Virus record (IMG/VR): IMGVR_UViG_3300032011_000063
Span: 1 to 32,923 of that record
Source: a virus
Length of the DNA stretch: 32,923 nucleotides
Strand: one strand, 5' to 3'
The position numbers and the translations under genes are program-made. Below the pieces are notes generated by a model that was given only the letters and a program-made list of their open reading frames with translations, searched no databases and was not told the origin of the DNA. Numbering within the stretch: position 1 is the stretch's first letter; every line of letters starts with the position of its first letter. Below, in pieces: positions 1 through 32,923 of this stretch.

Positions 1-160
1 CTGGGCATACAACTACGGTCGTTCTTTTCTTATTTCTCTTATGATAATACAGGGCTTGAATAGTCTTACCAAGACCCATCTCATCTGCCAAAAGGGCACG
101 CCCTTTGAACTTCTCAATCTGGAGGACTCCCTGCTTCTGGTATTTGTATAACTTGGTCAT
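1..160 (-). CDS. SNF2/DEAD-type helicase, N-terminal fragment (cut by window edge)
   Basis: The first 53 residues of a helicase are visible, running off the left edge. The fragment starts MTKLYKYQKQGV and carries a clear ATPase motif I, DEMGLGKT, at about residues 26-33, preceded by the Q-motif-like YQKQGV typical of SNF2/SSL2 superfamily 2 helicases. The family uses ATP to translocate on or remodel DNA; phage versions are usually in replication or recombination modules. The start codon ATG overlaps the stop of the upstream sigma-like gene as ATGA, so the two are probably translationally coupled. A GGAGG-like sequence sits 11-15 bases upstream, inside the preceding gene. The exact subfamily cannot be decided without the rest of the protein. 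Confidence 0.85.
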   Translation of the reverse strand, partial: MTKLYKYQKQGVLQIEKFKGRALLADEMGLGKTIQALYYHKRNKKRTTVVVCP

Positions 161-663
161 CTGTTTATTGCCTCCGTTATTTCTTTGAAAGCATTGGTAC
201 ATCTGGGAGAGGTCCAATTCTTATCCATTAGTTCGGCTCTGATCTGCTGCTGTCCTTTCTTCATAGATGAGTCAAACTTATTCGATAAACATAATTTGAC
301 AACTATCGAGGCATCCTCACTTAGATTCATAAGTCCGATGAAGTCATCAACATCAAATTCTGTAATCTGATTTGAATAAACTTCTGTCAGGACTTCAGTA
401 TCCTCACGAGCAAGAAGATTATTTCGGTTGTACTCTTTCCTAACTTTGTCCATCAGTCTGAACTTTAGAACTCGGACAAGATAGGTGGAGAACTTGGCTC
501 CTTTGTCTGATCTGTAATCGTCGCAGACTTTGAGGAATACTTCGTTGGCTTCTGATAGACAATCCTCTAGGTCTATGGGATGCTGTACTGAGAATTCAGC
601 ACATACTTTTCTGATGAGTCTTTCGACTGACTTATATCGGTCTTGTAAAATATTCTGATCCAT
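157..663 (-). CDS. Sigma-70 family-like RNA polymerase sigma factor
   Basis: This 168-residue protein has a region-2-like stretch: DLEDCLSEANEVFLK, then a DYRSDKGAKFSTYL segment and an RLMDKVRKEY helix. This is the usual pattern by which sigma factors bind core polymerase and melt the -10 element. The C-terminal part (QQQIRAELMDKNWTSPRC and following residues) may be a short region-4-like DNA-binding helix pair but is weaker. The length is close to that of T4 gp55, a late sigma factor. I chose ATG at 663 because GGAG lies six bases upstream; an in-frame TTG at 690 has poorer spacing. The gene is coupled by ATGA to the helicase downstream. Assignment rests on motif pattern only; the role in late transcription is inference. 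Confidence 0.7.
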   Translation of the reverse strand: MDQNILQDRYKSVERLIRKVCAEFSVQHPIDLEDCLSEANEVFLKVCDDYRSDKGAKFSTYLVRVLKFRLMDKVRKEYNRNNLLAREDTEVLTEVYSNQITEFDVDDFIGLMNLSEDASIVVKLCLSNKFDSSMKKGQQQIRAELMDKNWTSPRCTNAFKEITEAINR

Positions 664-696
664 GATCATCTCCGTATGGTTGGTTTCCAATACTCC

Positions 697-702
697 ATTA
701 TA
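697..702 (-). promoter_or_regulatory. Extended -10 promoter for the sigma-like gene
   Basis: On the minus strand the sequence reads TGTTATAAT, a perfect TATAAT with the extended TGn element. No good -35 hexamer is present at 16-18 bases. The element lies 34 bases upstream of the chosen sigma start and just downstream of the DUF932 terminator, so the sigma/helicase pair can be transcribed separately. Confidence 0.5.
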
Positions 703-731
703 ACATATCTAACAAATATATCTAGTAGGGT

Positions 732-765
732 AAAAAGTAGCCTCCCCGATTTGACTCAGGGAGGC
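732..765 (-). terminator. Intrinsic terminator after the DUF932 gene
   Basis: Seven-base arms GCCTCCC (740-746) and GGGAGGC (759-765) flank a 12-base loop. Read on the minus strand the hairpin is followed by TACTTTTTACCC, a short T-run. It directly follows the stop of the DUF932 gene and separates it from the sigma gene. Confidence 0.75.
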
Positions 766-773
766 TTCTTGTC

Positions 774-1520
774 CTAGTTTGCCAAGTAGTAATCTGACTC
801 GGAGACATTTGCTGTTGGAAGCAACTCTCGGAACTTATTCATCTGATTCATCTGAGCGTGAACCGGATTCTTCTTGACGATATAGGTGAAGGCATTTAGT
901 AAAGCCCAACTTGTGCCACGGCCGTGTTCTTCGAAAGTGGGCTTGCGGTATTCTGCGTCCACTAATCCGATTCGGCTGAATGGCATGAGATGATTACGTC
1001 CCGCTTCCATTAGAATCTCATCAGATTCTGTTGGGGATAACTCACGTTCCCTTAGTCGTGTCACTGTTTCTTTAATGGTTTGTGATTTGACTTCGTAAAC
1101 ATCTAGGGACTTTTGAATCTCATCACTTAGGCTGAACTGCTTCGTGTGCTTCTTCTGCATCACAATCTCGCCAGTGGCCATCCCGTTGTTGCAAACTTGA
1201 ACTACGGCTCCGACAACCATCTTGAGTGATTTGCGTAATGCGTTGGAGGTCACAAAGCCAAGTGACAGGTCCATACCTTCTGGAGTATCAACTCCCGGTA
1301 GTCGCATCTTAAAGGCTCCTGCCAAGTCGGCTTGGTCCTTGGACAGACTGAATCGTGATTCGGTAATTTCCCAACCTCGATTTCTGATCTGCATCGAGAG
1401 GACATCGACAAGGCGACCGTGTTGGATGCCTTGCCAGTATCGACCGGCATTGTCTGGAGTTTCAAGAGGGATTGCTCGGAGTTGATCTGCGTTTGCGTTT
1501 GATCCGTATACAGTAATCAT
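774..1520 (-). CDS. DUF932 family phage protein
   Basis: This 248-residue protein shows the DUF932 pattern. A GYW-like N-terminal part (RYWQGIQHGRLVDVL) is followed by a beta-rich section with MDLSLGFVTSNALRKSLKM and VVQVCNNGMATG, where the family usually has an N-S-x-D-x-S-x and VCxNGM pair. A helical section with RLRERELSPTESDEIL follows. Family members are common in phage and plasmid early regions; their biochemical role is not established. AAGGA precedes the ATG by nine bases. Expression is probably early because it sits in the minus-strand group and ends at its own terminator. Confidence 0.7.
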   Translation of the reverse strand: MITVYGSNANADQLRAIPLETPDNAGRYWQGIQHGRLVDVLSMQIRNRGWEITESRFSLSKDQADLAGAFKMRLPGVDTPEGMDLSLGFVTSNALRKSLKMVVGAVVQVCNNGMATGEIVMQKKHTKQFSLSDEIQKSLDVYEVKSQTIKETVTRLRERELSPTESDEILMEAGRNHLMPFSRIGLVDAEYRKPTFEEHGRGTSWALLNAFTYIVKKNPVHAQMNQMNKFRELLPTANVSESDYYLAN

Positions 1521-1624
1521 TGATAGGGTTCCTTATTTGGAAAAAGTAATTCGTGTTTAAGTATTATCGAGTTGAAGTAATTTTGAAATGAGCAGTTTCA
1601 AGACTTGCTCAGGTCAAGGGGTTG

Positions 1625-1867
1625 TTAGTTGACTACTGAGATTCCGTTGTCTAGGAAGAATCCCACTGTAGGCAAATATCTGTGATCCCTTCGTCCGCAT
1701 AGATGACAAACTACAGGGAAGAAACGGCCTTCTTCATTAGTTGCGATGAAATAACTGACTTCTTTGAATGAGTCATCTAATTTAGCCAAGACCTTTTCCA
1801 TCTTCTTGATTGCGTTGGCTTGGGTCTTGTAAGTGTTGTATTCTTTGTCAGCGAAAATGTTCGACAT
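1625..1867 (-). CDS. Small CxxC protein, unknown function
   Basis: An 80-residue protein. The N-terminal half is helical and charged (MSNIFADKEYNTYKTQANAIKKMEKVLAKL). The C-terminal half is beta-like and contains VCHLCGRRDHRY, a single CxxC with nearby His residues that may bind zinc. I do not recognise the family. Its start carries the conserved AAGGATCAATCAGATG leader and lies downstream of a copy of the shared minus-strand promoter block, which supports it as a real gene. The 104-base gap to the next gene holds a weak GAGCA/TGCTC hairpin. Confidence 0.7.
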   Translation of the reverse strand: MSNIFADKEYNTYKTQANAIKKMEKVLAKLDDSFKEVSYFIATNEEGRFFPVVCHLCGRRDHRYLPTVGFFLDNGISVVN

Positions 1868-1890
1868 CTGATTGATCCTTAAGTTTTTAA

Positions 1891-1972
1891 TTGGTAAGAA
1901 GTATTAACTTGACTCTTTAAGCCTATCAGATTTATCGACTACAGTAACCATCAAATCTTCATTTTTTTAATT
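1891..1972 (-). promoter_or_regulatory. Shared minus-strand promoter block, copy C
   Basis: Read on the minus strand this block has AAAATGAAGATTT, a CGATAA motif, a -10-like TCTGAT (1925-1930), then GGCTTAAAGAGTCAAGTTAA and the TTCTTACCAA segment leading to the ribosome binding site of the gene at 1625-1867. The same order and spacing recurs at 13974-14055 and, cut by the window edge, at 32870-32923. TTGATG lies 18 bases before the -10 in this copy. The high similarity over about 75 bases between non-homologous genes is directly visible; promoter function is inferred. Confidence 0.6.
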
Positions 1973-1990
1973 TATTAACACATGTTAGAT

Positions 1991-2018
1991 TTGTAATATG
2001 GATTCACGCTTATATGAT
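1991..2018 (+). promoter_or_regulatory. Candidate promoter for the terminase operon
   Basis: TTGTAA (1991-1996) and TATGAT (2013-2018) are separated by 16 bases and lie about 30 bases upstream of the TerS start. A second -10-like GATAAT follows at 2021-2026. The region is divergent with the minus-strand block at 1891-1972, so the 1868-2050 gap works as a two-way regulatory region. Confidence 0.45.
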
Positions 2019-2050
2019 AAGATAATACAAGCATAAAAAAGGAGATAAAA

Positions 2051-2815
2051 ATGCCGAAGAAAGTATGGAAGGATGAGAATTACATACTCGCCTATGAGTT
2101 AGCCAAGTCTGGCATGAGTGAAATTAAGATGGCTCAAGCTCTCGGAGTATCCACTGTGACTCTGCGTAAATGGAAGGATACAAAGCCAGCCCTTAGATTT
2201 GCGATTGAGAAGGCGAGTTCAAATGGAGGCTCAGAGAACATGTCCACTGTGCAAGACTTTCACGAGTACATATATCAAAAGCTGCCATCGCATCTAGCTA
2301 AGATATGGGATGAGATACAGGCTGTTGAGCACGAAGATAACTCCATCCTAAAGATTGAAGCTATGCTGAAGGGAGCGGGTAAAAGAGGCCGCCAGCATTT
2401 GTTCTTACATGCTCTTGTCACGTCCAACTTCAACGTAAGTCGTGCTTGCTCTATGATGAATATGAGTCGAAAGACATTTGAGAATTGGGTAACGAATGAG
2501 CCGGAGTTTGGAGAGCTAATGCAGGAGATTGACTTTCATAAAAAGAACTTCTTTGAGGCTGCCCTTATAGGTCTTGTCGCTGGGGGCGATTCTTCAGCCA
2601 CCATTTTTGTGAACAAGACAATTAATCGAGACAGGGGATATAATGACAAGATAGAATTGGACGTAAGAGGTTCAGTTCAGCACGAACATCTCCACGCCCA
2701 TATCCCGATGGACGAATTAAATTTGAGCTTGGATGTTAAGCGTGAAATTTTGAAAGCAATACGATTCCGAAATCAGAGTATTGATAATGAATCCGAAGAG
2801 GCCATTGCGAATTAA
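2051..2815 (+). CDS. terS: Terminase small subunit
   Basis: This 254-residue protein is the probable DNA-recognition subunit of the packaging motor. Two helix-turn-helix units are visible: SEIKMAQALGVSTVTLRKWK near residues 23-42, and NVSRACSMMNMSRKTFENWV at about 128-147. The C-terminus has the usual small-terminase ending: NRDRGYNDKIELDVRGSVQHEH, followed by MDELNLSLDVKREILKAIR, in two parts. AAGGAGA precedes the ATG with good spacing. It heads the plus-strand operon that also carries TerL four genes later, which supports the call. The second helix-turn-helix could be a duplicated DNA-binding unit. Confidence 0.85.
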   Translation: MPKKVWKDENYILAYELAKSGMSEIKMAQALGVSTVTLRKWKDTKPALRFAIEKASSNGGSENMSTVQDFHEYIYQKLPSHLAKIWDEIQAVEHEDNSILKIEAMLKGAGKRGRQHLFLHALVTSNFNVSRACSMMNMSRKTFENWVTNEPEFGELMQEIDFHKKNFFEAALIGLVAGGDSSATIFVNKTINRDRGYNDKIELDVRGSVQHEHLHAHIPMDELNLSLDVKREILKAIRFRNQSIDNESEEAIAN

Positions 2816-3209
2816 GAATTGCCCGTTTTGTGCGTGTGAGTTTTTAGACTGTGAACATGACCGACGTAATTTTTGGATGACCTGTTTGTACTGCGGTACT
2901 GGGGGACCGAATGGTTATCATTTTGGAAATGCCCTTTCAAAATGGAACAAGATGATGAGCAATAGAATAGCAGGAATTGATTTTGGCACACCAGACGGAC
3001 AAGCACACTTACGACCATTTTGCCTGAGAGCTTGTCCTTTCTGCGGAGAAGCGGAAAAGGGATTGAATATTATGGGAGAGGAAGAGACAGGTGTCTTTTG
3101 GTGCGCCTGTGATACATGTGGTACAGACGGACCTTATGCTCCCGAAAAGAAGATAGCTGTCCGTATGTGGAATCGCAGAATCAGAGTTAACTCGGAACTA
3201 GGAAATTGA
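2787..3209 (+). CDS. Tandem Lar-like zinc protein
   Basis: A 140-residue protein made of two similar zinc-ribbon units. The first is NCPFCACEF...MTCLYCGTGGP...ALSKWNKM, and the second is ACPFCGEAEKG...CDTCGTDGPY...AVRMWNRR. Each has CPFC, a CxxCG-x-GP turn and a C-terminal [SR]xWN signature, which is the pattern of the Lar restriction-alleviation family (single domain, about 60 residues). Known Lar proteins modulate type I restriction; zinc binding is likely here, but the function of a duplicated form is inference. ATG at 2787 overlaps the end of terS; an in-frame TTG at 2781 is a less likely start. Confidence 0.75.
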   Translation: MNPKRPLRIKNCPFCACEFLDCEHDRRNFWMTCLYCGTGGPNGYHFGNALSKWNKMMSNRIAGIDFGTPDGQAHLRPFCLRACPFCGEAEKGLNIMGEEETGVFWCACDTCGTDGPYAPEKKIAVRMWNRRIRVNSELGN

Positions 3210-3295
3210 TGAATACGATAATAATAGTGAGCTTCATATTTTCACTTTGGTTTGTTATTTACCAACTGAAACAATTAAACGCAATCAAGGAGTAA
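3209..3295 (+). CDS. 28-residue single-span membrane peptide
   Basis: ATG overlaps the stop of the previous gene as TGATG. The peptide MNTIIIVSFIFSLWFVIYQL and eight more residues (KQLNAIKE) is one hydrophobic helix with a short charged tail. It ends five bases before the next gene, whose ribosome binding site overlaps its last codons. The tight fit between two genes supports translation. Function unknown; it could be a small membrane modulator. Confidence 0.5.
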   Translation: MNTIIIVSFIFSLWFVIYQLKQLNAIKE

Positions 3296-3299
3296 TGAT

Positions 3300-3410
3300 A
3301 TGCCTAAAGTAGATGGTAAAAAATATCCCTATACCAAAAAAGGGAAAGCGGCAGCAGCCAAAGCAGCTAAGAAGAAAAGGGAAAAGGCCAAACGTAAGAA
3401 GTCCTATTGA
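3300..3410 (+). CDS. Small basic KKYPYTKKGKAAA phage protein
   Basis: A 36-residue peptide starts MPKVDGKKYPYTKKGKAAAA and continues as a Lys/Ala-rich helix ending KKSY. AAGGAG sits seven bases before the ATG. Short proteins with a (K)xYPYTxxGKxAA start followed by a Lys/Ala tail are, to my knowledge, common near terminase and portal genes of many phages; their role is unknown, and nucleic acid binding is plausible from charge. It overlaps the next start as TGATG. Confidence 0.7.
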   Translation: MPKVDGKKYPYTKKGKAAAAKAAKKKREKAKRKKSY

Positions 3411-3901
3411 TGTTTGAGCATAGTTTTACGGAGCCAGGAGAGACCATCGTGCCAAAGACAGCATCCAAAAATGTAAACCAACCCGATCATTATAATTACG
3501 GACCTCATGAGGTCATAGATATTATCATGGATCTGAGATTAGATAATGCAGAGGGTAATGTTGTCAAATATATTATGAGGCATAAATACAAAAACGGTCG
3601 TGAGGATATCGAAAAAGCACACCGATATTTGGAGCTTATTCGTGACAACTATGCCCACTGGTATAAGAAGGACCGAGACATAAACCCGCGAGGGGAATAT
3701 GACGACCGAAAGGATTTGATTCTCAAGTATTCTATGGATATGGAATTAAATGTCTATGAAGCAAATGCGTTTCTTAATGTGGCGATGCATAGATGGGACG
3801 TAAGGAAACATGAGATGATAGATGATGCTCTGGAATACATCTCTAAGATTCTACTCAATTACGATAGTTGGTATGAGAAAGAAGACCTAAATGAGTCCTA
3901 G
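3410..3901 (+). CDS. DUF3310 protein with a degenerate second copy
   Basis: A 163-residue protein. The first half matches DUF3310: NQPDHYNYG, EVIDIIMD, EGNVVKYIMRHKYKNGREDIEKA and HRYLELIR are its usual landmarks. The family is described in phages as small helical and kinase-like by annotation, with no firm activity. The second half repeats the first in weaker form: both halves show MDxxL, an N six residues on, MHR/MRH, E-x-I-x-x-A-x-x-Y, then NYxxWYxK. I infer an internal duplication. ATG at 3410 overlaps the previous stop; an upstream in-frame TTG is unlikely. It overlaps terL by 11 bases. Confidence 0.7.
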   Translation: MFEHSFTEPGETIVPKTASKNVNQPDHYNYGPHEVIDIIMDLRLDNAEGNVVKYIMRHKYKNGREDIEKAHRYLELIRDNYAHWYKKDRDINPRGEYDDRKDLILKYSMDMELNVYEANAFLNVAMHRWDVRKHEMIDDALEYISKILLNYDSWYEKEDLNES

Positions 3902-5348
3902 TTTCAGCGAGACAGATCTTGTCCGAAGTATCACCCAACAGTCCTTCTATGAGTTTCTCAAAGAGTTCTGGGACGTAATCATACCCGAAGAACCAGTATG
4001 GAATTGGCATATAGAGTATCTTTGCGATGAGTTACAAGAGATAGCAGAACGTGTCTTTGCCGGAGAGCCGAAAGAACACGACCTCATAATTAATATCTCC
4101 CCCGCTTCAACCAAGTCCACTATCGCATCTGTTGCCTTTCCCGCTTGGACTTGGACTCGTATGCCAACGGCGAGACATATATGCGGTAGTCACGCTTTTG
4201 ATTTGGGTATGGACTTATCCAGAAAGTGCCGAGACATAGTTTCGACACAAGATAGAGTGGCGAATAAGGCGTGCTATTACGACTGTTTCCCTGAGATACA
4301 ATTAAGAGATGACCAGAACACTAAGGGGTACTTCGCAAATACCAGAGGCGGTATGCGCAAATCAGTAACGGTAGGCGGTAAGTCTCCGGTGGGATTTCAC
4401 GCTCACTTTCTAATCATCGACGACCCTATTGACCCGCAGAAAGTCTTATCGGATGCTGAAGTAAAGAAAGCAAACACATGGATGAACGAAACACTCCCAT
4501 CCAGAAAAGTCGATAAGACTCTGACCCCTACGATACTCATCATGCAACGTCTGCATCAGAACGATCCGACTGGCAATTGGTTAGAGAAAACAAGAGGGAC
4601 GGATAGCGTTAAGCACATATCACTTCCAGCAGATTTATCTGATGGCTTTGAAGTTAAGCCTAAGCACCTAGCCCACTACTATAAGGACAAGCTATTCGAT
4701 CCGCTAAGACTCCCAAAGGCCATACTCAAAGAATCTCGCACACTATTAGGAGAGTTTGGATACAGTGGACAATATGGACAGAATCCAGTACCGTTGGGCG
4801 GCGGTATGTTTAAGGTTGAGCGGGTTAGAATAGATGACTGCCCTGCCGATAGGGAGATTAAACAAAAGATTAGATTCTGGGATAAGGCGGGTACAGCAGG
4901 TGGTGGAGCCTACACAGTCGGAGCATTAATCGGAGTAGATAGGGACAATCGGTATTGGGTACTCGATGTAGTGCGAGGTCAGTGGGATTCTAGTGAGCGT
5001 GAGAAAGTAATACAGCAGACAGCAGAAGCTGATGGTAAGGGAACGGTAATAGGTCTAGAACAAGAGCCTGGTTCGGGTGGTAAGGAGTCCGCAGAAGCTA
5101 CTGTAAGGCGTCTTGCTGGCTTCAGAGTAAGGATAGATAGGCCGACAGGGGACAAAGCATTACGAGCTGATCCATTTAGCTCTCAGGTTAATTCTAACAA
5201 TGTGTTCTTAAAGCGGGCCAATTGGAACTCCGACTATCTTGAGGAGCTTAGGTTCTTCCCAGCATCGACGTATAAAGACCAAGTGGACGCATCTAGTGGC
5301 GCATTTAATCTACTGTGTGCCAAAAAGAAAAGGGTTGGGGCGTTGTAG
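3891..5348 (+). CDS. terL: Terminase large subunit
   Basis: The ATPase-nuclease of the DNA packaging motor, 485 residues. The Walker A position reads SPASTKST (70-77), a variant lacking the usual GxGKS glycines. Walker B is LIIDDP (174-179), and the coupling motif is ILIMQRLHQND (215-225). The RNase H-like nuclease domain begins RFWDKAGT with Asp331, followed by GLEQEPGSGGKES (Glu390) and KDQVDASSG (Asp463/Asp466), the usual three acidic positions. The C-terminus after DQVDASSGAFN is short and normal for the family, so the gene looks complete. It overlaps the previous gene by 11 bases. The unusual repeat region begins immediately after its stop. Confidence 0.93.
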   Translation: MSPSFSETDLVRSITQQSFYEFLKEFWDVIIPEEPVWNWHIEYLCDELQEIAERVFAGEPKEHDLIINISPASTKSTIASVAFPAWTWTRMPTARHICGSHAFDLGMDLSRKCRDIVSTQDRVANKACYYDCFPEIQLRDDQNTKGYFANTRGGMRKSVTVGGKSPVGFHAHFLIIDDPIDPQKVLSDAEVKKANTWMNETLPSRKVDKTLTPTILIMQRLHQNDPTGNWLEKTRGTDSVKHISLPADLSDGFEVKPKHLAHYYKDKLFDPLRLPKAILKESRTLLGEFGYSGQYGQNPVPLGGGMFKVERVRIDDCPADREIKQKIRFWDKAGTAGGGAYTVGALIGVDRDNRYWVLDVVRGQWDSSEREKVIQQTAEADGKGTVIGLEQEPGSGGKESAEATVRRLAGFRVRIDRPTGDKALRADPFSSQVNSNNVFLKRANWNSDYLEELRFFPASTYKDQVDASSGAFNLLCAKKKRVGAL

Positions 5349-5352
5349 TACC

Positions 5353-5463
5353 ATGATAGCTTGTAGTCAATGTGTTATCTTTCTGACCCAAGTCATAGTC
5401 ATCTTCTCCGCTTGCTCTGTTCCGGTGGTGTGTAGCCACGTTCAAAAGGTGCTGAGACGCTAG
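5353..5463 (+). CDS. Possible small hydrophobic Cys-containing peptide
   Basis: A 36-residue open frame begins MIACSQCVIFLTQVIVIFSA five bases after terL and is hydrophobic with four cysteines. There is no convincing ribosome binding site at proper spacing, and the frame also continues upstream inside terL, so it may be chance. It ends at the edge of the repeat region. Low confidence. Confidence 0.2.
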   Translation: MIACSQCVIFLTQVIVIFSACSVPVVCSHVQKVLRR

Positions 5464-5560
5464 GAGATATGCTGAGAAGCTCTGAGAGGTGCTGAGATAT
5501 GTTGATATATGTTGAAGCCAATAACCTACGTTCTGAGACGTTCTGCGAGGTGCTGAGCTT

Positions 5561-5700
5561 CCTAGGAACTACATTTCTTGGCTAGGAACGTCCTAGGAAC
5601 TACATTTCTTGGCTAGGAACGTCCTAGGAACTACATTTCTTGGCTAGGAACGTCCTAGGAACTACATTTCTTGGCTAGGAACGTCCTAGGAACTACATTT
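5561..5700. repeat. Perfect 31-bp tandem repeat core
   Basis: Four consecutive identical 31-base units start at 5561, 5592, 5623 and 5654, and the first 16 bases of a fifth follow at 5685. Each unit is CCTAGGAACTACATTT followed by CTTGGCTAGGAACGT. The unit junction forms a 6-bp inverted repeat CTAGGA/TCCTAG around ACG. Perfect identity suggests recent expansion or homogenisation, in contrast with the more diverged copies further right. Confidence 0.95.
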
Positions 5701-5896
5701 TCGGTCGATGTACTACATTTGCATTACATTTGCGGGCATAGGAGCTTCCTAGGAACTACATTTTCGGTCGATGTACTACATTTGATCTACATTTGCGGCA
5801 AATGTACGTCCTAGGAACTACATTTTCGGCAAATGTAATACATTTGCACTACATTTGCGGGGGTAGGAGCTACATTTGCCTACATTTGAGCTACAT

Positions 5897-6042
5897 TGTA
5901 GTACAATCGAACAGAATTTGAGCTACATCCTCCTACATCCTTCTACATCCGCCTACATTTGAATTACATCTTCTACACCTGTAGTACAATCGAACAGAAT
6001 TTGATCTACAAATGTACTACATCCTCCTACATCCTTCTACAT
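5897..6042. repeat. 25-bp and 26-bp direct repeat pair inside the array
   Basis: A 25-base sequence beginning TGTAGTACAATCGAACAG occurs at 5897-5921 and 5980-6004. A 26-base sequence of the CTACATCCTCCTACATCC type occurs at 5923-5948 and 6017-6042. The pair of repeats keeps its order but the second copy has 11 extra bases between the two parts. This lies in the 270-base gap between the two clusters of the 16-mer and may be a distinct central element. Confidence 0.9.
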
Positions 6043-6392
6043 TTTGAGTATAGGAGCTATATTTGAGCAGAGTGTACGTCCTAGGAACTACATTTTTGGG
6101 CTAGGAACGTCCTAGGAACTACATTTGCGGAGGATGTAGTACATTTGATCTACATTTTTGGGCGTGGAAGTACCTAGGAACTACATTTCTCGGCTAGGAA
6201 CGTCCTAGGAACTACATTTTTAGGCAAATGTACTACATTTGGTCTACATTACGCGGCATGGAAGTACATTTGTATTACATTTGCGGAGGATGTACTACAT
6301 TTGCACTACAATTTCGACGTAGTGAGCAGATAGGTTAGGGGATGAGCACGAGATTCTATATGCTGAGAAGTAATGAGGGGGTGTGAGAGAAT

Positions 6393-6680
6393 ATGAGCGA
6401 TTATGAGCAAGAGCCTATTGGGCCATACGTCAACTATTTGGATTTGATAAGTAATAAAGGCCTCAGAACCTCAATATTTGAATATCCAGAATACGTCAGG
6501 GAGGATAAAATCTTAAACAGTGGAGGGAGCCCACTTGCGAAAGTAGTGACCACTGAGGGCGAGGAGTTACACATCGTCCTAATTTCTTCCTTTGATGGCA
6601 GACATTGGTTCTGCTGGATTATCGAGCATCAAAGGTTCGACATAATGGAGACAGGAAGGCAATGGCAGAATGGCGAGTGA
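6393..6680 (+). CDS. Hypothetical 95-residue protein
   Basis: The protein starts MSDYEQEPIGPYVNYLDLIS and has a beta-rich second half with two Trp in GRHWFCWIIEHQRFD. No known family was recognised. It is the first gene after the repeat array and overlaps the phosphoesterase gene by 11 bases (start inside its last codons), which supports translation. The ribosome binding site is poor (GAGGGGG well upstream). It could act with the phosphoesterase, by position only. Confidence 0.55.
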   Translation: MSDYEQEPIGPYVNYLDLISNKGLRTSIFEYPEYVREDKILNSGGSPLAKVVTTEGEELHIVLISSFDGRHWFCWIIEHQRFDIMETGRQWQNGE

Positions 6681-7578
6681 TTTACCGTTTCACGTTTCTA
6701 AGTCGGGTAAAAATCTCTTTGATATCAACATGACTTTAAGAGGAGGTTACGCTGCTGAATGGGAGCAGTGGGTTCTTCTTTCTAGTGATAGACATTGGGA
6801 TAATCCAAAGTCGGATCACGCACTACAGAAAAAGCATCTAGACCAAGCCATGGAAAGAGATGCGATCATAATAGATGCTGGCGACTTATTCTGTGCTATG
6901 CAGGGCAAGTACGATAAGAGGTCATCTAAGTCTGACGTAAGATCAGAACATAATGTGGGTAATTACTTAGATGCTTTGATTCAAACTGGAGCAGAGTTCT
7001 TCGCCCCATACGCAAAGAACTTCGCATTGGTCGCAGCGGGTAACCATGAGACAGCTATTAAGAAAAGGCATGAGACGGATCTTACTGAGCGGTTCTGTTC
7101 TACTGTGAACTACATATCTGGTGAGACGATTCACAACGGCGGCTATTCGGGCTTTGTTCGTTTTAAGCTGACGGAGATTTACGATGGTAAACAAAAGAGC
7201 CTTGGAAGAAATGTCACGCTCCATTACTCCCACGGATATGGAGGAGGAGGCCCTGTTACCAAGGGAGTAATTCAGACGAATAGGAAAGCAACGTATCTGC
7301 CAGACGCGGACATCGTTATCTCAGGCCACGTACATGAGTCATGGCAGATAGAGTTGATGAGAGTAAGAGTCGGACGCAGTTCTATCTTCCATGATACACA
7401 GACCCATATTTGCTTGCCAACTTACAAAGAGGAATTCGGAACTGGATTCGGAGGATGGCATGTGGAAAGAGGAGCACCACCAAAACCCGTTGGAGCTGTA
7501 TGGCTTCGATTTCATTATGTAAATTCAAGAGACCCTGTTAAACGAGGATTGAAATACGATTTGATAAGAGCAACGTAG
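6670..7578 (+). CDS. Calcineurin-like metallophosphoesterase
   Basis: A 302-residue protein with the full set of binuclear metal motifs: SSDRHWDN (Asp40, His42), DAGDLF (Asp72), AAGNHE (Asn125, His126), HYSHGYGGGG (His188) and ISGHVHESW (219-222). The family hydrolyses phosphomonoesters or phosphodiesters, including nucleic acids and nucleotides; substrate cannot be told from sequence. The second motif position reads DAGD, normal for the family. Its place between the terminase and portal genes is unusual for a replication nuclease and suggests a role around packaging, DNA end processing or defence evasion, which is inference. ATG overlaps the previous gene by 11 bases. Confidence 0.85.
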   Translation: MASDLPFHVSKSGKNLFDINMTLRGGYAAEWEQWVLLSSDRHWDNPKSDHALQKKHLDQAMERDAIIIDAGDLFCAMQGKYDKRSSKSDVRSEHNVGNYLDALIQTGAEFFAPYAKNFALVAAGNHETAIKKRHETDLTERFCSTVNYISGETIHNGGYSGFVRFKLTEIYDGKQKSLGRNVTLHYSHGYGGGGPVTKGVIQTNRKATYLPDADIVISGHVHESWQIELMRVRVGRSSIFHDTQTHICLPTYKEEFGTGFGGWHVERGAPPKPVGAVWLRFHYVNSRDPVKRGLKYDLIRAT

Positions 7579-7605
7579 GAGGAGACGGATCGGAAGAGGT
7601 TTTTT

Positions 7606-7869
7606 ATGATGAAGAAGGCGATTAATATCATTCTGATTGGAGTGATATTGGGATCAATAGGATGGTACGCATGGAGGGCAGAGCAGAGAACAACTGAAGT
7701 ACGGTCACATGCTATTTCTAACTCTATGATGAGCAATAGAAATGCAATGATGCTTCAGATGTTTTTCGATACAGCTCCAGAAGAGATTATGAGAATGATC
7801 AGAATGAATAAGTGTAATTGTGGTCACGATAATCCTCTTAAAGCAATAGCGTCTGAAAAAGAAATCTAA
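7606..7869 (+). CDS. Small membrane-anchored protein
   Basis: An 87-residue protein with an N-terminal transmembrane helix (INIILIGVILGSIGWYAW, about residues 6-23), a charged helical middle and a C-terminal CNCGHDN motif. The short N-terminus MMKKA before the helix fits a signal anchor. AAGAGG lies six bases before the ATG. The architecture resembles small inner-membrane spanin-like or anchor proteins, but no conserved family was recognised and no partner is nearby. The stop overlaps the next start as TAATG. Confidence 0.55.
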   Translation: MMKKAINIILIGVILGSIGWYAWRAEQRTTEVRSHAISNSMMSNRNAMMLQMFFDTAPEEIMRMIRMNKCNCGHDNPLKAIASEKEI

Positions 7870-8129
7870 TGGACGAACACGCACAGCGGTTCTTATTGTC
7901 ACTAGAACCTACCCATCGGGAACACGAAACAGAAATAAAGAAAGGACACGTTGCCTTTAGTTGGTGGGCACCGTCCTGTATGTTGGATGTTAAAGTACAT
8001 TCCGATGGGTGGGTTCAGTGGGAGTCCACGATAGACGGAAATCAAGAGACTGGCCTATACAAATACAAAGATTCGATCCCAGACAGTCTTCACAATCTTC
8101 TTCAAAAAGTTGCTATCAAAATAAATTGA
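7869..8129 (+). CDS. Hypothetical 86-residue protein
   Basis: A soluble acidic to neutral protein with a central beta-rich segment, VAFSWWAPSCMLDVKVHSDG and the following WVQWES. No family recognised. Its ATG overlaps the preceding stop (TAATG), so it is translationally coupled to the membrane protein. It is followed by a 72-base AT-rich gap before the portal gene. Confidence 0.55.
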   Translation: MDEHAQRFLLSLEPTHREHETEIKKGHVAFSWWAPSCMLDVKVHSDGWVQWESTIDGNQETGLYKYKDSIPDSLHNLLQKVAIKIN

Positions 8130-8134
8130 ATAGA

Positions 8135-8140
8135 TATAAT
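8135..8140 (+). promoter_or_regulatory. Possible -10 element upstream of portal gene
   Basis: TATAAT occurs at 8135-8140 in the AT-rich 8130-8201 gap. The only -35-like hexamer, TTGCTA at 8110-8115, is 19 bases away inside the previous gene, so support is weak. No terminator was seen in this gap. Confidence 0.3.
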
Positions 8141-8201
8141 TCCCTTTTGTGAATAAAATATATCACTTAGATAAGTCTCAGATCAAATAGGGTTTCTCCT
8201 C

Positions 8202-9743
8202 ATGCCGACTAATATCCCTGATAAGTTAAAACATCTTAGTGCTCCGATCACAATTAATAACAACCGAAGAGTGCTTCAAAATGATTCTTCAGTTTCTTTA
8301 TTGCGAAAGAATGTCCTCAACAAACTATTAGACCCCCGGCGAGATATTGATGCCGAGTGCGGTTATCCGGAAGACATCACAGCCGCACAGTTTCGTTATC
8401 TTTACGACCGAGAAGGAATAGCAGAGCGGGTCGTTTCCATCTTCCCAAACGAATGTTGGGCGGTCGACCCTAGGGTATTTGAAAATGAGGAAGCTGAAGG
8501 TACGGATTTTGAAGATGCTTTTCTACAGCTCCAGAATAATCTAAATCTGTGGCACTTCTTGGCACGTGCTGATACGATGAGCGGTATCGGCAGATTCGGT
8601 TTGGTTCTCTTAGGCTTAGATGACGGAAAAGAACTACATGAGCCTGTTGATGGTATCGACGAAAGAGGACAGAAAGTAGGAAGCAGTCAGCACGAACTTT
8701 TGTATCTGCGAGTGTTCGATGAGTCGCTGGTTGACATCTCCAGTAAAGAAACAGACCCAAGTAATCCCAGATTTGGTCAGCCCACTTATTACAGTATCAC
8801 ATTCGGTACCATAAACGAGGGAGTCAATATAGATGAAGGGACTATGCATCGAGTCCATTGGAGTAGAGTCGTACACATAGCCGATAATAGAATGTCCAGC
8901 GAGGTCTACGGAACGTCCCGCATGCAGCCAGTTTATAATCGCCTGTATGACCTAAGAAAGTTATTAGGCGGCTCAGCTGAAATGTTTTGGAAAGGTGCTT
9001 TCCCTGGTCTATCGTTTGAAGTAAACCCAGACCTAGGTGATGTGGAGTTAGATGCTTCTGCTTTAAGAGCCGAATTTGATTCATACTCCAACGGTCTTCA
9101 AAGATACTTGGCTCTTGCAGGAGTACAAGCTAAGTCATTAGCTCCTCAAGTAGCTAATCCAGAAGCACATATTAATGCCCAGATTAAAGCCATAGCAATC
9201 ACGTTGGGCGTTCCTCATCGTATCTTTATGGGATCAGAAGCAGCACAGTTAGCAAGCTCCCAAGATAAGCAGACTTGGAATAATAGAGTTAGACACAGAC
9301 AAGAAAAGTATGTGGCTCCTATGCTGATACGGCCTTTCGTTCAAAGACTAATTGACTTAGGTATTCTACCTGAGTGTGAATACTTTGAAGTTGACTTCGC
9401 CGATATTTCTACACCAAGTGAAGAAGACAAAGCACGAGTAGCTGGTATCCAAGTAGAGTCCATCTCCAAATATATTCAGTCGGGAACAGACACATTAGTT
9501 CCGCCTCTTGAGTTTCTCACTATGATTATGGGAATGGGACAAGAGCAAGCTGAAGCTATTCTTATGGCTGCTACCGAGCAGATGCAGGCAGACATGATAG
9601 ATGAGTCTCTGGACGATGAGCTGGAAGAACCACTTGAAGAAGAACCACTTGAAGAAGAAGTGGTTGAAGAACCAGAAACAGAATTAGCTGAAGATGAATT
9701 AATTGATAATGCCTTACAAGTTGAATCACAGGAGAATAATTAA
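8202..9743 (+). CDS. Portal protein (DUF1073-like)
   Basis: A 513-residue protein with the course of a phage portal: N-terminal segment AAQFRYLYDREGIAERVVSIFP (two words of the same helix), the WAVDPRVFE strand, ADTMSGIGRFGLVLLGLDDG, the wing domain with HWSRVVHIADNR and YNRLYDLRKLLGGSAEMFWKG, and the stem helix region ITLGVPHRIFMGSEAAQLASS with the following QDKQTWNNRVRHRQ. These match the DUF1073 portal-like group. The portal forms the dodecameric DNA channel at the capsid vertex. The C-terminus (about 465-510) is a run of Glu with an EPLEEE repeat, probably disordered. ATG has no strong ribosome binding site beyond GGGTTTCTCCTC context. Confidence 0.85.
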   Translation: MPTNIPDKLKHLSAPITINNNRRVLQNDSSVSLLRKNVLNKLLDPRRDIDAECGYPEDITAAQFRYLYDREGIAERVVSIFPNECWAVDPRVFENEEAEGTDFEDAFLQLQNNLNLWHFLARADTMSGIGRFGLVLLGLDDGKELHEPVDGIDERGQKVGSSQHELLYLRVFDESLVDISSKETDPSNPRFGQPTYYSITFGTINEGVNIDEGTMHRVHWSRVVHIADNRMSSEVYGTSRMQPVYNRLYDLRKLLGGSAEMFWKGAFPGLSFEVNPDLGDVELDASALRAEFDSYSNGLQRYLALAGVQAKSLAPQVANPEAHINAQIKAIAITLGVPHRIFMGSEAAQLASSQDKQTWNNRVRHRQEKYVAPMLIRPFVQRLIDLGILPECEYFEVDFADISTPSEEDKARVAGIQVESISKYIQSGTDTLVPPLEFLTMIMGMGQEQAEAILMAATEQMQADMIDESLDDELEEPLEEEPLEEEVVEEPETELAEDELIDNALQVESQENN

Positions 9744-10460
9744 ATGCCAGACATTACAGAAGTCATCGTGGACAATGCTGATGATGGTTACGCATTGGAG
9801 AATTATTACTATGAGTCATATGATTCAGGCTCTTTCAGTAACTCATCCTCAAGATTTTATCTTTCGTGGAATACGTCTTCCGATCCGTCCATGGAGTACA
9901 CGGTTAGAAATATTTACACGAGATTCCAATCCGTTCCGATCCCAGTTGGATCAACAATAACTTCCGCTTATTTGAAATTATATTTTCATACTGGGACTAC
10001 CTACGATGGCAAGATTATGACCATCAAAGGAAACGATGTTGATGACGCTACATCCCCCACAGATGTTGATGAATTCCGTGCTTTAGCTTTAACTACTGCC
10101 GGAGTTGATTGGACGGTTGGCTCAATGAGTGGTGGGACACAATATACTTCACCAGATATTGGTTCGGTGATTTCTGAGATAGTAGGAAGAGCAGGTTGGG
10201 CGGAAAACAATGACCTTCAATTGCTGGGAACAAGTACAGGTTCTAGTTCTTCAGACAACTTTCTTTTGCAGTGGCGTTCTAGAAATTATAGTGAAGCATC
10301 TGCCCCTGAGCTTGTCATCTCTTATACGGCTCCGGCAACAACGACTACAACAACAGAAGCTCCGGCATCTGGTGATACAGTTTACGATTCAGTCATTAAA
10401 GCGGTACAACCAGCCGCTTTCAGTTTAATAGATACAGTCAATACAGAAGGAAATAGATAA
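9744..10460 (+). CDS. Beta-rich virion protein with Thr-tract linker
   Basis: A 238-residue protein. Residues 1-205 look like one jelly-roll or carbohydrate-binding-like domain, with ITSAYLKLYFHTGTTYDGK and WRSRNYSEASAPELVISYT, a pattern seen in DNRLRE-like beta domains of secreted proteins. A TTTTTTEAP linker at about 209-217 leads to a short helical tail SVIKAVQPAAFSLIDTV. The linker is the same style as in the large adhesin at 25606. It directly follows the portal stop and overlaps the next gene as TAATG. Possible role: capsid-surface decoration or fibre that binds sugars. Inference from fold pattern and position. Confidence 0.6.
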   Translation: MPDITEVIVDNADDGYALENYYYESYDSGSFSNSSSRFYLSWNTSSDPSMEYTVRNIYTRFQSVPIPVGSTITSAYLKLYFHTGTTYDGKIMTIKGNDVDDATSPTDVDEFRALALTTAGVDWTVGSMSGGTQYTSPDIGSVISEIVGRAGWAENNDLQLLGTSTGSSSSDNFLLQWRSRNYSEASAPELVISYTAPATTTTTTEAPASGDTVYDSVIKAVQPAAFSLIDTVNTEGNR

Positions 10461-10765
10461 TGCCAAACTCAATGACTCAAATTTTGACCGCGGCCACATC
10501 TGGTGAATCAGCTTCTCAGCAATGGTATGGTGGTGAAGGACAGTTTTCAGTATCGGGAACATTCGGCGGAACTGCCGCTGTTGAATTACAAATGTCTCCC
10601 GATGATGGATCAACTTGGATTCCTGTCAGCGGTTCAAGCGTGACAATTCCTGATTGTAAGTCCTTCCGATTAGGGACTTGCGATATTAGGTTAGCCATCA
10701 CGAACGAACATGGAACCACATCCATCAATGGATTTATTACTAAGACTACCGGCCAGTGGACTTAG
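10460..10765 (+). CDS. Small beta-rich virion-like protein
   Basis: A 101-residue protein, beta-strand rich with Gly/Ser/Thr: GEGQFSVSGTFGGTAAVEL followed by QMSPDDGSTWIPV. This strand-turn pattern recalls small Ig-like or decoration proteins of phage heads. It is coupled to the previous Thr-linker protein by a TAATG overlap, so the two may act together. No family assigned. Confidence 0.55.
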   Translation: MPNSMTQILTAATSGESASQQWYGGEGQFSVSGTFGGTAAVELQMSPDDGSTWIPVSGSSVTIPDCKSFRLGTCDIRLAITNEHGTTSINGFITKTTGQWT

Positions 10766-10794
10766 ATTCGGTGTAATATAAATTGGAGCATCCT

Positions 10795-11166
10795 ATGTCT
10801 GCAAAGACCTTAGAGTTTTATTGCCCTCTCTGTAAGGGAGTGCAAACAGTCCATCGCGGAATATGCAACTCTTGCGGTAAGCTAATAGGATGCTCCATTA
10901 TTAAATACGATGAGGCGGATAACTATTACGGTTGTCAAGACAATCATATGCTGATACAGGAACTACAAAAAATGACTGGTTCCAGAGATGCTCTAATCAC
11001 AAAGATGTATTCAGTATTGGTCTATAAAACAACTCACGGTATCCCTAGAGATGAGCTTATTCAAGAATCATTAAGGGACGTTAAACAGATAGCCAGAAAT
11101 GCTCTAAGGGAATTTGGGATCGATGAAGAAACACCGCCATCACCATCAATGTCGCTGTCAGAGTAG
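10795..11166 (+). CDS. Zinc-ribbon protein next to head morphogenesis gene
   Basis: A 123-residue protein. The N-terminus carries CPLC and CNSC separated by 11 residues, then CGKLIGC: a zinc ribbon. The C-terminal half is helical (residues ~60-110) and ends in an Ser/Pro-rich tail. I place the start at ATG 10795, six bases after GGAG; an in-frame TTG upstream overlaps that ribosome binding site. It overlaps the gpF-like gene by 44 bases. Function unknown; location suggests a head assembly or packaging accessory. Confidence 0.65.
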   Translation: MSAKTLEFYCPLCKGVQTVHRGICNSCGKLIGCSIIKYDEADNYYGCQDNHMLIQELQKMTGSRDALITKMYSVLVYKTTHGIPRDELIQESLRDVKQIARNALREFGIDEETPPSPSMSLSE

Positions 11167-12304
11167 TTGCCAGACTGGCCTTGCTCTAAACCAAAAAAGA
11201 GCAAGTAAGAATCCATTGAGAATGGATCCGACACGCACGACCTCCCTTCGCAACTCTTTCGTTCGTGAAGTAAATAAGAGAATGGCTCAGCTCAAACGGG
11301 CTATTCGATATGTGGTCGGCGACCTAGATGTCTTCGGGATAAAAAGATCCAATCCCTTTACTGCTAATGCCCCTGCCTTCTTCTTTGAGTCTTATGGTTT
11401 ACAGACTCCTCGGCCATCAGAAATAGAATCCATTTTAGGTATTGCTTATGATCCTAATTTCATAGCAGACGCTGGACCAATCGTAGCAGCTCAAAGCCCA
11501 TCAGCCCAGCTTACTGCTTTTCAGAAGTGGATGAAACAACAAGCAGAAGCGGGAATTATCCAAGTACCGACAGGCTTTGAGGGAGAGCCGTGGTGTGCCC
11601 CCTATATCGAATCATCCTATAAGAAAGCAATGCTCCGAACATATACGGATATTTATGGGCTATCGGCACAGGCGAGTGGTCTTGGAGGTTCTCAAGCAGC
11701 TTTTCTACAGTCTGCTTTTGCGGCACCGATAGCAACGAATCAGATACAGATATTAGCCACCAGATGCTTCCAGCAGTTAGAGGGAGTAACGGCCGCTATG
11801 GAACAGCAGATGGCACGAATACTGGCAGACGGGCTAATACATGGAAGAAGTCCGTACGTGATAGCAAGGGAATTGGAAAAGACTGTCGTTACCATGACCA
11901 AGAGGAGAGCACGAACGATAGCCAGAACAGAGATTATTCATGCCTATGCTGAAGGCCAATTAGATACTTTTGAGATAGTTGGAAAGGATGACGTTACCAT
12001 AATGGCCGAGTGGTCTACTGCTGGTGACGATAGAGTATGTGAAGCATGTAATTCATTAGAGGGCGTTGTCTTAAAAGTATCAGAAGCCCGAGGTCTAATA
12101 CCTAGACACCCTAACTGTCGCTGCGCATTTTTACCGTATGATCCTATGTTCCCTGAAAAAGGCTCTAAGACAAGAAAACAAGAGATAGAGGGAGCCATTC
12201 GGACATCAATAAAGAAAACATCCCCTAAAGGATCCTCCTTCGCAGAAGCAGTAGAGTCTTCTTCCTGGGCGGGTTCTAGTTTACCATTTTTAAGACCTAA
12301 GTAA
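11123..12304 (+). CDS. Mu gpF/SPP1 gp7-like head morphogenesis protein
   Basis: About 393 residues. The C-terminal half has the family signature: RRARTIARTEIIHAYAEGQ, then WSTAGDDRVCEACNSLEGVV and IPRHPNCRCAFLPY, with Cys/His likely binding zinc. These proteins sit near the portal, are packaged in small numbers and are needed for head assembly. The N-terminus from DPTRTTSLRNSF is the usual start of the conserved part. ATG at 11123 gives an extra His/Cys-rich leader (MKKHRHHHQCRCQ); ATG at 11222 is an alternative start exactly at the conserved segment. No toxin domain is fused at the C-terminus. Confidence 0.85.
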   Translation: MKKHRHHHQCRCQSSCQTGLALNQKRASKNPLRMDPTRTTSLRNSFVREVNKRMAQLKRAIRYVVGDLDVFGIKRSNPFTANAPAFFFESYGLQTPRPSEIESILGIAYDPNFIADAGPIVAAQSPSAQLTAFQKWMKQQAEAGIIQVPTGFEGEPWCAPYIESSYKKAMLRTYTDIYGLSAQASGLGGSQAAFLQSAFAAPIATNQIQILATRCFQQLEGVTAAMEQQMARILADGLIHGRSPYVIARELEKTVVTMTKRRARTIARTEIIHAYAEGQLDTFEIVGKDDVTIMAEWSTAGDDRVCEACNSLEGVVLKVSEARGLIPRHPNCRCAFLPYDPMFPEKGSKTRKQEIEGAIRTSIKKTSPKGSSFAEAVESSSWAGSSLPFLRPK

Positions 12305-12315
12305 GGAGACGATCC

Positions 12316-12420
12316 ATGCGTCAGTTATTATTCGATTTTATGAAAGAAGAATGTTCAAACTGTAACTGCTGTAAAAACTGTAGTTGCTGTAATTCAGATA
12401 CAGAAATAAAAGATGATTGA
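12316..12420 (+). CDS. 34-residue cysteine-cluster peptide (metallothionein-like)
   Basis: ATG at 12316 is seven bases after a strong AAGGAG. The peptide begins MRQLLFDFMKEE and then has a cluster CSNCNCCKNCSCC with seven cysteines in 13 residues, followed by an acidic tail ending KDD. The repeated NCxCC spacing looks like a metal-binding cluster as in metallothioneins, or a disulphide-rich peptide. The N-terminus is amphipathic, not a signal peptide, so a cytoplasmic metal-binding role is more likely. It follows the gpF-like gene by 11 bases and precedes the RNA structure at 12442. No family match can be claimed. Confidence 0.6.
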   Translation: MRQLLFDFMKEECSNCNCCKNCSCCNSDTEIKDD

Positions 12421-12434
12421 TTAGAATCAAACAA

Positions 12435-12441
12435 TATAAAT
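12435..12441 (+). promoter_or_regulatory. T4-late-like TATAAAT element
   Basis: TATAAAT occurs just upstream of the hairpin at 12442. A second copy at 10777-10783 precedes the zinc-ribbon gene. T4-type late promoters use TATAAATA with no -35, and the window encodes a gp55-sized sigma-like factor. AT-rich sequence makes chance matches likely, so this is only a candidate. Confidence 0.2.
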
Positions 12442-12536
12442 CCTCGTGAACGTGGTTAAGGGGTTCTCCACGACACGGGGTACGCCAGTGATGGGTGGGC
12501 GCAGAGATGCGGGGTTTGGGTACTGGCGTTTTTTAT
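12442..12536 (+). ncRNA. Two-hairpin structured RNA ending in a terminator
   Basis: Hairpin 1: CCTCGTG (12442-12448) pairs with CACGGGG (12474-12480, one G-U pair), and CGTGG (12451-12455) with CCACG (12468-12472), with an AA/A bulge and a 12-base loop. Hairpin 2 starts two bases later: ACGCCAGTG (12482-12490) pairs with TACTGGCGT (12521-12529), then a symmetric 9/9 internal loop made of GGGTGGG and GGGTTTGGG, then CGCA/TGCG closed by a GAGA tetraloop (12504-12507). A run of six or more T follows. Hairpin 2 plus the T-run satisfies an intrinsic terminator, but the internal loop with four G3 runs and the GNRA loop are more elaborate than needed. Confidence 0.7.
12482..12536 (+). terminator. 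Intrinsic terminator after the head morphogenesis operon
   Basis: The outer stem ACGCCAGT/ACTGGCGT is perfect over eight bases and is followed immediately by TTTTTTAT. It would end transcription of the portal to Cys-peptide operon before the gene at 12565. Confidence 0.7.
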
Positions 12537-12564
12537 AATAGAAATTTATTAAGGAAATAGCACA

Positions 12565-13092
12565 ATGGCTAAAACATTTAAGGCCGATTTTAACTTTCGG
12601 ACGATATGGGAGTATGTCAATACTCCAGATAGTGCGGTAGCCGATGCTCCGTCTATCAAAGATAACAACACTTTATTGATTACAGATAATCTGACGAATG
12701 GTACTGGCACTGCTGATGTTGCTAGTAAGATTTATCACGATATCCGGACACTCGCACATTCCTCTAATGAAGAGTTTGATCTGGCTGGAGTTCTTGAAGA
12801 TGCGTTTGGAGATGTTCTCACCTTTACGATTGTGAGAGGACTATTCATAATCAATAAAGAACTATCGTCTGCTGCTCCGGTATTAGAAGTCGGCGGAGCA
12901 ACTAATGCCTTCTCAAGTATCTTCGGAAGTGCTACTGATAAAGTTAAGGTGGCAGGTGCCGGGATGATAGCGTTCTGGAATCCTACTGTCGCTGGTTACG
13001 CCGTTACGGCAAGTACGGCTGATGTCATTAAGGTTGCCAATACTAGTGGTGCCGATAGCTGCACTTACCAGATAGTAATAATCGGAGAATAG
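12565..13092 (+). CDS. Putative virion protein
   Basis: A 175-residue protein with little Cys and many small residues. The middle has EEFDLAGVLEDAFGDVLTF followed by TIVRGLFIINK, then VLEVGGATNAFSSIFGS; this D-L-x-G-x-L-x-D-x-F-G-x-x-L-T-F pattern recurs, from memory, in uncharacterised phage structural-region proteins. It is beta-rich and probably a virion or decoration component. AAGGA precedes the ATG by about nine bases. It stands alone between the terminator at 12482 and the convergent minus-strand cassette. Confidence 0.55.
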   Translation: MAKTFKADFNFRTIWEYVNTPDSAVADAPSIKDNNTLLITDNLTNGTGTADVASKIYHDIRTLAHSSNEEFDLAGVLEDAFGDVLTFTIVRGLFIINKELSSAAPVLEVGGATNAFSSIFGSATDKVKVAGAGMIAFWNPTVAGYAVTASTADVIKVANTSGADSCTYQIVIIGE

Positions 13093-13093
13093 G

Positions 13094-13330
13094 TCATCTG
13101 GCTCTTTTTGGAAACTTCTTTCTCCAACTCTTCGTGAAGAACCAAGTCGGTACCCTATTTCTAGGTTGCTGAAAGGTCATCGTATCAGCGACGGCGAGAC
13201 CCCCATGCCAGATGATGGGGTTCTTGCCGTCAAGGAAAAGCTGATTCCCTTTTTCGATAGCATCTGCGATGTCATCGAATAGTTCAGTGACAATATGGCA
13301 ATAGTCGATTTTGTATTGAAGCTCAAACAT
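13094..13330 (-). CDS. Hypothetical small cassette protein
   Basis: A 78-residue protein. The N-terminal half is acidic and helical (YKIDYCHIVTELFDDIADAI), the C-terminal tail basic (KSWRKKFPKRAR). No family recognised. The ATG overlaps the stop of the next upstream gene as TAATG and is preceded by GGGGAG. It ends one base from the convergent plus-strand gene with no visible terminator between them. Third and last gene of the minus-strand cassette in the late region. Confidence 0.6.
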   Translation of the reverse strand: MFELQYKIDYCHIVTELFDDIADAIEKGNQLFLDGKNPIIWHGGLAVADTMTFQQPRNRVPTWFFTKSWRKKFPKRAR

Positions 13331-13539
13331 TAGCTAGGCAGCTCCCCTGCTTCTTCCAAAAACTCTAAGGTTGCTACGGTCTCATTCAGCTTTTCTCCTA
13401 GCTTATTAGCCAGCGACCATAAGTCTATGTTGTTTTCCAGACCGCTGTCATGGTAGAACTGCCTAGACCAGTCGAACATCTGGGCTGCCCTTTGTCTGAG
13501 TTCTACTCTTTGTTCCCATAATTCTTTTTGCGATAACAT
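13330..13539 (-). CDS. Hypothetical small helical cassette protein
   Basis: A 69-residue, almost fully helical, acidic protein (MLSQKELWEQRVELRQRAAQ and on). No family recognised. Its start has the conserved leader AAGGATCAATCAAATG, and the 12 bases before the AAGG (AATCTTAATCAC) are identical to those before the gene at 32420-32608, which strongly supports that it is expressed. Confidence 0.65.
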   Translation of the reverse strand: MLSQKELWEQRVELRQRAAQMFDWSRQFYHDSGLENNIDLWSLANKLGEKLNETVATLEFLEEAGELPS

Positions 13540-13575
13540 TTGATTGATCCTTGTGATTAAGATTAAGATTTTGAA

Positions 13576-13959
13576 TTAAGCATTGAAACGATTGCGAAGA
13601 TTTGCTTGACGTATGCGGTCGTGATTGGCTATCATTTCCACTTGTCGTGCTTGATCTTTGAACCAGCAGTTCCATTCTTCTGCTGCGTATACGGTTAGGA
13701 ACAAGTTAAAAGGATTGGCTTTGCGTTCTGATTCTTCTCGTCCGTTAGGAGTTATGCGAACCAGCGAGTAAGTGCCGTCATCAAAAACAAGTACTTGAAG
13801 ATGAACTTCTTCATCGTTTACGTTCCAGCCGATTCGTGCTACTTGACCGCTGAAAGGAGCAAAAGCATCTTTGTTGTATTCTGTTACTGGAGTGGTGTTG
13901 AATACACCTTTAACAAAGCTTTCTAAATTTTTGAAGTCTTGTTTAGTTGGATGATTCAT
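13576..13959 (-). CDS. Hypothetical protein heading the 13-kb minus-strand cassette
   Basis: A 127-residue protein, beta-rich in the middle (EEVHLQVLVFDDGTYSLVRI) and helical at the C-terminus. It starts MNHPTKQDFKNLESFVKGVF. No family recognised. It has the conserved AAGGATCAATCAGATG leader and a full copy of the shared promoter block directly upstream, so it is the first gene of a three-gene operon embedded in the plus-strand late region. Confidence 0.65.
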   Translation of the reverse strand: MNHPTKQDFKNLESFVKGVFNTTPVTEYNKDAFAPFSGQVARIGWNVNDEEVHLQVLVFDDGTYSLVRITPNGREESERKANPFNLFLTVYAAEEWNCWFKDQARQVEMIANHDRIRQANLRNRFNA

Positions 13960-13973
13960 CTGATTGATCCTTG

Positions 13974-14055
13974 TTGGTAAGAACTATTAACTTGACTCTT
14001 TAATCCTATCATAATTATCGTCACGTGAAACCCCTAAATCTTCATTTTTTGAAAA
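13974..14055 (-). promoter_or_regulatory. Shared minus-strand promoter block, copy B
   Basis: On the minus strand: AAAAATGAAGATTT, then CGATAA, a -10-like TATGAT (14008-14013), AGGATTAAAGAGTCAAG, and a TTCTTACCAACAAGGATCAA end that merges into the ribosome binding site. The part from the -10 to the start codon is nearly identical to copy A at the right end (32870-32923), and the upstream half matches copy C at 1891-1972. Confidence 0.65.
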
Positions 14056-14168
14056 TAATAAAGAAATAAATGGAGGTAAATTCATACGACAAATTCTTAT
14101 TGATTGGTTATTATTAAACGAATAAATGAAAACAAACCTTATCTTCCAGATATGATTAAAGAATAGGC

Positions 14169-14396
14169 ATGAGTGACGTAACATCTTTGGTTGTTGCTAT
14201 CTTGGGCGGAATCGCCTCTTTATGTGCTGGTGTTTGGTGGCTATCTCGATTGAGTATGAGCTGTACACAAACATCACGGGACGTACAAGACATTAAAGCA
14301 ACGACAAAAACCATTTCAGATAACATGATCAGCTATCAACACATTTTAACCGATCACGATAAGCGGATCAAAACTTTAGAAAAGGAATGCAGATGA
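14169..14396 (+). CDS. Single-span membrane protein with coiled coil (lysis candidate)
   Basis: A 75-residue protein: transmembrane helix at about residues 6-27 (SLVVAILGGIASLCAGVWWL), then a charged coiled-coil-like tail (DHDKRIKTLEKECR). This N-out-like anchor plus coiled coil is similar in layout to XhlA-type accessory holins. It overlaps the next gene and starts a run of four small genes, three of them membrane proteins. Holin-related function is inferred from layout only. The 170-base gap upstream holds copy B of the minus-strand promoter; a TATGAT at 14151 is too close to the start to be convincing. Confidence 0.55.
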   Translation: MSDVTSLVVAILGGIASLCAGVWWLSRLSMSCTQTSRDVQDIKATTKTISDNMISYQHILTDHDKRIKTLEKECR

Positions 14397-14620
14397 CCAA
14401 GACCATTCTTGAAAAAGCAAAAACTGGAATCATAGATTGGTGGAACTCAGCGGGCAGTAAAAGACTTCTTGCCTCCGCTATTACTGCCTTTATGGTTACG
14501 ATTGGCCAAGACTCCGGATGGATAACGACAGATCAAGCCTATCAGTTGGCGGGAGTCGTAATCGGTTTGGTGATTGGAGATAGTTATCGCCCTATCAACC
14601 CGAATAAGGTCCAGAACTAA
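14387..14620 (+). CDS. Small holin-like membrane protein
   Basis: A 77-residue protein with two hydrophobic stretches, LLASAITAFMVTIGQ (about 27-41) and AYQLAGVVIGLVIGDS (about 51-66), joined by a short turn GWITTDQ. The length, two helices and polar C-terminus fit a small phage holin, which would form the membrane lesion at lysis. No endolysin is in the window to confirm. ATG 14387 or 14393 can start it; both lie within the end of the previous gene. The stop overlaps the next ATG as TAATG. Confidence 0.55.
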   Translation: MQMTKTILEKAKTGIIDWWNSAGSKRLLASAITAFMVTIGQDSGWITTDQAYQLAGVVIGLVIGDSYRPINPNKVQN

Positions 14621-14943
14621 TGCCGTTCGGTAGGCGTAAAAAATATAGAGATGACGGTCAGTACTCCGATCCAGAACCTAATCAGAAGGTCGATGAGCGA
14701 GTGGATAAAAAAGAATCCAAATGGGATTATAAAACCGATAAGCGTGAGACCAAGGTAGACGGTAAGGTTCAAAAGCAAGAAGCTAAAACCGAAAAAGCCT
14801 ATGCTACTGCCGCCAAAAGAAATGCTCTGGCTTCCCTACTTAAATGGGTCGTTATTCTTATTGGCGTTGTGTATGCCATTACTAAGCTAGGAGGCTTAGG
14901 TGGCGGAGGACTACTTGATAAAGTGAAAGGATTATTCACATAA
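14620..14943 (+). CDS. Highly charged protein with C-terminal membrane helix
   Basis: A 107-residue protein. Residues 1-65 are Lys/Glu/Asp-rich with a repeating KVD-x-[RK]VxK-xE pattern (for example DERVDKKESK and KVDGKVQKQEAKTEK), predicted to be a helix or disordered. Residues ~73-90 (LLKWVVILIGVVYAITKL) form a transmembrane segment, followed by a Gly-rich hinge and an amphipathic tail. It could be a spanin-like or tail-anchored lysis accessory. Coupled to both neighbours by TAATG overlaps. Confidence 0.55.
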   Translation: MPFGRRKKYRDDGQYSDPEPNQKVDERVDKKESKWDYKTDKRETKVDGKVQKQEAKTEKAYATAAKRNALASLLKWVVILIGVVYAITKLGGLGGGGLLDKVKGLFT

Positions 14944-15119
14944 TGTTACGACTTAGATTCATAAAACCCGGACAGCCTAAAAGATTCTTATTGAGATGCC
15001 CCTTCACAGAAGATACTTTCAAAATCAGTCAACTGATTATTGATAATGGATACAAGCCAGTAGGTCTTGTGAAGTATTGGCTTCATGTTTTATTTTGGAA
15101 TAAAAAGAAGTCAAAATGA
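14943..15119 (+). CDS. Hypothetical 58-residue basic protein
   Basis: ATG overlaps the previous stop as TAATG. The protein begins MLRLRFIKPGQPKRFLLRCP and ends WNKKKSK; it is basic with a short amphipathic C-terminal part. No family recognised. The coupling overlap and good coding look support it. Confidence 0.55.
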   Translation: MLRLRFIKPGQPKRFLLRCPFTEDTFKISQLIIDNGYKPVGLVKYWLHVLFWNKKKSK

Positions 15120-15187
15120 GGTTAACATAGAGCCAGCATTTTTAGATAATAAAAAGCTGAAGTAAATTTTTGCATTACGGACATAAT

Positions 15188-16561
15188 ATGAGTTTACAAA
15201 ACGTCACTTTTAATATGGCCTCATCGGTTCGATTTGATACGATGGAAGGCCGAGAATATCTTGTGGCTCCCATGGTTATGATTACCGAAGGAGTTCACAA
15301 TGGGTCCAACGGCCCTCTTTATTATCCACGTTCAGAATTATCTAAGACCCCCGAGGTCTGGAATCATAAACCAGTAGTTGTCTATCACCCCACTATGAAT
15401 GGACTAGGTGTATCGGCTTGCGATCCTGATGTCATCACTAATCGAAAAGTAGGAGTCATTATGAATACCTACTTCGATAAGAAAACGGGGAAACTACGTG
15501 CCGAGGCATGGTTGGAAAAAGAACGTATCCAGGAAGTTGATCCACGTATTGCCGAGGCACTCTCCTCCGGTGAAGTCATGGAGTTATCTACAGGTTTATT
15601 CACAGATAATGAATTGATTGACGGCGAGTGGAATGGAAAGAACTACAAGTATATCGCCAGAAACTATAGGCCGGATCACCTAGCATTACTACCAGATAAA
15701 ATCGGTGCGTGTTCTATCGAAGATGGAGCTGGACTTCTTCAGCTAAATCAAAGTCAGAAGACCTCGATAGAATATCAGCTCCAAGAGAACTTCGGTTCTG
15801 ACGCTGAAATACAGAATGTTGTGACTTCTCAAATTGCTTTTAATTCTAAAGGCGGTTTGTACAAAGTCGATTGTTTTTTTAATGAAGGGAATTTCATAAT
15901 AGATTCGGAGACTTGTGCAGAAGTCACAGACAACGATTCTACCGATTCCCGAACTTTACTAGGAGCAGACACTATGTCTCATATAGATGAATTGGTTGAT
16001 GCTATCATTGATAATGATGCAACAGCCTTTGCTGACGATGACCGTGACACTCTGCTGGGTTTAGGTGAAGAGTTTCTCGCCAAACTTCAACCAGTTGAAA
16101 ATGAAGATTCCGAAGAAGAAGTTAAAGCCGAAGAAGTGGCTGAAGCAGACGCTGAAGAAGAAACTGTTGAAGAAGTATCGGAAGAAGTAGCTGAAGCTGA
16201 AGAAGCTGAAGCAGCCGTTGCTAATGAGGAATACACTGTAGAAGATTATGTTGCTAATGCTCCTCCGGAGATTCGTGACATGCTTCAATCCGGATTAGAG
16301 TCTCACAATCGTGACCGTCAGGCACTGATTGATGTTGTGGTCGGAAATGAAAGAAACACTTTCAGTTCAGATCAATTAAATACGAAACCAATTTCTGAGT
16401 TAAAGGCCTTGGCCGCACTTGCATCTCAAGAAGTTGTAGAAAACAGCGAAGTTAAACCTTCTGCGAATTATGCAGGAGCCATCGGTTCGTCCGTAGCTCC
16501 AGTAGCTAATTCTTCTGAAGAAGCACCTTTGCTTATTCCTACAATTAACTGGGGTGAGTAA
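15188..16561 (+). CDS. DUF2213 prohead protease with acidic scaffold-like C-terminus
   Basis: About 457 residues. Residues 1-185 match DUF2213-type capsid maturation proteases: LVAPMVMITEGVHNG, YYPRSELSKTPEVWNHKPVV (two parts), a VGVIMNTYFD strand, and RNYRPDHLALLPDKIGACSI containing a likely catalytic His164 and Ser176. The part around 16092-16250 is dominated by Glu and Ala, coil-forming, and the C-terminal ~100 residues are helical and Ser/Ala-rich. This looks like protease and scaffold in one polypeptide, ahead of the capsid gene. ATG 15188 follows GGA by six bases; an upstream in-frame TTG is less likely. Confidence 0.75.
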   Translation: MSLQNVTFNMASSVRFDTMEGREYLVAPMVMITEGVHNGSNGPLYYPRSELSKTPEVWNHKPVVVYHPTMNGLGVSACDPDVITNRKVGVIMNTYFDKKTGKLRAEAWLEKERIQEVDPRIAEALSSGEVMELSTGLFTDNELIDGEWNGKNYKYIARNYRPDHLALLPDKIGACSIEDGAGLLQLNQSQKTSIEYQLQENFGSDAEIQNVVTSQIAFNSKGGLYKVDCFFNEGNFIIDSETCAEVTDNDSTDSRTLLGADTMSHIDELVDAIIDNDATAFADDDRDTLLGLGEEFLAKLQPVENEDSEEEVKAEEVAEADAEEETVEEVSEEVAEAEEAEAAVANEEYTVEDYVANAPPEIRDMLQSGLESHNRDRQALIDVVVGNERNTFSSDQLNTKPISELKALAALASQEVVENSEVKPSANYAGAIGSSVAPVANSSEEAPLLIPTINWGE

Positions 16562-16598
16562 TTAACTTTTTACTAATTTCTTTTTAGGAGAAATAATA

Positions 16599-17036
16599 AT
16601 GGCTGTAAATACCATTGTACTCAAGGGCGGCAATCACTTCGATGAAGTGACTCTTGATGAAATCGCATCGCCAGGAATGGCTATTGAACTCGCCGCAGAC
16701 GGAAATTATGATCAGGTGCAATCTGCTCAAGCAGAAGCACTGAAACAGGGACTACAGAAGATTCTGATTGAAGATGGTCTTCAAGGTAAAACTGTTGATG
16801 ATGCTTATGCCGCAAGCGACAAAGCACAGGCATATTCAGCAGTAGCTGGTGATCAACTTCAGGTTCTTGTTAAAGATGGACAAGCAATTGCCATCGCTGA
16901 CAAGTTATGTGTCGAGGGTGGTGGAAGTGGTCTCTTTATCGAGGCTGCTGGAAGTGAAACCGCTTATCAAGTTCAGGCTTTGGAAGCTGTTAGCCCTAGT
17001 GGGTCAAACGGTCTTTGCAAAGTTGTCGTTCTCTAA
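16599..17036 (+). CDS. Putative head decoration/stabilisation protein
   Basis: A 145-residue protein with alternating beta strands and Gly-rich turns (KLCVEGGGSGLFIEAAGSET). It lies between the prohead protease and the major capsid protein, the usual place of a capsid decoration or stabilising protein. AGGAGAAATAAT precedes the ATG, a strong initiation site consistent with an abundant product. No exact family was recognised. Confidence 0.6.
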   Translation: MAVNTIVLKGGNHFDEVTLDEIASPGMAIELAADGNYDQVQSAQAEALKQGLQKILIEDGLQGKTVDDAYAASDKAQAYSAVAGDQLQVLVKDGQAIAIADKLCVEGGGSGLFIEAAGSETAYQVQALEAVSPSGSNGLCKVVVL

Positions 17037-17061
17037 TATTAACCACTGGGAGAAAATCTAA

Positions 17062-18111
17062 ATGTCAGATTTTATTCATAACGGTGTAAGTCACGGCGAT
17101 GTCGCATCAACTTTGATGGCGAATAACTTTGACCCACACGTCCTTCGTCCATACATTGGAGACGACGGAAAATCATATGTAACTATTAACCAAGGTGGAC
17201 AAGCTAAGTCCTTGATCACCAATGCACCAGCTACTCTCCGCAAGGATGAGTGGATCTCTTTGGATGACGTTGTAGTGAAAGCCGCTAAGTCACGATTGGC
17301 AGCAGTAGCTGATCTTCGTGCAAACGGTCTTCAATATAATATTCCAAATGGAATGGGCAAGACTGTTCTTCAGTATCAGAACCAGAGCGACATTTCTGCC
17401 GCTGCTGTTTCGATGGACGGCTTAAACGAATCTGCTGGCGACCGACCAGAATACGATTTGAATAGTCTTCCTCTGCCTATCATCCACAAGGATTTCCGAT
17501 TCTCAGCACGAGAAGTTTTGGCAAGTCGAAACGGCGGAAGCCCACTCGACACAACCATTGCTGAACTTGCTGGTCGTAAGGTAGCTGAAGAAGCTGAAAA
17601 TCTTCTTCTTGGAGTCAGCGACTCCTACAGTTACGGTGGTGGAACCATTTACGGTTACACTAACTTCCCAAGTCGTCTGACTAAGACTATGACGGCTCCT
17701 TCAACCACTAACCATAAGACTACTGTGTCTGAAATCTTGGCTATGAAATCTCAGAGCCAGGCAGCTAAACACTACGGTCCTTGGTTCTGCTACTGCTCCA
17801 CAAGTTGGGACCAGTATATGGATGAAGATTATGAAGTAGCAAAGGGTGACAATACCCTTCGTGACCGTATTGGAGCTATCGAAGGTATTGACCGTCCGAA
17901 GACATTGGACTTCCTACCTGCTAACACATTGCTGTTGGTACAGAAGTCTTCCGATGTTGTCCGAGAAGTAATCGGAATGGATATCACTACTGTTCAATGG
18001 GAAACCAAAGGCGGTATGGAACTACACTTCAAAGTTATGGGAATTATGATTCCACAACTGCGAAAAGATTTCAATGGTAACACTGGAATCGTTCACGGTA
18101 CCCACGCCTAG
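17062..18111 (+). CDS. Major capsid protein (HK97-fold, encapsulin-like type)
   Basis: A 349-residue protein with the features of encapsulin-related HK97-fold capsids: LPLPIIHKDFRFSAREVLAS after the E-loop, TTIAELAGRKVAEEAENLLL as the spine helix, and a C-terminal strand set ending MELHFKVMGIMIPQLR. The shell is built from it after cleavage by the DUF2213 protease; the N-terminal part is short, so any scaffold function is probably in the protease gene. GGGAG lies before the ATG. A strong terminator follows directly, suggesting high, separately tuned expression. Confidence 0.88.
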   Translation: MSDFIHNGVSHGDVASTLMANNFDPHVLRPYIGDDGKSYVTINQGGQAKSLITNAPATLRKDEWISLDDVVVKAAKSRLAAVADLRANGLQYNIPNGMGKTVLQYQNQSDISAAAVSMDGLNESAGDRPEYDLNSLPLPIIHKDFRFSAREVLASRNGGSPLDTTIAELAGRKVAEEAENLLLGVSDSYSYGGGTIYGYTNFPSRLTKTMTAPSTTNHKTTVSEILAMKSQSQAAKHYGPWFCYCSTSWDQYMDEDYEVAKGDNTLRDRIGAIEGIDRPKTLDFLPANTLLLVQKSSDVVREVIGMDITTVQWETKGGMELHFKVMGIMIPQLRKDFNGNTGIVHGTHA

Positions 18112-18124
18112 TCGATATGAGATG

Positions 18125-18167
18125 GGACGGGGAGTGCCTTGAAAACTCCCCGTCCTATTTCTTTTTT
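18125..18167 (+). terminator. Strong terminator after the capsid gene
   Basis: A perfect 11-bp stem, GGACGGGGAGT (18125-18135) with ACTCCCCGTCC (18145-18155), closes a nine-base loop and is followed by TATTTCTTTTTT. It lies 14 bases after the capsid stop. Partial read-through would lower the level of the connector and tail genes relative to capsid. Confidence 0.9.
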
Positions 18168-18184
18168 ATTCTGGAGACGAAAAG

Positions 18185-18523
18185 ATGAAGTTCAAAATAG
18201 TAACTGGATCCCACGCAGACCTAGAACGGTCTTATACTGCTGGAGATATTATTGAATCCGAAATTAATCTTGTTGAGGTTTTCGGTCCTAAATTCGAGGT
18301 CGTACATGGCCAAACTGAAGCACCAAAAGCTGAAGAACCCAAAGCAGATAAAGAACCCGTTGATAATGATGTCACCAATGACTTTGAATTATCACATGAC
18401 GTTCAAGTAGTAAAACGCAAACGGAAGTATTTTGTTATTTCTGATGGCGTTGAATTAAATGAAAAGGGACTAACTAAACGTGAAGTCCCTGCGTTTGTTT
18501 CAGATACGTTCGGTGGACAATAA
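18185..18523 (+). CDS. Hypothetical head-tail region protein
   Basis: A 112-residue protein with two small beta domains joined by an acidic Pro/Glu/Lys linker (TEAPKAEEPKADKEPVDND). The N-terminal part has YTAGDIIESE and FGPKFEVV, a pattern seen in short phage head-region proteins. GGAGA precedes the ATG. Exact role unknown; it lies between capsid and connector genes. Confidence 0.55.
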   Translation: MKFKIVTGSHADLERSYTAGDIIESEINLVEVFGPKFEVVHGQTEAPKAEEPKADKEPVDNDVTNDFELSHDVQVVKRKRKYFVISDGVELNEKGLTKREVPAFVSDTFGGQ

Positions 18524-18553
18524 TCACACAAATATTATTAAAGGTAAATGGAT

Positions 18554-18967
18554 ATGTCTCGGACTAATGCAACAAATGTTAAAGCAATAATTGAAGTTGA
18601 TTCTTCCATTGTTCCTGCAGACTCCGATCTTGATCCATTTATTAATACCGCTAATGAATTAGTGACAGAACTTTGTACTGGTACTCAAGGTCCTTCGACT
18701 GCCTATACAGTCACAAGACTTGAGCTTATTGAGAGATGGTTAGCAGCTCACTTTTATGCGATAAGAGACCCAAGAGCCAAGTCTGAAAGGGCTGGCTCTG
18801 TTGGTGTTTCCTACCAAGAGAAAGTGGATCTGAACTTTGCAGTAACTACCTACGGACAACAAGCTATGATGCTTGATACTAATGGCGCACTTGCACGACT
18901 GAATAAGGGCAAGGGAGTCGGTATCCAAATACTCTGGCTAGGTTCTACAACGACAGCGAGTCCTTAA
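18554..18967 (+). CDS. Head-tail adaptor (gp6-like connector)
   Basis: A 137-residue mainly helical protein: DSDLDPFINTANELVTEL, RLELIERWLAAHFYAIRD and a C-terminal YGQQAMMLDTNGALARLN. This three-helix layout and the position after the capsid gene fit the adaptor that binds under the portal. ATG 18554 has AAGG nine bases upstream; ATG 18548 is too close to it. Confidence 0.7.
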   Translation: MSRTNATNVKAIIEVDSSIVPADSDLDPFINTANELVTELCTGTQGPSTAYTVTRLELIERWLAAHFYAIRDPRAKSERAGSVGVSYQEKVDLNFAVTTYGQQAMMLDTNGALARLNKGKGVGIQILWLGSTTTASP

Positions 18968-18968
18968 G

Positions 18969-19307
18969 ATGGGTATTATTACAAAGATGAGGAAACAGAC
19001 GGCCGTATATTGGCCGCCTGGATCGGTAGATGCCTATGGTCGTCCCACACAAGGGACTGCCGTAGAGATAACTTGCCGATGGGAAGATACTCACGAGCAG
19101 TTTCTTTCCGCTATAGGGGAAGAACAGACCAGTAATGCCATAGTTTATACCTCCCAAGATGTAGAGCTTGGGGGATATTTATGGTTAGGTGTCTTGGCTT
19201 CAAAACCCGCCGATCCAGAATTAGATAAGGACGCTTATGAGATTAAGAAATTTGAAAAGTTACCTAATCTGAAGGCTTCAGAATTTCTAAGGACAGCAAT
19301 TCTATGA
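18969..19307 (+). CDS. Head closure/stopper protein
   Basis: A 112-residue beta-rich protein: KQTAVYWPPGSVDAYGRPTQ, ITCRWEDTHEQFL, then ASEFLRTAIL at the end. These strand positions and the GxxDxxGxP turn match phage head closure (stopper) proteins that follow the adaptor. It overlaps the next gene by four bases (ATGA). Confidence 0.7.
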   Translation: MGIITKMRKQTAVYWPPGSVDAYGRPTQGTAVEITCRWEDTHEQFLSAIGEEQTSNAIVYTSQDVELGGYLWLGVLASKPADPELDKDAYEIKKFEKLPNLKASEFLRTAIL

Positions 19308-19756
19308 GTAAAAAATCCAAAGGTATGCACATAGAAATTAAACTGGAGGGCCTTAAAGAACTGAATGAAAAGTTCAGAAGGATGTATCCTAGTTATGGAC
19401 AAGCGTGGAGGAGAGGGATTCACCACGCTGGTATGTTCTTAAAGAGGGAAGCGATGAAAAGAACTCCGGTTGATACTGGTGCTTTGAAGAACTCTGCGAG
19501 ATACAGATCACACGGGACGGGATGGAAAACATTCGGAACAGTCTCTTACCATATGGATTATGCAGTTGCTGTTCATGAAAATGTAAGACAACCAGGTAAA
19601 GGTAAACGAAGGCACGGAATAAATAAAAAAGGAAAGCAAAGAAGAGGAACATATTGGGACAACGGAGAACCCAAATTTCTAGAAAATGCTTATCGTGAAA
19701 ACAGGAAAGAAATTCTGAGGAGAATTTGGACTGTATTAAACTCGGCTAGGAAATAA
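19304..19756 (+). CDS. HK97 gp10-like neck/tail completion protein
   Basis: A 150-residue protein with the gp10 signature: LKREAMKRTPVDTGALKNSA and YHMDYAVAVHENV, then a basic insertion (GKGKRRHGINKKGKQRR) and PKFLENAYRENRKEI. Members of this family join the head and tail terminator. Start and stop overlap both neighbours, as is usual in this operon. Confidence 0.82.
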   Translation: MSKKSKGMHIEIKLEGLKELNEKFRRMYPSYGQAWRRGIHHAGMFLKREAMKRTPVDTGALKNSARYRSHGTGWKTFGTVSYHMDYAVAVHENVRQPGKGKRRHGINKKGKQRRGTYWDNGEPKFLENAYRENRKEILRRIWTVLNSARK

Positions 19757-20229
19757 TGACAACATTACCACCCATTTATAATATCGCCCACCCGCCTTCG
19801 ATAATCCTTAGGGATTATTTAATAGCACAATCCGTGGGAGTTGATCCGACGACAAGTAGCTCCGACTATCCTATTTTTGTGAGCTTGCTCCCGGACGGAG
19901 ATAACGTAAAAGACAAAGCAATAGCAGTGATAGATACAACCCCTCAGTACGATGCAGAGTGGACCAGAAACGGACAGGTCTATCTTGAGTACGGTATCCA
20001 AATTCTGATAAGAGACAACGACTACCCTAGCGGCTTTAGTAAAATGAAGGCTACCTTGGATGCGTTGGATTCTATAAAATATACATCGCAGACTCATGAC
20101 TCAATAACATATCAAATGAGGTTCTTTAGAAGGTCCTCAGAATTGGCATTAGGTCAAGAGGACGATAACAGGAGACGACAAACATTTAGTATAAACGGAC
20201 TTTTTTCAGTCATCGACAATAGTGTATAG
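19756..20229 (+). CDS. Tail terminator protein
   Basis: A 157-residue protein in the normal tail terminator position between gp10-like and tail tube genes. A VYLEYGIQILIRDNDY strand pair, a KMKATLDALDS helix and a FFRRSSELALGQEDDNRR segment match the alpha/beta terminators of long-tailed phages, which cap the tube at its correct length. Confidence 0.7.
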   Translation: MTTLPPIYNIAHPPSIILRDYLIAQSVGVDPTTSSSDYPIFVSLLPDGDNVKDKAIAVIDTTPQYDAEWTRNGQVYLEYGIQILIRDNDYPSGFSKMKATLDALDSIKYTSQTHDSITYQMRFFRRSSELALGQEDDNRRRQTFSINGLFSVIDNSV

Positions 20230-20240
20230 GAGGGACTTTT

Positions 20241-20687
20241 ATGTCTCAAGATTTATCAAACATTACAATGGACGGTAAGGGAGCATCAATCTCTTATGGT
20301 GGAGCTACCTTGCAGGAGGTGAGTATCTCTCCGCCTGCAGTTGTTGGAGGTGGCTCTTTAGATGTCACCACTCACCGAAATGGCAGTTATAGAACTAAGG
20401 CTCCCAAGAAGTTGAAAGACCTCGGTGAAGTCAGCTTTACAGCAATCTATGACCCTGCTGAGTATAATACCACAGGTATAGGTAAAGTGAATGTTAATCA
20501 GTCAATTACTGTAACATTCCCAGACACATCAACTTTGGTATTCTATGGATACATTGATTCCTTTACTCCAGGTGAATTAACTCCTGGTGAATTACCAACA
20601 GTTGAAGTAACAATAGTTGTTACGAATCAAGACGGGGCGGGAACAACAGGCGGTTCGGAAACGGCACCTGTTTATACTTCTGCCTAA
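20241..20687 (+). CDS. Major tail tube protein
   Basis: A 148-residue beta protein: ISPPAVVGGGSLDVTTHRNG, KDLGEVSFTAIYDP, VFYGYIDSFTPGELTPGE and VEVTIVVTNQDG. The strand pattern and the final VEVTIxVTN match TP901-1-like tube proteins. AGGAGGGAC lies before the ATG, a strong site fitting an abundant product. An adjacent duplication ELTPGELP is visible in a loop (20575-20596). Confidence 0.82.
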   Translation: MSQDLSNITMDGKGASISYGGATLQEVSISPPAVVGGGSLDVTTHRNGSYRTKAPKKLKDLGEVSFTAIYDPAEYNTTGIGKVNVNQSITVTFPDTSTLVFYGYIDSFTPGELTPGELPTVEVTIVVTNQDGAGTTGGSETAPVYTSA

Positions 20688-20711
20688 CTTTAGTTTTAAG
20701 GAGACCTAAAT

Positions 20712-21092
20712 ATGAGTGAACATGAAGTTCTAAAATTCAATTTGGATTTGGATTCGATCCCAGTGGAATTGGAATCACCAGAAACTGGTAAAGTTCAAAA
20801 GTACGTGTTAAAAGAGATGACTGGAAACGCAAGGGACCAATACATTTCTTTTATCGGAAAAAGAATGAAGACCGATGAAGATGGGAAACAAATCGTATCC
20901 AGTTTTGAAGGCCTACAGGCTAACCTTTTACACTCTTGTTTATTCAAAGTTGATGATAACGGAAAAGAATCGACCGTTCCAATCGGCTCCATCCAGAAAT
21001 GGCCGTCCAGAGTAGTTGAAAGCCTGTTTAAGGCAGCCAAAGACTTATCGGCATTAGATGATGAGGCAGAAGAAGAAGCGGGAAACGATTAG
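20712..21092 (+). CDS. Tail assembly chaperone, G part
   Basis: A 126-residue protein between tail tube and tape measure, the invariant place of the gpG chaperone. It has an N-terminal beta domain and a helical acidic tail ending ALDDEAEEEAGND. The chaperone binds tape measure and tail tube protein during tail assembly. Near its end lies a -1 slippery heptamer, so part of the ribosomes make the longer G-T form. GGAG precedes the ATG. Confidence 0.8.
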   Translation: MSEHEVLKFNLDLDSIPVELESPETGKVQKYVLKEMTGNARDQYISFIGKRMKTDEDGKQIVSSFEGLQANLLHSCLFKVDDNGKESTVPIGSIQKWPSRVVESLFKAAKDLSALDDEAEEEAGND

Positions 21093-21433
21093 AGGCTGGA
21101 GAGACAATATGGTGGCTGATGCTAGCCGAAAAGTTAGGGATGACTCTTCGGGAGTGTCAGTCACGTGTCTCCAGCAAAGAGTTCGTCTTGTGGAAGATAT
21201 ACATGCGAGATGAGCACAACCGTTTTCATCGTGAGGATTATTTGTTCGCTATGGTCGCCTCCGAAGTTCGGAGAACTATAGTCAAGAATCCAAACAAAGT
21301 CAAAGTCGAGGACTTCCTTCTGAAATTCCAAGAAGCAGGAAAGACAGCGGAAGACCTAGAAGAAGTCAAGAACCAGAAGTTAAACTGGTTGTCTTTTGTG
21401 GGTTTGGATTCGGAAGTTCTGGGTGAAGATTAA
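20712..21433 (+). CDS. Tail assembly chaperone G-T fusion by -1 frameshift
   Basis: The zero frame reads G GGA AAC at 21080-21086, a canonical X-XXY-YYZ slippery site two codons before the G stop. The -1 frame is open from 21065 to 21433. The product joins 20712-21086 to 21086-21433, 240 residues, with the junction AEEEAGN then RLEAGETIWWLMLAEKLGMT. The T part (LAEKLGMTLRECQSRVSSKE followed by FVLWKIY) is the usual T-domain pattern. The second frame has an internal ATG at 21119 but no ribosome binding site, so it is not an independent gene. Lambda uses GGGAAAG for the same purpose. Confidence 0.85.
21080..21086 (+). promoter_or_regulatory. -1 ribosomal frameshift slippery site
   Basis: GGGAAAC in the phase G-GGA-AAC lies four codons before the end of the chaperone G frame, counting the stop (GGA AAC GAT TAG). 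Codons after a -1 slip continue without a stop for 115 codons. No strong stem-loop was noticed just downstream. Confidence 0.85.
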
Positions 21434-24198
21434 TGGCTACTGCTGATATTGAAGGACTTTTAATAAAAATTGCAGCTGATACAAGCTCCCTTAAAAAGGA
21501 GCTTCAGGATGCAAAAGGTTCAGTCAACGACTTTGCTACTACTACGCAAAGGAGGATGAAAGCAACAGGCGAGTCAATGGCTCGGCTAGGTAAGAAGATG
21601 ACTATGTTTATCACCTTACCAGTTATCGCTGGAGTCACAGCCGGAATTAAAGCCTTTTCAAACTTCGACAAGGCCATGACAACGTCCACTGCTATTATGG
21701 GCGATATGACCGATGAGCTTAGAAATCGGATGGCTGCCACAGCCAAACAAATATCTGAAGAAACACCAACCTCAGCCACGAAAGCAGCTGAGGCTTATTT
21801 CTTCCTTGCTTCTGCTGGTATGGATGCCGAAGAATCAATAAGATCACTTTCACATGTTAACCAATTTGCAATCGCTGGCCAATTCGATATGGCGACAGCG
21901 ACCGACTTGTTAACAGACGCTCAAAGTGCCTTGGGAATGTCCATAGGCACAACAGCTATGAAGACCGCTGCTTTAGTACGTGTGTCTGACGTGCTAGTGA
22001 AGGCAAACACATTAGCCAACGCTACCGTCGAACAGTTCAGTACAGCTCTTACATCGAAGGCAGGGGCTTCACTTAGGAGCTTCAATAAAGATATTGAAGA
22101 AGGTGTCGCCGTTCTAGCTGTATATGCCGATCAAGGTATTAAAGCAGAACTTGCTGGTAATAATCTTGACCGTGTTCTTAGATTGCTATCTGATGCATCA
22201 ATGAAGAATGCCGCTGCATTCAAAGAAGCAGGTTTTGATGTATTCGATGCCAATGGTGAAATGAGAAATATGGCGGATATTATCCAGAATCTGGAACAGG
22301 TGATGGCTGGATTATCCCCTGAGATGGTTCGGATTAAATTAGCAACTCTAGGATTCGAGGCCAGAGTTCAACAAGCGATCATGCCTTTGCTTGGTTTCTC
22401 GGAAGCTATTAGAGATAATGAGGAAGCATTAAGAAATTCTGCAGGGACTACAAACGATGTTGTGGTCAATCAGTTAGAGGCTTTTGAAGCTCAGATGCAG
22501 ACTACTTGGAATTCCATTAAGAATGTTTCAGCAGAGATAGGTGAAAAGTTTATTCCGTTTGTGCAACACATGGCTGGTGAAATAGAATCCCTGATTGAAT
22601 GGTGGAGAAGTTGGGATGATTGGGTTCAGAATCTAGTTCTTGGGTTTATCACATTTATGGCAATACTGGGACCCACATTAATTGCACTGGGTACTTTGGT
22701 AGGTATGATGGCTGCGATTCAGATAGGCTATACAAAAGCAACTATCGCCCTCGCACTATATGGTGGTACATCTAAACTTGCAACAATAGCTCAATGGGCA
22801 TTAAACATGGCTATGGCTGCCATGCCTGTCTTGGCGGTATTAGCAGCTGCCGCTGCGATAATAGCTGTAGCTGTTGCCATTGGTAGAGCCCTTGCGGGTT
22901 ACGGAGAATTGAAAGCCGCTCAGAAAGAAAGAGACCGCCTTGACAAAGAGTGGATGAAGTCATGGGAAACACAAAACATCCAAGAGATGAATGAACTCAC
23001 AGGAATGGAAGATGGAATAGAAAAACAAAAAGAATTTGGACTGGCGATCAAACGGGCCGAAAATAATGTCTCAGGCATGAACTTGCGTCTCAAGCTACAA
23101 AAAGATTTGTTGAAAGAAATGGAGGACGCGGGAGCATCTTACGGTGCGATTGGTAGTGAAGTTTATACCGCTGAAAAAGATAATCTTAATCAGATGCTTG
23201 ATCAGAAAGAGATGTATAAGCAGCATCAAAAGGATCTCATAGAAGCCGCTGAACATCACAATCAAGTCCTAGCAGATCAGAAAGACCTAGAAGAAGGAAG
23301 GGCAATCCGAGGAGAAATATACGCTGAAGAAACAGATGCCATTGTTGAACTTAATCAAAAGTTGGAGCATCAAATCGCAACGTACGGAATGTCGGCTAGT
23401 CAGATAGAGATGTACAATGCGGCACAGAAGGGAGCTACGGAAGAACAGCTTAAAGAACTTCAAGCCATAGCAGATAAAAACGATGCTATGGAAGCGGAAC
23501 TCCAAGCACGTAAAGATGAAGAAAAAGCTATTCAAGAACAGAAGGATGCTGAGGAAGAACTGTTAAGAACCAAAGAGCAAATGAATCAAGCACTAGATGA
23601 TGAAATTGCTACGTTCCATATGAATGCAGCCGAAAAAGCAGAGTATGCTGCAATACAGGCAGGCTTAAATGCGGAAGAGGCTTTTGCATTAAAACTGAAA
23701 ACACAAATACTTGAAAATATGAAAGCAGAAAAGAAAGCCCTGGAAGAAGAACAGAAGCTGAAAGAAAAAGGCGAGCAGCTTAGAAAATCTGTCAGGAAAC
23801 CTGGAGAGAAATTCAGAGAGGGACAGAAAGAACTCAACGACCTACTTCAGAAAGGAGCCATAGATTTGGAGACCTATACCAGAGCTATGGAGAAGTTGAA
23901 GGAGGATACGACAGTTCAAATCAAATTCAAAGTAAGTGGTGTCGATGCTGTCGCAGCAGGAAGTGCTGAAGCCGCTGCAAGACTTGAAGAATTCCGAGCA
24001 CTAAGAAGTGGTGGAGAAAAAGTTGATTTCAAAGCACAAGGACAAGACCTTCTTAATCGACGACCGCGAATAAATGCAGCACCGGGAATACCAGCAGAAG
24101 AAAAACAAGGTGCTGAGAATCTAAACAACATTGCACAAAATACTAGAATCTTGGCTGAAAGGATTCCAGTTGTGATAGAGGAGGCTGGTCTAGCATAA
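21433..24198 (+). CDS. Tape measure protein
   Basis: A 921-residue protein that sets tail length and is ejected with DNA. The N-terminal PhageMin_Tail-type domain includes IAADTSSLKKELQDAKGSV, FDKAMTTSTAIMGD and PTSATKAAEAYFFLASAGMD with the following residues. Hydrophobic segments occur near 58-70, 400-430 (LVLGFITFMAILGPTLIALG) and 470-490 (MPVLAVLAAAAAIIAVAVAI). The rest is a long Lys/Glu/Ala coiled coil (~500-800). At about 1.5 angstrom per residue the tail would be near 140 nm (a general rule, not a measurement). It overlaps the chaperone T stop by one base. Confidence 0.92.
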   Translation: MATADIEGLLIKIAADTSSLKKELQDAKGSVNDFATTTQRRMKATGESMARLGKKMTMFITLPVIAGVTAGIKAFSNFDKAMTTSTAIMGDMTDELRNRMAATAKQISEETPTSATKAAEAYFFLASAGMDAEESIRSLSHVNQFAIAGQFDMATATDLLTDAQSALGMSIGTTAMKTAALVRVSDVLVKANTLANATVEQFSTALTSKAGASLRSFNKDIEEGVAVLAVYADQGIKAELAGNNLDRVLRLLSDASMKNAAAFKEAGFDVFDANGEMRNMADIIQNLEQVMAGLSPEMVRIKLATLGFEARVQQAIMPLLGFSEAIRDNEEALRNSAGTTNDVVVNQLEAFEAQMQTTWNSIKNVSAEIGEKFIPFVQHMAGEIESLIEWWRSWDDWVQNLVLGFITFMAILGPTLIALGTLVGMMAAIQIGYTKATIALALYGGTSKLATIAQWALNMAMAAMPVLAVLAAAAAIIAVAVAIGRALAGYGELKAAQKERDRLDKEWMKSWETQNIQEMNELTGMEDGIEKQKEFGLAIKRAENNVSGMNLRLKLQKDLLKEMEDAGASYGAIGSEVYTAEKDNLNQMLDQKEMYKQHQKDLIEAAEHHNQVLADQKDLEEGRAIRGEIYAEETDAIVELNQKLEHQIATYGMSASQIEMYNAAQKGATEEQLKELQAIADKNDAMEAELQARKDEEKAIQEQKDAEEELLRTKEQMNQALDDEIATFHMNAAEKAEYAAIQAGLNAEEAFALKLKTQILENMKAEKKALEEEQKLKEKGEQLRKSVRKPGEKFREGQKELNDLLQKGAIDLETYTRAMEKLKEDTTVQIKFKVSGVDAVAAGSAEAAARLEEFRALRSGGEKVDFKAQGQDLLNRRPRINAAPGIPAEEKQGAENLNNIAQNTRILAERIPVVIEEAGLA

Positions 24199-25094
24199 TG
24201 AGTAGTATAAATTATGGAAGAATTGATTGGAGCTTATCCCGTGATAAAGAAGGTCACCGAACTTATAAGGTCAAGTGGTTAGTCAGATCCGGTTATACCG
24301 ACGATGGCCCCGCTCACGCTTTAGTTGCGCAAGGTCTTCCCGCTATTGGCTCTTCATGGAATCAAGGAAATGATTACGATGCTTGGGCACGTTGTCTTCC
24401 TGTTATGTCGTGCAGAAGTCTAACTCAAAACGAAAAAGGAATATGGTGGGAAGTTGAACAGACATTCTCCACCAAGCCGCTTAATCGTTGCCAAGATACC
24501 ACGATTGATAACCCTCTTAATGAACCCGATAGAATCTCTGGCGGCTTTGCAAAGTACACCAAGGAAGTTGAGAAAGATAAAGACGGTAAGGCAATAAAAT
24601 CTAGCTCCTTGGAAAGAATAAGGGGCGACCAAGTTACCTTTGATGCCAATAGACCTACGGTAACTATTGAAAAGAATGTTTTAGTGCTTCCTTTAGTTGA
24701 CATCGCCGAGATGATAGACACTGTTAATGAATCCACGTTGTGGGGACTCTCCAAACGCTGTGTAAAGCTATCCAACGTCAGTTGGAGTAGAGAACTATAT
24801 GGGACTTGTACCTTCTTTTACAAAGTCTCCTACGAGTTTGAATGCAGATACGATACATTTGATAATACGATATATGATGAAGGCACCAAAGTTTTAGTCA
24901 AAGGAGGGGATAAAAAGAACCCTGATGACTTCAAACTTTATGAAGACATCAACGGAAATAATACAAGAGTGTATTTGGATGGGAAGGGGAATGTCTTGGA
25001 GGATATTGAAAATCCGATTGAGATAGATATCGAATATTATGATGAATCAAACTTCTCCACTTTAGGAATCCCAACCGATTTAACCCTAGCTTGA
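24198..25094 (+). CDS. Putative distal tail/baseplate protein
   Basis: A 298-residue protein right after the tape measure, the usual place of the distal tail protein. It is beta-rich and Trp-containing: RTYKVKWLVRSGYTDDGP, IWWEVEQTFSTKP and YGTCTFFYKVSYEFECRYDT. No closer family was recognised. It overlaps the tape measure stop as TAATG. The C-terminus is rich in Asp and probably exposed. Confidence 0.55.
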   Translation: MSSINYGRIDWSLSRDKEGHRTYKVKWLVRSGYTDDGPAHALVAQGLPAIGSSWNQGNDYDAWARCLPVMSCRSLTQNEKGIWWEVEQTFSTKPLNRCQDTTIDNPLNEPDRISGGFAKYTKEVEKDKDGKAIKSSSLERIRGDQVTFDANRPTVTIEKNVLVLPLVDIAEMIDTVNESTLWGLSKRCVKLSNVSWSRELYGTCTFFYKVSYEFECRYDTFDNTIYDEGTKVLVKGGDKKNPDDFKLYEDINGNNTRVYLDGKGNVLEDIENPIEIDIEYYDESNFSTLGIPTDLTLA

Positions 25095-25112
25095 TAGACA
25101 TAGGAGACCGAT

Positions 25113-25601
25113 ATGTCTGACGCAGATTACGCAACGACAATAGAACAGCTTGAAGCCATCGCAGTAAAGCCCTCTGATGCTCTTGAAGATTACGACAGAA
25201 TCACAGCACGATTAGATTTCTATTATGAGAAATTTAATGAAAACCCTATCTATTCCAGTCACGTATTAGAGGCCGTACTACCTCAATCCGAAGAAGATGT
25301 TTACAAGCGTAAAGTAAAAGTGGATCAGGACTGGATTGCGATAGATACTGGCTGGCTTGAGAACGTGAGCTACATCTTAATCAAGAATACAAAAAAAGCC
25401 TACAGCGTTCATCCATCTAAGGAAGAACAAGATTCGGATAAAAACAAAAACATTCTAGTAAGATATGACAAAGGGGATCCTTTATTTACGATTGATAAAG
25501 GTTCTTTTTTGCTGTTCAAGCCTATGGATGTAACTAAAATTCAGATAAGCTCACCTGAAGGAAGTACAAAGGTTGAACTTATTGTGATGCCTTTAGGATA
25601 A
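25113..25601 (+). CDS. Putative tail-tip protein
   Basis: A 162-residue protein. The N-terminal third is helical and acidic (DYATTIEQLEAIAVKPSDAL), the rest beta-rich, with KKAYSVHPSKEEQDSDKNKN as a charged loop. It precedes the adhesin by four bases, so the two are probably neighbours in the tail tip. No family recognised. AGGAG lies before the ATG. Confidence 0.55.
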   Translation: MSDADYATTIEQLEAIAVKPSDALEDYDRITARLDFYYEKFNENPIYSSHVLEAVLPQSEEDVYKRKVKVDQDWIAIDTGWLENVSYILIKNTKKAYSVHPSKEEQDSDKNKNILVRYDKGDPLFTIDKGSFLLFKPMDVTKIQISSPEGSTKVELIVMPLG

Positions 25602-25605
25602 TACA

Positions 25606-28530
25606 ATGGCCAATTATTATTTATCGGATGCCGATAGAGATAAAATCAAAGCTGCGTTGGACCGATTGGATCAGGAAACGCAAGCTCACGCCAACTCTTT
25701 CAGACCAGATCAGGTTTGGCAGGCAAACGATACTTATTTTGGTATTCTTCATTGTGATGATACTCTCGGTCCCAGACGTGGAAACAGACCTGGCGTTGCT
25801 GAAGTTTGTTTATATCGCCACGTTCACTCAGGCGGTTCTTCATACAGAATAGAAGCGGTCAAAACTCCGGACGGTGAAATTGTTAGGGTCACTTGTTACA
25901 ACATCTACTTAGAGGCCATTACCGGGGAAGATGGGTACTTCCAGATGTATCGTTCAAAGTATGGACGATGGTTAAATGAACGTCCCGCTGGAGCACCAAC
26001 CACAACAACTTCAGCACCAAGTTCCCCACAACTTCCATCAGAAACAGATTATCCTGATCCAGTTCCAACACCTTGTTCGGGTACTTGTGAATGGCGTTGG
26101 AATTCTTATGAACAAGCGTGGGAAGTACAAACAGATGGTTGTTCAACCTCACCAACTAATCCACCAACAACATACCCACCATATGAACCCGACCCCGATC
26201 CTACTTGTAAGCAATGCCCACATCCAAACTCAACACTTGCACCACTCGACACCTCTATAGCTCCAACAGCGGCAGCGATTGCATACGCCTCTTCTGGTAC
26301 TACAACCACTACGACCACTACGACCAATGACCCGAGTCTTTGCGATTGTGAGTACCCAGAATATTGCGGGGATGTAGATGGTGAACTTGCTCAAACTCAA
26401 TGTGTTACCGATGTAGGTACCCCGAACCTAAATTGCACAACTACAACAACCAGTTCACCCACAACTCAAGCACCTTGTAATTGCGACACAACAACCACAA
26501 CTCAAAATCCTGATGCGAATTGCACGCTTGGTTGTGATTATGCAACCAAACTTGTTCCTGGCGGAGGAGGAGCTTGGGAATGGGTTCAGACTTCAAATGG
26601 GTGTTCATACGGTTGTCCTTGTAGTTGGCCGCCAACCGAACCAGAGTGTGATGCGACCTATCATTCGGAATGCCAAGTCGTTGAACGAGAACCATCCCCA
26701 CCACCACCAGAGCCTACATGCAATGGAACATGCACTTACATGTATGACACGGCTTGGGTATGGATAGAAGGGGGTTGTACTGGTACGTCTGGAGGAATGG
26801 TTGCCGGTAATTGCAGTTGTGATTTCCCATCTCAATCTGGTTCTTCATGTGATGTGGTTTCAACTCCTTGCCGATTCCGTGAATCAACAACCACAACTCT
26901 TTCTTGTGAAGAGCAATGTTATACAACCACAACAACTGACCCAACCACAACCACAACTTCAACAACAACGACAACCTGTAATCCATGTGCCAGAGTTTGT
27001 CCTGGAGGTAGTGGACGTGAGGGATTGTGTTTCTACAGGTACGATGAAACTTGTGCTTCTTGGGTTCTAACTTATGACGGCTGTGATGAAGATAACTGCC
27101 CATGCCCAGAAACTAGAGATGATCTTGGAGCATCATCTGATGGCGTGGTTGTAAATATCCCATGCTCAAGATATACAACACCAGCACCGACGACAACATT
27201 GGCTCCTGAATCTTGTCAAAAGGTTTGCAAGTGGAAATATTCTTGTGATTGTACTCCACCCCAATGGCTGGTGGTTGTCGATGGTTGTGATACCGTTGAA
27301 TCGGGAGAGCCTTGTTATACTTGTGGGGAGGCGAGCGACGCCATACCCAAATCCGTATTTGAGAACCCATCTTGTGGAAAAGAGGTTGAAGCTGTTTGTG
27401 GAACGACAACGACAACATCAACAGCGGCTCCGACAACAGCGGCTCCGACAACAGCACCACCAACCACAACAACGCTTTGCCCAACAACGACGACGACAAC
27501 AACAGTAGCTCCGACAACAACCACAACAACATGCGCCCCAACTACAACGACCGCTGACCCGTGTGCGGTTCCAAATTGTCAAATGCAATGTATTGATCAA
27601 GCGGGATTTCCTGATATTGATTCCTATTGGTACACAACAGAAATTCATGACCGAATGTGCCCTATGCAAGATCCGCCAGGATGCACATGTACAGGACCAG
27701 GAGGGGAAGTGTATTGGGGGAGTTGCAATGGAAGAGAAGGTGAAGTTGTAAACGGAACATGCGGCCCAGCAACAACGACAACCTGTAATCCTTCCGAAAC
27801 ATGCGAAGAACCACCCAACTACAATGACAGATGCAATCGGGCACACAATGGAAGATATTGTTGTTGCAAAGGTGCATGTTGCACTTATTCAACATTGGCT
27901 TCTTGTACTATTAACGGCGGTGGAATTGGGAAGTTACTCAGTTGCAATGAAACTGAAGTTTGGAATTGTAATAAGCCAAGAGGCGGCGGTTCATGTTGCA
28001 AGAGTCCAGCCGATGGCGGTTGTGATGTTTATTGGTTAGGTGCTGGAGCTTCCTGTGACTCTTGCCCAGATGACTATGATGGCACAACGACAACGACAAC
28101 AACACCAGCCCCAACAGGCTCATGTTGCCATAATTATGGTTCTTGTAGTGACGGAGATACTGAAGCAGAATGTGCCGCAAGAACAGCGGGTACATGGGAT
28201 GCGACTAATGATTGTGCCGCCAGAACATGCCCAACAACAACAACACCAGCACCAACCGGCTCTTGTTGTTATAATTACGGATCATGTTCTGATGGAGATA
28301 CCGAAGCGGAATGTGCCGCAAGAACAGCAGGAACATGGGATAGTTCAAATGATTGTGCAGCTAGAACATGCCCAACAACTACAGTGGCTCCAACATGTAG
28401 CGGCGACTGTATTTACATATGGGACGGATCGGCTTGGGGATTATCATCGAATACATGTACCTGTAGTTGTTCCCCACCAGCAGGAAGTGGAGACTATCCG
28501 ACAGAGACAAGAGCAGGTACCTGTTCTTAA
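25606..28530 (+). CDS. Large cysteine-rich, threonine-tract adhesin or tail fibre
   Basis: A 974-residue protein. Residues 1-130 form a non-Cys-rich base (LSDADRDKIKAALDRLDQET at the start) that probably docks to the tail tip. The rest alternates Thr-Ala-Pro linkers (TTTTT, TTAAPTTAPP) with Cys modules. At least six type-A modules read C-x-W/Y-x-W/Y ... W ... GC ... CxC, for example CSGTCEWRWNSYEQAWEV, CNGTCTYMYDTAWVW and CSGDCIYIWDGSAWG. Two type-B modules (TGSCC..YGSCSDGDTEAECA) are tandem with a 47-residue period at 28117 and 28258. No signal peptide or catalytic motif was seen. It is likely a receptor-binding fibre; the many cysteines suggest disulphides outside the cell or bound metal. 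Confidence 0.75.
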   Translation: MANYYLSDADRDKIKAALDRLDQETQAHANSFRPDQVWQANDTYFGILHCDDTLGPRRGNRPGVAEVCLYRHVHSGGSSYRIEAVKTPDGEIVRVTCYNIYLEAITGEDGYFQMYRSKYGRWLNERPAGAPTTTTSAPSSPQLPSETDYPDPVPTPCSGTCEWRWNSYEQAWEVQTDGCSTSPTNPPTTYPPYEPDPDPTCKQCPHPNSTLAPLDTSIAPTAAAIAYASSGTTTTTTTTTNDPSLCDCEYPEYCGDVDGELAQTQCVTDVGTPNLNCTTTTTSSPTTQAPCNCDTTTTTQNPDANCTLGCDYATKLVPGGGGAWEWVQTSNGCSYGCPCSWPPTEPECDATYHSECQVVEREPSPPPPEPTCNGTCTYMYDTAWVWIEGGCTGTSGGMVAGNCSCDFPSQSGSSCDVVSTPCRFRESTTTTLSCEEQCYTTTTTDPTTTTTSTTTTTCNPCARVCPGGSGREGLCFYRYDETCASWVLTYDGCDEDNCPCPETRDDLGASSDGVVVNIPCSRYTTPAPTTTLAPESCQKVCKWKYSCDCTPPQWLVVVDGCDTVESGEPCYTCGEASDAIPKSVFENPSCGKEVEAVCGTTTTTSTAAPTTAAPTTAPPTTTTLCPTTTTTTTVAPTTTTTTCAPTTTTADPCAVPNCQMQCIDQAGFPDIDSYWYTTEIHDRMCPMQDPPGCTCTGPGGEVYWGSCNGREGEVVNGTCGPATTTTCNPSETCEEPPNYNDRCNRAHNGRYCCCKGACCTYSTLASCTINGGGIGKLLSCNETEVWNCNKPRGGGSCCKSPADGGCDVYWLGAGASCDSCPDDYDGTTTTTTTPAPTGSCCHNYGSCSDGDTEAECAARTAGTWDATNDCAARTCPTTTTPAPTGSCCYNYGSCSDGDTEAECAARTAGTWDSSNDCAARTCPTTTVAPTCSGDCIYIWDGSAWGLSSNTCTCSCSPPAGSGDYPTETRAGTCS
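28117..28397 (+). repeat. Tandem duplicated Cys module (141-bp period)
   Basis: Two copies of a 47-codon unit start at 28117 and 28258. At protein level they differ at only a few residues (H/Y and ATN/SSN), but many third positions differ, so the copies have diverged under protein-level constraint rather than being recent. A third, degenerate start (APTCSGDC) follows. Confidence 0.8.
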
Positions 28531-28560
28531 AATTTAATCACGGCATAAGGAGACCAACTA

Positions 28561-30456
28561 ATGCCAAAACTAACTATCGGAATGGCTCACTATGATGATT
28601 ATCATGGAGCCTATTTCACCATTCAAGCACTTCGGTTGTATCACCCCGAAGTAATAAAAGATATTCAGTTTGTTGTAATAGACAACTCCCCTCACACTCA
28701 GCATGGATCTCTTCTGAAAGGTTTTGTGGAGGGGGCAGCAAGAAGGGGAACGGCTGGAGCTAAATACATTCCCCTTACAGATCCCAAAGGAACGTCACCT
28801 AGTCGCAACGCTATCTTCGACCATGCCGATGGTGACTTTGTTCTGGTTAATGATTGTCACGTCATGTACCCATCCGGATCCATTAAGAGGCTACTGGATT
28901 ATTATCAGGCAAATCCTAAAACCAATAACATCTATTCTGGCCCTCTTGTTTACGATGGGATGGACCAAGTAACTACCCACTTTAATGATGAGTGGCGTGG
29001 CGAGATGTGGGGGACTTGGGGTTCTGCTTGGACTAATCAAGATGAAACAGAATACTTTTCCATTATCCAAGATCCATCAAAGAAAGACCAAGCATTACCT
29101 ATAGCTTTAGAGATGGGACAGAAACCGATTATGAGTTGTGCGGGTAAACAGGTTCCGCATAAGATTGCTTGGGCTGGGCATCCTTCTGTTTACAAAGATG
29201 CTGGCTTCAAGTTGGCAGGTGTGAATGATGATGATAAGCCATTTGAAATTCCAGGACAAGGCTTAGGCTCTTTCACTTGTCGACGTGCTGCTTGGTTGGG
29301 TTTTAATCCCCATTCAAGAGGTTTCGGCGGTGAAGAACTTTACATCCACGAAAAGTATAGACAACAAGGCGGTAAAGCAATCTGTCTTCCGTTTCTCAAA
29401 TGGGTACATCGCTTCGGTCGCCCAGATGGTCCGAAGTATCCTCTCACAAGATACGGGAAGGTGAGGAACTACGTCTTGGAGTTCAATGAGTTGGGACGTG
29501 AATTAGATCCCATTCACGAACACTTTGTTAGCACTGGATTGTTATTGGATACTATTTGGGACCGTCTTATAGAGGACCCCATTAAAAATGAACTGGAAGA
29601 AAAAGAAGAAGGGGAGAAGTGTTCACCATGTGAAGCAGCCCGTAAAATTCAAGGGTCTACATTAGAGGAGGAAGGTGCTCCCGTTGAGAAGGTATTTGAA
29701 ATTGTTAGCAATGTCAAACGGGACCTAGATGAGCATCTAGAATTTTTAAGGGACTTGGCTTCCGACTGCAAGCACATTACAGAAATCTCAAAACGCAAAG
29801 AATCTTTTGTTGCTTTTGCCGCTGCTAAACCTAAGACACTTGTGTCTCACAATATTGAACCTCATAGTCTTATGGATTATATGGAAGCGATCCTCCCTGG
29901 AACTAAAATTCAACGGACTACGTTGACGACTGAGCTTGTGGAGCCAATAGAAAAGACGGACCTTCTGTTCATAGATACCCGTCACACTTTTGGAGTCATG
30001 ACTAATGAGTTAAAGAAACACGCCTCATCTGTCAGGCGGTATATTGTTGCAAGGGGAACCGGATCAAACGGCGAGCGTGGAGAAGATGGTGGACCAGGTA
30101 TCTTATTTGCCCTCCGTGAGTTTATGAAAGAGAATCCCGAGTGGTCTGTGATTACCCACAGAACCAATCAGTATGGTATGACTGTTCTTGGTCGGTTAAA
30201 GAAAGACAAACCGAAGTTACCGTCCAAGATAAAGATGGCAAAGAACTTTGCACTGGCGGTCAAAGACCATATAAAAACAGGATCTGAAAGTGCAAGCAAA
30301 GAAGTGGTAGAGGACCGCTTGTCGCTTTGCAGTATCTGCGAATTCAGAAACGATGACCAATGCTCACTATGCGGTTGCTTTCTTGCTAAGAAGGCCTCGT
30401 GGGCAGAATCAAATTGTCCGATCGGAAAATGGGCGGGCGATAATAAGGAGACCTAA
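28561..30456 (+). CDS. Glycosyltransferase-methyltransferase-like-zinc ribbon fusion
   Basis: A 631-residue three-part protein. Residues 1-330: GT-A fold glycosyltransferase of family-2 type, with LTIGMAHYDDYHGAYFTIQA, GTSPSRNAIFDHADGDFVLVN and metal-binding NDCH (97-100), and FGGEELYIHEKYRQQGG with WVHRFGRP. Residues ~380-560: a Rossmann methyltransferase/CmcI-like segment with DLLFIDTRHTFGVMTNELKK and PGILFALREFMKENPEWSV, lacking an obvious SAM glycine motif. Residues ~590-625: a Cys4-type ribbon, CSICEF..DQCSLCGCFL...SNCPIGKW. It would add and perhaps modify sugar; the acceptor may be the adjacent Thr-rich adhesin. GGAG lies before the ATG. Confidence 0.75.
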   Translation: MPKLTIGMAHYDDYHGAYFTIQALRLYHPEVIKDIQFVVIDNSPHTQHGSLLKGFVEGAARRGTAGAKYIPLTDPKGTSPSRNAIFDHADGDFVLVNDCHVMYPSGSIKRLLDYYQANPKTNNIYSGPLVYDGMDQVTTHFNDEWRGEMWGTWGSAWTNQDETEYFSIIQDPSKKDQALPIALEMGQKPIMSCAGKQVPHKIAWAGHPSVYKDAGFKLAGVNDDDKPFEIPGQGLGSFTCRRAAWLGFNPHSRGFGGEELYIHEKYRQQGGKAICLPFLKWVHRFGRPDGPKYPLTRYGKVRNYVLEFNELGRELDPIHEHFVSTGLLLDTIWDRLIEDPIKNELEEKEEGEKCSPCEAARKIQGSTLEEEGAPVEKVFEIVSNVKRDLDEHLEFLRDLASDCKHITEISKRKESFVAFAAAKPKTLVSHNIEPHSLMDYMEAILPGTKIQRTTLTTELVEPIEKTDLLFIDTRHTFGVMTNELKKHASSVRRYIVARGTGSNGERGEDGGPGILFALREFMKENPEWSVITHRTNQYGMTVLGRLKKDKPKLPSKIKMAKNFALAVKDHIKTGSESASKEVVEDRLSLCSICEFRNDDQCSLCGCFLAKKASWAESNCPIGKWAGDNKET

Positions 30457-30457
30457 A

Positions 30458-30949
30458 ATGAAACCTCAATTTACAGGAAAGGCAGATAGACAGTTGGATG
30501 ACCACGAGTTCCTAGCCTTGTCACAACTAGCAAGAGGAATACGTGTTCTACAGATAGGCAACTTACAAGGACGGTTAACGGACGCTCTTGCTCAGAATGC
30601 GGAGCACATTATAAGCATTGATCAATCAAAGATGAATGAAGAAGTTTCGTTATTGAATCCAAAAGATTTTGATCTTCTGTTTTACGATGCAGATGATACA
30701 GTTCAAGACATACAGTTCTTTTGTGATTGGGCGTTGAATGTCCGACACGATGCTATCGTAGTGATACATGATTACAAACCTGGAGATCCTATTTGGCAAC
30801 CTTCCGTTGATGTCATGGATAAATGGCATACTGATTCCGGTCGGATGGCAAAGCTAATCGGCTCCTTATTTATCGCAGTCAACCAGCAGATCCCATATGG
30901 GCAACATCTGGGAACAGAAAACTATCCAGAGAAAATTGAAACCGATTGA
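30458..30949 (+). CDS. SAM-methyltransferase-like protein
   Basis: A 163-residue Rossmann protein: RVLQIGNLQGRLTDALAQ in the motif I position, IISIDQS, FDLLFYDADDTVQDI and VVIHDYKPGDP. Motif I is degenerate (IGNLQG rather than GxGxG), so activity is uncertain. AAGGAGACC precedes the ATG at 30458. It probably works with the two glycosyltransferases on either side. A frame extending 5-prime is just the end of the previous gene read in another frame. Confidence 0.65.
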   Translation: MKPQFTGKADRQLDDHEFLALSQLARGIRVLQIGNLQGRLTDALAQNAEHIISIDQSKMNEEVSLLNPKDFDLLFYDADDTVQDIQFFCDWALNVRHDAIVVIHDYKPGDPIWQPSVDVMDKWHTDSGRMAKLIGSLFIAVNQQIPYGQHLGTENYPEKIETD

Positions 30950-30980
30950 CATTTCCATAATTTCGATTTTTATAACTATT

Positions 30981-30999
30981 CAACTTCCGTTTGAAGTTG
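30981..30999 (+). other. Small inverted repeat upstream of second glycosyltransferase
   Basis: CAACTTC (30981-30987) and GAAGTTG (30993-30999) flank a five-base loop, followed by AT-rich sequence with ATTATTTTTA. It may be a weak terminator for the methyltransferase operon, or overlap the promoter that follows. Confidence 0.4.
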
Positions 31000-31024
31000 C
31001 TATCATTATTTTTATGTGTATAGT
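30997..31024 (+). promoter_or_regulatory. Candidate promoter for the second glycosyltransferase
   Basis: TTGCTA (30997-31002) and TATAGT (31019-31024) are 16 bases apart in an AT-rich 108-base gap, 34 bases before the next ATG. This is one of few sizeable gaps in the plus-strand late region. Confidence 0.4.
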
Positions 31025-31057
31025 TTTTTGTGTGAACAAAATAGGAACAAATCAAAA

Positions 31058-31813
31058 ATGAAAATCGCTTGTTTAATGCCGACCTATAATCGCTGTCCAA
31101 AAAACCAGCATCTTATAGAGGAAGCACTCCATTCATTTCTACTTCAAGATTATGATAATCGTGAATTGATTATCTGCAATGATACTCCAGATCAGAAACT
31201 AATCTATTCGGATGCTATTGATCAAGATAAGATTATCATCCAAAACCTAGATACCAGATTTGGTACCTTGTCTGATAAAATCAAATTTATGATTGAAAGT
31301 TCTGACGCAGACTTATTCTGTCGCTGGGATGACGATGACATAAGTTTGCCGCATAGACTTTCATATTCAGTAGACAATTTAGGCGATAAGCTAGAATGGC
31401 GTGCTGAGAATTACTATTACTGCCCAGGCGACAAAACTCTCCATACATCCGGTGTAGGTAATACACATTGTATGAGTTTATGGCGCAGGGAAGTATTGGA
31501 GGTAATCGGCGGTTATCCAGAGAAGGCTAGTGGATGGGAAGACCAACAGTTTAACATCCAATTAGCCAGTAGTGGAGTTAACACTTCCGGTGACTTAATT
31601 CCTATTGATGAAATATTTTATCTGTATAGGTGGGGAGTTTCGGATAGACATCTTTCAGGTACTGGAGGCGGGAATAAAGGACTTCAACAGCATTGGGATG
31701 AAATCGGACAGAAAGAAATATCTCAAGGTGAATTTCATCTACAACCTCATTGGGCAGAAGATTATGTCCTCAGAGCAAAAGAAGCCAAAGGAGCGGCCCC
31801 TATGGCCGGTTAG
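31058..31813 (+). CDS. Family-2 type glycosyltransferase
   Basis: A 251-residue GT-A enzyme: KIACLMPTYNRCPKNQHLIE at the N-terminus, LHSFLLQDYDNRELIICND, then the metal-binding RWDDDD near residues 88-93, and GGYPEKASGWEDQQF with the likely base. These are the usual family-2 landmarks for a nucleotide-sugar transferase. ATG at 31058 has AGGAA about 11 bases upstream. It is followed by a terminator at 31819 and probably forms a late or independent unit with its own promoter. Sugar and acceptor are unknown. Confidence 0.82.
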   Translation: MKIACLMPTYNRCPKNQHLIEEALHSFLLQDYDNRELIICNDTPDQKLIYSDAIDQDKIIIQNLDTRFGTLSDKIKFMIESSDADLFCRWDDDDISLPHRLSYSVDNLGDKLEWRAENYYYCPGDKTLHTSGVGNTHCMSLWRREVLEVIGGYPEKASGWEDQQFNIQLASSGVNTSGDLIPIDEIFYLYRWGVSDRHLSGTGGGNKGLQQHWDEIGQKEISQGEFHLQPHWAEDYVLRAKEAKGAAPMAG

Positions 31814-31818
31814 AATAG

Positions 31819-31885
31819 CGTGCGGCACCCACTCAGGACAATAAGGTCTCCGTTGTCTTTTGTGAAGTGCCGCACGTTCCTTTTT
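31819..31885 (+). terminator. Long-range terminator after the glycosyltransferase
   Basis: A perfect ten-base stem, CGTGCGGCAC (31819-31828) with GTGCCGCACG (31867-31876), is followed by TTCCTTTTT. The 38-base loop contains a smaller GACAA/TTGTC pairing. It marks the end of the plus-strand structural region where it meets the convergent minus-strand cassette. Confidence 0.75.
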
Positions 31886-32144
31886 ATAAAGTAATCCCCG
31901 CTTCCTCTTTGATCTCATCTCTCATTTTTACCAAAGTATCTAACCGCCACTTCATCATATCCCGTTTGCCTCTGGAGTAATGATGTCTCTCATTGAACCA
32001 AGACTTTTCTCTGGATGGGATGACTCCGTCTGGAAGGCATTCTTTGAACTTGTAGTTTCTCGCAAGTTTCTCAAGATCCTCTAATTCTGACCTCATCCAT
32101 TTTATCTCGGCGTTCAGTTTGCGTATTACTTTTGAAATATCCAT
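31884..32144 (-). CDS. Hypothetical helical cassette protein
   Basis: An 86-residue charged, helical protein (MDISKVIRKLNAEIKWMRSE and on), with a basic HHYSRGKRD stretch. No family recognised. Its ATG overlaps the previous stop as TAATG, and its ribosome binding site AAAGGATCAAACTAATG is formed by the last codons (KGSN, stop) of the previous gene. It ends near the convergent terminator at 31819-31885. Confidence 0.65.
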   Translation of the reverse strand: MDISKVIRKLNAEIKWMRSELEDLEKLARNYKFKECLPDGVIPSREKSWFNERHHYSRGKRDMMKWRLDTLVKMRDEIKEEAGITL

Positions 32145-32398
32145 TAGTTTGATCCTTTGCTGATAATTGTCCAGTGTTCGGAATTCTTAAAGTGATTCAA
32201 GTTTAGTTTGGCTGTCTCCATCTTGGCGATAAGTGCATCCACTTTTTCAAAGGTGCGGCCATCGCAGTTAAAAGTGAAGACATGATTGTGATGGAATTCA
32301 AAATACCATTCGACGTGTACGACAATGTGAATGCCTGTGACTTTGTTTTGGTCGATTGGATGATTGCGAACCATCTCGGTTGAGTATTGAATATTCAT
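32144..32398 (-). CDS. Hypothetical beta-rich cassette protein
   Basis: An 84-residue protein with a His/aromatic-rich strand set (GIHIVVHVEWYFEFHHNHVF). The concentration of His residues suggests possible metal binding, but no motif is clear. It starts with the conserved AAAGGATCAATCAGATG leader and is coupled to the next gene. No family recognised. Confidence 0.65.
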   Translation of the reverse strand: MNIQYSTEMVRNHPIDQNKVTGIHIVVHVEWYFEFHHNHVFTFNCDGRTFEKVDALIAKMETAKLNLNHFKNSEHWTIISKGSN

Positions 32399-32419
32399 CT
32401 GATTGATCCTTTGTGATAA

Positions 32420-32608
32420 TTACTTAGATGATGTTAACACTAGCTGTGTGACTGTGTCAACTAGGCCTAGCAAAGCGAAGGCTTTGTCTTTTGACATATG
32501 ACCGCTATGGCTTTTGATTCGCTTGCCGATTCTCCTGAGTTCATTAAGGTCTCCTGCGGCGGCTGCTTCATTGATTAGTGCGATGGTGATGAACATGTTG
32601 AATTTCAT
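32420..32608 (-). CDS. Hypothetical 62-residue helical cassette protein
   Basis: A small helical protein starting MKFNMFITIALINEAAAAGD, with a basic central segment RRIGKRIKSHSG. The first 15 residues are mildly hydrophobic but too short for a clear signal. Leader AAGGATCAATCAAATG; the 28 bases before and including the start are the same as at 13539. No family recognised. Confidence 0.6.
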   Translation of the reverse strand: MKFNMFITIALINEAAAAGDLNELRRIGKRIKSHSGHMSKDKAFALLGLVDTVTQLVLTSSK

Positions 32609-32641
32609 TTGATTGATCCTTGTGATTAAGATTTTACTTGA

Positions 32642-32854
32642 TTAGTTTTCTAGTTCTAGTTGAAGTAAGATTCGTGCGTGTCGCAAGTTCTTCAATTTCT
32701 TGTCGAGTGCTTCGATGGTGATTTCAACGTGGGGATAAACTTGTTTGCGATAATCAGCATCCGTGTTTTCCATTTTTTCTAATCGCTGTTGAACGTGAGC
32801 GATTTCTTCGTTGAGACTTCGAAGGTTCCAGGCTTTGATTGTTGCGTTTGGCAT
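32642..32854 (-). CDS. Hypothetical coiled-coil cassette protein
   Basis: A 70-residue, heptad-like helical protein starting MPNATIKAWNLRSLNEEIAH. The start at 32854 is chosen because the conserved AAGGATCAAATCAAATG leader lies there; a longer upstream frame would run through the promoter block. It is the first gene of the right-end minus-strand operon. No family recognised. Confidence 0.65.
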   Translation of the reverse strand: MPNATIKAWNLRSLNEEIAHVQQRLEKMENTDADYRKQVYPHVEITIEALDKKLKNLRHARILLQLELEN

Positions 32855-32869
32855 TTGATTTGATCCTTG

Positions 32870-32923
32870 TTGGTAAGAACTATTAACTTGACTCTTTAAG
32901 CCTAACATAATAATCGACATCAG
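32870..32923 (-). promoter_or_regulatory. Shared minus-strand promoter block, copy A (cut by window edge)
   Basis: On the minus strand it reads TCGATTATTATGTTAGG with a -10-like TATGTT (32904-32909), then CTTAAAGAGTCAAGTTAATA and TTCTTACCAACAAGGATC. The stretch from the TTAAAGAG to the AAGGATCAA is base-for-base the same as copy B at 13974-14000. The upstream half is outside the window. Confidence 0.6.

Follow-up and report, generated by a model that had tools for sequence, protein, structure and literature searches.

Fluorogenic aptamers such as Spinach carry a G-rich internal loop between two helices, and known viral exonuclease-resistant RNA elements (xrRNAs) block 5'-3' enzymes by means of a ring fold. 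The element described here shares the G-rich internal loop between helices with the aptamers, but it is natural and is likened to them by layout alone. With the xrRNAs it has in common that it is a compact RNA in a 3' untranslated region, whereas the protection proposed for it is 3'-5' and putative. Its G+C-rich stem followed by T6 at the end of an operon also resembles an intrinsic (rho-independent) terminator. In contrast to such terminators, the element combines a hairpin of 48 nt, whose G-rich internal loop is conserved, with a second conserved hairpin as partner, and its T-run is missing in one lineage. Quadruplexes with a duplex stem-loop as one of their loops have been verified by NMR for DNA (PMC4477648). 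Like these quadruplex-duplex hybrids, or stem-loop-containing quadruplex sequences, the element has four G tracts and a duplex stem-loop in the position of the long loop; it differs in being closed also by an outer helix, in the covariation of its stem-loop, in a GG tract in one lineage and in that the quadruplex is putative here.

The window, by which we mean the whole stretch of DNA analysed, is a linear virus record of 32.9 kb with genes for packaging, head and tail. The element (12442-12534, approximately 93 nt) lies between a small Cys-rich ORF and the phrog_22694 gene (Table 1). An earlier note on this DNA had described a bulged hairpin of 12 bp, followed by a second one with nine pairs, a 9/9 internal loop containing four G3 runs, a four-pair helix and a GAGA loop, followed by T6; inspection of the sequence and folding found every one of these parts. 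Hairpin 2 (12482-12529) is formed by the arms ACGCCAGT/ACTGGCGT, which together with one G-U pair make up the nine pairs, and above this outer stem follow the loop ATGGGTGGG / GGGTTTGGG, the CGCA/TGCG helix and the GAGA loop. The relatives do not keep the ninth, G-U pair (12490/12521); in all lineages position 12491 is A and position 12521 is U. The region has a better fold than expected by chance (z -2.8; none of 200 shuffles equalled it), and the tight four-G3 motif has a single occurrence in the window, with 0.13 expected per dinucleotide shuffle.

Table 1. Position of the RNA element, its parts and the adjacent genes in the window
Feature	Position	Strand	Remarks
Head morphogenesis (gp7/MuF-like) gene	11114-12304	+	phrog_758, E 1.7e-30; head operon that the RNA element follows
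Cys-rich ORF, 34 aa	12316-12420	+	Directly 5' of the RNA; tblastn 50-54% identity, same place in L010 and L004/L005
Candidate closing-helix 5' strand, TATAAA	12435-12440	+	Pairs with TTTATA 12532-12537; weak
Hairpin 1	12442-12480	+	Bulged stem CCTCGTG-AA-CGTGG / CCACG-A-CACGGGG, 12 pairs including one U-G; 12-nt loop; from folding
Hairpin 1 loop, TTAAGGGGTTCT	12456-12467	+	8-9 of 12 columns the same between lineages
Hairpin 2 outer stem, 5' arm	12482-12489	+	7 of 8 pairs compensatory, 100% paired; recovered by RNAalifold on MAFFT alignment
G core, 5' half, ATGGGTGGG	12491-12499	+	Conservation relative to L004
Inner stem-loop, CGCA-GAGA-TGCG	12500-12511	+	2 of 4 pairs compensatory; loop differs in L004
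G core, 3' half, GGGTTTGGGT	12512-12521	+	Conservation relative to L004
Hairpin 2 outer stem, 3' arm	12522-12529	+	Covariation; RNAalifold on MAFFT alignment
T6 run, terminator-like	12529-12534	+	Read directly; TTTTATT in L010, TTATTC in L004
phrog_22694 gene, function unassigned	12565-13092	+	3' of the RNA element in the window

An identical element was present in L001-L003, which are near copies of the window. Protein searches added three records, whose head proteins were 68% (L010), 64% (L004) and 63% (L005) identical. A covariance model based solely on the window copy and searched against 47 loci (474 kb) matched L005 (55 bits, E 3.3e-8), L004 (54 bits, E 6.2e-8) and L010 (45.5 bits, E 2.6e-6), with no match elsewhere among these loci. 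Since the L004 and L005 elements are near copies, the comparison comprises three independent lineages only. There is one copy per record, and in all lineages it lies shortly 3' of the head gene and the small Cys-rich ORF, with the G-rich strand always in the sense of the head gene. This is so even where the next gene is convergent, as in L010, L004 and L005, in which the element lies between two operons; in the window that gene (phrog_22694) alone is flipped and has the sense of the head operon. Because the head operon is the constant neighbour, the element belongs to its 3' end.

Outside these lineages the searches were negative. No element was detected by model R2 in head/portal relatives at greater distance (L030 onwards, L096 onwards), nor was one evident 3' of the head gene in those of them that were inspected; L025, L026, L028, L088 and L092 stop short of the place where it would be expected. 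DNA patterns for the core or for the pair of hairpin loop and core gave, in IMG/VR, only matches lacking the fold beyond the three known lineages. A pattern match in a Phycisphaerales genome was rejected, as it falls within a Gly-rich stretch of coding sequence and does not pass the covariance model. Genome contigs scanned with the head alignment yielded none, and blastn against phage records gave chance matches only.

The earlier note had proposed a covariance search for homologues; these were found in L010 and L004/L005, and their stems covary. Covariation was counted on a model-fitted alignment, which leans towards the structure: 97.9% of the cells pair, and both sides have changed in 16 of the 24 pairs (7 of 12 in hairpin 1). 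In control alignments, with the partners slid by one to three columns, pairs changed on both sides numbered at most 3 and pairing reached at most 47%. RNAalifold applied to a plain MAFFT alignment recovered both helices of hairpin 2 and nothing else, with compensatory changes in 9 of 12 pairs. Covariation, the mark of a conserved structured RNA, is thus seen between independent lineages, and we regard it as almost certain that the element is a real conserved structured RNA. The pairs of the head-sense strand include two G-U and no A-C, which weakly favours an RNA of this sense. A closing helix, P1 (12435-12440 with 12532-12537), is suggestive only: a 6-bp complement occurs in each of the three lineages, with a chance of 6-18% apiece, and in L010 and L004 its 3' strand shares bases with the convergent gene's stop codon.

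Between the window and L004 the identity was 4/16 in the outer stem of hairpin 2 and 4/8 in the inner stem, and 19/21 in the G core; the corresponding values with L010 were 10/16, 6/8 and 15/20. The sequence of the core is AUGGGUGGG / GGGUUUGGGU in the window, AUGGGUUGGG / GGGUUUGGGU in L004/L005 and AUGGUGGG / GGGUGGGU in L010. The loop of hairpin 1 is also partly conserved, with AGGGGTTCT common to the window and L010, and AGGGTTTTT in L004/L005. The stem is followed directly by T6 in the window and, roughly, by such a run in L010 (TTTTATT); TTATTC in L004/L005 is no real T-run. The GAGA tetraloop pointed out in the note is present in the window and has GAAA as its counterpart in L010, but a GNRA loop is not required, since L004/L005 have a CAATAT hexaloop. 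Persistence of the outer stem and T-run with freely varying G-runs and tetraloop would have been the opposite pattern; what was seen is that stems and T-run vary and the G core stays, so that there is good support for a conserved structured RNA whose G core is under selection. Selection on the core, conserved beyond the stems, is likewise well supported by these alignments. With G tracts that persist, stems that covary and a T-run that decays in the homologues, the view that the structure exceeds the needs of a plain terminator has held up, and the element is probably more than a simple transcription stop signal.

Could the core form a quadruplex? There are four GGG tracts in the window and in L004/L005, and GG, GGG, GGG and GGG in L010. 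With these lengths three tetrads could form in two of the lineages and two tetrads in every lineage; the GG of the first L010 tract keeps three from being universal. ViennaRNA retained the plain fold when its quadruplex option was used; its quadruplex model does not handle a hairpin inside a quadruplex loop. The G4Hunter scores of the cores (1.57, 1.27 and 1.17) are not telling alone, since other stretches of the window, inside ORFs, score equally high. A quadruplex is possible, and it would explain the conservation of the core, as would other G-rich recognition motifs.

Several observations concern the genes around the element. The Cys-rich microprotein has the pattern FDFMKEE..C..C.C and is encoded upstream of the RNA in 3/3 lineages (7795-7899 in L010; 3306-3383, minus strand, in L004); it had no PHROG or Pfam match and was not found in the other loci compared. 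The phrog_22694 gene is convergent in all relatives (L010 7991-8518, minus strand; L004 2640-3173; L005 5995-6528), and the orientation of a minus-strand neighbour gene near 13140-13331 is unchanged across lineages, from which a single-gene inversion or re-insertion of the phrog_22694 gene may be read. A TATAAT sequence occurs approximately 25-45 bases 5' of the phrog_22694 start in 3/3 lineages (12534-12539 in the window, upstream of 8518 on the minus strand of L010, and upstream of 2640 in L004) and is possibly the -10 box of its own promoter. Just 5' of 2640 (+) in L004 and of 5995 (+) in L005, a plain hairpin GCAGAAGT...ACTTCTGC with T7 precedes the phrog_22694 start codon; it could be a classical terminator or a leader attenuator. 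Farther away in the window, a 974-aa ORF (25606-28530) with Cys-rich repeats and poly-Thr linkers, accompanied by long overlapping ORFs in other frames, had no Pfam or PHROG match and possibly encodes a surface protein or one that binds a receptor. Behind the tail region, at 28561-31813, lie glycosyltransferase-like genes (PF00535 in 28561-30456).

Starting from the conserved structure, the conserved core, the position and the sense of the element, which were observed, we tentatively favour a structured RNA at the 3' end of the late head transcript that would terminate it and resist 3'-5' exonucleases. In this model a small phage clade would carry a cis-encoded RNA, approximately 93 nt long, in the untranslated 3' part of the transcript of its late head genes. 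The G-rich internal loop would be held by hairpin 1 and both helices of hairpin 2 so as to form a compact core, for which a quadruplex-duplex hybrid whose central loop is the inner stem-loop is most plausible. The outer stem and the U-run, where present, would end transcription, and the rigid core at the extreme 3' end would block 3'-5' exonucleases and stabilise the head mRNA. Both K+-dependent quadruplexes and structured 3' ends stop RNase R, a bacterial 3'-5' exonuclease (PMC6895279), for which reason we infer 3'-end formation with protection as the preferred reading. As regards termination itself, such a function is plausible for the window and for either strand of L010, and weak for L004/L005.

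The L004 element speaks against this model, as it favours, by approximately 3 kcal/mol, a fold in which the outer stem is disrupted. Its arm GTGTTTGC has a possible partner on either side, backwards and forwards (-39.3 vs -36.4 kcal/mol), and such an exchange of two folds through a shared arm would suit a switch. Taken together with the conserved unpaired sequence in both loops within covarying stems, which is typical of recognition sites, it could indicate that the G core and the hairpin-1 loop form a putative binding site, as part of a riboswitch-like sensor of a ligand or as the target of a protein from phage or host, controlling read-through at the operon end; the adjacent Cys-rich microprotein, which accompanies the element in 3/3 lineages, is perhaps the protein partner. 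We consider this rather doubtful: the fold exchange is missing from the window and L010, and there is no consistently controlled downstream gene, the next gene being convergent in the relatives. It appears quite improbable that the element is a Spinach-like module, in which a quadruplex in the internal loop between helices would act as a regulated or ligand-responsive 3'-end switch for the late head operon and a guanine compound could fill the vacancy left by the GG tract of L010.

The convergent genes at the site in the relatives, the hairpin with T-run on both strands of L010 and the T6 of the window would fit an intrinsic terminator working in both directions between convergent operons, the G core being a by-product. 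Such an origin is nevertheless unlikely, as the core is the most and the T-runs are the least conserved part, and in L004/L005 the opposite end of the next gene has the plain hairpin-T7, so that a simple terminator would be enough. Both strands fold well, and the neighbour gene differs in orientation between lineages, so the site of the element borders a rearrangement; a DNA-level function, as a replication priming or packaging signal or a recombination site acting as folded single strand or cruciform, could be considered on these grounds. It is made very improbable by the constant sense relative to the head operon, inside whose 3' end the element lies, by the single copy per record and the terminase not being adjacent, and by the finding that no convincing inverted repeats flank the element that could account for the flipped gene.

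No match above the gathering threshold of Rfam 15 was found in the window, L010, L004 or L005, the best subthreshold matches being far below the cut-offs, and a limited word-based search of open-access full text retrieved no description of such an element. We regard the element as a new structured RNA motif of a little-known phage group; it most likely works like a terminator-associated 3' protector, and we file it neither as a quadruplex nor as an intrinsic terminator. Descriptions of conserved natural phage RNAs in which covarying helices hold a G-rich core are rare, and the limited literature search turned up none. If the core is a quadruplex, evolution would here have produced a design known mostly from aptamers obtained by selection, and the element would be a compact case in which to ask whether phage quadruplexes end or protect late mRNAs.

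Follow-up and report, generated by a model that had tools for sequence, protein, structure and literature searches.

Why would a virus of bacteria keep two glycosyltransferase genes and a methyltransferase-like gene directly behind a Thr-rich gene of its tail region? The question is raised by a virus known solely from environmental DNA (IMG/VR record IMGVR_UViG_3300032011_000063), of which a window of 32,923 nucleotides was analyzed. Gene order, linkage, fold similarity and residue conservation were computed here. A predicted fold closest to that of the animal mucin-initiating enzymes, encoded beside a Thr-rich tail protein, points to a phage that coats its own tail with sugar, and we regard it as probable, though far from certain, that glycosylation by this module is directed at the Thr-tract tail protein of the phage itself.

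Layout of the module and the Thr-tract protein

In the window, the gene for a Thr/Cys-rich tail-region protein is followed by three genes, which encode a GT-A fusion enzyme, a small methyltransferase-like protein and a second glycosyltransferase of family 2 (GT2) (Table 1). All four reading frames, i.e. those of the region 28,561-31,813 and the Thr-rich ORF, were confirmed to be open. The glycosyltransferase family 2 domain PF00535 scored above the cut-off both in the fusion (28561-30456, 631 aa; E 4.8e-9) and in the second GT2 (E 7.8e-9), and the preliminary description, which had placed two family-2 glycosyltransferases directly after the Thr-rich protein, was correct in this respect. For the small methyltransferase-like gene, the most likely start is the ATG 1 base past the fusion stop, not the ORF start at 30353; for the second GT2, it is the ATG that is also used in relatives.

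Table 1. Features of the tail region and of the proposed glycosylation module
Feature	Position	Strand	Evidence
Tail tape-measure protein (context)	21433..24198	+	phrog_1533 E 9e-62
Conserved tail-region protein, start point of reverse test	24198..25094	+	ORF; relatives L061-L079
Small tail-region protein	25113..25601	+	ORF; homologous position in L003, L004
Thr-tract/Cys-rich tail-region protein, proposed glycosylation substrate	25606..28530	+	Thr runs; homologues in L003, L004, L005
GT-A glycosyltransferase domain, fusion residues 1-345, DxH 98-100, H283	28561..29595	+	PF00535; fold; invariant residues
Methyltransferase-like domain, fusion residues 375-554, without SAM glycines	29683..30222	+	8c9v Z 17.7; SKRKE at SAM loop
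C-terminal Cys-rich motif (DUF6171 / phrog_13558), fusion residues 562-631	30244..30456	+	Pfam, PHROG
Small methyltransferase-like gene, motif I altered	30458..30949	+	Pfam; comparison with L002, L003
Second GT2 glycosyltransferase; possible GTG start upstream at 31016	31058..31813	+	PF00535; model and fold match

The proposed substrate consists of 974 aa, including 164 Thr and 93 Cys, and contains repeated CxGxCxWxW-type Cys modules. It has 16 runs of at least four Thr (T4+ runs), compared with a mean of 0.62 and a maximum of 4 in sequences of shuffled composition. These runs are encoded by mixed Thr codons, adjacent codons being identical in 19/67 cases (0.28) against 0.37 in random order; they are therefore not simple DNA microsatellites, which rules out DNA slippage as an explanation of the tracts. 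No Pfam or PHROG family matched the protein. It may be an adhesin, a label given because it sits downstream of the tape-measure gene.

Domains of the fusion enzyme and its neighbours

Polypeptide GalNAc-transferases (GT27) initiate eukaryotic mucin O-glycosylation on Thr/Ser and typically carry a C-terminal ricin-type lectin domain. The solved structures closest to the predicted GT domain of the fusion were enzymes of this type: they occupied the first 29 VIA rows (Z 23.7-19.1), with GalNAc-T2 at Z 23.7 (rmsd 3.1, 259 aligned residues, 13% identity), as well as all of the best 50 rows obtained with Foldseek. The best match outside this group was GlfT2 (Z 18.6), and TarS reached Z 16.8. As a control, the neighbouring second GT2 scored Z 15.4 against GalNAc-T2, compared with Z 19.1 for its own best match, a Leptospira glycosyltransferase; it was also similar to TarP and TarS. 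The common fold alone leaves donor and acceptor unfixed.

Within the set of 31 members (A2), all of which contain PF00535, D98 and H100 of the DxH motif were unchanged throughout; most phage members carry C between the two, and L057, L058, L059 and L146 carry S. H283 was likewise unchanged in 31/31 members, and its spacing would fit a distant His acting as third metal ligand. As judged from the sequences, DxH and the distant His are consistent with the metal site of polypeptide GalNAc-transferases. Toxoplasma GalNAc-T3 is described in PMC11074326 as using a DXH motif together with a distant His to coordinate Mn2+ and as being efficient on Thr stretches; motif roles were also taken from PMC6994419.

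At the sequence level the picture was different. The nearest PDB sequences in the profile search were TarP (E 8e-6) and TarS (3e-5), whereas the best polypeptide GalNAc-transferase had E 0.025 over the first 120 residues, and PF02709 matched in 5/28 members with a best E of 0.013. Profiles A2, A5 and C-terminal A6 searched against the PDB gave TarP first or nothing useful, and this route to GalNAc-transferases was abandoned; a consensus-sequence query likewise gave no match. No ricin-type lectin domain was detected in the 31 members (Pfam, E 0.1). The phage enzyme resembles GT27 in its best fold match, in the DxH motif with a distant invariant His and in its Thr-rich neighbour, but the sequence similarity is at best marginal, the activity is a predicted one, and in place of the lectin domain the phage-type enzymes have either a methyltransferase-like domain with a Cys-rich end or no further domain.

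The additional domains of the fusion were only partly as previously described. The methyltransferase-like domain matched the fold of an O-methyltransferase (Table 1), and Methyltransf_24 and RMNT_CmcI were recognized in 6/31 and 3/31 members, respectively. Unlike Methyltransf_24 / CmcI-type domains, whose fold it shares, 14 of 17 fusions have (K/R)(K/R)E in place of the SAM-loop glycines, and the domain of this phage lacks both of these glycines. The Cys-rich end, described before as a zinc ribbon, matched DUF6171 at residues 579-624 (27.2 bits, cut-off 27) and phrog_13558 (E 1.8e-13); DUF6171, whose zinc binding is putative, was found in 11/31 members. The separate methyltransferase-like gene is present, but its Methyltransf_24 score stayed below the cut-off (18.8 vs 26.3 bits), and about 39 residues as well as motif I residues, retained in L002 and L003, have been lost. 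O-methylation of the fibre, a further part of the preliminary description, is doubtful because both methyltransferase-like units lack SAM-motif residues. The dN/dS values among relatives were mostly unusable, with dS saturated.

Linkage of the enzyme to Thr runs and alternative targets

For the fusion enzyme, 47 viral loci and 8 loci from genome collections were found. For the linkage test, near-identical loci were merged at 95% identity, and L056-L059, L075 and the Thr-selected L139, L141, L146 and L168 were excluded, which left 44 distinct loci, 41 of them with the upstream gene in view. The gene just upstream had at least two T4+ runs in 35/41 loci, compared with an expectation of 7.0 for this set of loci, and none of 100,000 within-locus chance draws reached 35. 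When L056-L059 were added by eye, the count became 36/45 (L057 positive; L056, L058 and L059 negative). Six of the 41 loci had no directly upstream gene with at least two Thr runs.

The reverse test started from the conserved tail gene upstream and yielded 19 loci (L061-L079), 11 of them informative. The other eight were cut by contig ends, either inside the Thr-run ORF (L061, L071, L073) or before the deciding point (L064, L066, L074, L077, L079). Thr-run protein and enzyme were both present in 7/11 and both absent in 4/11 loci, a joint presence and absence that represents few independent changes on the tree.

Direct pairing was kept in two of the eight genome-collection loci, from Thermogutta and Chloroflexota MAGs, and on a Thermomicrobiales MAG contig (L057, 806 kb) a Cys-rich ORF with Thr runs ends 178 bases before the enzyme gene. 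When isolated phages were searched by tblastn (50,697 phage records), the fusion had no match; for the second GT2 there were two, both weak. A scan by Thr-codon tracts alone recovered three members of the enzyme family immediately 3' of Thr-tract ORFs. A Thr tract is no predictor of the enzyme, since in this unbiased scan 72 of the 75 T10+ ORFs with the next gene in view lacked it. A sulfotransferase guess for L053 10061-10732 was dropped, as no Pfam family was found.

That Thr tracts commonly occur without the enzyme would also fit a different target. The enzymes could glycosylate another part of the virion, be it Ser, Thr or Trp of the Cys-rich modules or a neighbouring fibre, with the Thr tracts as mere spacers. 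The repeated Cys modules of the substrate would suit this explanation, as would L029, L046 and L047, in which the enzyme is retained although the upstream protein has a single T4+ run. However, L065 and L067 encode Cys-rich proteins, yet neither a Thr-run protein nor the enzyme, and the fold matches are enzymes acting on Thr/Ser of unstructured mucin-like peptides; altogether, we consider another virion target unlikely.

Somewhat less likely still is an action on the host surface. TarP and TarS are wall teichoic acid glycosyltransferases, and TarP is phage-encoded; enzymes of this kind could alter wall teichoic acid, LPS or capsule and thereby block superinfection or change the receptor. The profile matches given above and the similarity of the second GT2 to both proteins point in this direction. 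The GT-A family 2 fold is shared as well, but the fold score of the fusion is lower for TarS than for GalNAc-transferases, and the genetic setting differs, the enzyme being linked to a single virion-region gene.

Glycosylation of hydroxymethylated or otherwise hypermodified phage DNA bases, of which phage glycosyltransferases in other systems are capable and which had been named as the alternative at the outset, is very improbable because the enzyme genes are grouped with tail genes and a thymidylate-synthase-type gene, a point in its favour, was found in only 1/18 GT-bearing records, which may be fragments (PF00303 search of 20 related records; two matched, one of them, that of L065, without a glycosyltransferase). 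No DNA glycosyltransferase was among the fold matches listed, an absence that carries no weight against DNA modification.

Proposed function and its implications

The best reading is that the fusion is a dedicated O-glycosyltransferase of the Thr-tract protein and that the glycan is lengthened by the second GT2. Glycosylation of the phage's own fibre, as proposed in the preliminary description, is now much better supported by the linkage, the GalNAc-transferase fold and the joint presence and absence, its O-methylation part being the weak one. The chemistry, the sugar and the site to which it is attached, the sequence of the steps and the advantage gained are inferences. The GT-A domain, coordinating its metal through DxH and the distant His, would work like a polypeptide GalNAc-transferase and place a first sugar, donated by a nucleotide sugar from the host cytosol, on Thr of the tracts; the second GT2 would attach a further sugar. 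The rest of the fusion, its methyltransferase-like domain and Cys-rich end, is presumably no longer a normal SAM enzyme and probably serves to hold the acceptor. Between the Cys-rich modules of the tail protein, this would produce a linker that is stiff, shielded and mucin-like.

Virion glycosylation is established in a few phages. According to PMC12363180 (primary report Freeman 2023), capsid and tail-tube proteins of Che8, Corndog and Myrna are modified by glycosyltransferases that these mycobacteriophages encode. A Che8 glycosyltransferase (Q855A2) was found at rank 44 of the viral fold list. The present case differs from these in its Thr-tract tail-region target, in a GT fold nearest to mucin-type enzymes and in the fixed gene pair. 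A literature search that covered few subscription journals turned up no account of a polypeptide GalNAc-transferase from a phage.

More tentatively, and with the odds slightly against it, phages of several lineages and at least one candidate cellular contig (the Thermomicrobiales MAG) may run a cytosolic mucin-type O-glycosylation pathway, composed of a GalNAc-transferase-like enzyme for the poly-Thr tracts of the adjacent gene, a second glycosyltransferase and variable decorating genes. If true, mucin-type initiation chemistry would exist outside eukaryotes. The pairing of a mucin-type-fold enzyme with its likely substrate, which as a gene pair is directly testable in E. coli, would assign a role to the long Thr tracts in the tail proteins of some environmental phages. 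The enzyme would also offer a soluble bacterial-type tool for the synthesis of O-glycosylated peptides and raise the question of the origin of mucin-type glycosyltransferases.

Gene order and relatives of the enzyme

The window, 32,923 bases long, contains terminase, portal and head protein genes and a tail tape-measure gene; the tail-region genes and the enzyme genes that follow them are listed in the table. ORFs downstream of the second glycosyltransferase (GT2) lie on the minus strand.

Tail-region and enzyme genes of the window
Feature	Length	Position	Placement
Two small tail-region genes			between tape measure and Thr/Cys-rich protein
Thr/Cys-rich protein	974 aa	25606-28530	downstream of the two small tail-region genes
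Glycosyltransferase–methyltransferase-like fusion	631 aa	28561-30456	starts 30 bases past the Thr/Cys-rich protein
Small methyltransferase-like gene		30458-30949	after the fusion
Second GT2		31058-31813	after the small methyltransferase-like gene

A scan with the fusion sequence matched four viral loci, and an alignment of these first four, used as query, retrieved 47 viral loci (36 distinct sequences, window included). The genome collection contributed eight loci, all in MAGs, including an archaeal bin, Thermogutta, Chloroflexota, Thermomicrobiales and Planctomycetaceae; tblastn with the fusion gave no match in 50,697 phage records. The enzyme is either fused to a methyltransferase-like domain or, in most other loci, consists of a GT domain of ~340-390 aa. 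Shorter family members (275-279 aa), recovered by the Thr-codon scan only, lie directly after Thr-tract ORFs (L139, 4240-5067; L146, 3892-4731). At 6810-8852 of L056, from a Beijerinckiaceae MAG, a 680-aa ORF carries the GT domain at its C-terminal end and has an N-terminus that we take to be kinase-like; Pfam matched PF00535 only, and upstream on the same strand no Thr-run neighbour was seen.

Linkage of the enzyme to Thr-run genes

The Thr-rich protein of the window has 16 runs of at least four Thr (T4+), compared with a mean of 0.62 and a maximum of 4 in composition shuffles (n=2,000). Three or four kinds of Thr codon occur per run set in the 13 Thr-run proteins checked, and identical neighbouring Thr codons make up 19/67 (0.28) in the window runs versus 0.37 for random order. 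Because the codons are mixed, the runs are taken to be maintained at the protein level.

In 44 distinct loci the next same-strand ORF upstream of the enzyme was scored for at least two T4+ runs. This ORF was in view in 41 loci and positive in 35. The frequency of such ORFs within these loci would predict 7.0, and a count of 35 was not attained in any of 100,000 random draws. The preliminary description had suggested examining the co-occurrence of Thr-tract proteins and the fusion. Among the misses, the Thr-run ORF was located one gene further upstream (L012, L053) or directly downstream of the enzyme (L042), or the upstream protein had one T4+ run (L029, L046, L047). Four genome-collection loci outside this test were scored afterwards; L057 was positive and L056, L058 and L059 negative (total 36/45). 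On the 806 kb L057 contig, from a Thermomicrobiales MAG, a Thr-run Cys-rich ORF (16% Cys, 10 runs) ends 178 bases before the enzyme. Within 4478-13180 of this contig the enzyme (8001-8909) is flanked by that ORF and, on the other side, by a second such ORF (11162-13180); the start of both presumably resembles a twin-Arg motif.

As a reverse test, the tail gene at 24198-25094, used as query in place of the enzyme, yielded 19 loci, 11 informative and eight cut by contig ends. A Thr-run protein followed by the enzyme was found in 7 of the 11 (L062 and L063 being the same contigs as L007 and L008), and both were absent from L065, L067, L068 and L078. On the tail-protein tree this presence/absence label needs two changes, a single change also being possible, so that independent events are few. 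In two of these related phages that lack enzyme and Thr runs, the tail region held sugar-type genes of another kind: L065 has a cytidylyltransferase (PF02348), and L067 has a sulfotransferase match below the cut-off. In the marine group, L039 has a tail-region ORF (5382-5951) without a Pfam family, in which one stretch is taken to resemble a Hint/intein-type motif.

The Thr-codon scan returned at least 120 stretches, and 102 ORFs among those listed held a run of at least ten Thr (T10+). Among the matches listed, the next same-strand ORF was an enzyme-family member after 3/75 T10+ ORFs versus 1/801 others (Fisher p 0.002, relatedness ignored). Together with the linkage counts, Thr tracts are therefore common without the enzyme, and the enzyme is rarely found without Thr tracts.

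Fold and putative active site of the glycosyltransferase domain

When the enzyme was modelled with AlphaFold2 from 31 sequences (mean pLDDT 86.9), the best 50 Foldseek matches among solved structures were all polypeptide GalNAc-transferases. With VIA these also filled the best 29 positions (GalNAc-T2: Z 23.7, rmsd 3.1, 259 aligned residues, 13% identity), followed by GlfT2 (18.6), chondroitin polymerase (18.0) and TarS (16.8). The second GT2, modelled as control (pLDDT 88.8), was closest to a Leptospira GT (Z 19.1; GalNAc-T2, Z 15.4), and the GalNAc-transferase match is therefore no default of phage GT-A folds. PF02709 was matched weakly from the C-terminal part in 5/28 members. In a sequence profile search against solved structures TarP (8e-6) and TarS led, the top GalNAc-transferase scoring 0.025; since TarP is closest by sequence, the enzymes may conceivably modify the host surface instead.

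D98-x-H100 and H283 are invariant in 31/31 sequences, which would fit the metal site of polypeptide GalNAc-transferases. For Toxoplasma GalNAc-T3, catalytic Mn2+ is described as held by a distant His together with a DXH motif, and glycosylation of Thr stretches as efficient (PMC11074326); for a snail enzyme this motif and a conserved His are likewise stated (PMC6994419). Judged from spacing, H283 would be the counterpart of the distant metal-holding His.

Methyltransferase-like parts and possible substrates

Of 26 fusion-type loci, 20 carry a second GT2 of this kind at most 3.5 kb downstream (same strand in 17); among the other 18 loci none does. Downstream of the fusion in L019 there is also a stand-alone Methyltransf_24 gene. 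Between fusion and second GT2, L053 has a gene (10061-10732) whose start is presumably a P-loop-like stretch; its assignment as sulfotransferase was dropped, as no Pfam family was found.

The methyltransferase-like domain of the fusion retains its fold (8c9v, Z 17.7), but in 14/17 members a (K/R)(K/R)E motif stands in place of both SAM-loop Gly. Among the window, L006, L007 and L008 its identity (58-70%) is close to that of the GT domain (62-78%), so the domain is constrained, and we infer a binding or structural role. The methyltransferase-like domain perhaps fills the place that a lectin domain has in eukaryotic GalNAc-transferases. The small methyltransferase-like gene of the window has an in-frame loss of ~39 residues relative to L002 and L003 and altered motif I residues, as if it were losing function.

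The sugar may possibly be placed on the Cys modules in place of the Thr tracts. Modification of phage DNA is unlikely because of the gene position and because PF00303 occurs in just 1/18 GT-bearing records.

For glycosylation of the virion, cytosolic action is workable, since a cytoplasmic GalNAc-T2 pathway is described for bacterial glycoengineering (PMC13345888). Virion glycosylation is already known from mycobacteriophages (PMC12363180, PMC11256854), and our literature search turned up no report of a polypeptide GalNAc-transferase-like enzyme from a phage. Rather than being assigned to GT27, the module is regarded as a probable phage virion glycosylation system that would work like mucin-type initiation.
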